From Actinoallomurus bryophytorum (GTDB lineage Bacteria; Actinomycetota; Actinomycetes; Streptosporangiales; Streptosporangiaceae): a stretch of DNA of 64,000 bases. The stretch spans positions 3,968,001-4,032,000 of the forward strand of contig NZ_VFOZ01000001.1 of assembly GCF_006716425.1 (NCBI RefSeq), written 5' to 3'. How positions within the stretch are numbered: the first letter of the stretch is position 1; each line of letters begins with the position of its first letter. The notes beneath the pieces are model-generated. The model saw only the letters and a program-made list of their open reading frames with translations. It was not told the DNA's origin and made no database searches. Below are positions 1 to 64,000 of the stretch, piece after piece. The translations under genes and the position numbers were made by a program.

Positions 1-2
1 CC

Positions 3-215
3 TGGAGCCGTGGCCTGGCCCACCGTGGCAAGCTCGACAACACCCCCGCGGTGACCGAGTTCGCGAACACGCTGGAGAAGGTCTGTGTCGAGACCGTCGA
101 GGGCGGTCAGATGACCAAGGACCTGGCCCTGCTCGTCGGCGGCGACCAGGGATGGCTGACCACCCAGGAGTTCCTCACCGCACTGGATGAGAACCTCCAG
201 AAGAAGCAGGCCTGA
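3..215 (+). CDS. icd: NADP-dependent isocitrate dehydrogenase, C-terminal part
   Basis: Only the last 70 codons are present; the gene enters from the left edge. The visible segment contains RGLAHRGKLDNTP, LEKVCVETVEGGQMTKDLAL and a terminal WLTTQEFLTALDENL. These are typical of the C-terminus of the homodimeric, eukaryote-like NADP-IDH (isocitrate to 2-oxoglutarate plus CO2 and NADPH, cytosolic TCA cycle). The active-site and NADP-binding regions lie outside the window. A strong hairpin follows at once, so this is the end of its transcript. Malate dehydrogenase lies about 4 kb downstream on the same strand, so two TCA enzymes are loosely clustered. Confidence 0.9.
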   Translation, partial: WSRGLAHRGKLDNTPAVTEFANTLEKVCVETVEGGQMTKDLALLVGGDQGWLTTQEFLTALDENLQKKQA

Positions 216-220
216 CCGAC

Positions 221-255
221 CGAAGGCCCCCTCTCCGCAGGAGAGGGGGCCTTCG
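221..255 (+). terminator. Rho-independent-type hairpin after icd
   Basis: CGAAGGCCCCCTCTC and its exact reverse complement flank a 5-nt loop, giving a 15-bp GC-rich stem beginning 6 nt after the icd stop. There is no long U tract, as is usual in high-GC actinomycetes. Confidence 0.85.
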
Positions 256-490
256 TATGTCCGGGCCCCTCATCCTGGGACGTGAGGTCGAGGACGAACC
301 GGTACTCGACATCGCCCGCGGCCGGCCGGTCAAGTGCTGACCTGACCGGGACCCGTCGCTCGTACCCGGGTCGCGAGAGTGAGACGTGACCGGTCCCGTA
401 GAGGGAGGCGCGGCCATGGCCGGGTGGCGCAGTCTGGACGGCACTCCACCACAAGGACCCATCGGGGGACCCGATCACGGGAGAGCCGGA

Positions 491-1570
491 ATGAGGATCA
501 GGCCAGGGGCCGACGCGGTGCTCGCCTCGGTCGTCACGGTGGCCTCCGTCACGCCACTGCTCCTCCCTCACCGGCAGGTCTGGTGGCTGATCGCGTTGGG
601 GTTCGCGGCGTCCGTACCGATCGCGTGGCGCCGCCGCGCCCTGGTCCCGGTCACCTTCGTCGTGGGCTCCGCCACCATGGCGATGGTGCTGACCCTGACG
701 CACCGGGACGTCCTGGTCCTGATGCCGTACGGGGGCCTGGTGTGCACCTACACGTTCGCGACGCTGGACCGGCCGGCGCCGCGCGTGGGTGCCGCCGTCC
801 TCACGGCCGCGGGCGTGATCGTGACCCTGGTCATCCCGCACGAGGACCTCGAGACCTACCGCTACGTCGGCGCCGTCTATGTCGCCTCGTACGCCCTCGG
901 GGTCGGGACGCGGGCAAGGCGCGCGCAGCGTCGCGCGGAGGAGGAACGCACCCGGCGGCTGGCCGAGGAGCGGGCCGCCGCGGTGGAGCGCGAGCGCACC
1001 CGCATCGCCCGCGACATGCACGACATCGTGACGCACTCGGTCGGGCTGATGGTCGTCCAGGCCGAGGCGGGCCCGCTGGTCGTACGGGACGATCCGGCGC
1101 GCGCGGAGGCGGCGTTCGAGGCGATCGCGGACACCGGGCGGGAGGCCATCGGCCGGCTCCGGCTGATCCTCGACGCACTGCGGGGCGACGGTGGCCGCGA
1201 GCCGCAGCCGGGCCTGGACACCCTGCGCGACCTGGTGGAACGGACCCGCCGTGCCGGGCTCGACGCGTCGTTCGAGGAGCGGGGGACGCCGGTGCCGGTT
1301 CCCGCCGAGGTCGGTGTCGCGGCCTACCGGATCGTCCAGGAGTCGCTGACGAACACGTTCCGGCACTCCGCCGCCCGTACGGTCCGCGTCGTCCTGGCCT
1401 GGGCGGATTCGTCGCTCACGGTAGAGATCCGTGATGATGGCGGCAGCACGGCGGCGCCGCGCGAGGGCCACGGCATCACCGGGATGCGCGAGCGGGCGCA
1501 CGCCTGCGGCGGCAGGCTTGACATCGATCCGGGCGGGTTCGCCGTCACCGCGACCCTGCCGATCGGATAA
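491..1570 (+). CDS. Two-component sensor histidine kinase (HisKA_3/NarL class)
   Basis: Membrane-bound sensor kinase of 359 residues. The N-terminal ~140 residues hold several hydrophobic segments without a recognisable sensory domain. The dimerisation/phosphoacceptor motif IARDMHDIVTHSVG follows (phospho-His about residue 177), then an HATPase_c domain with N-box ESLTNTFRHS (Asn about 288) and G-box GHGITGMRERA (about 327-337). I chose the ATG at 491 because GGGAGAG sits just upstream; an in-frame GTG at 386 would add 35 low-complexity residues. The gene is followed after 17 nt by a NarL-type response regulator, almost certainly its partner. The stimulus cannot be inferred. Confidence 0.9.
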   Translation: MRIRPGADAVLASVVTVASVTPLLLPHRQVWWLIALGFAASVPIAWRRRALVPVTFVVGSATMAMVLTLTHRDVLVLMPYGGLVCTYTFATLDRPAPRVGAAVLTAAGVIVTLVIPHEDLETYRYVGAVYVASYALGVGTRARRAQRRAEEERTRRLAEERAAAVERERTRIARDMHDIVTHSVGLMVVQAEAGPLVVRDDPARAEAAFEAIADTGREAIGRLRLILDALRGDGGREPQPGLDTLRDLVERTRRAGLDASFEERGTPVPVPAEVGVAAYRIVQESLTNTFRHSAARTVRVVLAWADSSLTVEIRDDGGSTAAPREGHGITGMRERAHACGGRLDIDPGGFAVTATLPIG

Positions 1571-1587
1571 GCGACCGGAGGACCATC

Positions 1588-2250
1588 GTGCTGCGTGTGC
1601 TCGTCGTCGACGACCAGGACCTGTTCCGTGGCGGCTTCGCCCTGATCCTCAACGCGCAAGACGGCATCACGGTGGTCGGCGAGGCCTCCGACGGGGCCGC
1701 CGCGATCACCGCCGCGGTCGAGCTGGAACCCGACGTGGTGCTCATGGACATCCGGATGCCGGGCGTTGACGGCGTCGAGGCCACGGCGGAGATCTGTACG
1801 CGTACGTCGGCGAGGGTGCTCGTGCTCACCATGTACGACCTCGACGAATACGTCTACGACGCACTGCGCGCCGGCGCCGCCGGATTCCTGCTGAAAGACG
1901 CACGCCGCGAGGAACTGGTCCATGGCGTACGTACGGTCGCCGCGGGCGAGGCGCTGCTGGCGCCGTCGGTGACCCGGCGGCTGATCGCGGACGTCGTCGG
2001 GCGGGGCGGCCCGCGACCGCGGCTGGCCGCACGCCTCGGCGAGCTGACCGAACGCGAGATCGCCACGTTGCGGCTGGTCGCCCGCGGCCTTTCCAATGCC
2101 GAGGTCGCGGCGGAGCTGGTGGTCAGCGAGCACACGGTGAAGACGCACGTCAGTAACGTGCTGACCAAGCTGGGGCTGCGTGATCGCGCCCAGGCGGTCG
2201 TGTTCGCCTACGAGTCCGGGCTGGCGGTGGCGGGTCGCTCGCAGGAGTGA
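1588..2250 (+). CDS. NarL/FixJ-family response regulator
   Basis: Cytoplasmic DNA-binding regulator of 220 residues. The receiver domain starts with VLVVDDQDLFR and has the phosphoacceptor Asp in VLMDIRMPG (about residue 54), with the conserved Lys in FLLKDAR. A LuxR-type HTH occupies about 150-215 (LTEREIATLRLVARGLSN, then SEHTVKTHVSNVLTKL). The GTG start at 1588 has CCGGAGGA upstream. It is probably phosphorylated by the histidine kinase encoded directly upstream and co-transcribed with it. Targets are unknown; the carboxylesterase 81 nt downstream is one possibility by position only. Confidence 0.93.
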   Translation: MLRVLVVDDQDLFRGGFALILNAQDGITVVGEASDGAAAITAAVELEPDVVLMDIRMPGVDGVEATAEICTRTSARVLVLTMYDLDEYVYDALRAGAAGFLLKDARREELVHGVRTVAAGEALLAPSVTRRLIADVVGRGGPRPRLAARLGELTEREIATLRLVARGLSNAEVAAELVVSEHTVKTHVSNVLTKLGLRDRAQAVVFAYESGLAVAGRSQE

Positions 2251-2331
2251 GACGCGGTTCGCTCCGCCCGGCGATCCGCGAAAGTACGCCGGCGTCGGAG
2301 TGTCGGAGCGGTCTCGAAAGGAGAACCGCTC

Positions 2332-3945
2332 ATGAACACAAGACTCGGGCTGGCGGCCGTTCTCGGCGCCCTGGCGCTCACCGGCTGCGCGGCGAACGCC
2401 GCGAACACCACGACCACCGCCAAGGCGGCGGACCGCATCGGCTGCGCGACCCGGACCTCGCTCGGCTCCGTCGACGGTACGGCCGCAGGCGGCGTCTGCG
2501 CCTTCCGCGGGATCCCGTACGCGGCGCCGCCGACCGGCCCGCGGCGGTTCAAGCCACCGCAGCCCGTACGGCCCTGGCACGGCACGCTGAAGGCGACCGA
2601 GGGGAAACGTGTCTGCCCGCAGGACCGCGACCAGTACTCGGAGGACTATCCCGACGACAAGAAGGAGTACACGAACGAGGACTGCCTGTACCTGAACGTC
2701 TGGACACCAAGGCCCGATCGGGCCGAACGCCCGGTGATCGTGTTCATCCACGGCGGCGCGGCCCGGTTCGGCACGGCCAACGAGGCCCGCTACGACGGCA
2801 CCACCCTGTCCACGCGGGGCGACGCGGTCGTCGTGTCCCTGAACTACCGGCTGGGGGTGTTCGGCTGGTCCGAGCTCGGCGGGCTCGACCCGACGTACAA
2901 GGGGTCCGGGAACAACGGGCTGCGCGACCAGATGGCCGCGCTGCGCTGGGTCCACGACCACATCGCGGACTTCGGCGGCGATCCGCGCAACGTGACGGCG
3001 GTCGGCGAGTCCGAGGGCGCGTTCTCGATCTCGGCGATGCTGGCCACCGACCATCCCGAGCGGCTGTTCCGGCACGCCATCCTGCAGAGTGGCAGTGGCG
3101 CCCTGGTGCATTCGGCGGCGTTCGAGAAGAAGCTCGCCGCCGGGTTCCCGGTGCGGACGATCGCCGGCCTGAAGGCGATGTCCACGAAGCAGGTCCTCGC
3201 GCTGCAGGAGAAGATGGCCGAGCAGGCGCCCGGCGCCGCGGGCGGCGCGCTGTTCTTCGGCCCGTACGTCGACGGCCGGCTGGTACGCGGCCCGGTGACC
3301 GACCGCGTCGCGGCGGGCAACGCCCGCGGGATCGACCTGCTGATGGGCACCGACCGCGACGAGATGAACTTCTTCGGCCAGATGGATCCGCAGGGGCTGG
3401 ACAAGCTGGCCGCGCAGTACCCCGCCTTCTTCCCGCCGGAGCTCGCCGCGTCGAAGAAGCGGATGGTCGCGGCGTACGAGAAGGACCGTTCGCCGCGGGA
3501 CGCCGCCCTCGCCATGTTCGGCGACCAGGGCATGCGGGTGCCGATGACCCGGCTCGCGCAGGCGCAGAGCCGCTGGCGGCCGACGTACGCCTACGAGTTC
3601 GACTGGAGCCCGCCCAAGGGCGTCGGGGCGGTCCACACGATCGACCTGCCGTTCATGTTCGGGACGCTGCGGTTCACCGGGATCGAGGGCGGTGACGAGG
3701 CGCTGGCGGCCGACCGGGCCCGGCTGACCCGGCTGTCCGGCCAGATGGTCGACGCCTGGACCTCGTTCGCGCGCACCGGCGACCCGAACCGCCGCCGCCA
3801 CGTCGCACGCCCGGTATGGCCGGCCTACAGGGCTCCGGTGCGCTCGACGATGGTCTGGGACCTGCCGTCCCGGGTCGTGAACGCGCCGCGCGACGCCGAG
3901 CGTGCGCTGTGGGACGCCTACCCGTTCGGCCCGTTCACGATGTGA
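2332..3945 (+). CDS. Lipoprotein carboxylesterase, type B family
   Basis: Serine hydrolase of 537 residues expected to cleave carboxylic esters. The N-terminus is a lipoprotein signal peptide with lipobox LTGC (lipidated Cys19), so it should sit on the outer face of the membrane. Family hallmarks are NEDCLYLNVWTPR (about 115-127), oxyanion-hole HGGAARFG (about 140-147) and the nucleophile elbow GESEG (Ser227), where most relatives have GESAG. The acid and base are likely the Glu near 355 and the His of GVGAVHTIDLPFMFGT. The ATG at 2332 has AAAGGAGAA upstream. Type B esterases of this layout include p-nitrobenzyl and cocaine esterases; the substrate is not predictable. Confidence 0.9.
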   Translation: MNTRLGLAAVLGALALTGCAANAANTTTTAKAADRIGCATRTSLGSVDGTAAGGVCAFRGIPYAAPPTGPRRFKPPQPVRPWHGTLKATEGKRVCPQDRDQYSEDYPDDKKEYTNEDCLYLNVWTPRPDRAERPVIVFIHGGAARFGTANEARYDGTTLSTRGDAVVVSLNYRLGVFGWSELGGLDPTYKGSGNNGLRDQMAALRWVHDHIADFGGDPRNVTAVGESEGAFSISAMLATDHPERLFRHAILQSGSGALVHSAAFEKKLAAGFPVRTIAGLKAMSTKQVLALQEKMAEQAPGAAGGALFFGPYVDGRLVRGPVTDRVAAGNARGIDLLMGTDRDEMNFFGQMDPQGLDKLAAQYPAFFPPELAASKKRMVAAYEKDRSPRDAALAMFGDQGMRVPMTRLAQAQSRWRPTYAYEFDWSPPKGVGAVHTIDLPFMFGTLRFTGIEGGDEALAADRARLTRLSGQMVDAWTSFARTGDPNRRRHVARPVWPAYRAPVRSTMVWDLPSRVVNAPRDAERALWDAYPFGPFTM

Positions 3946-3993
3946 GTACGGGTTCCATGTGCCGGTGGGCCGTGGAAGTTCCACACGCTGTGA

Positions 3994-4025
3994 GACGACC
4001 GGGACGCCGCGGCGTCCCGGTTGTC
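3994..4025 (+). terminator. Terminator hairpin after the carboxylesterase
   Basis: A nearly perfect 32-nt palindrome (GACGACCGGGACGCCG against CGGCGTCCCGGTTGTC, one G-U pair) lies 48 nt after the esterase stop and before the mdh promoter region. Confidence 0.8.
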
Positions 4026-4061
4026 ATACCCTCGGGGCCCGCCCTGGAGGGCGCGCGATAA

Positions 4062-5123
<1,062 letters not shown>

Positions 5124-5138
5124 GCCGACGCCAACGTC

Positions 5139-5173
5139 ACGGCCGCCGGACCCCTCGCGGGGACGGCGGCCGT
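5139..5173. terminator. Bidirectional terminator between mdh and a convergent gene
   Basis: ACGGCCGCC and GGCGGCCGT form a 9-bp stem with further partial pairing (GGACCCCTCGCGGGGAC) inside. It lies between the ends of mdh and the membrane-protein gene on the other strand, so it can serve both. Confidence 0.8.
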
Positions 5174-5175
5174 TC

Positions 5176-5559
5176 CTATTCGGCTGCGGCCTCGGCCACT
5201 CGGCCACTCCGGCGCGAGCGCCGTGCCAGGTAGATCGCCGTGAGCAGCGGCCCGAGGATCGCCAGGACGAGCAGGGGAACGCCGAGCCAGCCGGGGATCG
5301 TCGCCCCCGTGCACTCGCCACCATGACGGTGGCCGGCGGAGTCGTCGACGTAGACGCACTGACGGGTCGGCGCGAGGACGATGAGCCCCGCGGCGAGCGC
5401 GAGCCCGCCCGGCCAGACGAGCAGCCCGACCAGCTTGTCGCGGAACGTCCACCGCCGCGAGACCAGGAGCATCACGGCCCCGGCCACCCAGCCGACCACC
5501 GGAAGGATCACGCCCCCGACCAGGAGCAGGAACACCGTTATCGCGTCATACCGCCGCAT
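5176..5559 (-). CDS. Small hypothetical membrane protein
   Basis: 127 residues that I cannot assign to a named family. Hydrophobic segments lie at about residues 8-32, 44-64 and 88-112, so three membrane helices are likely. Between the second and third is a short polar loop with two Cys (PTRQCVYVDDSAG and GGECTG) and two nearby His, probably extracytoplasmic and possibly disulfide-bonded. The C-terminus is Arg/Ala-rich (RRSRRSGRVAEAAAE). It is transcribed alone toward mdh. Function unknown. Confidence 0.7.
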   Translation of the reverse strand: MRRYDAITVFLLLVGGVILPVVGWVAGAVMLLVSRRWTFRDKLVGLLVWPGGLALAAGLIVLAPTRQCVYVDDSAGHRHGGECTGATIPGWLGVPLLVLAILGPLLTAIYLARRSRRSGRVAEAAAE

Positions 5560-5914
5560 GCCCCAAGCATGGCGGTACCGACCCGAGCGCCACAGGCGTT
5601 TCGCCGATCTTCATACCCGGCCTCTCGGCGCACGGCCCCGGCTCCTCACACGCACGGGACCGCAGCCGGTTATCCACAGCCTGTGGAACGCCCTTGTGGC
5701 CGAATCCGCAGGCCACAAGGATAGGAGTGGGATGGTCCCTCTGAGTGGGCGGTGACTGCCCGAGCGGGTCTGCCCGAGCGGGCCAAGTTGGCTCCTTCTC
5801 CTCGCGGCGTGCAGGCCCCGCGCGGGCGTGCGGGGTCGATCGTTGGATCGGCGGAAAGAGCCGAGGGCCCTCGCCGGATTCCGGGCGGAGCCGGGGAGGC
5901 GCTCGTGCGGCAGG
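5560..5914. other. Intergenic region with a DnaA-box hairpin repeat
   Basis: No convincing gene in these 355 nt between two minus-strand genes. It holds the repeat at 5669-5740, followed by a short tandem duplication of CTGCCCGAGCGGG (5756-5783). The right half is Arg/Pro-rich in every frame and looks non-coding. Confidence 0.6.
5669..5740 (+). repeat. DnaA-box hairpin repeat, copy 1 (type B)
   Basis: Begins with GTTATCCACAG (TTATCCACA at 5670-5678, the consensus DnaA box) and the dyad CCACAGCCTGTGG. A perfect 10-bp hairpin follows (CCTTGTGGCC at 5692-5701 with GGCCACAAGG at 5711-5720), and the repeat ends with GGATAGGAGTGGGATGGTCCC. A near-identical copy lies inverted at 28718-28789. Two longer elements at 40.1 and 43.9 kb share its first and last motifs. 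The function is unknown; galK termination and DnaA binding are both possible. Confidence 0.85.
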
Positions 5915-7024
5915 TCAGCTGAGGCGGCCGGCGCCGGCTGAGGGGGTCGCGTCCAGGAAGCGGGGCTCGGGCCAGCCTCGATCCGCGTAGGCCGCCCTCA
6001 CCGCCTCGCGTACGCGGTCGGTGCGGTCGGACGGGACCAGGGCGACCACCGAGCCGCCGAAGCCGCCTCCGACCATCCTGGCGCCGCGTGCGCCGGCGCG
6101 TACGGACTCCTCGACCGCCACGTCGGCCTCCGGCCAGGACACCTCGAACTGGTCCCGCAGCGACAGGTGTGAGGCCGTCAGCAGCGCGCCGACCTCGCCG
6201 ACCACCCCGGCCCGCAGGAGACCCACGGCCGCCTCGACCCGGTGATTTTCGGTGACCACGTGCTGGGTACGGCGCCGGAGCACCGGGTCGCCCAACTGCG
6301 ACAGCGCCTCGCCCAGGTCGGTGACGTCCCGCAGTGCCGGCACGCCCAGCAGCTCGGCCGCCTTCTCGCAGGCCGCTCGGCGGTCGGCGTACCCGCCGTC
6401 GACCAGCTCGTGCTCGGCTCTGGTGTCGATGACGAGCAGCGTGAGCTCCGTCAGGTCCAGTGGCACCTGCGCCGACAGGCCGCTACGGCAGTCGAGCAGC
6501 AGCGCGTGCCCCGACGTGCACAGCAGCGACGCCGACTGGTCCATGATCCCGCACGGCACGCCGACGAAGTCGTTCTCCGCGCGCTGCGCGATCCGGGCCA
6601 GCTCCGGCCCTGGCACCGGCAGGTCGTACAGGTCGCACAGCGCCACCGCGACGGCGCATTCGAGCGCCGCCGAGGAGGACAGGCCCGCGCCCTGCGGCAG
6701 GTCGGCGTCGATCAGCAGCGACGCCCCGCCGACGGGGTGACCGGCCTCGCGCAGCGACCAAGCCACCCCGACCGCGTACGCCGCCCACCCGGTGACCGAT
6801 CCCGGCACCGGATCCGACACCTCGGCCGTCTCGGGCGCCTGGAGGGAACGCACCGCGAACACCCCGTCGTCGCGCCGGGCGGCGGACACGGTCACGCCCT
6901 GGCTCAGCGCGAACGGCAGGACGAAGCCGTCGTTGTAGTCGGTGTGCTCGCCGATCAGGTTGACCCGGCCCGGTGCGCGCCAGACGCCCTCGGGCGGGCG
7001 CCCGTAGATCTCATCGAAGTTCAA
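5915..7024 (-). CDS. galK: Galactokinase
   Basis: GHMP-family kinase phosphorylating galactose to galactose-1-phosphate with ATP (Leloir pathway, cytosol). Length 369 fits the family. Seen are the galactokinase signature GRVNLIGEHTDYNDG (19-33), the ATP-binding loop LPQGAGLSSSAA (109-120), and the C-terminal glycine-rich motif GARMVGGGFGGSVVAL. It lies 39 nt downstream of galE on the same strand, so the two form an operon. No galT (uridylyltransferase) is adjacent, although many actinomycete operons read galT-galE-galK; it must lie elsewhere or be replaced. Confidence 0.96.
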   Translation of the reverse strand: MNFDEIYGRPPEGVWRAPGRVNLIGEHTDYNDGFVLPFALSQGVTVSAARRDDGVFAVRSLQAPETAEVSDPVPGSVTGWAAYAVGVAWSLREAGHPVGGASLLIDADLPQGAGLSSSAALECAVAVALCDLYDLPVPGPELARIAQRAENDFVGVPCGIMDQSASLLCTSGHALLLDCRSGLSAQVPLDLTELTLLVIDTRAEHELVDGGYADRRAACEKAAELLGVPALRDVTDLGEALSQLGDPVLRRRTQHVVTENHRVEAAVGLLRAGVVGEVGALLTASHLSLRDQFEVSWPEADVAVEESVRAGARGARMVGGGFGGSVVALVPSDRTDRVREAVRAAYADRGWPEPRFLDATPSAGAGRLS

Positions 7025-7063
7025 GTGTCACCACGTCAGTCGCAGGAGGGGCGATCATAGCGT

Positions 7064-8011
7064 TCACCTGCGCGCGAACTCCCACGCGTCGGTCACCATC
7101 GAGCGCAGGTCGCGCTCGGGCTTCCAGCCCAGGCGTTCGCTGATCCTGGCCGAAGAGGCGACCAGGACGGCAGGGTCGCCAGGCCGCCGCGGGCCCTCCA
7201 CCGCCGGGATGGGCTGTCCGGTCACCTCGCGGCAGACGTCGATGACCTCGCGTACCGAGTAGCCCGAGCCGCTGCCCAAGTTGAATATCTCGTGAACACC
7301 CGGTGCGCAGGCGTCGAGGGCCAGCAGATGGGCCGCTGCCAGGTCCACGACGTGGATGTAGTCGCGGATGCACGTGCCGTCCGGCGTGGGGTAGTCCGTG
7401 CCGAAGATCGACACCGACTCGCGTGACCCCAGGGGCACGTTGAGCACGTTGGGGATGATGTGGGTCTCGACGGTGTGCCGCTCGCCGTACGCGCCGTACG
7501 CTCCGGCGACGTTGAAGTAGCGCAGGCTCACTCCGCCGATGCCGTGCATCCGGGCGTACTCCGCGAGGGTCGTGTCGATGGCCAGCTTGGACGCCCCGTA
7601 GGGGTTCGTCGGCCGGGTCGGGTCGGTCTCGACGATCGGGGTGCGCTCCGGCTCGCCGTACGTCGCCGCCGTGGAGGAGAACACGATGCGCGGCACCCGG
7701 TGCACCCGCATCGCCTCCAGCAGGGCCAGCGACTCACCGAGGTTCTTGTCCCAGTACAGCCCGGGCTTCTCCACCGACTCGCCCACGAGCGACTTGGCCG
7801 CGAAGTGCAAAATCCCGTCGAAACCCTCCGAAAGCACGTCACCGGCGGCCTCGCGGAGCGTCGCGCGCACCAGCCGGGCGCCGGAGGGCACGGCGTCGGC
7901 GTGGCCGGTCGAGCAGTCGTCCAGGACGACCACCTCGTGCCCGGACTCCAGCAGCCGCGCGGAAACCACGCTGCCGATATAGCCTGCGCCACCCGTGACG
8001 AGTAGCTTCAT
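7064..8011 (-). CDS. galE: UDP-glucose 4-epimerase
   Basis: NAD-dependent short-chain dehydrogenase-type epimerase interconverting UDP-glucose and UDP-galactose, 315 residues. Rossmann motif GGAGYIG (7-13), catalytic Ser/Thr in SSTAATYGE (112-120), catalytic pair YGASK (Tyr138, Lys142) and the GalE motif RYFNVAGA are all visible. The ATG follows ACAGGAGGTC, a strong ribosome site. First gene of galE-galK; its promoter must lie within the 99 nt shared with the divergent HlyC/CorC gene. Confidence 0.95.
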
Positions 8012-8110
8012 GAAGACCTCCTGTAACCATGAACGGGTACGCTTACAGCCCTAGTCTTTCCGAACAACCGACCAGGACATGGACGACCCACATAGACACC
8101 GGCGTTTCCC

Positions 8111-9418
8111 ATGACGGGAACGCTCGCCAGCGCTGCCATCGTCTTGGCGCTCATCGTGATCGAGGCGCTGTTCGTCGCGTCCGAGCTCGCTCTTGTCTCC
8201 CTCCGTGACAGTCAGGTCCGCCGGCTCGCCGAGCGCGGCCGGCGCGGCGCGGCGGTGGCCAAGCTCGTCAGCGACCCCAATCGCTTCCTCGCCGTCGTGC
8301 AGATCGGTGTCACCCTCACCGCGCTGCTGTCGTCAGCGTACGGAGCCGTGACGCTGTCGGGGACCGCCAAGGACGCCCTGGTCAAGCATGCCGGTATGTC
8401 CGACGGACTGGCCGGGTTCGTCGGCGTCGTCGGCGTCACGCTGATCATCTCCTACGTCACCCTGGTGATCGGCGAGCTGGCGCCCAAGCGCCTCGCCCTG
8501 CAGAACGCCGAGGGTGTGGCCGTGCTGGTCGGGCCCTTCCTGGACCGGATGGCGATCATCGCGCGGCCGGTCATCTGGCTGCTGTCCAAGTCCACCAACA
8601 TCGTCGTGCGCACGCTCGGCGGGGACCCGAACACCTCACGCGAGGCGATCACCGCCGAGGAGGTACGGGCCCTGGTCGCGGGCAACACCGAGATCGCCCC
8701 GGACGAGCGCGACCTCATCGAGGAGGTCTTCGCGGCAGGCGAACGCCAGTTGCGCGAGGTGCTGGTGCCGCGTACCGAGGTGGAGTTCCTCGACGAGTCG
8801 ACGCCGCTGTTCAAGGCCGCCCAGATCGCCGCGGGCAGCCCGCACTCGCGCTATCCGGTCTACCGCGAGTCCCATGACGACGTCGTCGGGTTCGTGCACG
8901 TCCGTGACCTGCTCGACCCGGCGCAGTCCGGGCTCTCGACGCCGGTCGGCGACGTCATCCGCCCGGTGCTGTACCTCCCGGCCAGCAAACGGGTGCTGGC
9001 CGTGCTGTCCGAGATGCGACGTGAGGGCCACCATCTGGCCATCGTCGTGGACGAGTACGGCGGCACGGCGGGGATCGTGACGCTCGAGGATCTCGTCGAG
9101 GAGCTGATCGGCGACATCCGCGACGAGTACGACGTCGAGGACGCCCAGGCACGACGCCTGCACGGCGGCGCGCTGGAGATCGACGGCCTGCTGAACCTCG
9201 ACGACTTCGCCGACGAAACCGGCGTTGAGCTGCCCGAAGGCCCGTACGAGACGGTCGGGGGCTATCTCATGGCCGTTCTCGGTCATCTTCCCCAGGTAGG
9301 GGAGATGACCATGGTCGGCGGGCATCGTCTCTCTGTCACTGAGGTGGACGGCAGGAGGGTCGCGCGCGTACGCGTCACTCCTCCGCCGGTCCCCGAACCG
9401 GAGCACGACGAGTCCTGA
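8111..9418 (+). CDS. Hemolysin/CorC-family membrane protein (DUF21-CBS-CorC)
   Basis: Integral membrane protein of 435 residues in the HlyC/CorC (YtfL/TlyC-like) family, often linked to Mg/Co homeostasis; named hemolysin for historical reasons only. Layout: DUF21 transmembrane domain (about 1-190, with ASELALVSLRDSQ near the start), two CBS modules (about 205-325; VPRTEVEFLD, VVDEYGGTAGIVTLEDLVEE) and a CorC_HlyC C-terminal domain (about 335-420). trpS begins 12 nt after its stop, so the two are probably co-transcribed. Substrate uncertain. Confidence 0.9.
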   Translation: MTGTLASAAIVLALIVIEALFVASELALVSLRDSQVRRLAERGRRGAAVAKLVSDPNRFLAVVQIGVTLTALLSSAYGAVTLSGTAKDALVKHAGMSDGLAGFVGVVGVTLIISYVTLVIGELAPKRLALQNAEGVAVLVGPFLDRMAIIARPVIWLLSKSTNIVVRTLGGDPNTSREAITAEEVRALVAGNTEIAPDERDLIEEVFAAGERQLREVLVPRTEVEFLDESTPLFKAAQIAAGSPHSRYPVYRESHDDVVGFVHVRDLLDPAQSGLSTPVGDVIRPVLYLPASKRVLAVLSEMRREGHHLAIVVDEYGGTAGIVTLEDLVEELIGDIRDEYDVEDAQARRLHGGALEIDGLLNLDDFADETGVELPEGPYETVGGYLMAVLGHLPQVGEMTMVGGHRLSVTEVDGRRVARVRVTPPPVPEPEHDES

Positions 9419-11006
<1,588 letters not shown>

Positions 11007-11086
11007 GACGTGCCCGTCGGACGCCTGGGGCCGAATCCGGGTTTCCGCTTTTGAATCTTTGTGCCTGCGGGGGGTAGTCCGTCGAA

Positions 11087-12097
11087 ATGGCGGCGGTCGT
11101 GGATAGTCTGCGTCACTGGTTCAGCTCACTCCAAGACGGCGTCACCGGCGTCCTGCGCCGTTCCCGCGCCCGGTGGAGGACCTTCGACCACCTGGGCCGT
11201 GCCTACGACCGCTACCGCGACAAGCGCGGCGACCGGCTCGCGGCCGCGCTCAGCTTCTACGGCTTCCTGTCCTTCTTCCCGCTCGTCGCCCTGGCGTTCG
11301 CCGTCACCGGCTACGCGGTGGCGATCAGCCCGCACGCGCGCGACGCGGTCGCCAAGGCGATCGACCAGATCCTGCCGGAGCTGACCCACCGGCTCCCGGT
11401 GGCCCAGATCGCCTCGGCCAAGGCCGGTGCCGGGGTCCTCGCCCTCTTCGGGCTGGCGTGGAGCGGGCTGGGCTGGATCGGGGTCTGGCGCGAGTCGTTG
11501 CGCACGATGTGGCAAGGCGCCGCCGACGACGGCAACACCGTCGTCAACCGGCTCCGCGATCTCGGCGTGCTCTGGCTGCTCGGCCTGGCGCTGCTCGCGT
11601 CGGTGATCCTGTCCTCCGCGGCCTCGTCGGCGACGCACGCGGTGCTCGACTGGGTGGGGCTCGCGGACGTGACCGGCGCGGGCAGTCTCCTGCGGCTCAT
11701 CGCCCTGTCCGTGGCGGTCGTCGCGGACGGCCTGATCTTCTTCATCCTGTTCACGACGCTGGCCGGCACGAAGGCGTCCTGGCGGCAGTTGCTGCGCGGC
11801 TGCGTGTTCGGCGCGATCGGGTTCGAGGTGCTCAAGCTCGTCGGCGCCTTCCTGGTCGCGCACACCGTACGTAACCCGGTGTACGCCTCCTTTGCGGTGA
11901 TCGCCGGACTGGTGGTGTGGATCAACCTTTCGTCGCGGTTCATCCTGTTCACCGCCGCGTGGACGGCGACGCGCCGGGTGATCCTCAAGGCGGACGCGCC
12001 GCAGCCGGAGAAGCCGGAGTCGAACGAGTCCGAGGCGAAGGAGCCCGAGGCGAAGGAGCCCGAGCCGGAGGCGCCGCGATCGTCGCGCGAGTCCTGA
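11087..12097 (+). CDS. YihY/BrkB-family inner membrane protein
   Basis: 336-residue polytopic membrane protein of the YihY/virulence factor BrkB family, whose biochemical role is unsettled (an RNase BN assignment for relatives was withdrawn). About six hydrophobic stretches lie between residues 50 and 295, with family-typical YDRYRDKRGDRLAAALSFYG near 45-62. The last ~35 residues are a charged Glu/Lys/Pro tail with repeated EAKEPE units, not part of the fold. Its stop codon abuts the stop of the convergent carboxypeptidase gene (TGA directly followed by TCA), with no room for a separate terminator. Confidence 0.88.
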   Translation: MAAVVDSLRHWFSSLQDGVTGVLRRSRARWRTFDHLGRAYDRYRDKRGDRLAAALSFYGFLSFFPLVALAFAVTGYAVAISPHARDAVAKAIDQILPELTHRLPVAQIASAKAGAGVLALFGLAWSGLGWIGVWRESLRTMWQGAADDGNTVVNRLRDLGVLWLLGLALLASVILSSAASSATHAVLDWVGLADVTGAGSLLRLIALSVAVVADGLIFFILFTTLAGTKASWRQLLRGCVFGAIGFEVLKLVGAFLVAHTVRNPVYASFAVIAGLVVWINLSSRFILFTAAWTATRRVILKADAPQPEKPESNESEAKEPEAKEPEPEAPRSSRES

Positions 12098-13564
12098 TCA
12101 GGAGTGCGTGGCCTCGTCGCCGTACGGCTCGTCGCGTGCCGTCTTCTTCCCCTCGGCCGATTCGCCGTTGTCCTGATCGACCGGCTCGAACGGGCCGCGT
12201 CCGTTCTGCGTCTCGCCGGCGCCCTCATCCGCGGGCTCCTGGATCGGGTTCGGGTGCGTCTGCCAGGAGGGCGGGACGTCGTCCCCGTCCGGTGTCGAGG
12301 GCGCTCCCGCGACCTTGACGTCGCCGGGCGGACGGCGTGACGGCGGTGGTGGCTTGTCGGCGCCGGATCCGGGGTCGGTCCAGTCATCGGACGGCAGCGG
12401 GTCACCGGCCGAAGGCTCTTCGGCGGGGCGGCGACGCCGCCGCAGGCCGAGGACCAGGCCGGCGATGATCGCGACGGCCGCGCCCGCGGGCAGCCCGACC
12501 TTCCACCAGTCGAGCCCGCCGGAGGACGCCCCGTGCGCGTCGGAGACCGGCCGGTTCGCCACGGCCTTCGGCGTGGGCTTGGCCGGCGGCGGTATCGGGT
12601 CCACGAGCGTGCCCACCGGCTCGGCCTTGGCGCGCTCCGCGAAGCCCCAGTTCAGCAGCTCGCGGGCGTCGGGCCAGAAGTCGGACTGGGCGTGCATGAG
12701 CGAAATGATGATCGTGTGCCCGTTGCGGGTGGCCGCGCCGACGAAGCTGCCCAGCGCGTGGCTGGTCCAGCCGTTCTTACCGCCGATCATGCCGGGGTAG
12801 CGGTCGCCGAGCAGGAGGTGGTCGTGCGTGCCGATCTCGTAGCCGCCGGTCTTGTGGCCCTTCTTGCGCTCCTCCTTGGTCGGCAGCGCCGGCCATTGGT
12901 AGAGCGTCGCCCCGACGTACTTGCGGAAGTCGTGCAGGGTCAGGCCCTGCTTCATGATCAGGGCCAGATCGTACGCGGAGCTGTGCTGCTGTTTCAGCGT
13001 GAGCGGCGGGTCGTCGTCCAGGCCGTTCGGCGTACGGGCGACGGTGTCGAGCGCCTGGATGCGGTGGGCCTCGGCGTTCATCGCGGCGAGCGTGTGCGGC
13101 ATCCCGCCGCCCGCCTCGGCGAGCGCGATCGCGGCGTCGTTGCCGGACACCATCAGCAGGCCGTGGAACAGGTCGTTCACCGTGTAGGACAGCTTGGTGT
13201 CCAGGCCGACCGCGGAGCCGGAGGCGTTGACGGCGGCGGGGGAGGGCTTGAACTTCTTGTGCGGGTCCAGCCGGGGGATCAGCGTGATCGCGGTGAGCGT
13301 CTTGAGCGTGCTCGCCGGGCGGTAGTGCCCGTGCGGGTCCTTGGCCGCCAATACACGGCCCGTCTCCAGGTCCGCGATGACGTACGAGGACGCCGTGATG
13401 TGCGGCGGCTCCGCGGTTCCCGGATCGTGGATGTAGCCGTGGCCGGCCAGCTTGGCGCCGCCGACCGTGGTGCCGGCGCTCGCGGTGCCGGCATGTGCCG
13501 CGGGGACGTACAGAAGAGATCCTGCAGTGCCGCAGACGGCGAGCAAAGAGACGACTTTTCGCAT
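12098..13564 (-). CDS. D-alanyl-D-alanine carboxypeptidase (peptidase S11, PBP5-like)
   Basis: Secreted, membrane-anchored penicillin-binding protein that trims the terminal D-Ala of peptidoglycan stem peptides. A cleavable signal peptide (MRKVVSLL to AHAG, about 25 residues) precedes the catalytic domain with SxxK at Ser85-Lys88 (ASTLK), SxN at Ser140-Asn142 (SGND) and KNG at 263-265, where the textbook third motif is K[TS]G. One transmembrane helix follows at about 345-370, then RRRRRP and a ~110-residue acidic, Pro-rich cytoplasmic tail. The tail is unusually long for the family and could be a regulatory or docking segment. Confidence 0.92.
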   Translation of the reverse strand: MRKVVSLLAVCGTAGSLLYVPAAHAGTASAGTTVGGAKLAGHGYIHDPGTAEPPHITASSYVIADLETGRVLAAKDPHGHYRPASTLKTLTAITLIPRLDPHKKFKPSPAAVNASGSAVGLDTKLSYTVNDLFHGLLMVSGNDAAIALAEAGGGMPHTLAAMNAEAHRIQALDTVARTPNGLDDDPPLTLKQQHSSAYDLALIMKQGLTLHDFRKYVGATLYQWPALPTKEERKKGHKTGGYEIGTHDHLLLGDRYPGMIGGKNGWTSHALGSFVGAATRNGHTIIISLMHAQSDFWPDARELLNWGFAERAKAEPVGTLVDPIPPPAKPTPKAVANRPVSDAHGASSGGLDWWKVGLPAGAAVAIIAGLVLGLRRRRRPAEEPSAGDPLPSDDWTDPGSGADKPPPPSRRPPGDVKVAGAPSTPDGDDVPPSWQTHPNPIQEPADEGAGETQNGRGPFEPVDQDNGESAEGKKTARDEPYGDEATHS

Positions 13565-13631
13565 GGCGGCCCAACGCTAGACGACCAGTACCTGAATGAC
13601 CACATGGGTCTACCCCTGATAATGGTGCTTG

Positions 13632-13847
13632 ATGAACATCTCTCGGCTTGCATCAGGATTTGTGCTGGGTCTTGCCGCATTCATGATCTTTGAATGGCTC
13701 ATGCTCGCGAAGAATCTGGGTAGTGGCCCGGCCCGCTCGACGGCGTTCTACGTCGTGCACGGAATCCTGGTATGTGTGAACATCGTGCTGGCGATCGTGC
13801 TCGGCACCATCGGGTGGCGCGCCTGGAGTTCCTCGCGGCGCGGCTGA
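13632..13847 (+). CDS. Small two-helix membrane protein
   Basis: 71 residues starting at ATG 13632 (a TTG three nt earlier is possible). Two hydrophobic segments, about 7-25 and 38-62, separated by a short polar stretch (LAKNLGSGPARS), and an Arg/Ser-rich end. No family recognised; function unknown. It lies 36 nt before the mutase gene on the same strand and may be co-transcribed with it. Confidence 0.65.
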   Translation: MNISRLASGFVLGLAAFMIFEWLMLAKNLGSGPARSTAFYVVHGILVCVNIVLAIVLGTIGWRAWSSSRRG

Positions 13848-13883
13848 CCGGCCCGGGGATCGAGTGGGAAGGGTGATTGCACC

Positions 13884-15494
<1,611 letters not shown>

Positions 15495-15532
15495 CCTGAT
15501 CCAGCGCACCCCCGGCGAACGGAGACAGATCC

Positions 15533-16306
15533 ATGGGCGAGACGGCCTGGCAGACCAACATCGACGCCTTCGAGCAGACGTCATGGTCGATGCTCGCGCT
15601 CGGCGACGAGCTCGATCCGGCGGACTGGGACCGCCCGACGGAGTGCCCCGGCTGGTCGGTCAAAGACCAGTACTCACATATCCTGGGAGTCGAGCGGTAT
15701 CTGCTCGGTGACACCGACGACGGTGAGACCCGCACCGCGGCCAACACCGCGATCGACGTCGAGGCGCGGCGCGACAGTGAGCCCGCGAAGATCCTCGGTG
15801 AGCTGCGCGACGTCATCGACCGGCGACTGACGATGCTGCGCTCCGGAGCGATCGATCTGTCCGAGATGACCGACACACCGTTCGGGCGCACCATGCCCTA
15901 CGGCGACTTCGTGGCCAACCGGGCGTTCGACGTCTGGATGCACGAACAGGACGTACGGCGGGCTGTGGCGCGTCCGGGCAACCTGGACGGGCCGGGCGCC
16001 GACTGCTCGAGGCAGATCCTCGCCGGAGCCCTGCCGTTCGTGATCGGCAAGCGCGCGGGGGCCGCACCCGGGCAGGCCGTGGTCATCGAGACGCCGGAGC
16101 ACCGGTGGCGCGTCGAGATCGGCGACGACCGCCGGGCGCGTTTTCGCGACGGCGAGACCGAGCAGGCCGTACGCCTCCGCATGGCGTGGGAGACGTTCGT
16201 ACGCCTCGGCGGTGGCCGGATCCCGGCCACCGGCGCCGACGTCGAGATCGACGGTGACACGGACCTCGCGGGCCGCATCCTGGCGGGGATGGCCATCACG
16301 CCTTGA
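15533..16306 (+). CDS. Maleylpyruvate isomerase N-terminal domain (DinB-like) protein
   Basis: 257 residues with the actinobacterial mycothiol-dependent maleylpyruvate-isomerase/DinB four-helix fold. Typical elements are RPTECPGWSVKDQYSHILGV near 40-58, which carries the first metal His, and FDVWMHEQDVRRA near 133-145 with the others. An SCP2-like C-terminal part (about 175-255) completes the usual two-domain form. These proteins bind a divalent metal and often use mycothiol as cofactor; the real substrate is rarely known. ATG 15533 is preceded by CGGAG. Confidence 0.85.
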   Translation: MGETAWQTNIDAFEQTSWSMLALGDELDPADWDRPTECPGWSVKDQYSHILGVERYLLGDTDDGETRTAANTAIDVEARRDSEPAKILGELRDVIDRRLTMLRSGAIDLSEMTDTPFGRTMPYGDFVANRAFDVWMHEQDVRRAVARPGNLDGPGADCSRQILAGALPFVIGKRAGAAPGQAVVIETPEHRWRVEIGDDRRARFRDGETEQAVRLRMAWETFVRLGGGRIPATGADVEIDGDTDLAGRILAGMAITP

Positions 16307-16544
16307 CCATGCCCGAGCGCCGACGATCGGCCGGTCATGATCAATTTGGTCATTAGTAGGGATTGCGTGTAGCCGAAACGGGTGGCAACGATGAGCGCAC
16401 GGGTGCTCAGCTTGAGTCAACCGCACATCGCGGGGCAAAGACGTCGCGAGCCCGGCCGCCATGAGCGGCATCATTGTCCCCAGGTCCAAGCGGGACCATC
16501 CGGTATCCACGAGCCGCCGGTCGGTGGACGTGCTGGCCGGATTG

Positions 16545-16560
16545 TGCCACGTGCGTGGCA
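16545..16560. promoter_or_regulatory. Palindrome upstream of the GCS2 gene
   Basis: TGCCACGTGCGTGGCA reads as a perfect 7-bp dyad around TG. It lies 33 nt before the chosen start of the GCS2-family gene, so it could be an operator. No regulator is identified. Confidence 0.4.
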
Positions 16561-16593
16561 TTAACCTGCAAGGATTGAGATCGGAGGTTGGCC

Positions 16594-17760
16594 GTGGCCA
16601 TCGAGTTCAACGCATCACGGGGAGCCACACTCGGCGTCGAGTGGGAGCTCCAGCTCGTCGACGCCGAGACCATGCGTCTCAGGCAGGACGCGCGCGAGGT
16701 GCTGGCCGCGCTGCCCGGACTCAGCGAGGCCCAGGAGAATCCGAAAATCCGGCACGAGCTCATGGAATCCACCGTGGAGATCGTCACCGGCATCTGCCAC
16801 ACGGTCTCCGAGGCCCGCGCCGACCTCGCCGCCACGATCGCCGACCTGCGCTCCGTGACCGATCCACGGGGCACCGCTCTCGCGTGCACCGGCACCCATC
16901 CGATCAGTGACTGGCGCGACGCCGTCATGGCGCCGGTCCAGCGTTACGCCGAGCTCGTCGAGCAGATGCAGTGGCTCGCGCGGCGCATCCAGACCTTCGG
17001 GGTGCACGTCCACGTCGGCGTCCGCTCGGCCGACAAGGCCGTGCCGATCGTGAACGCGCTGTCCGCCTACCTTCCCCACTTCCTCGCGCTGACCGCGTCG
17101 AGCCCGTTCTGGAGCGGCAGCGACACCGGGCTCGCCTCCAGCCGGGCGATCGTGTTCGGCTCGCTCCCCACGGCCGGGCCGCCGCACCTGCTCGCCGACT
17201 GGGCCGAGTTCGAGGACTACATGGACACGCTGCTGCGGGCCGGCACGATCCGCAGCATCAAAGAGGTGTGGTGGGACATCCGGCCGCATCCGGACTTCGG
17301 CACCATCGAGATCCGGATGTTCGACGGGATCCCGACCTTGCGCGAGGTCGGGATGGCGGCGGCGCTCTGCCAGTCGCTCGTCGAACTCTTCGACCACCAG
17401 CTCGACCGGGGCTACACGCTGCCGAGCCCGGCCGCCTGGGTCGTACGCGACAACAAGTGGCGTGCGACCCGTTATGGCCTGGACGCCATCGTCATCACCG
17501 ACGACCAGGGCACGACGGCCCCGCTCCGCGACGAGCTGTACGAACTGGTGCACGAGCTGGAGCCGATCGCGGACCGGCTCGGCTGCGCCGAAGACCTGAA
17601 AGTCGTCTCGGACGTGCTCGACCACGGCGCCCCGTACGAACGCCAGCGCGGCATCATCGCCGCCGGCGGCTCGATGGAGGACATCGTCGCGGCGGGCATC
17701 ACGGAGTTCCGGGAGGACAGATTCGTGAATCCACGGGAGGTGACACATGCGGGGATCTGA
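16594..17760 (+). CDS. Glutamate-cysteine ligase family (GCS2/YbdK-type carboxylate-amine ligase)
   Basis: 388 residues of the GCS2 family, ATP-dependent carboxylate-amine ligases that can make gamma-glutamylcysteine weakly in vitro. Hallmarks are GVEWELQLVD near the start, HVHVGVRSADKA (about 150) and IRPHPDFGTIEIRMFDG (about 228-244), which carry metal and ATP ligands. I prefer GTG 16594: GGAGG ends 6 nt before it, whereas the TTG at 16588 directly touches the GGAGG. Mycothiol, not glutathione, is the usual actinomycete thiol, so the physiological product is uncertain. The next gene starts inside its last codons. Confidence 0.87.
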   Translation: MAIEFNASRGATLGVEWELQLVDAETMRLRQDAREVLAALPGLSEAQENPKIRHELMESTVEIVTGICHTVSEARADLAATIADLRSVTDPRGTALACTGTHPISDWRDAVMAPVQRYAELVEQMQWLARRIQTFGVHVHVGVRSADKAVPIVNALSAYLPHFLALTASSPFWSGSDTGLASSRAIVFGSLPTAGPPHLLADWAEFEDYMDTLLRAGTIRSIKEVWWDIRPHPDFGTIEIRMFDGIPTLREVGMAAALCQSLVELFDHQLDRGYTLPSPAAWVVRDNKWRATRYGLDAIVITDDQGTTAPLRDELYELVHELEPIADRLGCAEDLKVVSDVLDHGAPYERQRGIIAAGGSMEDIVAAGITEFREDRFVNPREVTHAGI

Positions 17761-19018
17761 ACTCCGCGGCAATGAGCCCACCGACGGGCCGGGAGGAGGG
17801 CTGCAAGCACAGCTCGACTCCTTTCTCGCCGGTCAAGGGGACCGGCTGATCGCCTTCCGGCGCGACATCCACATGCACCCCGAGCTCGGTTTCGCCGAGC
17901 ACCGCACGACCGCACGCATCGCGGAGGAGCTGACCGCCGCCGGGCTGCGCCCGACGCCGCTGCCCAAGGGCACCGGGCTGATCTGCGAGGTCGGCTGCGG
18001 CGACGGACCGGTCGTGGCGCTGCGGGCCGACATCGACGCGCTGCCGCTGCCGGACGAGAAGGACGTCCCCTACCGCTCCACCGTGCCCGGCGTCGCCCAC
18101 GCCTGCGGGCACGACGTCCACACCACGATCCTGCTCGGCGTGGCGCGGTTCTTCGCCCAGCAGGCCGCCGCCGGGCAGCTGCCCGGACGCGTACGCCTGA
18201 TCTTCCAGCCCGCCGAGGAGAACCCCGGCGGCGCCCTCGACGTCATGGCGGCCGGTGGCATCGCCGGTGTCGACCGGATCTTCGCCCTCCACTGCGACCC
18301 CCGCGTGGAGGTCGGCCGGCTCGGCCTGCGGGCCGGCCCCATCACCGCCGCCTGCGACAAGGTCAACGTCCGGGTCAGCGGCCCAGGTGGCCACACCGCA
18401 CGCCCCCACCTCACCGCCGACCTGGTCTACGCCCTGGCCAAGATCGTGACCGAGCTGCCGGCCGCGTTGTCGCGCCGGGTCGACCCGCGTTCCAGCCTCA
18501 GCCTGGTCTGGGGCCAGATCGCGGCCGGATCGGTGGCCAACGCCATCCCCGACGAGGGCGTCGCCCAGGGCACGGTGCGCTGCCTCGACGACGAGGCGTG
18601 GCACTCGGCTCCGGACCTGATGAAGGCCCTGCTCGACTCGGTGGCCAGCGCGTACGACGTCAAGGCCGAGCTCGACTACGTCCGCGGCGTTCCCCCCACC
18701 GTCAACGAGAAGACCAGCGTGGACATGTTCCGCGCCGCGGTCGGCAGTGTGCTCGGCGAGGAGGGCGTGACCGGCACGCCGCAGAGCCTCGGCGGCGAGG
18801 ATTTCGGCTGGTACCTGGAGTCGATTCCCGGTGCGCTGGCACGGCTCGGCGTCGCCGCACCCGGCATGGCCGGGGCGTACGACCTTCACCGGGGCACCTT
18901 CGACGTGGACGAACGCTGCATTTCCATCGGTGTCCGCGTCATGGTCGCCACCGCACTCACCGCGCTGTGGGAAAGTCGCCGCGCGGGCGCCACCGAGCCC
19001 GTCGGCGAGCCGGCCTGA
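17747..19018 (+). CDS. M20-family amidohydrolase
   Basis: 423-residue metal-dependent aminoacylase/hippurate-hydrolase-like enzyme. Metal ligands are visible: ACGHDVH (His122-Asp123-Val-His125) and PAEEN (Glu157, Glu158), with HMHPELGF near 42-49 and LGGEDFGWY near 345. Family members hydrolyse N-acyl or N-carbamoyl amino acids. The ATG overlaps the preceding ligase gene by 14 nt, implying translational coupling, so the two probably act on related amide substrates. A terminator hairpin follows directly. Confidence 0.9.
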   Translation: MRGSELRGNEPTDGPGGGLQAQLDSFLAGQGDRLIAFRRDIHMHPELGFAEHRTTARIAEELTAAGLRPTPLPKGTGLICEVGCGDGPVVALRADIDALPLPDEKDVPYRSTVPGVAHACGHDVHTTILLGVARFFAQQAAAGQLPGRVRLIFQPAEENPGGALDVMAAGGIAGVDRIFALHCDPRVEVGRLGLRAGPITAACDKVNVRVSGPGGHTARPHLTADLVYALAKIVTELPAALSRRVDPRSSLSLVWGQIAAGSVANAIPDEGVAQGTVRCLDDEAWHSAPDLMKALLDSVASAYDVKAELDYVRGVPPTVNEKTSVDMFRAAVGSVLGEEGVTGTPQSLGGEDFGWYLESIPGALARLGVAAPGMAGAYDLHRGTFDVDERCISIGVRVMVATALTALWESRRAGATEPVGEPA

Positions 19019-19022
19019 GCCC

Positions 19023-19051
19023 GGTCAGGCCGGTCTTCACCCGGCCTGACC
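19023..19051 (+). terminator. Terminator after the M20 amidohydrolase
   Basis: GGTCAGGCCGG and CCGGCCTGACC form a perfect 11-bp stem with a 7-nt loop, beginning 4 nt after the stop. It separates this operon from the nucleoside transporter operon. Confidence 0.85.
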
Positions 19052-19130
19052 TGTGACGATGGGCTTTCGCCTTGATAACGGACACGTTGCGACACGGTAG
19101 CTTTGTTCCGTCCAACCGCCGCTGCGGACT

Positions 19131-19145
19131 AATCTCCAGGAGATT
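19131..19145. promoter_or_regulatory. Candidate operator upstream of the nucleoside uptake operon
   Basis: AATCTCCAGGAGATT is a perfect 7-bp dyad around A, 49 nt before the chosen TTG start of the substrate-binding lipoprotein gene. Position and symmetry suggest a repressor site; no regulator gene is adjacent. Confidence 0.45.
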
Positions 19146-19194
19146 CGTGCCGGTGGCACATTTCGGGCGGGGTTGGACAAACGGAGGAGCTACC

Positions 19195-20241
19195 TTGCGC
19201 CATGGAGTGAAGATAACCGCCATTGCGGCGAGTGCGGTCATGGCGCTGAGCGCCGCCGGTTGTGGTGGCAAGAAGGCGACCACCGGTGGCGGCAGCGGTG
19301 GCGATGGCAAGAAGACGGTGAAGGTCGGCCTCGCCTATGACGTGGGCGGCCGTGGTGACAAGTCGTTCAACGACGCCGCCTACGCCGGCCTGCAGAAGGT
19401 CCAGAGCGAGCTGAAGCTCGACGTCAAGGACCTCGAGGCCAAAGAGGGCGAGAGCGACAACGACAAGATCCAGCGGCTCGACCTGCTGGCCAAGTCGGGC
19501 TACAACCCGGTCGTCGCGGTGGGCTTCGTGTACGCCCCGGCGCTGGCCAAGGTCGCCAAGAAGTACCCGAACACCAAGTTCGCGATCGTGGACGACAACA
19601 CCGTCCAGCTGCCGAACGTGACCGACCTGCTGTTCGCCGAGCAGGAGGGGTCCTACCTCGTCGGGGCCGCGGCCGCGAAGAAGTCCAAGACCGGCAACAT
19701 CGGCTTCGTCGGTGGCGTGCAGACGCCGCTGATCAAGAAGTTCGAGGTCGGCTACATCGCGGGCGCCAAGAAGATCAACCCGAAGATCAAGGTCCAGGTC
19801 AAGTACATCTCCCAGCCGCCGGACTTCACCGGCTTCAAGGACCCGGCCAAGGGCAAGACGATCGCCCAGGGCATGTACGACCAGGGCGCCGACGTCGTGT
19901 ACGCCGCGGCGGGCCTGTCCGGCACCGGTTCACTCCAGGCGGCCACCGCCGACAAGAAGTGGTTCATCGGTGTGGACTCCGACCAGTACAAGACCGCACC
20001 GGCGGACGAGCAGCCCTGGGTCCTGACCTCGATGCTCAAGCGGGTGGACACCGCGGTGTTCAACTTCGTCAAGAGCGTCGGCGACGGCACCGTCCAGAAG
20101 GGCGATGTCCGGTTCAGCCTCAAGAACGACGGCATCGACTACTCGACGTCGAACCCGGCGGCTCTCGGCGACCTGCCGACCACGCTGAACGACCTCAAGC
20201 AGCAGATCATCTCCGGAGCGATCACGCCGCCTGAGAAGTGA
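19195..20241 (+). CDS. BMP-family nucleoside-binding lipoprotein of an ABC importer
   Basis: Substrate-binding lipoprotein of 348 residues in the BMP/Med family (PnrA/TmpC-like purine nucleoside binders). The lipobox is LSAAGC (Cys23), followed by a Gly/Lys/Ser linker. Typical BMP segments follow: DVGGRGDKSFNDAAYAG, FAEQEGSYLVGAAAA and ADVVYAAAGLSG. I chose TTG 19195 because GGAGG ends 7 nt before it and because it gives a short signal peptide. The gene heads an operon with an ATPase, two permeases, cytidine deaminase and thymidine phosphorylase, which supports nucleosides as cargo. Confidence 0.92.
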   Translation: MRHGVKITAIAASAVMALSAAGCGGKKATTGGGSGGDGKKTVKVGLAYDVGGRGDKSFNDAAYAGLQKVQSELKLDVKDLEAKEGESDNDKIQRLDLLAKSGYNPVVAVGFVYAPALAKVAKKYPNTKFAIVDDNTVQLPNVTDLLFAEQEGSYLVGAAAAKKSKTGNIGFVGGVQTPLIKKFEVGYIAGAKKINPKIKVQVKYISQPPDFTGFKDPAKGKTIAQGMYDQGADVVYAAAGLSGTGSLQAATADKKWFIGVDSDQYKTAPADEQPWVLTSMLKRVDTAVFNFVKSVGDGTVQKGDVRFSLKNDGIDYSTSNPAALGDLPTTLNDLKQQIISGAITPPEK

Positions 20242-20316
20242 CAACGATCAGTGCTCGGGCCCGGGAGGGCGGCCGCTTCGGCCTCCCTCCCGGGCTCACT
20301 GGCGTAGGAGCGGGGC

Positions 20317-21852
20317 ATGTCCACCACTGAGTCGGCGACCACTGGGCCGGCGGTCGAGCTGCACGGCATCACCAAACGTTTCCCCGGCGTAGTGGCCAAC
20401 CACGACATCGAGATCGAGGTCGCGGCCGGCACAGTGCACGCGATCGTCGGGGAGAACGGCGCGGGGAAGTCCACCCTGATGAAGATCCTCTACGGCATGC
20501 AGCGGCCGGACGAGGGGACCATCAAGGTGGCGGGCGAGGAGGTCAGCCTGCACAGTCCGGCCGACGCCATCGCGCGCGGCATCGGCATGGTGCACCAGCA
20601 CTTCATGCTCGCCGACAACCTCAGCGTCCTGGAGAACGTCGTACTCGGCGCCGAGAAGCTGCACGGCATCGGCGGCAAGGCGCGGCGCCGGATCGAGGAG
20701 ATCTCCCGCCAGTACGGGCTCGGTGTCGAGCCCGGCCGGCTGGTGGAACAGCTCGGCGTCGGCGCGCGGCAGCGCGTCGAGATCCTCAAGGTGCTCTACC
20801 GCGGCGCGAAGATCCTCATCCTGGACGAGCCCACCGCCGTGCTCGTACCCCATGAGGTCGAGGAGCTCTTCGGCAACCTGCGCGACCTCAAGCGCGAGGG
20901 CCTGACCGTCATCTTCATCTCGCACAAGCTGGACGAGGTGCTGTCGGTGGCCGACACCATCACGGTCATCCGGCGCGGCACCACGGTCGACACGGTCCGG
21001 CCCGGCGACGTCACCGCCCGGCAGCTCGCCGAGCTCATGGTCGGCAGCGAGCTGCCCGTACCCGAGCTGCGCGAATCCACCGTGACCGACGTGCCGGTGC
21101 TCACCCTGCGCGACGTCACCGTACGCGACGCCGCCGGCCGCGCGATCGTGGACGACGTCTCCCTGACGATCCACGAGGGCGAGATCCTCGGCATCGCCGG
21201 TGTCGAGGGCAACGGCCAGGCCGAGCTGGTCGAGGCGATCATGGGCATGCTGCCCGTCGACTCCGGCGTCATCTCCCTCGGCGAGACCGACCTGACCGGC
21301 CTGGCGACCCGGCGGCGCCGCGAGGCGGGCATCGGGTTCATCCCCGAGGACCGGCACCGGCACGGCCTGCTGCTGGAGTCCCCGCTGTGGGAGAACCGCA
21401 TCCTCGGCCACCAGACCAGGCCGCCGAACGTCAAGGGTGGTCTGATCGACCGCCAGGGCGCTCGCCGTGACACCGAGCGGATCGTGCGCGAGTACGACGT
21501 GCGTACGCCCGGCATCGACGTCACCGCGTCGTCGCTGTCCGGCGGCAACCAGCAGAAACTGATCGTCGGACGAGAGATGTCCGATGCGCCGAAACTGCTC
21601 ATCGCCGCCCATCCGACGCGCGGCGTCGACGTCGGCGCCCAGTCCGCGATCTGGGATCACCTGCGCCACGCGCGCGCCGACGGCCTCGCGGTGCTGCTCA
21701 TTTCGGCGGACCTGGACGAACTGATCGGCATGTCGGACACGCTGCGGGTGATCCTGCGCGGCCGCCTCGTCGGTGAGGCGGACCCCGCCACCACCACACC
21801 GGACCAGCTCGGCTCCCTGATGACCGGCGCCGGAGAGGGGAGTGCCGCGTGA
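20317..21852 (+). CDS. ABC importer ATPase, tandem-domain nucleoside type
   Basis: 511 residues with two ABC domains, as in YufO/NupA and sugar importers. The first has Walker A GENGAGKST (45-53), a degenerate signature LGVGARQRVE and Walker B ILILDEPTAVL. The second has a degenerate Walker A (GVEGNGQAEL), a good signature LSGGNQQKL and an altered Walker B LLIAAHPTRGVD. The pattern of one catalytically good and one degenerate site is normal for this class. The next gene starts within its last 4 nt. It energises uptake through the two permeases encoded downstream. Confidence 0.94.
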   Translation: MSTTESATTGPAVELHGITKRFPGVVANHDIEIEVAAGTVHAIVGENGAGKSTLMKILYGMQRPDEGTIKVAGEEVSLHSPADAIARGIGMVHQHFMLADNLSVLENVVLGAEKLHGIGGKARRRIEEISRQYGLGVEPGRLVEQLGVGARQRVEILKVLYRGAKILILDEPTAVLVPHEVEELFGNLRDLKREGLTVIFISHKLDEVLSVADTITVIRRGTTVDTVRPGDVTARQLAELMVGSELPVPELRESTVTDVPVLTLRDVTVRDAAGRAIVDDVSLTIHEGEILGIAGVEGNGQAELVEAIMGMLPVDSGVISLGETDLTGLATRRRREAGIGFIPEDRHRHGLLLESPLWENRILGHQTRPPNVKGGLIDRQGARRDTERIVREYDVRTPGIDVTASSLSGGNQQKLIVGREMSDAPKLLIAAHPTRGVDVGAQSAIWDHLRHARADGLAVLLISADLDELIGMSDTLRVILRGRLVGEADPATTTPDQLGSLMTGAGEGSAA

Positions 21853-22943
21853 TCTACCGAGTGCTCGCGAAATCGTACACGCGGACCATCGTCGCGGCCC
21901 TCGTCGCGCTGATCTTCTCCATCGCCATCACGTCGATCGTGTTGTCGGTGAGCGGGTTCAACCCGCCCTCGACGTTCCAGGCGATGTTCGAGTTCGGCAA
22001 GGAGCCGGACAGCATCGTCAACACGGTGAACCGCGCGGCGACGTACTACCTGTCCGCGCTCGCCGTCGCGGTCGGCTTCCGGATGAACCTGTTCAACATC
22101 GGCGTCGACGGGCAGTACCGCCTCGCGGCGATGCTCGCGGCGGCGGCGGGAGGCGCGTGGGCGCTGCCGGTCGTGCTGCACCAGGTCGTGATCGTCGTGG
22201 TGGCGGTCGTCGTCGGCGGCCTCTGGGCCGCCATCGCGGCCTTCCTCAAGGTGACCCGGGGCGTCAGCGAGGTCATCTCGACGATCATGCTGAACTTCAT
22301 CGCCTCCGGCGTCATCGCCTTCCTGCTGAACCCGAGTCGCCTGGCGACCAAGGTGGCCGGCAGCAACAACATCGGCACCAAGCCGATCTCCTCCTCCGGC
22401 CGGATGCCCGGCATCACCTACCCCGGCAGCGAGCTGAAGGTCTACAGCTTCGTGCTGGTCGCCGCCCTGGCCGGTTTCGCCTTCTGGTTCATGGTCAACC
22501 GCACCCGGTTCGGCTACGACCTGCGGGCCACGGGCCTGTCCCAGAGTGCGGCGGTGGCCAGCGGCGTCGACGCGAAGCGCATGGTCGTCGTCGCGATGTG
22601 CATGTCCGGCGCGATCGCGGGCCTGGTCGGCATGCCGCAGCTGCTCGGCGGCTCGTACTCCTACTCACTCGACTTCCCCACCGGGATCGGGTTCACCGGG
22701 ATCGGCATCGCGCTCCTCGGCCGCAACAGCCCGGTCGGCATCGCGTTCGCATCCCTGCTCTGGGCGTTCCTGGACCAGTCATCGCAGATCCTGGACTTCA
22801 ACGACATCCCGAAGGAGATCGTGGCGATCACCCAGGCCGCGGTCCTGCTGTCGGTGGTGGTCGTCTACGAGATCGTCAACCGAGTCGGTAAGCGCATCGA
22901 CCAGCGGCACGTCGCCGCGCAGCTCGGAGAGGTCCCAGCATGA
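21849..22943 (+). CDS. ABC importer permease, nucleoside type (first)
   Basis: 364-residue polytopic membrane protein of the BPD_transp_2 (LivH/RbsC-like) family, about nine hydrophobic segments. Family-typical stretches are FRMNLFNIGVDGQYRLAAML (about 76-95) and KVTRGVSEVISTIMLNFIA (about 136-154). The GTG start overlaps the ATPase gene stop (GTGA) and its own stop overlaps the next permease (ATGA), so it is translationally coupled on both sides. Confidence 0.93.
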   Translation: MIYRVLAKSYTRTIVAALVALIFSIAITSIVLSVSGFNPPSTFQAMFEFGKEPDSIVNTVNRAATYYLSALAVAVGFRMNLFNIGVDGQYRLAAMLAAAAGGAWALPVVLHQVVIVVVAVVVGGLWAAIAAFLKVTRGVSEVISTIMLNFIASGVIAFLLNPSRLATKVAGSNNIGTKPISSSGRMPGITYPGSELKVYSFVLVAALAGFAFWFMVNRTRFGYDLRATGLSQSAAVASGVDAKRMVVVAMCMSGAIAGLVGMPQLLGGSYSYSLDFPTGIGFTGIGIALLGRNSPVGIAFASLLWAFLDQSSQILDFNDIPKEIVAITQAAVLLSVVVVYEIVNRVGKRIDQRHVAAQLGEVPA

Positions 22944-24199
22944 TCGAACAGGAGGTCCGGACCCCGGCGCCGGACACCGGCGGCGCGCGTCCGCGGGGCG
23001 CCACCCGTGGTCTGGTCATCGGCCTGGGGGTCTTCGTCGCCCTGATCCTGCTGCGGCTGATCACCGGCGAGACCGACATCACGTCCAGCGGCACGATGGG
23101 CGCGACGCTCGCCCTCGCGGTGCCGATCGGCATGGCCGCGCTCGGCGGCCTGTGGTCCGAACGCTCCGGCGTGGTCAACATCGGCCTCGAAGGCATGATG
23201 ACCTTCGGCACCTGGGGCGCGGCCTTCGGCGCGTACTTCAGCGGCAACCCCTGGCTGGGACTGCTCTGCGGCGTCATCGGCGGCGCGCTGGGCGGGCTGC
23301 TGCACGCGATCGCCACGGTGACCTTCGGCGTCGACCACATCGTGTCCGGCGTGGCGATCACCATCCTCGCGCCGGGCGTCACGCGTTACCTGTCGGACCT
23401 GCTCTTCACCGACGAGCAGGGCGGCGGCGCGACCCAGTCGCCGCCGCTGCCGAGCTTCCCGACGTGGAGCGTGCCCGGCGTCGGCAAGCCGCTCGGCTCG
23501 CTCGAGAACCACCACTGGATCCTGATCTCGGACCTGGCCGGCCTCGTACGCGGAGTGCTGACGGGACTCTCGCCGATCACGCTGATCGCGATCCTGCTGG
23601 TCCCGGCCTCCTTCTTCCTGCTGTGGCGTACGGCCTTCGGGTTGCGGCTGCGTTCGTGCGGGGAGAACCCCATCGCCGCCGAGTCGCTCGGCGTGAAGGT
23701 TTACCGGATGAAGTACGCCGCCGTGGTGATCTCCGGTGGCCTCGCCGGTCTCGGCGGGGTGTTCCTGGCCATGGTGGCGTCCTCGAACTACCAGGAGGGG
23801 CAGGTCAACGGCCGCGGTTACATCGGCCTCGCCGCGATGATCTTCGGCAACTGGCGGCCGGGCATGGTCGCCGGCGGCGCCGGCCTGTTCGGCTACGCCG
23901 ACGCGCTGCAGCTGCGCGGCGGCGCGGGCGCGGTGCACGCCATGCTGCTGCTGATCGGCATCGGCCTGCTGGCACTGGCGGTCTGGCGCGGCTACAAGGG
24001 CCGTTACGTCGCCGCGGTGATCTCGGCCGTGGTCGCCGTCGGCGTGCTCCTGTGGTTCTTCCTGACCGACGAGCTGCCGCGGGAGATCGTCACGTACAGC
24101 CCGCACATCACGACGCTGCTGGTGCTCGCGTTCGCCGCGCAACGGCTGCGAATGCCCGCCGCCGACGGCATGCGTTATCGCAAGGGTGAGGGAGCTTGA
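22940..24199 (+). CDS. ABC importer permease, nucleoside type (second)
   Basis: 419 residues, second half of the heterodimeric transmembrane channel. It carries AALGGLWSERSGVVNIGLEG (about 70-89), the usual second-permease signature of BMP-linked importers, and GENPIAAESLGVKVYRMKYA near 240. About ten hydrophobic segments; the last three (about 330-400) extend past the usual family core. ATGA overlap with the first permease and TGATG overlap with cytidine deaminase. Confidence 0.93.
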   Translation: MIEQEVRTPAPDTGGARPRGATRGLVIGLGVFVALILLRLITGETDITSSGTMGATLALAVPIGMAALGGLWSERSGVVNIGLEGMMTFGTWGAAFGAYFSGNPWLGLLCGVIGGALGGLLHAIATVTFGVDHIVSGVAITILAPGVTRYLSDLLFTDEQGGGATQSPPLPSFPTWSVPGVGKPLGSLENHHWILISDLAGLVRGVLTGLSPITLIAILLVPASFFLLWRTAFGLRLRSCGENPIAAESLGVKVYRMKYAAVVISGGLAGLGGVFLAMVASSNYQEGQVNGRGYIGLAAMIFGNWRPGMVAGGAGLFGYADALQLRGGAGAVHAMLLLIGIGLLALAVWRGYKGRYVAAVISAVVAVGVLLWFFLTDELPREIVTYSPHITTLLVLAFAAQRLRMPAADGMRYRKGEGA

Positions 24200-24585
24200 T
24201 GGTCGACTGGCCCGCGCTGCGGGAGGCCGCGCGTACGGCCATGGCCGGTGCCTACGCGCCGTACTCCGGCTATCCGGTCGGTGCGGCCGGGCTGACCGAC
24301 GACGGGCGGATCGTCACCGGCTGCAACGTGGAGAACGCCTCGTACGGGCTGGGGCTCTGCGCGGAGTGCGGCCTGGTCTCGGCGCTGCACGGCACCGGCG
24401 GCGGGCGGCTCGTGGCGGTCTCGGTGGTCGAGGGGCGCGGCGAGCCGGTGATGCCCTGTGGGCGCTGCCGCCAGTTGCTGTGGGAGCACGGCGGCCCGGA
24501 CCTGCTCCTGGAGACCGTACGCGGCGTGCGGCCGATGCGTGAGGTGCTGCCGGACGCGTTCGGCCCCGAGGACCTCGAAAGGTGA
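24199..24585 (+). CDS. cdd: Cytidine deaminase
   Basis: Zinc hydrolase converting cytidine and deoxycytidine to uridine forms, 128 residues, homotetrameric class. Zinc and catalytic residues are seen in CAECG (Cys54, Glu56) and PCGRCRQ (Cys87, Cys90); the substrate loop is GCNVENASYG (41-50). The ATG overlaps the permease stop as TGATG. Its place directly behind the importer suggests immediate use of imported pyrimidine nucleosides. Confidence 0.95.
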   Translation: MVDWPALREAARTAMAGAYAPYSGYPVGAAGLTDDGRIVTGCNVENASYGLGLCAECGLVSALHGTGGGRLVAVSVVEGRGEPVMPCGRCRQLLWEHGGPDLLLETVRGVRPMREVLPDAFGPEDLER

Positions 24586-24587
24586 AC

Positions 24588-25865
24588 ATGATCTTCGACG
24601 CGGTCGACGTCATCCGGACCAAGCGTGACGGCGGTTCGCTGAGCCCCGAACAGATCGACTGGGCGGTCGACGCTTACACCCAGGGCACGATCGCCGAGGA
24701 GCAGATGGCCTCCCTGGCGATGGCGATCCTGCTCCGGGGGATGACGCGTGCCGAGGTCGCGCGCTGGACCGACGCCATGATCCGCTCGGGCGAGCGGATG
24801 GACTGGTCCCGGCTCTCGCGGCCGACGACCGACAAGCACTCCACGGGCGGGGTCGGAGACAAGATCACGCTGCCATTGGCGCCGACGGTCGCCGCGTGCG
24901 GCGCGGCGGTGCCGCAACTGTCCGGACGCGGCCTCGGCCACACCGGCGGCACGCTCGACAAGCTGGAGTCCATCCCCGGCTGGCGCGCCTCGCTGTCGAA
25001 CGAGGAGATGCTGGACGTCCTCGCCAAGGCGGGCGCGGTCGTGTGCGCGGCCGGCTCGGGCCTGGCACCGGCCGACCGCAAGCTGTACGCGCTGCGCGAC
25101 GTCACCGGCACCGTCGAGTCCATCCCGCTCATCGCCAGCTCGATCATGTCCAAGAAGATCGCCGAGGGCACGGGTGCTCTGGTGCTCGACGTCAAGGCGG
25201 GCTCGGGGGCGTTCATGAAGAACGCCGACGACGCCCGCGAACTGGCCCGGACCATGGTCGGCATCGGCACCGACCACGGGGTCAGGACGGTCGCGCTCCT
25301 CACCGCCATGGACACGCCGCTCGGCCGCGCCGTGGGCAACGCGGTCGAGGTGACCGAGTCCGTGGAGGTACTCGCGGGAGGCGGGCCCTCCGACGTGGTC
25401 GAGCTGACCGTCGCCCTGGCCCGCGAGATGCTGGCCGCCGCCGACCTGACCGGCGGCAAGGACCCGGCCGAGGCGCTACGCGACGGCTCGGCGATGGACG
25501 CCTGGCGGCTCATGATCACCGCCCAGGGCGGTGACCCGGACGCCGCGCTCCCCACGCCGAACGAGTCGCACGACGTCCTGGCACCCGAGTCGGGCGTACT
25601 CTCACGCCTGGACGCGTACGGCGTGGGGGTGGCCGCCTGGCGCCTGGGCGCCGGCCGTGCACGCAAAGAGGACCCGGTCTCGCATGCCGCCGGCATCACC
25701 CTGCACGCCAAGCCGGGCGACACGGTACGCGAGGGACAGCCGCTGCTGACACTGCACGCCGACTCGGCGGACCGGTTCGAGCGCGCCTTGGAGGCACTGG
25801 AGGGCGCGTACGAGGTGGGTGGCGAGCCGGAACGGCTGCCACTGATCATCGACCGGATCGCGTGA
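24588..25865 (+). CDS. deoA: Thymidine (pyrimidine-nucleoside) phosphorylase
   Basis: Phosphorolysis of thymidine or uridine to base plus (deoxy)ribose-1-phosphate. 425 residues from ATG 24588 (AAAGG 5 nt upstream); a GTG at 24582 overlapping the cdd stop is an alternative. Phosphate-binding motif KHSTGGVGDK (83-92), SGRGLGHTGGTLDKLESIPG (about 108-127) and a C-terminal PYNP domain (VSHAAGITLHAKPGDTV) are visible. Last gene of the uptake operon. Its sugar phosphate product would feed the mutase encoded at 34.8-36.4 kb. Confidence 0.95.
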   Translation: MIFDAVDVIRTKRDGGSLSPEQIDWAVDAYTQGTIAEEQMASLAMAILLRGMTRAEVARWTDAMIRSGERMDWSRLSRPTTDKHSTGGVGDKITLPLAPTVAACGAAVPQLSGRGLGHTGGTLDKLESIPGWRASLSNEEMLDVLAKAGAVVCAAGSGLAPADRKLYALRDVTGTVESIPLIASSIMSKKIAEGTGALVLDVKAGSGAFMKNADDARELARTMVGIGTDHGVRTVALLTAMDTPLGRAVGNAVEVTESVEVLAGGGPSDVVELTVALAREMLAAADLTGGKDPAEALRDGSAMDAWRLMITAQGGDPDAALPTPNESHDVLAPESGVLSRLDAYGVGVAAWRLGAGRARKEDPVSHAAGITLHAKPGDTVREGQPLLTLHADSADRFERALEALEGAYEVGGEPERLPLIIDRIA

Positions 25866-25931
25866 CCTGCCGGTATCTGTCGGTCCGGGCCGCACCGTAC
25901 GCGAGGGGCATCGTGGCCTCGGGCCCGGCCG

Positions 25932-27371
25932 TCAGATGTTTGCGCTCGAGCACTCCGCGGCGCCGAACCAGGCCCGCAGTGGCCCCTTGACGTCCTCGCC
26001 GGGTGCCGCCGCGCACACGTACCCGTCCGGCCTGACCAGCACTGCTTCGACGTCGTCCCAGGGCAGGGCGTCTACCAGGGCGGATACGATCCGGCCGTGG
26101 TAGGGCAGGGCGGGAGCGAGGTGGTCCTCGCGGGTGGCCAGCAGGACGCCGTGGCCGGTGTGGAACAACTCGCTCGCCCAGCCGGTTCCGGTCCGGAAGT
26201 CGGGCAGGCGGGTGCCGACGTGGCCGGGGCCACCGTAGTCGACGCCCAGACCGCTGATCATGCCGGCCGTGACGCGGTTGGCGTCGGGTAGGGCGAGCAA
26301 GGTGGTCAGGATGTCGTGCAAGGCTGTGTTGCCGGGGTCGGGGCCCTGCACGGCGGACTGTGCGCGGACGTTGGCCAGCACGCTTGCGCCGACGGGGTGC
26401 CTTTCGGTCTCGTAGGTGTCGAGCAGGCCGTCGGGGACCTGGCCGGTGAGGACGGCGGCCAGTTTCCAGCCCAGGTTGAACGCGTCCTGGACGCCGGTGT
26501 TCAGTCCTTGGCCGCCGATCGGCAGGTGGACGTGGGCGGCGTCGCCGGCCAGGAACACGCGGCCCACGCGATACTTCTCGGCCTGGCGGGCCGCGTTGCC
26601 GAAGCGTGAGGCGTACGGGATGTCGACCAGCTCGTACTCGTCGCCGTAGAACAGGTGGAACCGGTCGGTCACCTCCGCCGTCGTGGGCTCGTCGGCGTCC
26701 CCACCGGAATAGACGAACCGGTACAGGCCCGGCTCACCGATCGGCACGACGCTGGCGAAGGTCCCGTCGGGTCGGCGCCGCCGCGCCTGGCCCATCGAGC
26801 TCCACCCGGCCGGTGGTCGTGCCGTGCCCGCGCCGAGGATGACGTCGGCGACGGTGTTCCATCGCGTGGCGTCGGTGCCGGGGAACGCCACTCCGAGCAG
26901 CTTGCGTACGGTGCTGCGACCGCCGTCGCACCCGACCAGACAGCGCGCCCGCAGCGTCTCGGGTCCGTGAACGGTGACGCCCTCGTCGTCCTGCTCGAAC
27001 CCGATCAGCCGCCAGTCCCGGCGCAGGTCGCCACCGAGGCCCCCGAGCCGGTCCTCCAGAAGCTCCTCGACACGTGCCTGAAGGACCCCCATCTGGTACG
27101 GGTACCGGGTGTCGAGCGCGGTGTAGTCGAGGGAGACGCCCGCGAAGTGGCCCCCGTCGATCCGGCCGATCGCGTGTTCGCCCGCGTCCGGCAGCAGCCC
27201 GCGCAGGTCGAAGAGCTCGGCGGTGCGCGGCTGCAGGTTCATCGCCTTGCTCTGCCCACTACGTACGTCGAGTGCCTCGACGACGATCGGCCGCACACCG
27301 GCCAGGGCCAGCTCGGTCGCCACCGTCAGGCCGGTCGGCCCGGCACCCGCGATGATCACATCGGCGTCCAT
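25932..27371 (-). CDS. FAD-dependent aromatic monooxygenase, Rox-like
   Basis: 479-residue class A flavoprotein hydroxylase. FAD motifs: GAGPTG (9-14), DG motif CDGGRSTVRKLLG (148-160) and GD motif VFLAGDAAHVHLP (272-284). Overall layout, length and the C-terminal LVRPDGYV plus RAWFGAAE resemble rifampicin monooxygenase (Rox) and polyketide or phenol hydroxylases. It could inactivate an antibiotic or hydroxylate another aromatic. Divergent from a TetR gene over a 99-nt region packed with dyads, the classic drug-inducible arrangement. Substrate is inference only. Confidence 0.87.
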   Translation of the reverse strand: MDADVIIAGAGPTGLTVATELALAGVRPIVVEALDVRSGQSKAMNLQPRTAELFDLRGLLPDAGEHAIGRIDGGHFAGVSLDYTALDTRYPYQMGVLQARVEELLEDRLGGLGGDLRRDWRLIGFEQDDEGVTVHGPETLRARCLVGCDGGRSTVRKLLGVAFPGTDATRWNTVADVILGAGTARPPAGWSSMGQARRRRPDGTFASVVPIGEPGLYRFVYSGGDADEPTTAEVTDRFHLFYGDEYELVDIPYASRFGNAARQAEKYRVGRVFLAGDAAHVHLPIGGQGLNTGVQDAFNLGWKLAAVLTGQVPDGLLDTYETERHPVGASVLANVRAQSAVQGPDPGNTALHDILTTLLALPDANRVTAGMISGLGVDYGGPGHVGTRLPDFRTGTGWASELFHTGHGVLLATREDHLAPALPYHGRIVSALVDALPWDDVEAVLVRPDGYVCAAAPGEDVKGPLRAWFGAAECSSANI

Positions 27372-27404
27372 GGAACTCCTTCGACGGCTGTCGGAACCAT
27401 TGGG

Positions 27405-27460
27405 TGGTACCGTACCATGTTTGATACTGCATCAATGTTGGTCTGGTACCATAAATGGTA
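27405..27460. promoter_or_regulatory. TetR-type operator region between monooxygenase and regulator
   Basis: Three dyads lie here. TGGTACCGTACCA (27405-27417) and TACCATAAATGGTA (27447-27460) share TGGTA half-sites. TTGATACTGCATCAA (27421-27435) sits between them. The related outer sites fit binding by the divergently encoded TetR protein to repress both promoters; the last site ends 10 nt before the regulator start. Confidence 0.75.
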
Positions 27461-27470
27461 GCCTCGGGCC

Positions 27471-28058
27471 ATGGATGTAGCGCAGGGTCCGGTCGGTCGC
27501 CGGGAGCGGAAGAAGGCGGCCACTCGCACGCACATCGCGGATGCCGCGCTGGGCCTGTTCCTGGAGAGGGGCTACGAGAACGTGACGGTGCGCGACGTCG
27601 CCGCCGCGGCCGATGTGTCTCCCACCACGCTGCTGAACCACTTCCCGACGAAAGAGGCCCTCGTCGTCGATCTCGGGGATGAGATCGCGGTGGAGCTGAC
27701 GAGAGCCGTGGTGGACCGCACGCCTGACACCGGCATCCTCGACGCGCTACGGGGATACGCCCGCGACCGGGTCGACCGGGCCGCGGCGGCGAACGACCCG
27801 GACTCGAAGCGCTTCATCGCACTCGTGCTGGAGAACCGCGACCTGTCCGAGTACTGGCACAAGACCTGGATGGGACACGAGAACGTCCTCGCCACGGCCA
27901 TCCGCGATGAGATCGGCGCGGGGGACGACGACCTGCGCCCGGCGGTCACCGCCCATTTCGTCCTGGAGGCAATCACTTTCGCGATCCGCTCGGCTGACCC
28001 GAGACGGGCGCTGGACGCGGCCTTCGATGTCATCGTTAACGGCGCGTCAATCGAGTGA
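27471..28058 (+). CDS. TetR-family transcriptional regulator
   Basis: 195 residues. The N-terminal HTH (about 10-57) reads KAATRTHIADAALGLFLERG then VTVRDVAAAADVSPTTLLNHF, standard TetR helices. The C-terminal ligand domain (about 75-190) is not diagnostic. It is divergent from the FAD monooxygenase and probably represses it, and itself, through the dyads in the shared intergenic region until a ligand binds. Confidence 0.92.
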   Translation: MDVAQGPVGRRERKKAATRTHIADAALGLFLERGYENVTVRDVAAAADVSPTTLLNHFPTKEALVVDLGDEIAVELTRAVVDRTPDTGILDALRGYARDRVDRAAAANDPDSKRFIALVLENRDLSEYWHKTWMGHENVLATAIRDEIGAGDDDLRPAVTAHFVLEAITFAIRSADPRRALDAAFDVIVNGASIE

Positions 28059-28422
28059 GCCGGCGTCGTGAGGCAGAGTGGGTGCTGTGGATTTCTCCGG
28101 CCTCCTCGCCCATCGAATTCGCAGGAGACGTGGTAGATGGCCAAGCTCCTTTTTGTCGAGGCGGTTAGCGTCCGTGCTGGGTCGCGTCACAGTGGGCGTA
28201 ATCGGCTAGTTGGTACGTGTCTATTCGATTCTGTGGGCCGCCGCAGAGCGTGAGTATTTCGTTGAGAATTCGTGCGGAGTGTCCTCGGAGATGCCTCGCT
28301 GGGCGCCAGCGCCGTACCGCTGCTCATGGCCCGGCAGGGCGGAGCGTCGGATCCCGCCGTACACGCAGAACGCCGTGAAAGCGCTGGAACCTGGCCTGTC
28401 ACGCCTATCCCAGGTCGTAGGC

Positions 28423-28448
28423 GCCGAGGCAGGTCGACCTGCCTCGGC
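28423..28448. repeat. Perfect 26-bp palindrome
   Basis: GCCGAGGCAGGTC is followed directly by its exact reverse complement. It is 365 nt after the tetR-type gene, so it may be a terminator for that transcript or a protein-binding dyad. There is no T tract. Confidence 0.6.
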
Positions 28449-28717
28449 ACAACGCCACCGCCGCCGACCTACCGGGACGACTCGCCGTCCGGGCCGACCA
28501 CCAACGCGAACACCCAAGCCACCGATCGATCCCCCACCCGACGAATGCGCTCGCCCCCGAGCGGGCACGATCACTCATGGGACCAGGGGCTTCGCCGCAG
28601 AATTTGCATCACCTGACCGAACTCAGCAAGCTCCTTGACTCCATAACTCGACCCCCGAAAGCGACACTTGATCGACCCGTCATGCCGCGGGAGGGAGGCA
28701 CTCCCCGCCCGCCCAGG

Positions 28718-28789
28718 GGGGACTATCCCACTCCTATCCTCGTGGCCTGCGGGTTTGGCCACAAGGGTGTTCCACAGGCTGTGGATAAC
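28718..28789 (-). repeat. DnaA-box hairpin repeat, copy 2 (type B, inverted)
   Basis: On the minus strand it reads GTTATCCACAGCCTGTGG, then a hairpin of CCTTGTGGCC and GGCCACGAGG with a single mismatch, then GGATAGGAGTGGGATAG. It differs from copy 1 at only a handful of positions, and differences inside the stem are partly paired. The perfect DnaA box TGTGGATAA is at 28780-28788, 38 nt upstream of the S15/CocE hydrolase start. Confidence 0.85.
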
Positions 28790-28826
28790 TTGCCACGGTC
28801 CAGCGCGGTGAGTGTAAGGAGTGGCG

Positions 28827-30869
28827 ATGCGACTGCCAGGCCTGTCGGTGGCCATGGTGACCCTAGGGCTGCTCGCCCCACAGGCCGCCGGCCTACCGGC
28901 CGCCGCGCCGCCATCTGCCGCGCGACCCACCACCGTGCGACCCGCCACCGCGAACGTGCGACCCGCCACAGCGCCACCGGCCGCCGCCCTACCCGCAGAT
29001 GCCCCCCAGCACGGCGCCCCACCCGCCACGGCCCCACCCGCACTCGCCTCGCAGCACGGCGCCCCACTGGCTACCCCGCTACCGGCCACCGCCGACCCGC
29101 GCGTCGTCGTCAAGGACGGGATGACGCAGCGCTCGTTCTCCTACCAGGACGCCATCCGCGAGACGGTCTATGTCGACGCGCCCGTCGACAGTGACCATGA
29201 CGGCAGGCACGACCGGGTGGCGGTGTACGTCATCCGGCCCAAGGAGACCTCCTCAGGGCTCAAGGTCGCCTCGATCCTGGAGGCGAGCCCGTACTTCGGC
29301 GGCACCGTCGACACGCCCTACCACCCGGCCGACGTCACCGACCGCCCGCGGCTCGCGCCCTGGTCGCCCTCGCGCGGTCCCTGGAGGCCGCCCGACTACA
29401 CCCGCGTCTACTACGACAACTACTTCGTCTCCCGGGGCTACGCGGTCCTGGCCGCCAGCACGCTCGGCACCGGTGACTCCACCGGCTGCCCCGGCGCCGT
29501 CAGCCCGGATGAGACCACCGCGATGAAGGCCGTCATCCAGTGGCTGACCGGCCGGGCCAAGGCGTACGCCGCAGACGGCAGGCCGGTCGCCGCCGGCTGG
29601 TCCACCCACAACGTCGCCATGGCGGGCAAGTCCTACGACGGCACGCTGCCGCTGGCGACGGCGGCCACCGGCGTCGACGGGCTCAAGACGGTCGTGTCGG
29701 TGTCGGGCGTCGCGAGCTGGTACGACTACTACCGCGGCGACGGCGGCGTCATCGCCCCCGGCGGCTACGAGGGCGAGGACGCCGACCTGCACGCCAAGGT
29801 CGTGCTGACCCGCAGGAACCCGGCGGTCTGCGCCCCCGCGATACACCGGATCGAGCAGGAGATGGACCGGGTCAGCGGCGACTACAACCGCTTCTGGGAC
29901 GAGCGCAACTTCGCCAAGGACGCCGGGCGCTTCCGTGCCAGTGTCTTCGTGACCGGCGGCCTGAACGACTGGAACGTCAAGCCGAACCAGTTCCTCAACC
30001 TGTGGAAGGCGCTCGGCCGTGCCGGGGTGCCCCGCAAGCTGTGGATCCACCAGGCCCAGCACGACGACCCCATCGACGTACGCGGCCAGGTCTGGCTCGA
30101 CACCCTCAACCGCTGGTTCGCGTACTGGCTCTACGGCATCCCGAACGGCATCATGTCCGAGCCCAAGGTCGACCTGGAACGCGCGCCGGGGCAGTGGACC
30201 ACCGCCGCGGACTGGCCGGACCCGGCCGCGCGTACGGTCACGATGCGTCTCGGCGGCGCGCAGCCGGGCACCCTGGGCGGCAAAGAACTGACGACAAGCC
30301 AGGGATTCACGGACGCGCCCTCCCGTACGGCCGAGCAGCTCAGCGCCGACCCGGACCACGCCGACCCGAACCGCCTGATCTACCTGACACCCGCCCTCAC
30401 CAAGCCGATGCGGCTCAGCGGCACCCCCGAGGTGAACCTCCGGGCCAGGGTGGACGGCCGGTCGCCGTACCTGTCGGCGATGCTCGTCGACTACGGCACG
30501 GACACCCGGTTCGCCGGCTTCGTCCCGACGGGCAGGCGGTGGTGCTACGGCGACGGCATCCCGGGCGACCAGGGGTGCCGGCCGGTGAGGCAGTACGTCA
30601 CCAAGCGGACGCCGTACCAGATCGTCACGCGCGGCTGGCTGGACACGCGCAACCGCCGTTCGCAGGCGCGGACCGAGGCGGTCACCCCCGGCAGCACGTA
30701 CGGGTTCGGCTGGCCGATGGTCCCCTACGACTACGTCTTCAAGCCGGGCCACCGGATCGGCCTGGTGATCATGGCGACCGACCACGACTACACGCTGCGT
30801 TATCCGGCGGGTACGAAGGTGTCGGTCGACGCCGGAAGCGCCCTCAGCCTGCCCCTCGCCGGCGGATGA
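28827..30869 (+). CDS. Secreted S15/CocE-type hydrolase (Xaa-Pro dipeptidyl-peptidase-like)
   Basis: 680-residue exported serine hydrolase. A signal peptide (about 1-23) leads into a ~65-residue Ala/Pro/Thr-rich linker with repeated PPATAP-like units, then the alpha/beta-hydrolase domain. Nucleophile Ser269 is in AGKSYDG, Asp381 in GGLNDWNV and His412 in IHQAQHDDP. A C-terminal jelly-roll domain (about 480-670) ends in YPAGTKVSVDAGSAL. The match is to X-Pro dipeptidyl-peptidases of actinomycetes, extracellular enzymes releasing Xaa-Pro dipeptides. ATG 28827 was chosen because AAGGA ends 6 nt before it, while the GTG at 28821 touches the AAGGA. Confidence 0.88.
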   Translation: MRLPGLSVAMVTLGLLAPQAAGLPAAAPPSAARPTTVRPATANVRPATAPPAAALPADAPQHGAPPATAPPALASQHGAPLATPLPATADPRVVVKDGMTQRSFSYQDAIRETVYVDAPVDSDHDGRHDRVAVYVIRPKETSSGLKVASILEASPYFGGTVDTPYHPADVTDRPRLAPWSPSRGPWRPPDYTRVYYDNYFVSRGYAVLAASTLGTGDSTGCPGAVSPDETTAMKAVIQWLTGRAKAYAADGRPVAAGWSTHNVAMAGKSYDGTLPLATAATGVDGLKTVVSVSGVASWYDYYRGDGGVIAPGGYEGEDADLHAKVVLTRRNPAVCAPAIHRIEQEMDRVSGDYNRFWDERNFAKDAGRFRASVFVTGGLNDWNVKPNQFLNLWKALGRAGVPRKLWIHQAQHDDPIDVRGQVWLDTLNRWFAYWLYGIPNGIMSEPKVDLERAPGQWTTAADWPDPAARTVTMRLGGAQPGTLGGKELTTSQGFTDAPSRTAEQLSADPDHADPNRLIYLTPALTKPMRLSGTPEVNLRARVDGRSPYLSAMLVDYGTDTRFAGFVPTGRRWCYGDGIPGDQGCRPVRQYVTKRTPYQIVTRGWLDTRNRRSQARTEAVTPGSTYGFGWPMVPYDYVFKPGHRIGLVIMATDHDYTLRYPAGTKVSVDAGSALSLPLAGG

Positions 30870-30893
30870 TGGCAATGACCCCTGGCGGGTAAT

Positions 30894-32009
30894 GTGCGAG
30901 GCGTGACGAACCGGCCTGTGCTCGATGACATCCGGCGGGCCCCCAAGGTGCTGTTGCACGATCACCTTGACGGGGGGCTGCGCCCGGCGACCATCGCCGA
31001 ACTCGCCCGCGCGAGCGGCTATGACCGGCTGCCCACGACCGACCCGGACAACCTGCGCACCTGGTTCGCGGAGGCGTCCGACTCGGGATCGCTGGAGCGC
31101 TACCTCGAGACGTTCGACCACACGGTCGGCGTCATGCAGACCGAGGAGGCGCTGACCCGCGTCGCGTACGAGTGCGCCGAGGATCTCGCGAACGACGGCG
31201 TCGTGTACGCCGAGGTCCGCTACGCCCCCGAGCAGCACACCCGGGGCACCCCCGGCGACGGCTCGCGCGCGCTCACCCTGGAGCAGGTCGTCGAGGCCGT
31301 GCTCAGGGGCTTCGCGGACGCCGGCCGTGACCACGGCATCCGGGTCGGCACCCTGCTGACCGCGATGCGCCACCAGGCTCGGAGCATGGAGATCGCCGAG
31401 CTCGCGGTCCGCTACCGCGACGCCGGGGTGGTCGGCTTCGACATCGCCGGCGCGGAGGCGGGCTACCCGCCCACCCGGCACCTGGACGCCTTCGAGTACC
31501 TCCAGCGCGAGAACTCCCACTTCACGATCCACGCGGGTGAGGCGTTCGGGCTGCCGTCGATCTGGCAGGCCATCCAGTGGTGCGGCGCCGACCGGCTCGG
31601 TCACGGCGTACGGATCATCGACGACATCACGGACCGCGACGGCGAGGAGCCCCAGCTGGGCCGGCTCGCCGCGTACGTACGCGACAAGCGCATCCCGCTG
31701 GAGATGTGCCCGAGCTCCAACGTCCAGACCGGCGCGGCCAAGTCGATCGCCGCGCACCCGATCGGGCTGCTGCGCCGTCTCTACTTCCGCGTCACCGTCA
31801 ACACCGACAACCGGCTGATGAGCGGCACCACGCTGTCGGAGGAGTTCGCCAAGCTGGTCGAGGCGTTCGACTACGGCTGGGACGACCTGCAGTGGTTCAC
31901 GGTCAACGCCATGAAGTCGGCCTTCCTCGGCTTCGACGAAAGGCTGGAGCTCATCAACGGTGTCATCAAGCCGGGCTTCGCCCAGCTGAAATGGAGGTCC
32001 CACCCATGA
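30894..32009 (+). CDS. add: Adenosine deaminase
   Basis: Zinc hydrolase converting adenosine to inosine, 371 residues. Zinc ligands HDHLDG (His22, His24), His213 and catalytic Glu216 in HAGEAFG, His237 in GHGVR, and Asp305 in NTDNRLM are intact, plus SSNVQTG typical of the family. The GTG at 30894 is used; a GTG at 30903 is equally plausible. It supplies inosine to purine nucleoside phosphorylase (36.4 kb), extending the salvage theme. Its stop overlaps the next gene as ATGA. Confidence 0.95.
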
Positions 32010-32617
32010 CCGCCGCGGTGTTCCGCAAGACGCCGCCGGGCGCACGCGTCTTCCGTTCGGGAGTCCTGCGCTTCGCGGGCTGGGCGTGGATGGTGTTCGC
32101 CGCCCTCAACTTCGTCGACCTGATCTGGCGGGGCCGTGACATGGCCTCGGCGATCGCCGCGGCCCTGATGCTGCTGGGCACCGGCATCGCGTACGCCGTC
32201 GCGCTGCGGCCGCGCATCGTCGCCGACGACGAGGCCGTGTCGTTCCACAACCTGTTGCGCGACGTACGGCTGCCGTGGGAGGCCGTGACGCGCTTCGAGG
32301 GCGGCGACGCCGTGTACGCGCACGTCGGCGACCGCAGGTTCCGTGCCTTCATCCTGCAGACGTCGCCCCGCGCGCGTGCCAGGTCGGAGATGAAGGCCCG
32401 GCGCGAGGAGAAAAAGCTGCCCGAGGCCGTCGCGGCGTACATGAGGGGCCGTACCGCGACCGACTTCACGGTCGAGCAGCTGCGTGAGATGGCCGGACGG
32501 CACCGTTCGAAGGACGGCGTCGCCGAGGCGGCCGTGACGTGGTTCTGGCCGGCGGTTCTGGCGCTGGTGGTGCCGGGCCTGCTGGTCGTGGTGACGATCG
32601 CCATCGCGGTGGCCTGA
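32006..32617 (+). CDS. PH-like domain membrane protein
   Basis: 203 residues. Two hydrophobic segments at about 22-64, then a cytoplasmic bacterial PH-like (bPH_6-type) segment with [20 protein letters not shown] and [14 protein letters not shown] (about 73-105). A charged region and a final transmembrane helix follow (about 176-202). The ATG overlaps the adenosine deaminase stop (ATGA), so it is translationally coupled, though a functional link to deamination is not evident. Role unknown. Confidence 0.8.
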
Positions 32618-32631
32618 AAGCCGGACAAGAC

Positions 32632-32707
32632 TGGAGCGGACGACGGGATTCGAACCCGCGACCCTCACCTTGGCAAGGTGATGCTCTACCAGCTGAGCCA
32701 CGTCCGC
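32632..32707 (-). tRNA. tRNA-Gly (anticodon GCC)
   Basis: The minus strand folds into a full cloverleaf. The acceptor stem is GCGGACG with CGTCCGC, D arm GGCTCAGCTGGTAGAGC, anticodon arm CACCTTGCCAAGGTG with GCC, T arm CGGGTTCGAATCCCG, discriminator T, and encoded CCA. It is 76 nt with CCA. Confidence 0.97.
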
Positions 32708-32730
32708 ATTACGCGCCAGAATACCGGACT

Positions 32731-33372
32731 TCAGACGAGACCGGCGTCATGGGCGAGCAGGGCGACCTGAACACGGTTGTTGAGGCCGAGCTTGGTGAGC
32801 AGCCGCGAGACGTGTGCCTTGACCGTCGCGACGCTCATGTACAGCTCGGTGCCGATCTGGGCGTTGGACTTGCCCTGCCCGATGGCGATGACCACTTCGC
32901 GCTCGCGGTCGCTGAGCCGGCCCAGGAGCTCGCGCGCGGGACTGCGGTGCACCTCTGTGACCTGCGCGATCAGTCGGCGGGTGACGCTGGGGGACAGGAT
33001 CGGCTCCCCGGCCGCCACCCGGCGGATGGCGTTGATGATCTCGGCCGGCGGAGTGTCCTTGAGCAGGAACCCGCCCGCGCCCGCGCGCAGCGCCCGTACG
33101 ACGTGCTCGTCCGCGTCGAACGTGGTGAGGATGATGATCTCGGGTGCGCCGTCGCGCCCCCGGATCTGCTCGGTCGCGGCCAGCCCGTCCATCCGTGGCA
33201 TCCGGATGTCCATCAGCACCACGTCCGGCGTGTGCTCGGCCACCAGCGCGCCGACCTTGTCACCGTCATCGGCCTCGGCGACGATCCGCAGATCCTCGGC
33301 TCCGGCCAGCATCATCGACAACCCCGTACGGACCAGAGCATCGTCATCGACGATCAGCACGCGGATGGTCAC
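32731..33372 (-). CDS. NarL/FixJ-family response regulator
   Basis: 213 residues from the GTG at 33372, where the receiver begins (TIRVLIVDDDALVRTG); the frame continues upstream but those residues are Arg-rich and non-domain. The phosphoacceptor is Asp55 in VLMDIRMPR. The LuxR-type HTH at about 148-205 reads LSDREREVVIAIGQGKSN and VATVKAHVSRLLTKLGL. It lies 67 nt downstream of a histidine kinase gene on the same strand, its probable partner. Regulon unknown. Confidence 0.92.
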   Translation of the reverse strand: MTIRVLIVDDDALVRTGLSMMLAGAEDLRIVAEADDGDKVGALVAEHTPDVVLMDIRMPRMDGLAATEQIRGRDGAPEIIILTTFDADEHVVRALRAGAGGFLLKDTPPAEIINAIRRVAAGEPILSPSVTRRLIAQVTEVHRSPARELLGRLSDREREVVIAIGQGKSNAQIGTELYMSVATVKAHVSRLLTKLGLNNRVQVALLAHDAGLV

Positions 33373-33439
33373 GCCGCTCAGACTAACCGGCGCCGTGTGG
33401 TCGCGCTCCGGCCGGATCAGGCCGCCGCGGGTCCGGTCC

Positions 33440-34669
33440 TCACGTCGCCTCGGGCCACGGAAGCCACGCGTGAACGCGGAAGTCGCCCTGGAGGGTACGG
33501 CCGTGCTCCAGCCGGCCGCCGGCCAGCATCGCGCGTTCGGTGAGGCCGATGAGTCCGGCGCCCGCACCGGGGATCTCCGGTGCGGTCTTCACCAGCGAGT
33601 TTCGCACCTCGACAGTGAGGCCGGAGCCGGCCGAGCCGCCCACCATCACCCGCACGGCGGCTCCCGGCGCGTGCTTACGCGCGTTGGTCAGCCCCTCCTG
33701 GACCGTACGGTAGGCGCTGCGGCCGATGTTGGCCGGGACGATGGAGTCGTCGTCGACCTGGTTGTCCCATCTCACCGCCATACCGGCCCGGCGGGACTCG
33801 TCGATCAGTGCGGGAAGGTCGGTCAGGCTGGGCTGCGGGCGCTCGGGCGCCCCGTCGCCCGCGTCGTCGCGGAGCACGCCGATCACCTCCCGCAGGTCCT
33901 GCAGCGCTTGGTGCGCGCTGGCCCGGATGACGCCGGCCGCCTGCGCGATCTCCACCGGCGGAGCGTCGGGACGGAACTCCAGCGCGCCCGCGTGCACGCT
34001 CAGCAGCGAGATCCGGTGTGCCAGCACGTCGTGCATCTCCCGCGCGATCCGGGCCCGCTCCTGGTGCCGCGCCTGCTCCACGCGCAACTGCTGCTCGGAC
34101 TCGGCGCGTACCGCCCGGTCGCGCAGCGAGAGGACCAGCTGCCGCCGCGCGCGTACGAACATGCCCCACGCGACGACCGCGCCGATCAGGACGACGGTCC
34201 AGGTCATCGAGACCCAGTACGACTGGGTCGGGTCGGGATAGATCGCCGTGTAGACCGCGCTGCTGCCGACGTGTGCCACGGCGACGAGCGCCACCGTACG
34301 GAACGGCCGGTGGACCGCGACCGTGAAGACCAGAATGGCGGCCGCCCCGATGGACGTCACCGAGAAGAGCCCGGTGACGGCGAGGGCGAGCGCGAGCGGC
34401 ACCGGCCAGCGGCGGCGTACCCAGAGCAGGAGGCACGCCGCCGACCCGAGGATGACGTCCGGGGGCCGTGGTGGGTGGGGCATCGAGTGGGGCGGATGGC
34501 TGGTGACGTAGAGCATGAACACGCCGGAACCGGCCGCCAGCACGAAGCACAGCACGTCGATCGCCCAGTCGCGCCCCGAGCGGCGAATCCGGTCCTCGGG
34601 GGCGTCCGCGGCCAGCAGCGCCGGCAGCAGCGATGGATGGTCGGGCCGGGGGGCCGCGATACCGCTCAT
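33440..34669 (-). CDS. Two-component sensor histidine kinase (HisKA_3 class)
   Basis: 409 residues. The N-terminal membrane domain has about five hydrophobic segments (35-170), followed by a coiled linker. Phosphoacceptor His213 is in IAREMHDVLAHRISLLSV, and the HATPase_c domain has VQEGLTNARKHAPG and GLIGLTERAMLAGG. Paired with the NarL-type regulator encoded just downstream. Signal unknown. Confidence 0.91.
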   Translation of the reverse strand: MSGIAAPRPDHPSLLPALLAADAPEDRIRRSGRDWAIDVLCFVLAAGSGVFMLYVTSHPPHSMPHPPRPPDVILGSAACLLLWVRRRWPVPLALALAVTGLFSVTSIGAAAILVFTVAVHRPFRTVALVAVAHVGSSAVYTAIYPDPTQSYWVSMTWTVVLIGAVVAWGMFVRARRQLVLSLRDRAVRAESEQQLRVEQARHQERARIAREMHDVLAHRISLLSVHAGALEFRPDAPPVEIAQAAGVIRASAHQALQDLREVIGVLRDDAGDGAPERPQPSLTDLPALIDESRRAGMAVRWDNQVDDDSIVPANIGRSAYRTVQEGLTNARKHAPGAAVRVMVGGSAGSGLTVEVRNSLVKTAPEIPGAGAGLIGLTERAMLAGGRLEHGRTLQGDFRVHAWLPWPEAT

Positions 34670-34774
34670 GGTCCACCACGGTATGCGGGCCGCCTGGGTG
34701 CCGCATAGCGACCAAAGTCGACGCCGGCTAGCCGTCGGTCGCGGTCACCTGGGCGGGAAGGCGTACGGCGGGCG

Positions 34775-36400
34775 TCAGAGCCCCAGGGCGTCGGCGACGG
34801 ACTCCCGCAGGGCGGCCAGCTCGCCGGTGGCCGTCGCCTGAGCCTCCTCGGTGGAGCCGGTCACCGGAACGACGACCTCCAGGTACGCCTTGAGCTTGGG
34901 CTCGGTGCCGGACGGGCGTACGACGACGCGCCCGCCGCCGGACAGGCGATAGCGCAGGACGTCCGACGGCGGCAGGCCGTCGAAACCGGTGGCCAGATCG
35001 TCGGCCTCGGTCACCGCGTGCCCGGCCAGCTCCGCCGGCGGGGCCTCCCGCAGCCGTGCCATCGCGTCCGAGATCAGCGACAGGTCGTCCACCCGTACCG
35101 ACACCTGCGCGGTCGCGTGCAGGCCGTACCGCCGCGCCTGGTCCTCCAGCAGGTCCAGCAGCGTACGGCCCTCGGCCTTGGCCTCGGCGGCCAGCCCGGC
35201 CACCGTGAGCGCCGCGCCGATGCCGTCCTTGTCGTGTACGGGCACGCCCTCGTCGCCGCCGACGCAGTAGCCGAGCGCCTCCTCGTACCCATAGACCAGC
35301 CGGTCCCGGTCAGAGCCGCCCTTCATGATCCATTTGAAGCCGGTGAGCGTCTCGGCGTACCGCACGCCGTACTCCGCCGCGATCTTGCCCAGCAGGGACG
35401 AGGACACGATCGTGGTGGCGACCAGCCGGTCTGCCCCGTCGGTGTGCCGCAGGACGTGTTCGGCGAGCAACCCGCCGACCTCGTCTCCGGTCAGCATCCG
35501 CCCGCCGGCCGCGACCGCGCACCGGTCCGCGTCGGGGTCGTTCGCGATCACCAGGTCGCGGTTCTTGCCGAGGGCGAGCGCCAGGTCCATGGCGCCGGGC
35601 TCCTCGGGGTTCGGAAAGGAGACGGTCGGGAAGTCCGGGTCCGGCTCGGCCTGCTCGGCCACGACGTCCGGCACCGGGAACCCGCACCATTCGAACGCCC
35701 GCCGCAACACCGCGCCGCCGACGCCGTGGAGCGGCGTGTAGGCGATCGTCACGTCGCGGTGCGTCCCGAGGGGCAGCCGCGCGAGCGAACGCAGGTAGGA
35801 CTCGACGATCCCGTCGTCCAGCATGCGCCAGTCGTCGCCCCGCGGCAGCTCGTCCACCCGGCCGACCGCGTCGATCGCCGTCGAGATCTCCTCGTCGAGC
35901 GGCGGGATGATCTGCGCGCCGTCCTCCCAGTAGACCTTGTACCCGTTGTCACGCGGCGGGTTGTGGCTGGCCGTCACCATGATCCCGGCGGAACACCCGA
36001 GGTGGCGGACGGCGTACGCGAGGACCGGTGTCGGCAGTGGCCGGGGCATCAGGTGCACGGTGATGCCGGCTCCGCCGAGTATCGCCGCGGAGTCCTGGGC
36101 GAACACGTCGGACTTGTGCCGCGCGTCGTAGCCGATCACCACGGAAGGCGGCGCCGCGAGGTCGTCGCGCGAGGCCAGGACGGAGGCCAGGCCCGCTGCG
36201 GCGCGCATCACCGTGACGCGGTTCATGCGGTTCGGCCCCGCGCCGAGCTCACCGCGCAGACCCGCCGTGCCGAACTCCAGCTTCGCCCCGAAGCGGTCGG
36301 CCAGGGCCTCCGGATCATCGAGAAGCGCCGCCAGCTCGGCGCGCGTCTCCGGATCCGGGTCCTGCTCCAGCCACGCGTCGGCCCGCGCCCTGTCGCTCAC
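34775..36400 (-). CDS. Phosphohexomutase/phosphopentomutase (alpha-D-phosphohexomutase family)
   Basis: 541-residue, four-domain phosphosugar mutase. Phosphoserine loop VTASHNPPRDNGYK (Ser145), metal loop NDPDADRCA (about 287-295), sugar loop GYEEALGY and phosphate loop RPSGTEPKLK near the C-terminus are all present. The family covers PGM, PMM and the PGM2-type phosphopentomutase. Being 10 nt downstream of punA and near deoA and add, interconversion of (deoxy)ribose-1-phosphate and -5-phosphate is the likeliest role, but glucose-phosphate activity cannot be excluded. Confidence 0.9.
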   Translation of the reverse strand: MSDRARADAWLEQDPDPETRAELAALLDDPEALADRFGAKLEFGTAGLRGELGAGPNRMNRVTVMRAAAGLASVLASRDDLAAPPSVVIGYDARHKSDVFAQDSAAILGGAGITVHLMPRPLPTPVLAYAVRHLGCSAGIMVTASHNPPRDNGYKVYWEDGAQIIPPLDEEISTAIDAVGRVDELPRGDDWRMLDDGIVESYLRSLARLPLGTHRDVTIAYTPLHGVGGAVLRRAFEWCGFPVPDVVAEQAEPDPDFPTVSFPNPEEPGAMDLALALGKNRDLVIANDPDADRCAVAAGGRMLTGDEVGGLLAEHVLRHTDGADRLVATTIVSSSLLGKIAAEYGVRYAETLTGFKWIMKGGSDRDRLVYGYEEALGYCVGGDEGVPVHDKDGIGAALTVAGLAAEAKAEGRTLLDLLEDQARRYGLHATAQVSVRVDDLSLISDAMARLREAPPAELAGHAVTEADDLATGFDGLPPSDVLRYRLSGGGRVVVRPSGTEPKLKAYLEVVVPVTGSTEEAQATATGELAALRESVADALGL

Positions 36401-36410
36401 CGCGCCTCCC

Positions 36411-37211
36411 TCACAGGCCCTTCACGAGCTTGCCGAGCAGCTCGCCCATGCGCGCCGCGGCATCGCGGCCGGCGGCCAGCACCTCCTGGTGGTCCAGGGG
36501 CTTGCCGGCGAGCCCGGCGGCGATGTTCGTCACGAGGGAGATACCCAGTACGTCGGCGCCGCCCTCACGCGCCGCGATCGTCTCCGGCACGGTCGACATG
36601 CCGACCAGGTCCGCGCCGAGCGTCCGCAGCATCCGGATCTCGGCCGGGGTCTCGTACGACGGGCCGGGCAGCGCCGCGTACACACCCTCGGCGAGCGTCG
36701 GGTCGATCTCCTTGGCGAGGGCACGCAGGGCCGGGGAGTACGCGTCGGTCAGGTCCACGAAGGTCGGGCCGATGATGGGGTTGTGGCCGGTGAGGTTGAG
36801 GTGGTCCGAGATGAGGACCGGGTCGCCGACCTGCTGTGTCTCCGGCCGGGTGCCACCCGCCGCGTTGGTGAGCACGACGGTCTGGACGCCCGCCGCCAGA
36901 GCCGTACGGACGCCGTGCACGACGGACGCGGGGCCGTGCCCCTCGTACAGGTGGGTACGGCCCAGGAAGATCAGTACGCGCTTCGAGCCGACATCGAGGA
37001 CGCGGATCCGTCCCTGGTGGCCGGGTACGGCCGGCGGTGCGAACCCGGGCAGCTCGGTCATGCCGAGGTCCAGGTCGGGCGTGCCCAGCGCGTCCGCGGC
37101 AGGCACCCACCCCGAGCCCATGACCAGGGCGACGTCGAAGGTTTCGGTCGTGGTGTGCCGGCGCAGCCCGTCGGCTGCCCAATGGGCGAGATCGTAGGCG
37201 TCGTTGCTCAC
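36411..37211 (-). CDS. punA: Purine nucleoside phosphorylase
   Basis: Trimeric-class PNP cleaving inosine or guanosine with phosphate to base plus ribose-1-phosphate. 266 residues from GTG 37211; a TTG at 37220 is an alternative. Family motifs include [33 protein letters not shown], the [12 protein letters not shown] loop, [18 protein letters not shown] and [11 protein letters not shown]. First gene of a two-gene operon with the phosphosugar mutase. With adenosine deaminase and the nucleoside importer it makes a near-complete salvage route from nucleosides to central metabolism. Confidence 0.95.
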
Positions 37212-37246
37212 AGGCGCCAAGATTACCCAGCTCTGACCGGTTTCGA

Positions 37247-37699
37247 TCAGTCGCCGAGCGAGCGGCAGGGCCGGGTGCGCAGATCCTTGACGTAGTCGTC
37301 GGGCGCTCCGGCCTTCTCCGCCGCGTCGGCGAGGATGCCCAGGTAACGCGCGGAGGGCAGGCCGCCCTCGTAAGCGTCGAGGACGTAGAGCCAGGCGAGG
37401 ACGTCACCGTCGAGGGTGGCGATACGTACGCGGGTCTTGCGGTAGACCCCGAGGGCCGCGCCCTCCCACTCGTCCAGCGCCTGCTCGTCGAGATCCGGCA
37501 CGTCGTAGAGCGAGACGAAGACGTGCTCGCCGGAGTCCTCGGCGACGGTGGCCAGGGCTCCTTCGAACCCGACGTTCTCGCCGCCGAACGTCAGCCGCCA
37601 GTCCTGCAGCCAGCCGGTGGTGCGCAGGGGCGAGTGCGGAGCCCGCCGCGCCATCTGGTCGGGATCCATGTTGGAGGCGTACGCCGCATACAAGGCCAC
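37247..37699 (-). CDS. Gamma-glutamylcyclotransferase-fold (AIG2-like) protein
   Basis: 150 residues with the GGCT/AIG2 beta-barrel pattern. The substrate loop is [16 protein letters not shown] near the N-terminus (YGSN in most relatives) and the probable catalytic Glu is in [10 protein letters not shown]. Family members cyclise gamma-glutamyl amines to 5-oxoproline; many bacterial ones have unknown substrates. GTG start. The operon context is unclear: it sits alone between punA and lpdA, with only 61 nt between its start and the opposite-facing lpdA. Confidence 0.82.
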
Positions 37700-37769
37700 G
37701 GTCGCCCAGCGTACGGCCTGTACGGGCGCGGCGGCACGTTAACTCCCGGAGTGCGGGAGAATGAAGGAT

Positions 37770-39155
37770 GTGACACGCATCGCCATCATCGGAGGGGGCC
37801 CCGGCGGCTACGAAGCCGCCCTCGTCGCCGCACAGCTGGGCGCCGACGTGACCGTCGTCGAACGCGACGGCCCCGGAGGCGCTTGCGTGCTGACCGACTG
37901 CGTCCCCTCCAAGACACTCATCGCGACCTCGACCCGCATGGCCACCCTGTCGGAGTCGGCCTCACTGGGAGTCCGGTTCTCCGGCGGCGGCGACGGTGTC
38001 GTCGGCGGCATCGAGGTCGATCTCCCGCTCGTGAACAAACGGGTGAAGGAACTCGCCTGGGCGCAGTCCGGCGACATCGAGAAGCGCGTCGCCGGCGAGG
38101 GCGTCCGGATCGTCCATGGCTCCGCGCGCTTCGTCGACCCCCAGATCGTGGCCGTCGGCGACGAGCGCATCCGGGCCGACATCATCCTCATCGCCACCGG
38201 CGCGACGCCGCGCGAGCTGCCCGGCTCCGAGCCCGACGGCGAGCGGATCCTCACCTGGCGCCAGTTGTACGACCTGTCCGAGCTGCCCGAGCACCTGATC
38301 GTGGTGGGCTCCGGCGTGACCGGCGCGGAGTTCGCCGGCGCGTACCTCGCCCTGGGCTCACGGGTCACTCTGGTGTCCTCGCGCGACCACGTCCTGCCCA
38401 ACGAGGACGAGGACGCGGCCCACGTGCTCGAGGACGTCTTCCAGCGCCGCGGCATGGAGCTGCTGGCCCGCTCGCGTGCGGCCGGTGTACGCCGGACCGC
38501 CGACGGCGTCGAGGTGACGCTGACGGACGGCCGCAAGGTCGAGGGGTCGCACTGCCTGATGACCGTCGGCATGGTGCCCAACACCCAGGGCCTCGGCCTG
38601 GAGGAGGCCGGCGTCGTCCTGGACGAGCGCGGCTTCGTACGCGTGGACAAGGTCTCGCGCACGTCGGCGGCGCACGTGTACGCGGCGGGCGACTGCACCG
38701 GCATCCTGATGCTCGCCTCGGTCGCCGCCATGCAGGGCCGGATCGCCATGTGGCACGCCCTCGGCGAGGCCGTACAGCCGCTGAAGCAGGGCTGGGTGTC
38801 CGCGAACATCTTCACCGACCCGGAGGTCGCCGCGGTCGGCGTCACCCAGGCACAGATCGACTCGGGCGAGGTGCCGGCGCGGATCGTCAAGCTGCCGCTC
38901 TCGACCAACCCGCGCGCCAAGATGCAGGGCTTCCTCGACGGCTTCGTGAAGCTGTTCTGCCGCCCGGCGACGGGCATCGTGCTCGGCGGCGTGATCGTCG
39001 CCCCGCGGGCGAGCGAGCTGATCCTCGGCCTGTCCATGGCGGTCCAGCAACACCTGACCGTCGACCAGGTCGCCCACACGTTCGCCGTCTATCCCTCGGT
39101 CTCGGGCAGCATCACCGAGGCGGCCCGCCGTCTGATGCAGGACTCGGCCTACTAG
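37770..39155 (+). CDS. lpdA: LpdA-type NAD(P)H-quinone/disulfide flavoprotein reductase
   Basis: 461-residue FAD and NAD(P)H pyridine nucleotide-disulfide oxidoreductase. FAD motif IIGGGPGGYEAA, CxxxxC pair in GACVLTDCVPSK (Cys39, Cys44), NAD motif VVGSGVTGAEFAGAY (about 177-191) and AAGDCTG. The sequence is closest to the mycobacterial LpdA quinone-reductase branch, and the C-terminus has AVYPSVSGSITEAARRL where true lipoamide dehydrogenases have the HAHP-type His-Glu dyad. GTG 37770 is preferred because GGGAGA lies 9 nt upstream; ATG 37761 is possible. An IS element starts directly at its TAG stop. Confidence 0.87.
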   Translation: MTRIAIIGGGPGGYEAALVAAQLGADVTVVERDGPGGACVLTDCVPSKTLIATSTRMATLSESASLGVRFSGGGDGVVGGIEVDLPLVNKRVKELAWAQSGDIEKRVAGEGVRIVHGSARFVDPQIVAVGDERIRADIILIATGATPRELPGSEPDGERILTWRQLYDLSELPEHLIVVGSGVTGAEFAGAYLALGSRVTLVSSRDHVLPNEDEDAAHVLEDVFQRRGMELLARSRAAGVRRTADGVEVTLTDGRKVEGSHCLMTVGMVPNTQGLGLEEAGVVLDERGFVRVDKVSRTSAAHVYAAGDCTGILMLASVAAMQGRIAMWHALGEAVQPLKQGWVSANIFTDPEVAAVGVTQAQIDSGEVPARIVKLPLSTNPRAKMQGFLDGFVKLFCRPATGIVLGGVIVAPRASELILGLSMAVQQHLTVDQVAHTFAVYPSVSGSITEAARRLMQDSAY

Positions 39156-40088
39156 GGACTTGTTTTGTGGATCTTGGTCGGTGAGTGTGGGTTGATGGCG
39201 TGTCATGGTGCGTCGTCATGAGTTGAGTGATGCCGCGTGGGCGCGGATCGAGCCGTTGTTGCCTGCTCATCCGCGTCAGGGCGGGCGGTGGCGGGATCAC
39301 CGGCAGGTGGTCAACGGAATCGTGTGGAAGATCCGCACGGGCGCCGATTGGCGGGACATCCCGGAACGGTATGGGCCCTGGCAGACGGTCTATCAACGGT
39401 TCAGCCGCTGGTCAGCCGATGGCACCTGGAACCGCCTGCTCGAACACGTCCAGATCCGCGATGATGCGATCGGTGAGGTGGACATGACGGGTGTGTGCGT
39501 GGACTCCACCATCGTGCGCGCTCATCAGCATTCCGCAGGCGCCCGCAAAAAGGGGACCCTGCCGGGACGAACGGGCAGCAAGATCACCAAACGGACCGGG
39601 CGCTCGGACGATCCCGCGGCGGGCTGACCACCAAGGTCCACCTGGCCTGTGACGGACGCGGCCTGCCGCTGGCGTTCGTGATCACGGGCGGCAACATCAA
39701 CGACTGCACCCGCCTGATCCAGGTCATCGAAGCGATCCGGATCCCCCGCACCCACGCGGGGCGGCCGCGCGTCCGGCCGATCCACCTCATCGCCGACAAG
39801 GGCTATTCCACCAACAAGATCCGCCTCTACCTGCGCCTGCGCCGGATCCCGCACACCATCCCCGAACGCCGTGACCAACTCGCCGTGCGCGCCCGGCGTG
39901 GTTGGCGCCGCTGCGGCTTCGACAAGGAGATCTACCGGCGCCGCAACGTCGTCGAACGCTGCTTCGGCCACCTCAAACGCTTCCGCGGACTCGCCACCCG
40001 CTACGAAAAACTCGCCGCTCATTATCGGAGTGTGGTGACCATCGCCAGCCTCATCTTGTGGCTCAACCAAGATCCACAAAACAGGCCC
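39156..40088 (+). mobile_element. IS5-family insertion sequence (two-frame, IS427-like)
   Basis: A 933-bp element. The left end GGACTTGTTTTGTGGATCTT and the right end (reverse complement GGGCCTGTTTTGTGGATCTT) match at 18 of 20 positions. TAG lies on both sides as a 3-bp target duplication; in fact 12 bp (CTAGGGACTTGT) are repeated at 39152-39163 and 40088-40099. The transposase is encoded in two overlapping frames and looks intact. The left copy of the target TAG is the lpdA stop codon, the right copy is the orfB stop codon. A TIR-bearing repeat starts immediately to the right. Confidence 0.92.
39205..39627 (+). CDS. IS5-family transposase, orfA (N-terminal half)
   Basis: 140 residues alone: the DUF4096-type N-terminal domain (LSDAAWARIEPLL, DWRDIPERYGPWQTVYQRF) and the first catalytic Asp in GVCVDSTIVRAHQH. 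A slippery A-AAG-GGG at 39549-39555 allows a -1 shift into orfB, where the protein continues as QQDHQTDRALGRSRGG, the normal family sequence. The fusion would be about 295 residues. Without the shift the product ends as RSDDPAAG and lacks two catalytic acids. Confidence 0.9.
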   Translation: MVRRHELSDAAWARIEPLLPAHPRQGGRWRDHRQVVNGIVWKIRTGADWRDIPERYGPWQTVYQRFSRWSADGTWNRLLEHVQIRDDAIGEVDMTGVCVDSTIVRAHQHSAGARKKGTLPGRTGSKITKRTGRSDDPAAG

Positions 40089-40091
40089 TAG
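39495..40091 (+). CDS. IS5-family transposase, orfB (C-terminal catalytic half)
   Basis: Frame -1 relative to orfA; the meaningful part begins near 39555. It carries the second and third catalytic acids of the DDE domain: LIADKGYSTNKIR (Asp) and RRNVVERCFGHLKRFRG (Glu), with GRSRGGLTTKVHLACDGRG and GGNINDC typical of IS5 transposases. Independent start codons are weak, so it is probably made only as the frameshift fusion with orfA. The stop TAG lies in the target-site duplication. Confidence 0.9.
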   Translation: MRGLHHRARSSAFRRRPQKGDPAGTNGQQDHQTDRALGRSRGGLTTKVHLACDGRGLPLAFVITGGNINDCTRLIQVIEAIRIPRTHAGRPRVRPIHLIADKGYSTNKIRLYLRLRRIPHTIPERRDQLAVRARRGWRRCGFDKEIYRRRNVVERCFGHLKRFRGLATRYEKLAAHYRSVVTIASLILWLNQDPQNRP

Positions 40092-40313
40092 GGACTTGTC
40101 CCGAAGTCATGCTGTTGTCGTGCGGCGCCGCCTGGGTGGCGCCGGGGTGGCGTTATCCACAGAATCCCGCTCTACTTTCGCCCGCCGCTGATCCCACTGG
40201 ACAATGAGAGTGGGATGGCACCCCCGGGCGGGTGGGCTCCAGGACTGGGCGGCTCCAGGACTGGGCGGCTCCAGAGCGGGGCGGGACCCCAGACCGAGGA
40301 CTTCGAGACAGGC
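40091..40313 (+). repeat. TIR-bearing repeat element, copy 3 (type A)
   Basis: About 220 bp bounded by imperfect inverted ends: GGGACTTGTCCCGAAGTC at the left and, read inward from the right, GCCTGTCTCGAAGTCCTC. Inside are a perfect DnaA box TTATCCACA (40153-40161), a hairpin ATCCCACT/AGTGGGAT ending in the shared GAGTGGGATGG motif, and a 16-bp tandem repeat containing CTCCAGGACTGGGCGG. A second copy lies inverted at 43903-44150. There is no coding capacity, so it resembles a MITE-like non-autonomous element. Confidence 0.8.
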
Positions 40314-40323
40314 AGCAGTAGCA

Positions 40324-40863
40324 CTACTGGCCGGGCGGTTCCTCGGCCGGGAACATGATCGGGCTGAGCAGGTGCCGCGTGCGTTCCGGTGAGGGTCCGT
40401 TCCTCATGCGGGGCACGATCACGGCGCGCAGCTCGCCGATCATCTCGACCAGCTCGTCCGGGCTGAGCCAGAGGGCGTGCTGCCGGTAGCCCACGTTGTC
40501 GGCCGCGGGGTCGGCCTGGTCCCGGTCGAGGTAGGCGTTGAACTCGGCCAGCAGGACGGCCATGGCCAGGGCGAACACCCGGCGGTGATCCTCCACGGAT
40601 ACCGACGCGGCCGTCTCTGCGTCGATCACGGCTCGTGCCCGACGCAGCCGGTACCGGCGTTCGACGGCCCCGCGCACCCGGTGTTCGCCGTCCACCTCGA
40701 GCAGACCACCCTCGGCCAGCAGGCCGACGTGGCGGTACACCGTGGCCTTGGAGACGTCGGGCAGCAGTTCGCAGAGCTGCGCGGTGGTGAGCGCCCGCCC
40801 GCCGGACATGGCGTGCACGATGCGGAGCCGCACCGGATGCAGGAGCAGGTCCACCGTGTCCAT
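40324..40863 (-). CDS. HTH-type regulator (ArsR-like winged helix)
   Basis: 179 residues. The N-terminal winged helix reads DLLLHPVRLRIVHAMSGG, then LTTAQLCELLPDVSKATVYRHVGLLAEGGLL (about 5-55), of the ArsR/HTH_20 type. The C-terminal ~110 residues are helical and probably sense a ligand or dimerise. Divergent from an alpha/beta hydrolase over 60 nt that contain a perfect dyad; it likely represses that gene and itself. Its end is 10 nt from the repeat element. Confidence 0.87.
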   Translation of the reverse strand: MDTVDLLLHPVRLRIVHAMSGGRALTTAQLCELLPDVSKATVYRHVGLLAEGGLLEVDGEHRVRGAVERRYRLRRARAVIDAETAASVSVEDHRRVFALAMAVLLAEFNAYLDRDQADPAADNVGYRQHALWLSPDELVEMIGELRAVIVPRMRNGPSPERTRHLLSPIMFPAEEPPGQ

Positions 40864-40888
40864 GGACGCACGATCTCACACTTGATAC

Positions 40889-40908
40889 CTTTCTCAAACT
40901 TGAGAAAG
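40889..40908. promoter_or_regulatory. Operator dyad for the HTH regulator
   Basis: CTTTCTCAA and TTGAGAAAG flank AC, a perfect 9-bp dyad in the 60-nt divergent region, 15 nt before the hydrolase ATG and 25 nt from the regulator ATG. Position and AT-rich symmetry fit a winged-helix repressor site controlling both genes. Confidence 0.8.
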
Positions 40909-40923
40909 ATAGAGAGGTGGACC

Positions 40924-41832
40924 ATGCCCGACCGATCACCCACCGCCGCCGTCGCCCCACCGCTGGGCCGCCTGTACGAGGCCGGTGGGCGGCGCCTGAT
41001 GCTGCACCGCTCCGGTCAGGGAGGCCCGGCGGTGGTGTTCCTGCCAGGGTCGGCCCTCGTCGGCCTCGACTACGTGAACATCCACGAGCGAGTCGCCGAG
41101 CTGACCACGAGCGTGCTGTACGACCGGGCGGGCACCGGCTGGAGCGAGCCCGCCGACCTGCCCCGTACCGCGGCCGAGGTCACCGGCGAGCTGCACGACC
41201 TGCTGCGCACCGCTGGCGTACCTGCCCCGTACGTGCTGGCCGGTCACTCTCTGGGAGGCGCCTACGCGCGCCACTTCGCCCAGCGTTTCCCCGGCGAGGT
41301 GGCCGGGCTGCTCCTGCTGGACCCCTTCCACGAGGACATGGCCGCCCGCGCCCCGCGGCAGGTGCTGGAGATGCTGGAGCAGATGAAGAACCAGGAGCTT
41401 CCGGAGGCGACCGAGGAGCAGATCGAGGCCTCACGAGGCCCTGTCGAAGAGCACTTCAAGACGTGGCCGGAGCGCGTACGCCGGCCGCTCGTCGAATACC
41501 ACCTGGCCGCCTGGCGGACCGGCTGGTACGAGGGCCGCAATCTCTACGACGAGGTCGCCGGCGAGCTCCGGAACGCCCCCGAGCTCCCCGACGTGCCCCT
41601 GATCGTCCTGTCCGCGATGGGCCACGACGCCACCCAGGCGCACCTGTGGCCCGAGGAGCTCCTGCGCGAGATCAATGACGGCAAGCGCGCCCTGCACGCG
41701 GAGCTGGCGGCCTCGGTGCCGCGTGGCGAGCACCGCGTCCTCGAGGACGCCGGTCACGGCTGGGCCCACGAGGAACGCCCCGACGCCGTACTCCAGGCCA
41801 TCACCGAGCTCCTCGTCACCGCTCGACACTGA
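40924..41832 (+). CDS. Alpha/beta hydrolase
   Basis: 302 residues, cytosolic (no signal peptide). Fold elements: oxyanion region VVFLPGSALVGLDY, TSVLYDRAGTGWSEP, nucleophile elbow AGHSLGGAYARHF, LLLLDPFHEDMA, and a likely catalytic His in EDAGHGWAHEE near the C-terminus. The ATG at 40924 has AGAGAGGTGG upstream. The substrate is not predictable. Divergent from and probably repressed by the HTH regulator through the dyad at 40889-40908, so it should be inducible. Confidence 0.88.
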   Translation: MPDRSPTAAVAPPLGRLYEAGGRRLMLHRSGQGGPAVVFLPGSALVGLDYVNIHERVAELTTSVLYDRAGTGWSEPADLPRTAAEVTGELHDLLRTAGVPAPYVLAGHSLGGAYARHFAQRFPGEVAGLLLLDPFHEDMAARAPRQVLEMLEQMKNQELPEATEEQIEASRGPVEEHFKTWPERVRRPLVEYHLAAWRTGWYEGRNLYDEVAGELRNAPELPDVPLIVLSAMGHDATQAHLWPEELLREINDGKRALHAELAASVPRGEHRVLEDAGHGWAHEERPDAVLQAITELLVTARH

Positions 41833-41856
41833 CTCATCCACGGGCTGTGGACAAGT

Positions 41857-42198
41857 TCAGTGGGGCGGGTGGCCGCGCTGCGGATCGTCGGGGACAGGGA
41901 GGCCGTGCTGGCGTAGCCGGGCCTGGCGGATGTCACTGAAGTTGATCACCACGACGAACGTGCTGCCCAGCAGGGCCAGTACGGCGACGGCCACACGGAT
42001 GCCCCACTCGGCGGGCAGCAGGCCGAGCAGGACGCACAGCGGGACCATGAGCGCGAGGTGGCGGGCCAGTATGCGGCCACGCCACCCCGCGTCGGTCAGG
42101 TCGTGCTGTACCCAGCTGCGGTGTTCTTCCGGCAGCCGGAACCCAGCGGCGTACCGGATACGCCGCAGGGGTCCCGGATCCCCGGGCAGCCGGGTCAG
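41857..42198 (-). CDS. DUF5313-like two-helix membrane protein with no standard start
   Basis: From about 42168 to 41857 the minus strand reads LRRIRYAAGFRLPEEHRSWV, then HDLTDAGWRGRILARH, two hydrophobic segments and RQARLRQHGLP, the pattern of actinobacterial DUF5313 proteins. No ATG, GTG or TTG occurs between the in-frame TAA that ends the TPM gene (42211-42213) and the Met at 42048, which would delete the conserved first third. CTG codons at 42198, 42189 or 42168 are the only near-cognate starts, so the start given is a guess. It may be a non-AUG gene, be made by readthrough of that TAA, or have lost its start. Confidence 0.55.
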   Translation of the reverse strand: MTRLPGDPGPLRRIRYAAGFRLPEEHRSWVQHDLTDAGWRGRILARHLALMVPLCVLLGLLPAEWGIRVAVAVLALLGSTFVVVINFSDIRQARLRQHGLPVPDDPQRGHPPH

Positions 42199-42210
42199 CG
42201 GGAACCCCGC

Positions 42211-43530
42211 TTACCAGTCGCCCCCGCCGAAGTCACCGCCACCGAAGTCTCCACCGTCGAAGCCGCCGAAGTCGCCGCCTCCGATGTCGAAGCCGCTGTC
42301 GCCTCCGCCACCGTCGTTGCCTCCTCCGTCGTAGCCGCCGTATCCGCCGCCGAAACCACCGAAGCCGCCGCCGAAACCGCCACCGAACATCGAGCCGAGT
42401 GCGGTGCCGATCAGGATGCCGCTCAGCATGTCACCGCCGCCGAAGCCGGAGTAGTACCCACCGGCGTACGGGGCGTACATCGGTCCCGCGTCCCAGTACG
42501 GCCGCTGGTAACCGCCGACCGAGACGAGCCGCGCGTCGGGGTCCTGGCCGGACAGCACACGCTGCGTGTCGGCCGCGCACGCGGGGACTGAACGCGGTGC
42601 GCCGCCGGGAGGAGCCCAGGAGACGTCCTGCACGGACGGGCCGTGCTGGGGGTTGAAGAAGCAGGGAGCGCGCCGCTCGGGCACCGGCTCGCCGTCGACC
42701 CGCGCGCGTACCGCGGTCATGAAGTAACGACCGTCCTCCAGCGCCGTGGTGACCTTGCGCATGTCCTCGGGCCGCTGAGCCGTGTCGACCGCGGTCTTGG
42801 CCTGGTCATAGGAGCCCAGGGCCTTCTCGTAGTCCTCTTTGGCCTGCGGGTCGAGGCTGGGGTCCATGACGTTGAGGTTGAGCGCGGAGATGTCCTCGCC
42901 CAGGCGAGTGACGTCCTCGTACACGCTGTCCTTCAGCTCGGCCATCTCCTGCGCCTTGCGCCGCTTGCGGCGCCGGGAGACGAAGATGATCGCGCCGACA
43001 CCGCCGGCGACGAGCAGGACGAGGATGACCAGGACGACGGTCGTGCCCGCGGCGCTGCTCGACTTCTTGTCCTGGACGGCCTTGTCGAACTGCTGGTCGA
43101 GGTTGAGCAGCAGACTCTTGAGGTCGGAGGACTGCCCGCGCGCCTGCGCGACCAGCTCGTTGATCTTGCTGCTGTCCAGGCCGTCGTGGGATCCGGCGAT
43201 CACCTTGGAGCCCTGGGCGTCGAGCAGGATCAGGCTGCCCTTCCGGCCCAGCGCGCGGTCGAGCTGGGTCAGGCCGCTGGAGTTCACACGCTCGGTCTTG
43301 ACGATCGCGATCCGGATCGTGGACTTGTCGTCCTTGAGCGTGCTGACCACGGCCTGCTGGTCCCCGGAGGACAACTTGGCGCCGGAGTCCTGAGACAGGT
43401 AGAAGCGCTGGGACTTCAGCCCCTGCACCACCTTGTCGAACGAGTCGGCGCCGGCCGGGGACGCGAACCCCAGGAACACGGCGATGATCGCGGCCAGTAC
43501 GGCGGGAATCGTTATACGGCGAATCTTCAT
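42211..43530 (-). CDS. TPM-domain membrane protein with Gly/Asp-rich tail
   Basis: 439 residues. A signal peptide (about 1-28, ending PAGADS) precedes a TPM_phosphatase/YgcG-like domain (about 30-155), then one transmembrane helix (about 166-190) with RRRKRRK on its inner side. A helical cytoplasmic segment (about 195-270) and a Cys-containing stretch follow, then a low-complexity tail of FGGG, GYGG and DFGGGDFGGGDW units (about 375-439). TPM proteins are linked to membrane-protein quality control and photosystem repair elsewhere; no defined role in actinomycetes. Nearly identical in layout to actinomycete proteins annotated only by this domain. Confidence 0.85.
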   Translation of the reverse strand: MKIRRITIPAVLAAIIAVFLGFASPAGADSFDKVVQGLKSQRFYLSQDSGAKLSSGDQQAVVSTLKDDKSTIRIAIVKTERVNSSGLTQLDRALGRKGSLILLDAQGSKVIAGSHDGLDSSKINELVAQARGQSSDLKSLLLNLDQQFDKAVQDKKSSSAAGTTVVLVILVLLVAGGVGAIIFVSRRRKRRKAQEMAELKDSVYEDVTRLGEDISALNLNVMDPSLDPQAKEDYEKALGSYDQAKTAVDTAQRPEDMRKVTTALEDGRYFMTAVRARVDGEPVPERRAPCFFNPQHGPSVQDVSWAPPGGAPRSVPACAADTQRVLSGQDPDARLVSVGGYQRPYWDAGPMYAPYAGGYYSGFGGGDMLSGILIGTALGSMFGGGFGGGFGGFGGGYGGYDGGGNDGGGGDSGFDIGGGDFGGFDGGDFGGGDFGGGDW

Positions 43531-43757
43531 GACGCCTTCATAGTGATCAGTTTTACCTTTGTTTTACTACGACGGACGAAAAGCTCGCCTGGTTTGTTCC
43601 GATCAGGAGCGATGGAGATCGTTGCGTAGCACTGCTGCACGAGGTCCCCCCTGAACTGACCGTAGCCCGTTGTAGCCCACACGCTACGCTCAGGATCGAC
43701 CTCGTAGTACGGAGTGGCCCCTTCTCGAAGCAGGTCAGGGGTCTCCCGGGCCCTCAC
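43527..43757 (-). CDS. Possible small protein upstream of the TPM gene
   Basis: 76 codons whose TGA overlaps the TPM start codon as ATGA. The product (PYYEVDPERSVWATTGYGQF and FVRRSKTKVKLITMKAS are visible parts) matches nothing I recognise. Its last ~35 codons lie in an AT-rich stretch unlike its neighbours, which could equally be a promoter. The overlap is the only argument for coding, so it is kept as doubtful. Confidence 0.25.
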   Translation of the reverse strand: MRARETPDLLREGATPYYEVDPERSVWATTGYGQFRGDLVQQCYATISIAPDRNKPGELFVRRSKTKVKLITMKAS

Positions 43758-43902
43758 GGCCGGGGCGTACGCGGGGCAGGCGCGTACCGCCGGCCGCTTG
43801 CCACCGTGCCGTCCCCGTGCAGTGGGTTTGAACCAGCAGGGGTGAGCCCTCGCCCGTTACGGGCCGCCTCCGACGCGCCGCGGCCCATGTCGATCAGGAC
43901 TA

Positions 43903-44150
43903 AGGCCTCATCCGAAGTCCTCGGTCTGGGCCCCGCTCCGTCTGGAGCCCTCCCGTCTGGAGCCCTCCCGTCTGGAGCCCACCCACCTGGAGCCCACCCA
44001 CCTGGAGCCCACCCACCCGGGGGTTGCCATCCCACTCTCATTGTCCAGCCAGAACAACGACGGGCGAAAGCAGAGCGGGGTTCTGTGGATAACCCCAGGC
44101 GTCACCCAGGCGGCGCCACACGGCAAAGCGGGACTTTGAGACAGGGCCCT
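43903..44150 (-). repeat. TIR-bearing repeat element, copy 4 (type A, inverted)
   Basis: Inverted relative to the copy at 40.1 kb. The right end is GGACTTTGAGACAGGGCCC; the left end reads GGCCTCATCCGAAGTCCTCGG. The DnaA box TGTGGATAA is at 44084-44092. AGAGTGGGATGG is present on the minus strand. A 15-bp tandem unit TCTGGAGCCCTCCCG or its TGGAGCCCACCCACC variant repeats five times (about 43940-44016), against two or three units in the other copy. Confidence 0.8.
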
Positions 44151-44272
44151 GATACCTCGGCCAGGTCCGGCACCCTACGGGCCGCGTCGAGGGCCTTCCC
44201 GGCCGCGCTGTAGGCGTCGGGCGCGTCCCGCAGCCGGCCGCCGGCGCCCACCAGCGCCTCGCCCAGGCTCAC
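44151..44272 (-). pseudogene. Possible TPR-like gene fragment truncated by the repeat
   Basis: Reading from a GTG at 44272 the minus strand gives SLGEALVGAGGRLRDAPDA and YSAAGKALDAARRVPDLAEV, a helical TPR-like stretch with good codon use. The frame then runs straight into the repeat end. It has an in-frame TAG just before it, so it looks like an internal scrap rather than a gene. Confidence 0.35.
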
Positions 44273-44285
44273 GAGCTAGAGACGC

Positions 44286-46034
44286 TCAGCCTTCCTTGAT
44301 CTCACAGATCACCGCGCCGCTGGAGACGGTCTGGCCGACCTCGGCGGAAAGCCCGCTGACCGTACCGGCCTTGTGCGCGGTAAGCGGCTGCTCCATCTTC
44401 ATCGCCTCCAGCACGACGATCGGGTCGCCCGCCGCCACGGTGGCGCCGTCCTCGGCCACGACCTTGACGATGGTGCCCTGCATGGGGCTGACCAGGGCGT
44501 CACCACCGATCTCGCGGGCGCCGGCCTTCTGCCCGCCCCTCCGCTTGGCCGGAGCGGACGCCGCCGCGGCCGGGGCGCCGCCGCCCAGCCCCGCGGGGAG
44601 CACGACCTCGATGCGCTTGCCACCGACCTCGACCGTGACCTTCTCCCGCTCGCCGGGCTCGTCGCCCTCGGCCACTCCCTCGTACGGCGCGATGCGGTTG
44701 TCGAACTCGGTCTCGATCCACCGCGTGTGCACACGGAACGGCTCGTCGGTGAACGCCGGATCCTCGACCACCGTCCGATGGAACGCGATGACGGTGGGCA
44801 TGCCCTCGATCTCGAACTCGGCGAGCGCCCGCCGCGCCCGCTGCAGAGCCTGCGTCCGGTCCGCGCCGGTGACGACGAGCTTGGCGATCATCGAGTCGTA
44901 CATCTGAGGAACCGTCATGCCCTGCTCGAACCCGGTGTCGAGCCGCACCCCGGGCCCGGTGGGCGGGCTCCACTTCCGTACGGTCCCGGGCGCCGGCAGG
45001 AAGTTACGCCCGGCGTCCTCGGCGTTGATCCGGAACTCGAAGGAGTGCCCGCGCAGCTCAGGGTCGTCGTAGCCGATCGTCTCGCCGTCCGCGATCCGGA
45101 ACTGCTCGCGTACGAGGTCGACCCCGGCGACCTCCTCGCTCACCGGGTGCTCGACCTGCAGGCGGGTGTTGACCTCGAGGAAGGAGATCGTGCCGTCCTG
45201 GCCGACGAGGAACTCACAGGTGCCGGCGCCGACGTACCCGGCCTCTTTGAGGATGGCCTTGGAGCTGTTGTAGAGGAGGTCTCTCTGTTCTGTGGTCAGA
45301 AACGGAGCGGGCGCCTCTTCGACGAGCTTCTGGTGGCGGCGCTGCAGTGAGCAGTCGCGGGTGGAGACGACGACGACGTTGCCGTCCTTGTCGGCGAGAC
45401 ACTGGGTCTCGACGTGGCGCGGCTTGTCGAGGTACCGCTCGACGAAGCACTCCCCACGCCCGAACGCGCCGACCGCCTCGCGTACGGCGGACTCGTAGTG
45501 GTCAGGCACTTCTTCGAGCGTGCGGGCGACCTTCAGCCCCCGCCCACCCCCGCCGAACGCCGCCTTGATCGCGATCGGCAGGCCGTGCTCTCTAGCGAAC
45601 TCCACGACCTCGCCGGCGTCGTTGACCGGATCCTTGGTACCGGCGACGAGGGGAGCCCCGACCTTCTGCGCGATATGCCGCGCCTGCACCTTGTCCCCGA
45701 GCGCCTCGATCGCACTGGGCGGAGGCCCGATCCAGGTGAGCCCGGCGTCGATGACGGCTTGGGCGAACCCGGCGTTCTCAGCGAGGAACCCGTAGCCGGG
45801 ATGCACGGCGTCGGCACCACTCTCTTTGGCGACGCCGAGAAGCTTGCCGATGTCGAGGTAGCTCTCAGCCGCACTCTGCCCCCCGAGCGCGTACGCCTCG
45901 TCGGCGACCTGAACGTGCAATCCGTCGAGGTCAGGCTCGGAGTAGACGGCAACACTGCCGATCCCAGCGTCCTTACAGGCACGCGCGATCCGCACCGCGA
46001 TCTCACCCCGGTTGGCAATCATGACCTTACGCAC
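44286..46034 (-). CDS. Acetyl-/propionyl-CoA carboxylase alpha chain (biotin carboxylase plus BCCP)
   Basis: 582 residues. Biotin carboxylase domain about 1-450: [18 protein letters not shown] at the start, ATP-grasp loop [12 protein letters not shown] (about 163-174), [24 protein letters not shown] and catalytic [12 protein letters not shown] linker rich in Ala/Pro/Lys follows, then a C-terminal biotinyl domain with EAMKMEQ (biotinyl Lys546). It carboxylates its own biotin for transfer by a separate beta subunit (not in this window). Together with the mutase at 13.9 kb it could serve propionyl-CoA metabolism; fatty-acid precursor supply is equally possible. Single gene with its own upstream region. 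Confidence 0.93.
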
Positions 46035-47098
46035 GACGACTCCTCGCTCTTGCCGATCGCACAGAGTCTAGGCAAGCCGGTCATGCCCCTCACCAATGCC
46101 CGCCGAGTTGTCGGCTTCGCCCACCGCGACGTCCGGCTCGCGTCGGTGCTCATCGGGTGCGTCGTGGGGTCGGCGAGGTCGTCTCGTTCGGTCACCGCAC
46201 GTGGGTCTTAGACGCCAACGGCCCGCGCACCCCTGCGATGGAAGGTGTCCCAGGCTCCTGCCGGCCGGCGAGTAGGTGCGATCCCAGGATGTGCGGTGCC
46301 GATGAGGGGCCGCGAGAGGGAACAGAATCATTGATCATCTATTTCGGACGGCGGCATGCATAATTTGCCTCTTTTGGTCTTCCATCGCGCATGCCGGTTA
46401 TGCGAGACACGCGGGTACGTGGCTGCTCTTCTCGAGAGACTGTCCGGAACCGGACAGTCAAGAACCTGTCACCAACGCCTGGTCGGATGGTTAATTTGCA
46501 GCGCGATCTGGAAAGCTGCGGCGAAAGTTCGTTAGGCTGAGTCTCTATGTTCGATACGGCGCCTCCCGCACCACTCGCCATGCCGCGTTCGTGCACTGAA
46601 GCCCATTTCGGTTCGGAGCACGAACAAGTGGTCTTGTGCGCGAACGGCCGTTCCCGAGATGACGCTCCCCTTACCCGCGTCCCCCCGCGGGGACGGGGAG
46701 CCCGTCGCGACCTGGCGTCCTCACTCGCTCGCTGGTCGGAGATGCCGGCGACCGGATCGAACAGCCGTTCACACATGCAGCATCCGTCACGCACCGTCGC
46801 TGCCCGTTCGGTCGAACACGGCCGACCAGAGTCCACTCCGAAGGAGAAGTAGACCAGCGCGAGGGAAGAAGACGACATCAGCGCTCCGGCCGTATCCGCC
46901 TCGAAGAGGAGGTCGCGTGCTCGGGCGTTCGGTGACTGCGGATGAGCTAGGTGGAACCCGAGCTCGTCACCCGCCGTCCGATCGGAAAGGCACCGAATCA
47001 TGCTTCCGGTTCGGAGGACTCCACCGTTTATAGAGGTCAGGGACGAGCTCAGCTAATGCCATGCTTCATTCAATAGGTTCTCGAAGAAGGGAAAGACA
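46035..47098. other. Gene-poor kilobase between the carboxylase and the type VII cassette
   Basis: 1064 nt in which I see no supported gene. The longest frame (minus, 46339-47001) is Arg/Ser-rich with no motif. GC content falls toward the right. It holds a perfect 22-bp palindrome at 46438-46459 and a smaller dyad CGCAT...ATGCG at 46388-46404. The last ~100 nt (ending GAAGAAGGGAAAGACA before the WXG100 ATG) should contain the promoter of the secretion cassette. Confidence 0.55.
46438..46459. promoter_or_regulatory. Perfect 22-bp palindrome
   Basis: GACTGTCCGG and CCGGACAGTC flank AA. It lies 404 nt after the start of the divergent carboxylase gene and 640 nt before the WXG100 gene. It could be an operator or an unassigned terminator; I have no regulator for it. 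Confidence 0.5.
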
Positions 47099-47371
47099 AT
47101 GTCCGGAGACAAGCGCGGCGGAAATCTTGGCGCTCTGCACGACCTGTCAACGATGTTCAGTAAGCACTCGAAGAACCTCGACCAGATCATCCGTGACCTG
47201 AACGGCAAGACCGTCAACAGCCAGAACGACTGGTGGGGCCCCGGCGCGGAACGTTTCCGCCAGGCATGGCAGGAGGCCAAGGGGTCCTTCGACAAGATGG
47301 CCCACGCCCTGGAAGAGGGCGGCCAGGACGTCAAGAAGTCCGCACAGAACATCGAACGCGCGACCAGCTAA
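47099..47371 (+). CDS. WXG100-family protein (type VII secretion substrate)
   Basis: 90-residue helical hairpin protein of the ESAT-6/WXG100 class, normally exported by an FtsK-driven type VII machine. The turn motif is NDWWGPGAERF with WxG at Trp45-Gly47, flanked by two amphipathic helices (about 10-40 and 50-86). There is no signal peptide. RBS AAGGGAAAG precedes the ATG. A strong hairpin follows, so it may be transcribed alone or more abundantly than the genes after it. The FtsK-like ATPase lies 3 kb downstream on the other strand. Confidence 0.93.
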   Translation: MSGDKRGGNLGALHDLSTMFSKHSKNLDQIIRDLNGKTVNSQNDWWGPGAERFRQAWQEAKGSFDKMAHALEEGGQDVKKSAQNIERATS

Positions 47372-47377
47372 AGTCGT

Positions 47378-47416
47378 GCCGGGTCACGGCTCTTGGACAG
47401 AGGGCCGTGACCCGGC
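47378..47416 (+). terminator. Terminator hairpin after the WXG100 gene
   Basis: GCCGGGTCACGGC and GCCGTGACCCGGC pair over 13 bp around a 13-nt loop, 6 nt after the stop. It may fully or partly separate the small substrate from the downstream cassette. Confidence 0.85.
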
Positions 47417-47590
47417 TCGGCATCGTGTTTCTTATCACCGAAGAGGGCGAAAAATATCAAGCGGGTCCATATGAGATTCCGAACACTAGTCGCTGAAGGT
47501 GCTTGTTGTTAACATTCTAACCTTGCTATTGCGCCCAGTGGTTAGTTGTCTAAGCTTATTATTTTGGACTAGTACTGAGAGTGTAGCCGT

Positions 47591-49447
47591 ATGACATCTC
47601 GCCGAGATCCGAAAGCTGTAGGGATCGCGCCCGCAGCTCTGAGTGAATTCATCGCCGATCTGCAGTCGAAGGTGGAAAGTGGCTATCCGCAGATATCCAG
47701 CTTGAAAAACTCATTTTCACGCTACGGTATCTCGACCAGTCATATCGCTCAGATTGAGAGTGTCCTCAAGTGGGCTAACGACCAAATTCCTATGCTGCGC
47801 CGTAGGCAGAGTCTTGCGGAGCAAGCCGGAGTGGAGAAGTTTGATCTCCAAAGCTCGGTCCCGATGGTCAGTGCTGGCGCTGGAGTCCTCGATGGTTTCA
47901 AGGATTCAGGCGAGGCTAAACGGGCAGGCAAGGCGGACGCTGACGATGCGCTCTCAACTCTGAAGAGTGAGCACGATATCGGGGATGTCCTCAGGCGACT
48001 TAAAATCAACTCTCTGGATCCTGACTATGCTGAAGCCTTTTATCGAAGGCTGGGGCCCTCCGGAATCCGCGCGTTGAGTCTTGCTATCGGCCAAATGGGG
48101 GACAATAGTTCGGTCGACCCGAAGAGCGCACGGGAAGCAGTAGGAAGATCGTTGGCGACGGCTAGCCATAGAATTCACATAGATGACAAGTGGCTAAATC
48201 AGCTGTCATCGAGCCCGGCGATCGCGGCCAGTGACGGACCGGCGGCCCTCGCGCCTTTCTTGGAATATGGGAACTTCGACAAAGATTGGCTCAAGCTGCT
48301 CGGTGTTCATGTCGTGGCCGGAAATATCAAACCTGGTCCGTCGCAGAAGATTTGGCAGGCTTTGGCCAAAAACCCGCGTGCATCAACAGAGTTCTATCAT
48401 GATCATTTTCTTGCAGTGCAGCATTACGTCAGCATCCACGGCCCAGGGCTGAGTGGCGGCGTCGCCAATGCATTTGCGGGTGTCGTAAGGGCGGCGACTA
48501 TCGACGGCAGGAAAGTAGATCGATGGCTTGCGGAGTTCAATGCTGGTCAGACTATCTATTATTGGAAGAATCACCCCGGTGATCACACCACCAGTCCAAT
48601 AAGGCTGGCGTACGCCGACATGGCGAAGGAGTATTGGGATGATCTAGTGTATTCCGTGTCCTCACCTGTAAAAGAAGCGGGTGCTATTGACAATCCGTTT
48701 CGCAAAGGAATTGAAGTCTCGGAAGATGCCTGGAAACCTTTCCTTAATGAGACAATGCACGATCCGCAAGCTGCTGCAGACATTCTGATCAAGCATAGGA
48801 AGTGGCTGGAGGACGCTCGTCGTAAGGCGGTCTCTGAAACGCCGATAGGTGCGACCCCGGAGAATTGGGAGGGTCAGTCGATTGCCGCCATGAGAGATTT
48901 CCTTCATGGTACCTACAGTGACGTTTCAAGCGATATTGCGAAGCAGGGAAGTGATGCTAGGGATAAGTTTAATGGCGACGTAAAAGGCTCGGTTAAGGAT
49001 GCGACGAAATGGCTCGCCGATAAGGGCATCGAAAAGTTGAATCCGGGAGCGGATATCGATTGGGCGACGAGCACTGCTAGCCTGGTTGCGAGCAAGGGGC
49101 TCGACTTTCTATTCGGTGACGATAAGCCCGGTAAGGTTGATCAGCTCCAAGATAGGCCGCAATTCGGAGGACGGGATTCCTGGCAAGGAAATGCGGCAGA
49201 CGTTTGGGAACAGCGTTTGGCGAACGCGCACCAGGGGGGTCTGCCCTGGCAGGGTGATCCTCGCAAATTTGAGAAGAATTTCGGGGCTAAGTTTACTGAC
49301 GAAAGTGGGCATGTCATGCCCCTGGACAAAATTACGCAAGATCCGAAAGCTCTACTTGCTTATAATGAGTGGTTGAAAGATCCTGCTGTAATTCGCGCAA
49401 CGGAGAGGTTTGTGAATCGAGAGCGAGGGCTCCCTGGTGGGAATTAA
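47591..49447 (+). CDS. Large AT-rich protein of a type VII cassette, unknown function
   Basis: 618 residues. The N-terminal ~110 residues are helical and WXG/LXG-like in feel. The segment LKINSLDPDYAEAFYRRLGP (about 136-155) and its surroundings resemble DUF6571-type proteins found beside WXG100 genes, but I am not certain. A helical middle follows, then a region with ASLVASKGLDFLFGDD, and a C-terminus (about 530-618) with GGRDSWQGNAADVW and RANE-free but charged residues. No signal peptide, no toxin catalytic motif that I can name. Codon use is strikingly AT-richer than neighbouring genes, indicating recent acquisition. Candidate secreted effector or structural component. Confidence 0.7.
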   Translation: MTSRRDPKAVGIAPAALSEFIADLQSKVESGYPQISSLKNSFSRYGISTSHIAQIESVLKWANDQIPMLRRRQSLAEQAGVEKFDLQSSVPMVSAGAGVLDGFKDSGEAKRAGKADADDALSTLKSEHDIGDVLRRLKINSLDPDYAEAFYRRLGPSGIRALSLAIGQMGDNSSVDPKSAREAVGRSLATASHRIHIDDKWLNQLSSSPAIAASDGPAALAPFLEYGNFDKDWLKLLGVHVVAGNIKPGPSQKIWQALAKNPRASTEFYHDHFLAVQHYVSIHGPGLSGGVANAFAGVVRAATIDGRKVDRWLAEFNAGQTIYYWKNHPGDHTTSPIRLAYADMAKEYWDDLVYSVSSPVKEAGAIDNPFRKGIEVSEDAWKPFLNETMHDPQAAADILIKHRKWLEDARRKAVSETPIGATPENWEGQSIAAMRDFLHGTYSDVSSDIAKQGSDARDKFNGDVKGSVKDATKWLADKGIEKLNPGADIDWATSTASLVASKGLDFLFGDDKPGKVDQLQDRPQFGGRDSWQGNAADVWEQRLANAHQGGLPWQGDPRKFEKNFGAKFTDESGHVMPLDKITQDPKALLAYNEWLKDPAVIRATERFVNRERGLPGGN

Positions 49448-49456
49448 GGTGACCGT

Positions 49457-50059
49457 ATGAGCATGCTTAGGCTCTCGAAGGCCCGGGGCTCCCTGGCGGT
49501 TTCGGGAGGTCTCGCGCTTCTTTCCCTGGTTGCGGCGGTAAGCTGTAGAGGAGGTGAGGGGTCAGAGAAGAAGCAGCGTGAGCTCGCTGACGCAAGCCGA
49601 AGGTCGGTACAACTGCAATTTCAGGACTTCCGTAACAAGTTGCCGCGCACTATGTGGAGTGGTGCCGCAATTGCGGGATATCTCCCGTGTGGGAGTAATG
49701 GCGTTAATTATCTTGTTCAGAGTTCGGTCTTGTTTTACGACGAAAAGGCTTCAAGCGTAGACTACCTTCATGATATCCAGCGTACGCTCGTGCCGTCCGG
49801 ATGGATTGTCGAACCGGGTGCTAGTGATCTGGATTTCCGACTAAAGAAAGATGGCAGTGAATTCCATTTCACGGGATTCGATGGAGTCTCGCATGCCAGG
49901 TCGTGGCTCTACGGGGCTTGCCTGAAGGTTGACTCCAAGATTGCGCGGGACCTTCGCCGGAGAAGCCAAGAACGCTGTACATCGACCGTTCACGCAAAGG
50001 GTGCAACCCCCCCACCCGATATTAGATCTTTGTGTTCTTGGGGCGGCCGTCGTGAGTGA
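49457..50059 (+). CDS. Lipoprotein of the type VII cassette
   Basis: 200 residues. N-terminal signal with lipobox VAAVSC (lipidated Cys30), followed by a charged helical stretch (EKKQRELADASRR) and a mixed alpha/beta domain (about 60-170) with VDYLHDIQRTLVPSGW. Two Cys pairs are possible (PCGSN, YGACLK, then RCTSTV, LCSWG). It starts 9 nt after the 618-residue protein and overlaps the next gene by 8 nt, so the three are one operon. It shares their AT-rich composition. An immunity or surface-anchoring role for the cassette is a guess. Confidence 0.72.
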   Translation: MSMLRLSKARGSLAVSGGLALLSLVAAVSCRGGEGSEKKQRELADASRRSVQLQFQDFRNKLPRTMWSGAAIAGYLPCGSNGVNYLVQSSVLFYDEKASSVDYLHDIQRTLVPSGWIVEPGASDLDFRLKKDGSEFHFTGFDGVSHARSWLYGACLKVDSKIARDLRRRSQERCTSTVHAKGATPPPDIRSLCSWGGRRE

Positions 50060-50363
50060 CCTTGTTCCTAATCCGCTGTATCAGGATCTGCAGAAGCTCC
50101 TTATCGACGTCAAGGCTGCAGAGCACTCGCTCGGATCACTGCTCGACAAGTCCGTTAGTAGCATGCAGTCCGACGACGTGTGGATAGGGCCTGCGGCACG
50201 TCAGTGGAGAGACGGGGGATTGGCCCCCAACAAGAAACGGCTCAGGACGTTGGCGAGGGCCCTGGTCGACGATGTGGAGGCGAAGTTGAAATCCACTCCC
50301 GACATGGTGAAGCCGGAGGTCGCCCAGACATACCTCCTACGCCAGGGCCAAGTACCGCGCTAG
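50052..50363 (+). CDS. WXG100-like small protein (second)
   Basis: 103 residues from GTG 50052, which overlaps the lipoprotein stop. Two helices (about 8-38 and 52-82) surround SDDVWIGPAARQWRDG, giving a WxG at Trp44-Gly46, so it is probably another WXG100-type protein, perhaps a partner of the 90-residue one. No signal peptide. It ends 26 nt from the convergent FtsK ATPase gene. Confidence 0.72.
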   Translation: MSDLVPNPLYQDLQKLLIDVKAAEHSLGSLLDKSVSSMQSDDVWIGPAARQWRDGGLAPNKKRLRTLARALVDDVEAKLKSTPDMVKPEVAQTYLLRQGQVPR

Positions 50364-50389
50364 TCCGGAAGGCGGACACGAGCGTCGGC

Positions 50390-53300
50390 TCAGTGTGTGA
50401 CTGCAACCTGTACGGGGACATCGACGCCAAGGCTTACGTGGAGTGCGCGGCCGATGGCACCTGTGCTCGAGGCGTTGCGGGGGAGGCGGAGGCCCAAAAG
50501 CTCGCCGTCGTCCGAAGACTGTACGGCCAGCAGCACACCGGATCGAGAACGCCGGCAGCCGGGGATGAATCCGTTGTACGCCCGCGTGAGATCCTCGTTC
50601 GTGCCGGCGATTATCACCCCATGATCTCCGTCCCGCGCTGACCGCAGAACTCCTTCCAAAGCCTCGCCCACGTCGCTGCGGTCCAGAAGCTCCGCGTCAT
50701 CGACCGCGACGACGTATCGCTGGCAATCACCTATGAGTGACCCCAGCGCATCCTCGTCAGCGTCCGCTGACAGGACTCCGAGGACGCCCGGCTCGTCTTC
50801 CAGGATGAGCAATGGCGAGCGGCGAGGGCAGACTAGTGCGACCGGGACAGAACCCTCGCCGATGTCAGGGTCCAGCAATGACCTCACCATGGTCATGAGG
50901 ACGGTCGATCGGCCGGAGCGGGGTGGACCGGCGATCGTGAATCCCGGACCCTCCGCCAGAAGATCGACACCGATCGGACGAAGCTCGTCCCCGCCGGCGC
51001 CGACCATGGCCCACAGCGGAGATGGCGCCTTGAAGTCCGGATCCGTGGCAAGAGCCTCTGCATACGTCACCCGTACCGGCAGTTCATCCACATGCATGGG
51101 TCGAAGCTCCGGCGATGGACGACTGAATGACCGTTCAGCGGTGCGCGACAGTTGCTGCAACGCAGCCACCTGCGCAGTGCCTGCTGCATTGGGGTCAAGG
51201 AGGGCGATCTGGGACGCACGCAAAGACGATGCACCGACGGCTTCCAGCACTCGTCCGGCCGGCATCTCCGATGGGACATGCCGTTCGTTGATGCCGGCGT
51301 AGTTGTAGTCGTTCGGGTCCGACATTCGCAGGATCAGGCGGTCGTCGAAGACGGTCGACACCTGACCGCCCAAACCCGACCGGTCGCCCGTGAAGACCGC
51401 ACGAAGGCCTACGGCGGTGCCTTCGCGGAGCAAACGCAGCACCGAATCGATCAGCCGCCCGTAGTCATAGTTCTCGAACGCCGCGACGAAGCCCTCCCAT
51501 CGGTCCAGCATCAGGAGCATCCACGGCAGCCGCTCCGAAGGCGTTACCGCCGCACGCTGTTCCGCCAAAGACGCGAACCCCGTGGCCGCCAACACCTGCT
51601 GCCGACGGGATACCTCCGTGTGCAGCCGGGCCAGCAGTCGCTCCATCCGCTCGATCTGGTCGCGGCCCACGACCGCGCCGCAGTGTGGCAAGGCCACCAA
51701 CGGCAGCAGGGCGTTCGCGCCGCAGTCGATCGCGTACAGGTGGACGTCCGAAGGTGCGCATGACGAGGCCAAGGCTCCCGCCAGAGTGCGTAGCACCGTT
51801 GAACGCCCCGACCGCGACGAACCGGCCACGTACAGATGTCCTCCATGCACCAGATCGAGACAGAGCGCAGACCGGGACTGGGAGGCCGGCAGGTCCGTCA
51901 GGCCGAAGGCCAACGGCGCCACGTCGTCCTCATCGGCGAACACTGCGGGCAGGTCATCCAGCGTCACCACCGATGGCAACGGTGCCAGCCACGGCGGTGC
52001 CTCCTCCGTGATCCCCGACCGGTCACACGCCTCGCGAACAGCGGCCACCAGCACCTTCAGGTCCGTCACCATCGATGACTCGTCCTCGACAGCAGATGAC
52101 AGAGCCAATGGCCGGCCAAGGCGAGCCCATGGCAAAGGCACGACCTGCGCGGGCACCGAGGACACGTTCCCCGGGCGGCGGCCGCCGATTCGGGCTGCCT
52201 GGACGGCCACCGGCGCGGCCGCGCCCGACCGTACATAACACCGCCCCGGCGAGGACTTGGAGATGCGCGCGGCCGACGGGTCATCCAGAACGTCCGACGA
52301 CTCGTCCGCGTCCGTCACCCGCAGCGCGATGCGCAGGTTCGTGTTCGCCCGGATGTCACCGGTGACCACACCGGCCGGGCGCTGGGTGGCCAGCAGCAGG
52401 TGCACCCCCAGCGACCGCCCTCGGCGCCCGATATCGACCAAACCCTCGACGAAGTCCGGCAACTCTCCCGCCATCGCCGCGAACTCATCGATGACCAGGA
52501 CCAGCCGCGGTACGCGCGACGGCGCCCGCCGGTCGCCCGCGTCGAACAAAGCGCAGTAATCCTCGATGTCCTTGGCACCCGCGTGCAGCAGCAGTGACTC
52601 CCGCCGCCGTACCTCGGCTCCCAGGGACTCCAGCGCCCGCTCCGTCAAATGGCCGTCGAGGTCCGTCACCATCCCGACCACATGAGGCAGGGACGCGCAG
52701 TCCGCGAACGCCGCGCCACCTTTGTAGTCGATCAGGACGAACGTCATCTCGTCCGGCCGGTTGGCCACGGCCAAAGAAGCGATCAACGTCTGCAGCAGCT
52801 CCGACTTACCCGCGCCCGTCGTCCCCGCGATCAAACCGTGCGGCCCGTCAAAGCGCAGGTCCACCGTGAAGACGCCATCCGCGGACACGCCGACGGGCAC
52901 CGACGTCGTACGGCCCCCGGCCTGCCACACCGCCTGGATCTGGGCGGCGGAAGGCGACGGCATGTGCAGAAGCTCCAGCAGCCGCGCCGACGACGGGATC
53001 ATCGACTCGGCGTCGTCTCGGGACACGTCGCGTACGGGGGCCAGCGCTCGGGCCAGGCGGTCGCACCAGGCCGGTGTCACCTGGTCGGCCAGTACCGCGC
53101 CGACCGAGTCCAGGCCGTTGCCGTGCAGCCGTACGTGCGTTGGGCGGTCCCAGTCCCACACGGCGACCGCCGTGCACTCCTCCGGCAGGAGGCGTTCGTC
53201 GTCGTCGATGCAGATCGCGTGCAGTCCGACAGAAGGACCGCCGCTCAGTACCTGTGGCATGCCCGGGACCCGGCGCAGCTGCCGGGCCCCGTCGAGTACG

Positions 53301-54826
53301 AGGAGGATGTTGTACGACGAGGGAGCCGACGGCGTGACACCGAAGGACGGCTCCGCCGAGCGGCGGCGTTCGGTGATGCGGATGGCCAGCTCCGTCACGC
53401 GCCGGGCCACCGTGTCCGGGTCGGCTCCGATGAGGGCGACGCAGTCCTCGCCCTCGCGCGGCGCGCAGTGGGGCAGCCAGCGCACCCAGTTCCAGTGCGA
53501 GGCGGCGTCCGGCGACGCCGACAGGACAACGATCGACAGGTCGCGCGGGCTGTGCAGCGCGGCAGCCTGGGCGACCAGCCAGCGGGCCAGCGCACGGGAA
53601 CGGTCGCGGGCGCCCGACAGACCCACCACGCCCAGCTCGGCCAAGGGCAGGGGTACGGGCACGGCGTGAGCGACGGGGGCCGGCGGCATCGACGGCTCGT
53701 CACCACCGCCGCGGCCCGCCCGCAGCTCGATGCGGGCGGGCAGGTCGGCCAGGCCGATGCGCAGGTGGAGCGTGTCGGGATCGGTGACGCGGCGCTCCCA
53801 CAGTCGGCGGCGCGGGCCGGTCGCGGTGAGCAGGACCTCGGCCGGGTCCGGTGCCAGCGCGCGCCACTCCGCCTGGTCGGCACGCCGCAGGCTCTCCAGC
53901 GCGCCGTCGAACTCCGCCTTCTTCGCGCGGTATTCGCGAAGAGCCTTCTTGTACGACTTGCGGCCGTACAGGCGGTCGGCGATCCACTCGCCGACCTGGA
54001 TGACGGGGTACGCGAGGGCCATCAGCGCCCAGTACCACTGGCCGGTGAAGACGACCATGACGACGCCGGTCGCGGCGAACAGCAGCGAGCCGAGCAGCCG
54101 CAGCCGCTCCCGCTGGCCCTTCTCCGGCTCCTGCGGCACCTCGATCTGGCGCGGCCCGGACTGCGCGCGGATGCGCGGCGGCCGGTTGTAGGCCAGGCCG
54201 CCGTCCTCGAGCGCCGACAGGTGGGCGTCCGGTGCGACCTGGGGAACCAGCGTGAGCACGGTCGAGCCGACCGCGAGCACCCCGCCGGGCGGCCACTCCA
54301 CCGTGCCGTCCAGCGGGACCTGGTCGAGCACGCCCGAGCCCTGTACGGTCACGCGACGGGACTCGACCGTGACCTTCAGCGCGTGTGGGGGAACGGTGGG
54401 GTCGGGCAGGCGTACGTCCACGTCAGAGCCGGTGCCGAAGGTGGTCTGGCCGATCCCCAGGCGGTGCACGGACCCGGACGCGGGGCCGCCGCTGACCCGT
54501 ACCTCGGCGATGCCGGTCGGCTCGGTGAGCACGGTCCCGGGCGCGGCGCTCTGATGGACGGCCACGACCGCGCCGTCGCGGAGCAGCCGGCCGGCCGGCG
54601 CGGACGGATCGAGCATCCGGCCGTTCGCCCAAAGCGGGTGCGGTGGATCTTCGATCCAGCGCGCGCTCGGAAGGCGTACGACTTCCGCTAGCGGCTCCTT
54701 GACAGCGTCTGCGTTCAATGTGGCAATAAGTGACCGAGCAAGAGTTCCGACCGTCATATCGGAATCGCCGCTGACCACAACGTCACGGGGACCTTGATCG
54801 GTCAACGCCGTGAGCGAGATTCGCAT
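50390..54826 (-). CDS. FtsK/SpoIIIE-type type VII secretion ATPase, EssC/EccC-like with FHA
   Basis: 1478-residue membrane ATPase that would drive export of WXG100 proteins. Order: ubiquitin/YukD-like N-terminus (about 1-90), FHA-like domain (about 105-195; RLGIGQTTFGTGSDVDVRL), two membrane helices (about 243-282), a linker, then three FtsK-like domains. Domain 1 has a full Walker A GTTGAGKS (668-675) and LIDYKGG (698-704), plus LVIDEFAAMAGE and LLLATQRP. Domains 2 and 3 have GSSRSGRST (1002-1010) and GPPRSGRST (1300-1308), with Arg where Lys is expected. FHA plus this layout recalls firmicute EssC more than mycobacterial EccC. No eccB, eccD, eccE or mycP is nearby. Confidence 0.88.
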   Translation of the reverse strand: MRISLTALTDQGPRDVVVSGDSDMTVGTLARSLIATLNADAVKEPLAEVVRLPSARWIEDPPHPLWANGRMLDPSAPAGRLLRDGAVVAVHQSAAPGTVLTEPTGIAEVRVSGGPASGSVHRLGIGQTTFGTGSDVDVRLPDPTVPPHALKVTVESRRVTVQGSGVLDQVPLDGTVEWPPGGVLAVGSTVLTLVPQVAPDAHLSALEDGGLAYNRPPRIRAQSGPRQIEVPQEPEKGQRERLRLLGSLLFAATGVVMVVFTGQWYWALMALAYPVIQVGEWIADRLYGRKSYKKALREYRAKKAEFDGALESLRRADQAEWRALAPDPAEVLLTATGPRRRLWERRVTDPDTLHLRIGLADLPARIELRAGRGGGDEPSMPPAPVAHAVPVPLPLAELGVVGLSGARDRSRALARWLVAQAAALHSPRDLSIVVLSASPDAASHWNWVRWLPHCAPREGEDCVALIGADPDTVARRVTELAIRITERRRSAEPSFGVTPSAPSSYNILLVLDGARQLRRVPGMPQVLSGGPSVGLHAICIDDDERLLPEECTAVAVWDWDRPTHVRLHGNGLDSVGAVLADQVTPAWCDRLARALAPVRDVSRDDAESMIPSSARLLELLHMPSPSAAQIQAVWQAGGRTTSVPVGVSADGVFTVDLRFDGPHGLIAGTTGAGKSELLQTLIASLAVANRPDEMTFVLIDYKGGAAFADCASLPHVVGMVTDLDGHLTERALESLGAEVRRRESLLLHAGAKDIEDYCALFDAGDRRAPSRVPRLVLVIDEFAAMAGELPDFVEGLVDIGRRGRSLGVHLLLATQRPAGVVTGDIRANTNLRIALRVTDADESSDVLDDPSAARISKSSPGRCYVRSGAAAPVAVQAARIGGRRPGNVSSVPAQVVPLPWARLGRPLALSSAVEDESSMVTDLKVLVAAVREACDRSGITEEAPPWLAPLPSVVTLDDLPAVFADEDDVAPLAFGLTDLPASQSRSALCLDLVHGGHLYVAGSSRSGRSTVLRTLAGALASSCAPSDVHLYAIDCGANALLPLVALPHCGAVVGRDQIERMERLLARLHTEVSRRQQVLAATGFASLAEQRAAVTPSERLPWMLLMLDRWEGFVAAFENYDYGRLIDSVLRLLREGTAVGLRAVFTGDRSGLGGQVSTVFDDRLILRMSDPNDYNYAGINERHVPSEMPAGRVLEAVGASSLRASQIALLDPNAAGTAQVAALQQLSRTAERSFSRPSPELRPMHVDELPVRVTYAEALATDPDFKAPSPLWAMVGAGGDELRPIGVDLLAEGPGFTIAGPPRSGRSTVLMTMVRSLLDPDIGEGSVPVALVCPRRSPLLILEDEPGVLGVLSADADEDALGSLIGDCQRYVVAVDDAELLDRSDVGEALEGVLRSARDGDHGVIIAGTNEDLTRAYNGFIPGCRRSRSGVLLAVQSSDDGELLGLRLPRNASSTGAIGRALHVSLGVDVPVQVAVTH

Positions 54827-54989
54827 TCACCCTCCGCATCCCCAGCTTGCGGAACCACAATAGAGAGCAGGCGAGCCGCTCGGCAGCGCCTCGGTGGGAG
54901 TCGTTTCTTGATCACTTGACAAGTTGCGGGACTTGCTGCGCAAACAATCTGTCGTTGCCGCATTGACGCACGGCGTTAAGGGCGGAACG

Positions 54990-55850
54990 ATGGTTCGCCG
55001 CGTCCCGTCAAACGTAATCAGTCCGCAATCACCCGAATTGGCGGAGCAGCCTGTGACGACGAGCAGTGATCGCAAGACCGACGGGCGTCCTTCGCTCGGA
55101 GCGGCCGCCGGTCAGCGCATCCCGGTTCCACGGCGGGAGCGCAAGCCGGCCATGGCGGCGTTGGCCGTACTGCTCATCGTCGGTGGCGCCCTGGTCAGCG
55201 CCTATCTCGTGATGGCGAGCGGCCGGCGCGTCCCCGTGATCAGCATCGCCCAGCCGGTCGCGGCGGGCCAGCAGATCCCGGCCTCGGCGCTGCGCGAGGT
55301 CCAGGTCTCGGCCACCGGCGGGCTCGACTACATTCCGTGGGCCGACCGGGCCAAGGTGACCCAGACCTTCGCCACGGTGACGCTCGTGAAGGGCGCGCTG
55401 CTCACCAACGGCATGATCAGCACGGACTCCTCGGTGGCCAAGGGCAGTGTCGTGATCGGCCTCGCGCTCAAGCCCGGCCAGATGCCGGCGGGCGGCCTCC
55501 AGCCGGGCGACCGGGTCGCGCTGTACGCCGTCGCCTCCCAGGGCGGCCAGAGCGGCGCGCAGAGCGGCACCGTGCTCGCCCCGGCCGCGACCGTCTACGA
55601 CGTCGTGCGGCCCGGCGAGAACGACATCCAGGCCGACCAGGTCACGGTCTCGGTGACCGTCCCGGTCGACCAGGCGCCCCAGGTGACCCAGGCGTCGTCC
55701 GCGGGCGCCGTCGCGGTCGCGCTGCTTCCGCCGGGGGAGAAGGCCCCGCAGTCGCCCCGGCAGCCCGCGCCGTCACCCAAACAAGGCGACGAGCAACCGA
55801 GCCAGCCCCAGGCCACACCGCACACCACCCGATCGACGGGCACCCCCTGA
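54990..55850 (+). CDS. SAF-domain protein of the Tad pilus locus (CpaB/RcpC-like)
   Basis: 286 residues from ATG 54990 (GGGCGGA upstream); a TTG at 54924 would add 22 residues. Basic N-terminus, one membrane helix (about 52-72), then a SAF domain (about 75-150; PVAAGQQIPASALREVQV, LVKGALLTNGMI), a beta-rich domain and a Pro/Gln-rich tail. CpaB/RcpC proteins help organise the pilus channel in the envelope. First gene of the Tad operon, divergent from the FtsK ATPase gene. Confidence 0.82.
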   Translation: MVRRVPSNVISPQSPELAEQPVTTSSDRKTDGRPSLGAAAGQRIPVPRRERKPAMAALAVLLIVGGALVSAYLVMASGRRVPVISIAQPVAAGQQIPASALREVQVSATGGLDYIPWADRAKVTQTFATVTLVKGALLTNGMISTDSSVAKGSVVIGLALKPGQMPAGGLQPGDRVALYAVASQGGQSGAQSGTVLAPAATVYDVVRPGENDIQADQVTVSVTVPVDQAPQVTQASSAGAVAVALLPPGEKAPQSPRQPAPSPKQGDEQPSQPQATPHTTRSTGTP

Positions 55851-56662
55851 TGGGGCTCGTCGTCCTCGCGGCCGACAAGGGAGCGCCGGGCGTCACGACG
55901 GCCGCGGTCGCCCTTGGAGCCGTCTGGCCACGCCCCGTGCTGCTGGCCGAATGCGACCAGGCCGGCGGTGACCTGGTCTACCGGCTGCCCGCGGAGGGCG
56001 GCGGCATGCTCAACCCCGCCCGCGGCATGCTCAGCCTCGCCGCGACCGCGCGGCGCGGCCTGCGCGCCGAGCAGATCTGGGAGCACACACAGCGGCTCGA
56101 CGGCGGGCTGGACGTCCTCGTCGGCCTCGCACGTGCCGAACAGGCGCAGGGCCTCACCTGGCTGTGGAATCCCCTCGGCCGTGCATTCGCGACTCTGCCG
56201 GGCACCGATGTGGTGGCCGATTGTGGCCGCCTGGGCGCCGGATCGGCCGTGACCGATCTGTTGCGCGAGGCGTCAATGATTCTCCTGTTCACTCGCGCGA
56301 CTCTCGAGCACGTCGCTCACCTGCGCGAACGCATTAATTCCCTTTCCAGCGAACTCGGCGGCCACGCCGCGCCGCCGATCGGAATCGTCGTCGTCGCCGA
56401 TCCGAGCGAATACCGGGCCTCCATAACCGAGGTCGGCCGGATCATTTCGAACGCGAAACTGCCGGCCACCGTCCTCGGGGGTTTCGCCATGGATCCCAAG
56501 GGTGCTGAAATGCTGAGGGGCCAGTGGGGTGGCCGACTCGACCGATCACTGCTGATCCGTTCGGCCCGGCAGATCGCGGGTCAGCTCGCCGCACGGGTCG
56601 CGAGTGGGCCGGGGGCGGATCGCGAGACGCAGGGAGTGGCAAGTGGACCACAGCCTCGTTAA
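55850..56662 (+). CDS. CpaE/TadZ-like ParA-family protein
   Basis: 270 residues starting in the TGATG overlap with the SAF gene. MGLVVLAADKGAPGVTT is a deviant Walker A of the MinD/ParA type (KGAPGVTT, lacking the second Lys), and TDVVADCGRLG is the Walker B region. TadZ/CpaE proteins place the Tad machine at the membrane and often have a degenerate P-loop, as here. No receiver domain is present. The next gene starts inside its end. Confidence 0.82.
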   Translation: MGLVVLAADKGAPGVTTAAVALGAVWPRPVLLAECDQAGGDLVYRLPAEGGGMLNPARGMLSLAATARRGLRAEQIWEHTQRLDGGLDVLVGLARAEQAQGLTWLWNPLGRAFATLPGTDVVADCGRLGAGSAVTDLLREASMILLFTRATLEHVAHLRERINSLSSELGGHAAPPIGIVVVADPSEYRASITEVGRIISNAKLPATVLGGFAMDPKGAEMLRGQWGGRLDRSLLIRSARQIAGQLAARVASGPGADRETQGVASGPQPR

Positions 56663-57944
56663 GCGCCTTCGCCAGGACGTCGGAGCCAGGCTGGCCGACC
56701 AGCGGCGGCTCGACGCGGCCAACGGCATCGCCGCGATGAACCCCGAGGACGAACGCCAGTTTGCCCGCGCCCTCATCGGCCAGGTCCTGGAGGAGTTCGC
56801 CCGCGCCGAGATCGGCGCCGGCCGCCGTCCGCCCAACGCCGAAGAAGAAGAGCAACTCGCCGCGGGTGTGCACGCCGCACTGTTCGGCGTCGGACGGCTC
56901 CAGCCGCTGCTCGAGGACAACGAGATCGAGAACGTCGACGTCAACGGCTGCGACAAGGTCTTCATCGGGTACGCCGACGGCCGCGAGGTGATGGCCGAGC
57001 CGGTCGCCGAGTCCGACGAGGAGCTCGTCGACCTGATCCAGATCCTGGCCGCCTACAGCGGGCTGTCCAGCCGGCCGTTCGACTCGGCCAACCCCCAGCT
57101 CGACCTGCGGCTGCCCGACGGCTCCCGGCTGTCGGCGGTCATGGACGTGACTGTACGGCCGGCGCTGTCGATCCGGCGCGCGCGGCTCGGCAAGGTCTTC
57201 CTCGCCGACCTGATCGGCAACGGCAGCATCAGCACCGAGATCGGCCTCTTCCTGCGCGCGGCCGTCGGAGCGCGCAAGAACATCATGATCGCCGGAGCGA
57301 CCAACGCCGGAAAGACCACGATGCTGCGGGCGATCGCGAACGAGATCCCGGCCAACGAGCGGCTCATCACCGTGGAGCGCGCCCTCGAACTCGGCCTGGA
57401 CCAGTTCCCCGAGCTGCACCCCAACGTCGTCGCGCTGGAGGAGCGCCTGCCCAACTCCGAGGGCCAGGGCACGATCACGATGGCCGGGCTCGTACGCCGG
57501 TCCCTGCGCATGAACCCCTCGCGCGTGATCGTCGGTGAGGTCCTCGGCGACGAGATCGTCACCATGCTCAACGCGATGACCCAGGGCAATGACGGATCGC
57601 TGTCCACGATCCACGCGAACTCCTCCTGGGAGGTCTTCAACCGCATCGCGACGTACGCGCTGCAGTCCGACGAGCGGCTGCCCATCGAGGCGACGCACAT
57701 GCTCATCGCGGGTGCCATCGACTTCGTGGTGTTCATCGAGAAGCGCAACGACTACATGCAGGGCGGCCGGCTGCGCCGGTTCGTCTCCAGCATCCGCGAG
57801 GTGACCGGCTGCGACGGCCGGGTGCTGTCCAGCGAGATCTTCGAACCCGGCCACGACGGCACCGCGCGGCCGGCCGCGCCGATCGCCTGCGCGCAGGAGC
57901 TCGTGCCCTACGGCTACGACCCGTCACACGGAGCGGTCTGGTGA
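56643..57944 (+). CDS. CpaF/TadA secretion ATPase
   Basis: 433 residues from GTG 56643 (GGGAGTGG upstream), overlapping the CpaE-like gene by 20 nt. Secretion-superfamily hexameric ATPase that powers pilus assembly. Walker A is GATNAGKTT (about 218-226), with ENVDVNGCDKVFIGY in the N-terminal domain, VIVGEVLGDEIVTML as Walker B and STIHANSSWEVFNRI as the His box. The usual RGxExR region reads LVRRSLRMNPSRVIVGEV. Confidence 0.93.
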   Translation: MDHSLVKRLRQDVGARLADQRRLDAANGIAAMNPEDERQFARALIGQVLEEFARAEIGAGRRPPNAEEEEQLAAGVHAALFGVGRLQPLLEDNEIENVDVNGCDKVFIGYADGREVMAEPVAESDEELVDLIQILAAYSGLSSRPFDSANPQLDLRLPDGSRLSAVMDVTVRPALSIRRARLGKVFLADLIGNGSISTEIGLFLRAAVGARKNIMIAGATNAGKTTMLRAIANEIPANERLITVERALELGLDQFPELHPNVVALEERLPNSEGQGTITMAGLVRRSLRMNPSRVIVGEVLGDEIVTMLNAMTQGNDGSLSTIHANSSWEVFNRIATYALQSDERLPIEATHMLIAGAIDFVVFIEKRNDYMQGGRLRRFVSSIREVTGCDGRVLSSEIFEPGHDGTARPAAPIACAQELVPYGYDPSHGAVW

Positions 57945-58927
57945 CAGGCGCACTCTCGGGGGACCTCGCACTCGCGATCATCGCCGGAGCGCTGGTCGGC
58001 GGCGGTGTGCTGCTGCTCATCGTGGCGATACGCGGCGTCCGGCCAAGGCCCGGCAAGCCGTCCGGACGCAGCCGCGAGGAACTGATACGCACCCTCACGA
58101 CGCGCACCGCGCTGGCCGTCGTCGTCGGAGTGGTCGTACTGGTCGTCACCCGGTGGCCGGTCGCGAGCATCGGCGCCGCACTGCTCGTCCTCGGCTGGAA
58201 CAGCATCGGCGGCGGTGCCGCGGAAGAACGCCGCTCGATGGCACGCCTGGAGGCCCTCGCCGCGTGGACCGAGTCGCTGCGCGACACCATCGCGGGCGCG
58301 GTCGGGCTCGAACAGGCCGTCCCGTCGTCGCTGCGTGCGGTGGCCCCGGTCCTGCATCCCCACGTACAGGCGCTGGTCGACCGCATGCACACGCGCGTGC
58401 CGCTCGCGGACGCTCTGCGCCGGTTCGGCGACGACCTCGACGACGCGTCCGCCGATCTCGTGGTCGCCGCGCTGATCCTCAACGCGCGGCTGCGCGGACC
58501 GGGCCTGCGCGACATGCTCGGCGCGCTCTCCACCTCCGCCCGCGCCGAGCTCGACATGCGCCGCCGGGTCGAGGCGAACCGCCGGACCACCCGTCGCAGC
58601 GTCCAGATCGTCGTCGGCGTCTCGGTGGGCACCGCGCTGCTGCTCTCCGTGGTCAACCGCGCCTACGTCTCGATGTACGACACGTTCACCGGCCAGCTGG
58701 TCCTGGCGGTCGTCGTGGGCCTTTTCGCGGCCGGGTTCGTCTGGCTCCGGCGCCTGGCCAAGTACGAGACGCCGCAGCGCTTCCTGGCCTCGGCCGACTC
58801 CGAAAAGCCGTCGTCGGCCAGGCCGGGTGTGCCCGCCGAGGTGCCGGAGACCGTCGCGCGCTGGCAGGGCCAGACCCCCGCGAACGGCAGCACCACCGCG
58901 GCCGACCCCCGAGGAGGCGCGCGATGA
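57941..58927 (+). CDS. TadB-like platform protein (type II secretion F family)
   Basis: 328 residues. Membrane segments near 10-30, 50-85, and at the C-terminus (about 225-265), with a cytoplasmic T2SSF domain (about 100-215; LAAWTESLRDTIAGAVGLEQ). Platform protein of the Tad pilus. The GTG start overlaps the CpaF stop (GTGA), and its TGA overlaps the next gene. Confidence 0.9.
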   Translation: MTGALSGDLALAIIAGALVGGGVLLLIVAIRGVRPRPGKPSGRSREELIRTLTTRTALAVVVGVVVLVVTRWPVASIGAALLVLGWNSIGGGAAEERRSMARLEALAAWTESLRDTIAGAVGLEQAVPSSLRAVAPVLHPHVQALVDRMHTRVPLADALRRFGDDLDDASADLVVAALILNARLRGPGLRDMLGALSTSARAELDMRRRVEANRRTTRRSVQIVVGVSVGTALLLSVVNRAYVSMYDTFTGQLVLAVVVGLFAAGFVWLRRLAKYETPQRFLASADSEKPSSARPGVPAEVPETVARWQGQTPANGSTTAADPRGGAR

Positions 58928-59835
58928 CCGTCGCACTGCTGGCCGGAGCCTTCTTCGGGCTCGGCGCTTACCTGCTGTTCCGTGCGATCTTCCCGCCGCG
59001 CCCCGGCCTGTCGGCGCGGCTCGCCGCCTTCGACGCCGCACGCCGGCGCGGCGAGGCCGATCCGTCCCGCGCCACGAGCGCCGCCGAGCGGGTCACCGGG
59101 CTGCGCGCCCGAGTCGGCAAGTCCCTCGCGGCCTTCTACGAGGCGCGGGGGTGGCAGCAGCGCTCGGTACGCGCGGACCTGGCCCTGCTGGACCGCTCGT
59201 TCGAGACCTTCCTGGCGACGAAGTTCCTGCTCGCGACCGCGGCGATCGTGTTCATCCCGATCCTGGTCGCCTACTTCGCGGTCCTGGGCCTCGACGTCGT
59301 GATCGCGGTCCCCGTGTGGCTGGGCATCTTCTTCGCGCTGATCTTCTTCCTGCTGCCGGACATGCAGCTGAGGAGCGAGGCGGCGTCACGGCGGCGCGAC
59401 TTCCGGCACGCGGTCAGCGCCTTCCTCGACCTCGTCTCGATGAACCTCGCCGGTGGCCGCGGTGTGCCCGAAGCCCTGATGACCGCGGCCAACGTCGGCG
59501 ACGGCTGGGCCGTACGCCGCATCCGGGACGCGCTGTCCAACGCCCGGATCACCGGGATCACTCCCTGGCAGGCGCTGGGCCGGCTCGGCGAGGACGTGAA
59601 CGTCGACGAGCTGCGCGACCTGTCCGCCGCGCTCGCGCTGGTGGCCGACGACGGGGCGAAGGTGCGCCAGTCCCTGTCCGCCCGCGCGGCCAGCATGCGC
59701 AGCCGCGAGCTGTCCGACATCGAAGGAAAGGCCGGTGAACAATCCCAGTCCATGCTCGTCGCCCAGCTCCTGCTGTGCGCCGGGTTCTTGATCTTCCTTG
59801 CCTATCCGGCGGTGATGCGCGTGGTCGCCTCGTGA
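58924..59835 (+). CDS. TadC-like platform protein
   Basis: 303 residues beginning in the ATGA overlap with tadB. N-terminal helix, RVGKSLAAFYEARGW, two helices (about 105-145), a T2SSF domain (about 160-275; FRHAVSAFLDLVSMNLAGG, then GVPEAL) and a final helix LLCAGFLIFLAYPAVMRVV. Second platform protein of the Tad machine. Confidence 0.9.
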   Translation: MTVALLAGAFFGLGAYLLFRAIFPPRPGLSARLAAFDAARRRGEADPSRATSAAERVTGLRARVGKSLAAFYEARGWQQRSVRADLALLDRSFETFLATKFLLATAAIVFIPILVAYFAVLGLDVVIAVPVWLGIFFALIFFLLPDMQLRSEAASRRRDFRHAVSAFLDLVSMNLAGGRGVPEALMTAANVGDGWAVRRIRDALSNARITGITPWQALGRLGEDVNVDELRDLSAALALVADDGAKVRQSLSARAASMRSRELSDIEGKAGEQSQSMLVAQLLLCAGFLIFLAYPAVMRVVAS

Positions 59836-59881
59836 TGGCTCGGTTCTCGTTCAGACAGTCCCTATCCCTGCGAGGTGCTCC

Positions 59882-60121
59882 ATGCAGTGGCTGAACCCGA
59901 TGAATGACCCCCGCGTCGCCTATTTCCGGTCATCCGTTGGGTCGCGGATTTACCGCTTGCGCAATGAGACCGATCGCACGCGCGGCGCCTCGGCGATCGA
60001 ATGGGCCATCATCACCGGCATTCTCGCCCTTATCGCGATCACGGTGGGCTGGGTCATCTACCGGCGCGTCACGGCCGCCGCCAACAAGATCAACGTGAAC
60101 AACGGACCTGGTAGTGGCTGA
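59882..60121 (+). CDS. Flp-like pilin
   Basis: 79 residues. A basic 33-residue leader (ending RTRGASAIEW) precedes the hydrophobic helix (about 40-60; AIITGILALIAITVGWVIY). GASAIEW is the prepilin-like site, with Glu five residues into the mature part as in type IV/Flp pilins; TadV/CpaA-type peptidase cleavage after Gly is expected. Probably the major pilus subunit. Confidence 0.8.
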   Translation: MQWLNPMNDPRVAYFRSSVGSRIYRLRNETDRTRGASAIEWAIITGILALIAITVGWVIYRRVTAAANKINVNNGPGSG

Positions 60122-60161
60122 TACGCGAGCCAGGTGAAATCGCGGAGGGACGAGCGGGGAA

Positions 60162-60632
60162 GTGAGAGCAATGCGCGGTCGGTCTGGGGGGCTCGCCGCC
60201 TTCAAGGCGGCCTGCCGCGCGTCGGCCGGGGGGCGGCGCGATCGGGGTGCGAACACCCTTGAGCTTGCCCTGCTGACACCGATCCTGCTTCTCGTCATCT
60301 TGTTCGTCGTTCAGTTCGCCCTGGTGTTCCACGCTCGCCACGTCGCGCTCGCAGCCGCGCAGGCCGCCGCACGTGTCGCCCGCGAACAGCGCACCGGCGA
60401 CTGGCGGTCGGCCGCCAGGACCGAGGGGGTCGAGTACGTCAACAAGATCGGCCCGCAGCTCCTGACCAAGGTCGAGGCGGTCCCGGACGGGGGCGCGAAC
60501 CAGCGCGGCGTCACCATCGGCGGCTATGCCGTCCCGGTGGTGCCGTTCTTCAAGTTCCATGTCAGCGAACACTCCGGTGGCCCGGTCGAGTGCTACCGGC
60601 CCGACGTAGGCGCGGGCGAGACATGCGGATAG
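60162..60632 (+). CDS. TadE-like pseudopilin (first)
   Basis: 156 residues. After a basic leader (RDRGANTLELALLTPILL) comes a TadE-type hydrophobic helix (about 34-58) with the conserved Glu, then a periplasm-side domain. A Cys pair is possible (VECYRP and GETCG at the end). GTG start at 60162; an ATG three codons later is possible. Minor pseudopilin of the Tad pilus. Confidence 0.85.
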   Translation: MRAMRGRSGGLAAFKAACRASAGGRRDRGANTLELALLTPILLLVILFVVQFALVFHARHVALAAAQAAARVAREQRTGDWRSAARTEGVEYVNKIGPQLLTKVEAVPDGGANQRGVTIGGYAVPVVPFFKFHVSEHSGGPVECYRPDVGAGETCG

Positions 60633-61042
60633 CCAAGAGACGGGACGCGGGGACGATGGCACTCGAGCTGGCGCTGCTGACGCCGCTGCTCGTGGCCTTC
60701 ATGATGGTGATGGTCGGGCTGGGCCGCGTGGTCGAGGCGCAGAGCCAGGTCGACGGCGCCGCGCGTGACGCCGCGCGCGCCGCCTCCCTCGGGCGCACCC
60801 AGCCGGGCGCGAACGCGGCCGCGAAAGACGCCGCGGACCAGACGCTGGGCGGCCGCAAGTGGTGCAGCAGGCAGCCGACCACCGACGTGGACTTCTCCGA
60901 GTGGCAGCGGGGCGGCCAGGTCTCGGTGGCGGTCCGCTGCGACATCAACCTGGCAGGCCTGTCGCTCATCGGCTTCAGCCCGTCCAGGACCATGACCGGT
61001 ACGGCCACGGCGCCGATCGACACGTTGAGGAGGATCGAGTGA
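60623..61042 (+). CDS. TadE-like pseudopilin (second)
   Basis: 139 residues, starting inside the last codons of the previous gene. RDAGTMALELALLTPLLVAF is the TadE signature helix, followed by GRVVEAQSQVDGAARDAARA. One Cys pair (KWCSR and VRCDINL) may form a disulfide. Its TGA overlaps the following GTG. Confidence 0.87.
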   Translation: MRIAKRRDAGTMALELALLTPLLVAFMMVMVGLGRVVEAQSQVDGAARDAARAASLGRTQPGANAAAKDAADQTLGGRKWCSRQPTTDVDFSEWQRGGQVSVAVRCDINLAGLSLIGFSPSRTMTGTATAPIDTLRRIE

Positions 61043-61458
61043 GGCGGCCCGGGGGTGACCGGGGGACGGTCGCCCTCTTCACGACGATCTTCGCCATGTT
61101 CGTCCTGATCCTGGCCGGTCTCCTCGTCGACGGCGGCCTCACGATCCACGCCCGCCAGCGCGCCGCCGACATCGCCGAACAGGCGGCACGCGCCGCCGCG
61201 GACGAGGTCGACGTCGACTATCTCCGGCGGACGGGCAGGGCGCGCATCGTGGCCACCGACGCGCCGTGCCGGCGGGCACGGCTACTCGCCAGCAAGTACC
61301 CCGAGGTGACGGGGCCGATCCAGTGCGACACCTCCGACGGCCAGGACGCCCGCGTCATCGTGCAGATCCGGGTGAAGTTCCAACTGCTTAGCGCTTTCGG
61401 CTTCTCGGACATGACAATGTCCTCAGCGGCATCGGCCCATCCGCAGGAGGGAATCTGA
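61039..61458 (+). CDS. TadG/TadE-like pilus protein (third)
   Basis: 139 residues from GTG 61039 overlapping the previous stop. GGDRGTVALFTTIFAMFV leads into a hydrophobic helix and then DGGLTIHARQRAADIAEQ, typical of TadG-like (Rv3660c-locus type) proteins that lack the von Willebrand domain. Two Cys (APCRRA and IQCDTS). Probably a minor pilus or pilus-biogenesis component. Confidence 0.83.
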   Translation: MRRPGGDRGTVALFTTIFAMFVLILAGLLVDGGLTIHARQRAADIAEQAARAAADEVDVDYLRRTGRARIVATDAPCRRARLLASKYPEVTGPIQCDTSDGQDARVIVQIRVKFQLLSAFGFSDMTMSSAASAHPQEGI

Positions 61459-61510
61459 CTTCGGCTCTCGCCCGACGGCGAGGAAGTTCCACCCGGTCCT
61501 ACGCAGAGGA

Positions 61511-62353
61511 GTGAACAGGTTGAGGTTCGCGGTTCGCCGACCGGCCACCCGGCCGGCCTCCCCGAGCGGTCACCGCCCGCCCGGCGGCGATGTGCTCGTT
61601 CTGCGGGCCGGGCCCTCGCGGCGGCTCGCCCCCCGTGAGGACGTCAGCGGCGCCTCTCCGGCGGAGCGCGCGTGGAATGCCGGTGTACGTGACCTGCCGC
61701 CGTATGGCCGGGTGGCTTTGGCGCGGGTGCTCTTGGGGTCGGCGGGAGCCGGTCTGGAGACCGGCGTCGCCTCGGGTCGTGGTGCCTCTCCCGCGGAGCG
61801 CGCGTGGAACGCCGGTGTACGCGACCGGGCGCCGCGTGGCCGGGCGGCTCTAGCCCGCGTGCTCATGGGATCAGCGGAAGCCGGCGTGGCCTCGCCCCCC
61901 GGTCGACCGTGGGATCGCCGGCCGGTGCCGGTCGCCCCGGTCCCGGCACGCTCGGCCGTGGCCGGAGTCCTGACGAGTACGGCCGATGGCGGCCGGGCCG
62001 AGAACACCATGACGCCCGGCCCGGATCACGCCGAGGCGAGGACAACACTCACCGCCTCCGTCGTGGCGGGCGAGGACCCGCGGGTCCTCATGCCGACCCG
62101 GGTGATGTCAGACCGACCCGCGACCTGCCCCTCCGGAGAGACCGCTCACCGCCTCGGTGAGACCACCGACAGCCTCCTGCTGCGGCATCTGCGAACCCGG
62201 CCGGCGAAAGACGCCTCCCCACCGCCAGAACCGATCGGGACGGCTCGGCCGCCCATGCTGGACGCGCCCTCGACCATCACCGAGATCCCGAGGAGGGAGC
62301 GGCGTCTTCTCCCCGGCCGGCAGGCCGGAGACTCGACGCCGCGCACCCGATGA
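61511..62353 (+). CDS. Repeat-containing unknown protein of the Tad operon
   Basis: 280 residues, GTG start with GAGGAG before it. No family recognised and no membrane helix. It contains a tandem repeat of about 44 residues: ASPAERAWNAGVRD then GRVALARVLLGSAGAG, and again ASPAERAWNAGVRD then GRAALARVLMGSAEAG, encoded by DNA copies at 61652-61752 and 61784-61884. The rest is Arg/Pro/Thr-rich and likely disordered. The stop overlaps the next start as ATGA, supporting translation. Possibly a fast-evolving accessory or a gene frame derived from repeats. Confidence 0.55.
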   Translation: MNRLRFAVRRPATRPASPSGHRPPGGDVLVLRAGPSRRLAPREDVSGASPAERAWNAGVRDLPPYGRVALARVLLGSAGAGLETGVASGRGASPAERAWNAGVRDRAPRGRAALARVLMGSAEAGVASPPGRPWDRRPVPVAPVPARSAVAGVLTSTADGGRAENTMTPGPDHAEARTTLTASVVAGEDPRVLMPTRVMSDRPATCPSGETAHRLGETTDSLLLRHLRTRPAKDASPPPEPIGTARPPMLDAPSTITEIPRRERRLLPGRQAGDSTPRTR

Positions 62354-64000
62354 GCTCGATTCAGCGGCCTCCGGTGCGGATCGACCCGGGACGGAGTGCC
62401 GGTGACGTGCTGGCCGGAGTCCTCGCGATGGTCGCGCTCGCCGCGCTCCTTCTCGGGGTCCCGTTCGCCCTGCTGACCTTCTTCGGGTCGCCGATCCCGC
62501 ACAAGCTGCCGTCCACCGAGACCCTCACCCAGCGGCTCGACACCACCGCGCTGATGCACGTGCTGGTGATCATCGTGTGGCTGGCCTGGATACAGCTAGC
62601 CGCCTGTGTGCTGGTCGAGGCGTACGCGGGCGTCCGCGGGGTCGGAGTGCCGGCACGCGTGCCGCTCGCCGGTGGGCCGCAGGCGCTCGCGCACCGGCTG
62701 GTCGTCGCGGCGCTGCTGCTGTTCACCGCCACCACGGCGGTCATGCCGGTGATAACCGGGGTGCGGTCGACGCACATCCAGCAGCGGGTGAACCCGCCCG
62801 AGCACCGGGAGCCCGCGCACGCGCGCCCGGCGTCCGAGCCGATCGCCCAGGAGCAGAGCCCGGACAACCCGACGCTGATGGAGAAGAACGCCGTACGGAA
62901 GATCTACCGCGTACGCCCGCCGGCCGGACGGCACCACGAGAGCCTCTGGGAGATCGCCGAGAAGTGCCTGGGCGACGGACGGCGCTATCGCGAGATCTAC
63001 TCGCTCAACAAGGGCAAGCTGCAGCCCGATGGCACCCGTCTCACCATGGCCAGCCTGATCCGGCCCGGCTGGGTGCTCGACATGCCCTCCGATGCCACCC
63101 ATGTCGAGATCATCGACAAGGGTCCGCACGACGGGCAGCACGAACACGGCGAACCGCACTCGGACGTGCCGGGTGGCGTGCACCACCACGGGTACGTCAA
63201 CACCGAGCAGGAGGCCGTTCAGGCCGCGCGGCACGCCGCACAGCAGGAGACGCGCGACGACCGCGCCGACCGGGAGGCCGGCCGCCCCCCGATCGAGGAG
63301 GGACCGGAGGTGCCCGCCCCGGGCGGCGAGGTCCAGCCTCCGCCGGTGGAGCACCCCTCCCACCAGGAACCCCCGCCTCAAGAACCCCCGCAGCAGCAGC
63401 CGCAGCCCACGCAGCAGGGGCCGGCGTTCGGCTGGCCGCAGGAGCTGGCCGTCGCGTCACTGCTGGCGGCCGGGCTGCTCGCCGGCCTGGGCCGCCGCCG
63501 CCGCGAACAGCTCTGGCGCCGCGCCTTCGGCACCATGATCCCTCGGCCGGAGGGTGACGCGGCGCTGGCCGAGCACGCCCTGCGCATCGGCGCCGACACC
63601 GAGGCGACGCGCCTGCTCGACCTCGGGCTCCGGCAGATGTCCCAGGCCCTCGCCGCCGACGACCGGACCCTGCCCACGGTGTACGGCGTGCACCTCGGCG
63701 CCGACAGCCTGGACCTGTGGATCGCCCCGGCCGACCGCAACCCTCCCGCGCCGTGGCAGGAGTACGACAACGGCCAGGTCTGGCGGCTGAACGCGAACGC
63801 GCTCGACGGCATGGCGACCGCCGACTTCGCCGACGTGCTCGCGCCGTACCCGGGCCTGGTCTCGATCGGCGTCAACGACACCGGCCGGATCCTGGTCGAC
63901 CTGGAGGCGGCGCACGGCCTGATCGCCCTGCACGGCCCCGACGACGTGCGCCGCGCGGTACTCGCCGCGGTCGCGGTGGAGCTGGCCACCAACCGCTGGT
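62350..64000 (+). CDS. LysM-domain membrane protein of the Tad locus (incomplete)
   Basis: At least 550 codons, running off the right edge. Two N-terminal membrane helix groups (about 20-45 and 70-140), then a LysM-like segment (about 195-245; LWEIAEKCLGDGRRYREIYS, VLDMP), a low-complexity His/Pro/Glu/Gln linker, another helix (about 360-375; AVASLLAAGLLAGLG) with RRRRE after it, and a cytoplasmic domain beginning near 390. Actinomycete Tad clusters commonly encode such LysM proteins with a C-terminal bacterial transcriptional activator domain; that part is outside the window. Confidence 0.82.
   Translation, partial: MSSIQRPPVRIDPGRSAGDVLAGVLAMVALAALLLGVPFALLTFFGSPIPHKLPSTETLTQRLDTTALMHVLVIIVWLAWIQLAACVLVEAYAGVRGVGVPARVPLAGGPQALAHRLVVAALLLFTATTAVMPVITGVRSTHIQQRVNPPEHREPAHARPASEPIAQEQSPDNPTLMEKNAVRKIYRVRPPAGRHHESLWEIAEKCLGDGRRYREIYSLNKGKLQPDGTRLTMASLIRPGWVLDMPSDATHVEIIDKGPHDGQHEHGEPHSDVPGGVHHHGYVNTEQEAVQAARHAAQQETRDDRADREAGRPPIEEGPEVPAPGGEVQPPPVEHPSHQEPPPQEPPQQQPQPTQQGPAFGWPQELAVASLLAAGLLAGLGRRRREQLWRRAFGTMIPRPEGDAALAEHALRIGADTEATRLLDLGLRQMSQALAADDRTLPTVYGVHLGADSLDLWIAPADRNPPAPWQEYDNGQVWRLNANALDGMATADFADVLAPYPGLVSIGVNDTGRILVDLEAAHGLIALHGPDDVRRAVLAAVAVELATNRW

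Follow-up and report, generated by a model that had tools for sequence, protein, structure and literature searches.

A putative exchangeable cargo cassette in a Tad-linked type VII secretion locus of Actinoallomurus bryophytorum

Described systems and the layout of the locus

The type VII secretion systems (T7SSs) of actinomycetes are familiar mostly through mycobacterial ESX. In Staphylococcus aureus, TslA is described as a T7SSb lipase effector accompanied by the immunity lipoprotein TilA and the helical partners TlaA1/A2 (PMC10730906). The EssC variants of the same species (PMC5994694) and of Listeria (PMC10327511) are portrayed as combining a conserved ATPase core with a variable C-terminus and variant-specific cargo. 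T7SSg and T7SSh of Bacillota, in the account of PMC11217815, adjoin Tad pilus genes; their ATPases are described as having no N-terminal FHA domains and as being accompanied by ubiquitin-like proteins, and their candidate toxins mostly adjoin small WXG100-related partners. LXG/WXG/LDXD polymorphic toxins, finally, are reported to join an N-terminal trafficking domain to an exchangeable C-terminal toxin domain (PMC3482391).

The locus considered here shares features with each of the last four. All positions are in the numbering of the window, i.e. the whole stretch of 64,000 nt of contig NZ_VFOZ01000001.1 (GCF_006716425.1) of Actinoallomurus bryophytorum that was analysed. Within it, a Tad-linked T7SS locus includes an AT-rich insert, bordered on one side by the WXG100 gene and on the other by an EccC/EssC-type ATPase gene whose 3′ end faces it:

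44286 to 46034, minus strand: biotin carboxylase (AccC-type), far border of the locus (Pfam Biotin_carb_N/C, CPSase_L_D2, Biotin_lipoyl)
47099 to 47371, plus strand: WXG100 (EsxA/TsxA-like) core substrate, 90 aa, 'allotype A' (Pfam WXG100, E 2.6e-10)
47375 to 47419, plus strand: stem-loop 3′ of the WXG100 gene, possible terminator (repeat search; 19-nt arms, 7-nt loop)
47591 to 49447, plus strand: P618, 618 aa, candidate T7SS effector (DUF6571-like profile–profile match; relatives with toxin/protease C-termini)
49457 to 50059, plus strand: LP, 200-aa putative lipoprotein, candidate immunity protein (lipobox-like AVSC; similar lipoproteins at the same place in relatives)
50052 to 50363, plus strand: WXGL, 103-aa WXG100-like candidate partner with WIGP motif (alignment of 14 family members; gene pairing)
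50390 to 54826, minus strand: EccC/EssC-type T7SS ATPase, 1478 aa (FtsK_SpoIIIE, E 1.7e-59)
50393 to 50866, minus strand: variable tail of EccC, residues 1321-1478, facing the cassette (sequence variability)
54924 to 60632, plus strand: start of the Tad pilus operon, RcpC/CpaB, CpaF, TadB, TadE (Pfam RcpC, T2SSE, T2SSF, TadE)

As with TslA–TilA–TlaA1/A2, a large candidate effector, a putative lipoprotein and a small helical partner would form one functional set, the likeness seen being one of layout: TslA is depicted with its toxin part first, whereas the shared part of P618 is N-terminal, and no lipase domain was detected in P618 (PMC10730906). The conserved ATPase core, variable C-terminus and variant-specific cargo recall the EssC variants as reported for S. 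aureus and Listeria, but here the host is an actinomycete, the locus is Tad-linked without EccB nearby, the WXG100 varies too, and specificity is read from sequence association (PMC5994694, PMC10327511). With the T7SSg/T7SSh described in PMC11217815 the locus shares the adjoining Tad genes and the candidate toxin beside a small WXG100-related partner; it differs in its actinomycete host and in the weak FHA-like match of its ATPase. The family of P618 resembles the LXG/WXG/LDXD toxins as outlined in PMC3482391, yet the N-terminal part of P618 is a remote DUF6571 relative without Pfam or NCBIfam match.

We put at roughly 0.7 the probability that the insert serves a T7SS as an exchangeable cassette of cargo genes, made up of an effector (P618), its partner (WXGL) and an immunity protein (LP), with the specificity parts exchanged together. 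P618 would be secreted, its N-terminal helical, DUF6571-related domain serving delivery; this domain would pair with WXGL and so form the signal read by the adjoining EccC. LP would be the cognate immunity lipoprotein, anchored at the outer membrane surface of the cell, and we propose that the C-terminal part of P618 would therefore target the cell envelope of neighbours. The secretion machine would be a Tad-linked T7SS made up of an EssC-like ATPase and one WXG100, without EccB in the vicinity. Recombination would exchange the last ~160 residues of EccC together with the WXG100 and the cassette and leave the EccC core in place. A broader proposition, to which we would give a little less than even odds, is that actinomycetes have a distinct Tad-linked T7SS with an EssC-like ATPase and no EccB, where tail, WXG100 and effector/lipoprotein immunity/WXGL are exchanged as a unit, and whose effectors use an unnamed DUF6571-related delivery domain bearing Ntox17, calpain and other toxin ends. 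If true, this would be an actinobacterial counterpart to EssC variant typing and would extend antagonism-type T7SSs with modular cargo to other actinomycetes. It would also name a delivery domain in proteins annotated merely as unknown or DUF6571, and offer natural EccC-tail/WXG100/cargo variants for studying cargo choice by T7SS ATPases outside Bacillota.

Among NCBIfam models, EccC scores best with EssC (533 bits), ahead of EccCa (395) and EccCb (310), all under cut-off. The three EccB genes of the genome each lie more than 1 Mb from this EccC, which by this marker sets the locus apart from T7SSa (ESX), where EccB, with EccD and EccE, is encoded with EccC. The T7SSd markers that adjoin TsdC (kinase TsdD, TsdH and Ig-domain TsdI) were not recognised among the neighbouring genes looked at. 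The 90-aa WXG100 exceeds the TIGR03930 cut-off (45.9 against 44.85 bits), and its gene may be a separate transcript from the cassette because of the inverted repeat at its 3′ end, a structure absent from the output of a consensus terminator scan. In other genera the biotin carboxylase gene adjoins the WXG100 gene (e.g. L109, L111, L116-L118). The RcpC match in the Tad operon (26.8 bits) is under its cut-off of 28.8, and the operon's TadZ-like and Flp-like genes, without Pfam match, were named by eye.

Composition of the insert

According to the preliminary description, the insert is AT-rich and differs in codon usage from the flanking WXG100, ATPase and pilus genes, and its three genes overlap or nearly touch. 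Sliding GC and codon-adaptation controls bear out the compositional claim. Over 47591-50059 the GC is 0.538, and over 47378-50363 it is 0.541; the remainder of the window has 0.702. As controls, 20 stretches of this genome, each 20 kb long, were divided into 720 sliding segments of 2.5 kb; their mean is 0.702 (sd 0.024) and their minimum 0.585, with 0/720 at or below 0.56. P618 has a whole-gene GC of 0.533. GC3 is 0.551 for P618 and 0.557 for LP, and values of 0.58 or less occur in 1/302 control genes; these are plain ORF calls with a minimum length of 180 aa and do not come from a curated annotation. Codon adaptation of P618 (0.324) and LP (0.342) is below that of all 302 of these calls; that of WXGL (0.432) is low, only 5/302 being lower, and the neighbours are ordinary (WXG100 0.713, 141/302 lower; EccC 0.624, 71/302; CpaF 0.810, 274/302). 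As to spacing, 9 nt separate P618 from LP, and WXGL overlaps LP by 8 nt once an early start at 49929 is replaced by the likely GTG at 50052, a choice made from the sequence, a V-P-N-P-like motif opening most WXGL homologues.

Housekeeping homologues with host-matched composition would argue against an effector module. That description does not suit the close P618 family, in which 29/29 genes are lower in GC than the locus around them (difference -0.05 on average, with the window as the extreme case at -0.16); it suits the short relatives better, GC being below that of the locus in 2/17. The cassette was likely acquired. Since cassettes in the same slot of three other genomes (G002, G006 and G003) are AT-shifted as well, AT-richness is no sign of recent arrival. 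Across the genus this slot is filled by the P618 trio, by a trio without homology to it or by other genes.

P618, WXGL and LP

P618 has no Pfam or NCBIfam match of its own, its N-terminal part having none up to E 0.1. Profile–profile comparison (hhalign) with the DUF6571-like clade gave a probability of 99.9% (E 6.6e-37, 553 columns), which points to P618 being a distant relative of DUF6571 (PF20211), not a member. DUF6571 Pfam matches at E up to 0.1 occur in 4/17 close members (best 8.3e-6), and two of the distant kin exceed the gathering score of 27 (L056, 36.3 bits; L035, 35.2 bits). P618 did not match the LXG Pfam domain at E values up to 0.1, nor is LXG one of the families listed for the 17 members, which leaves room for a remote relation. 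P618 contains a GxSxG-like stretch that its aligned homologues do not preserve, and the idea of a lipase was therefore dropped.

Toxin or protease ends were found in 5/24 distinct proteins scanned, Ntox17 in L214, L215, L217 and L218 and calpain in L216; residues ~1-310 of P618 correspond to the part common to these relatives. EccC lies within 4 kb of L214, L215 and L217, and neither a WXGL-type gene nor EccC occurs in the DNA stretch examined around L216 or L218. Genome G156 has two copies, L216 and L217, with 100% identity through the two leading 44-residue bins and 11-37% through the final seven. The family thus has the layout of polymorphic T7SS effectors, a conserved N-terminal part with exchangeable C-terminal toxin domains. 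This applies to the family and not to P618 itself, which has no recognised toxin domain; its C-terminus is kept across genera at low identity (single bins up to 56%), and the end is therefore not newly swapped. Within the DNA stretches examined, EccC lies within 10 kb of 12/29 close family genes and not within that distance of the other 17/29. P618 was not found in G002, an assembly of 380 contigs.

To the earlier reading may be added that the third cassette gene encodes a WXG100-like candidate partner. Same-strand WXGL-type genes at distances of up to 3 kb accompany 25/29 close, 16/17 short and 9/13 DUF6571-like family genes, overall 50/59 P-family genes (ORFs under 250 aa omitted); 400 kb of control DNA gave 0 matches, and close-family loci outside the profile's own gave 14/18. 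The figure of 50/59 replaces a count of 51/59 from an iterated profile, dropped because that profile drifts into WXG100 proper. Likeness of WXGL to WXG100 is weak by hhalign (probability 23%, E 8.7e-4, 46 columns); there is no Pfam match to WXG100 (PF06013), and a WIGP motif is present. The order P-LP-WXGL recurs in four genomes of three genera (the window, L032, L031 and L034). The proposed module of effector, partner and lipoprotein is thus favoured by gene layout, toxin-ended kin, WXGL pairing, gene order and the variable slot, its label 'acquired' being likely only.

By eye, LP shows a lipobox-like AVSC after a hydrophobic N-terminus, which by the lipobox motif rule marks it as a putative lipoprotein. 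Similar lipoproteins occupy the same position in L031, L032, L124 and (by eye) L034, those of L031, L032 and L034 having, again by eye, more typical lipoboxes. LP has no Pfam match and occupies a gene position typical of immunity genes. More distant kin adjoin lipoproteins of another kind (~400 aa, weakly propeller-like), so LP need not be an immunity protein. Between the window and G002, identity is 49% for LP (the G002 copy being partial), 78% for WXGL and 86% for EccC; dN/dS on the cassette was set aside, dS being high or undefined.

Alternative readings and the variation of EccC and WXG100

Alternatively, the three genes might encode a non-toxic, secreted complex of the envelope that gives the T7SS/Tad machine a surface or adhesion function, with LP as anchor or receptor instead of immunity protein. 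The kept P618 C-terminus and the adjoining Tad genes would suit this, as would a poor structure model (mean pLDDT 50.6) that is mostly helical and, at low confidence, resembles helical repeats. T7SSg is, moreover, described as having a beta-propeller component (PMC11217815), which the lipoproteins beside distant kin weakly recall. It seems improbable nonetheless, because the toxin/protease ends of five relatives, the patchy slot content and the faster-evolving LP look more like conflict genes than like a component of the machine. A recent arrival on a mobile element, the position beside EccC being incidental and the slot a general insertion hotspot, would account for the extreme AT content and for slots with lanthipeptide genes (G007) or a PucR-type regulator (G001). 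This is decidedly improbable: the closest tRNA is ~14 kb from the insert, no integrase-like ORF was recognised there by eye, the only pair of direct repeats of at least 16 nt within 46.0-51.5 kb lies inside P618, and P-WXGL pairs adjoin EccC in other genera. There is a very slim chance that P618 and WXGL are an ordinary DUF6571-type pair with a housekeeping role. In 8/8 genus genomes there are short paralogues accompanied by a WXGL-type gene, and the short genes as a class have normal GC; they are, however, without the C-terminal half, and the full-length kin occur patchily, are shifted towards AT and in some cases bear toxin domains.

The joint exchange of cassette and specificity parts is a separate matter, on which the preliminary description is extended by the finding that differences in the cassette go with differences in the C-terminus of EccC and in the WXG100. 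EccC was compared among 26 proteins left by a coverage and score filter, 15 of them in the trees. Among the four cassette-bearing species of the genus the core is 87-90% identical; the tail (last 158 residues) is 52-56% identical between different cassettes and 73% in the pair sharing the cassette of the window. Relative to 319 baseline pairs, tail residuals are -3.7 to -4.3 sd in the five different-cassette pairs and -1.4 sd in the cassette-sharing pair. C-terminal variation of EccC thus goes with variant cargo, as an association in one genus and four cassette genomes. Rapid divergence within lineages, instead of exchange with the cassette, is a reading that we regard as somewhat unlikely. 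Tail divergence is not limited to cassette carriers: in all 12 pairs of the four species with G001, G005 or G007 the tail is 1.35-3.1 sd below the line, residuals among those three being -0.3 to -0.7. The G006 and G003 tail branches are long, and the tail alone rejects neither the four-species clade (p 0.14) nor window plus G006 as sisters (p 0.11), so that the conflict between trees runs in one direction only. Against divergence, and in favour of exchange by recombination, the core rejects window plus G002 as sisters, a pair that the tail joins (97/95). The WXG100, which falls into three allotypes and was not found in G002 or G004, argues likewise. That of the window is 62-71% identical to its counterpart in 7/14 other-genus genomes (26-36% in the other 7) and 44-46% to those of five others of its own genus, and G003 has allotype B in common with G001, G005 and G007 (83-85%), contrary to the EccC core tree.

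Composition and setting of the insert

The preliminary description had recognized a run of AT-rich genes unlike its flanks in composition, and the controls bear this out. In a sliding plot, GC content drops from ~0.70 to ~0.53 across 47.4–50.4 kb, and the value for the insert (0.538) is lower than that of all 720 windows of 2.5 kb from 20 control stretches of 20 kb of the same genome (mean 0.702, sd 0.024, minimum 0.585). Codon adaptation of P618, the candidate effector (0.324), and of the putative lipoprotein LP (0.342) lies below every control ORF call (n = 302), while that of the flanking WXG100, EccC and CpaF genes is ordinary. The locus is arranged as follows.

47099–47371, WXG100 gene
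47591–49447, P618, 618-residue candidate effector
49457–50059, LP, 200-aa putative lipoprotein
50052–50363, WXGL, 103-aa WXG100-like candidate partner
50390–54826, EccC, strand opposite to the cassette (P618, LP, WXGL)
Beyond EccC, Tad pilus operon
Far side of the locus, AccC-type biotin carboxylase

By eye, an ORF at 39495–40091, ~7.5 kb from the insert, is a putative IS5-type transposase fragment.

EccC belongs to the FtsK/SpoIIIE family (Pfam); its top NCBIfam matches, EssC (533 bits), EccCa (395) and EccCb (310), are all under the curated cut-off, as is a weak FHA-like match (Yop-YscD_cpl) at residues 110–196. The three EccB genes of the genome, at 1.94, 2.04 and 2.90 Mb, are all distant from this EccC (4.02 Mb), and the locus is therefore other than a canonical ESX. 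In two genomes of the same family (G104 and G131; loci L117 and L118), the genes for EccC, WXG100 and AccC adjoin one another directly, an empty form of the slot between EccC and the WXG100 gene.

Slot contents and the EccC tail

An EccC orthologue is present in all eight genomes of the genus (G000, the source of the window, to G007); the slot of G004 is unreadable. The trio occupies the slot in the window and in G006, their P618 proteins being 34% identical. G002 has a partial LP and WXGL at a contig edge; P618 was looked for in this genome and not found. G003 carries a non-homologous trio. It consists of a lipoprotein, a small protein that matches WXG100 weakly (E 0.0015) and a protein of 680 residues, whose family occurs in 25 of 200 genomes of the taxonomic family and lies close to the EccC of another genus at least once (G071, contig 751). 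The cassette genes of G006, G002 and G003 are likewise AT-shifted. In G001, G005 and G007, ~12–13 kb of other genes separate EccC from WXG100, and P618- or WXGL-type genes are absent from the EccC-side stretch of each. Among 15 EccC loci of other genera (L109–L123), two (L113, L114) have a P618-family gene near EccC. The slot of G007 contains lanthipeptide synthesis genes (LanB-/LanC-like) and a methyltransferase gene by EccC (L106 149–8748). In G005, an AT-shifted stretch (GC ~0.55), also next to EccC (L108 8363–9451, L226 14001–16000), encodes a 362-aa secreted-looking protein without Pfam match.

Among the window, G006, G003 and G002, the EccC core (residues 211–1240) is 87–90% identical, and the tail (1321–1478) is 52–56% identical for pairs with different cassettes and 73% for window–G002. 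The baseline is a linear fit to 319 other pairs among 26 genomes; pairs are not independent of one another. The five different-cassette pairs fall 3.7–4.3 sd below the fitted line and window–G002 1.4 sd below. All 12 pairs between these four genomes and G001, G005 or G007 also lie 1.35–3.1 sd below, and pairs within the latter three are not so displaced. In the core tree, built from 15 genomes, the window and G006 are sisters (95/96) and window+G002 is rejected; the tail tree unites window+G002 (97/95). Of the groupings tested, all picked after the data had been seen, {window, G006, G003} is rejected by the tail at p 0.015 and {window, G003} at p 0.002, and window+G006 (p 0.11) and all four together (p 0.14) are not.

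The WXG100 proteins encoded next to AccC fall into three types. Type A (window) is 62–71% identical to those of 7 of 14 genomes of other genera and 26–36% to the other 7. Type B (G001, G003, G005, G007; 83–99% mutual identity) is 44–46% identical to A, and type C (G006) 42–49% to A, B and the seven other-genus genomes nearest A. No such WXG100 gene was found in G002 or G004. In actinobacteria, the tail signal of WXG100 proteins is bound by the third ATPase domain of EccC. With the tail/core pattern and the WXG100 types taken together, the EccC tail, WXG100 and the cassette look like a specificity module that changes as a unit; recombination at this module is supported, but not proven, by the sequences compared.

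The P618 family and its partner genes

P618 alone has no Pfam or NCBIfam match up to E 0.1. A first search detected relatives in 21 of 60 genomes, and a four-row profile (E 1e-10) in 132/297 genomes of the family and 44/394 of the class, many of these matches covering only the N-terminal half of P618. Profile–profile comparison of 17 close members with 8 rows of a DUF6571-like clade gave a probability of 99.9% (E 6.6e-37, 553 columns); two members of that clade, L056 and L035, score above the Pfam cut-off for DUF6571. A scan of 24 distinct proteins showed a C-terminal Ntox17 domain in L214, L215, L217 and L218 and a calpain-type protease in L216, and the first ~310 residues are common to these five and P618. 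Since L216 and L217, from one genome, share their N-terminus (identical in the first two 44-residue bins) yet differ at the C-terminus (11–37% in the last seven), the pattern is the signature of a putative polymorphic toxin family with a common delivery domain. EccC lies within 4 kb of three of the five relatives; for L216 and L218, neither EccC nor a WXGL-type gene occurs within the fetched DNA. P618 in the window has a C-terminal part of a different type, with low-identity counterparts kept in other genera; the structure model of P618 was too poor for use.

A profile built from WXGL-type sequences only, to which the WXG100 of the window gives no match and which has zero matches in 400 kb of control sequence, located WXGL-type genes within 3 kb and on the same strand for 25/29 close family genes (E below 1e-30), 16/17 short genes and 9/13 DUF6571-like genes; at loci outside the profile build, the counts were 14/18, 13/14 and 9/13. 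Most counted loci had been fetched for the large gene, some for EccC and none for the small gene. The four close genes lacking the partner are two copies of the L202 tandem triplicate, L216 and L218. Of the 29 close family genes, 12 have EccC at a distance of 10 kb or less. In other genera, P618-type genes stand on either side of EccC (L213, L215, L217, L034), and therefore their position relative to it is not fixed across the family.

Four genomes of three genera share the order P618, LP, WXGL, namely those of the window, of L032, of L031 (Actinacidiphila yanglinensis) and of L034, with recognisably alike lipoproteins (that of L034 by eye). More distant kin are adjoined by a ~400-residue lipoprotein with at most weak propeller matches, and the Ntox17 forms L214 and L215 are followed by another small gene, alike in both by eye. 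Thus the gene near the candidate effector varies along with it, as immunity genes do, and LP is a candidate immunity protein. Two small genes 3′ of the calpain-ended effector (L216 9984–10621), one with a membrane-anchor-like start and both without Pfam match, are possible immunity genes.

Known systems and further copies

EssC variants of S. aureus combine a constant core with a C-terminus that varies along with the cargo, and experiments back this (PMC5994694); the pattern is that of EccC, for which specificity is read from sequences. For the P618/LP/WXGL trio, the closest counterpart in function is TslA of S. aureus, together with its lipoprotein immunity protein TilA and its helical partners (PMC10730906). 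According to a 2024 survey of T7SS subtypes, the Tad-linked T7SSg and T7SSh are among seven new types confined to Bacillota, T7SSd being the sole new actinomycete type (PMC11217815). An Amycolatopsis T7SS toxin has been reported with a targeting factor and a putative immunity gene (PMC12691689).

In G499, a P618-type gene occurs in three tandem copies (L202 7600–13560), similar at both ends and more diverged mid-gene, copy 1 being 54–65% identical to the other two in several bins. P618-type genes at L033 5519–7423 and L035 8681–10598 are interrupted by a stop or frame change, in apparent decay. At another locus, all eight genomes of the genus carry a short P618 paralogue with an adjoining WXGL-type gene.

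G000:C1:148391–149002 (L043 9271–10864), short P618 paralogue; equivalents in G001–G007
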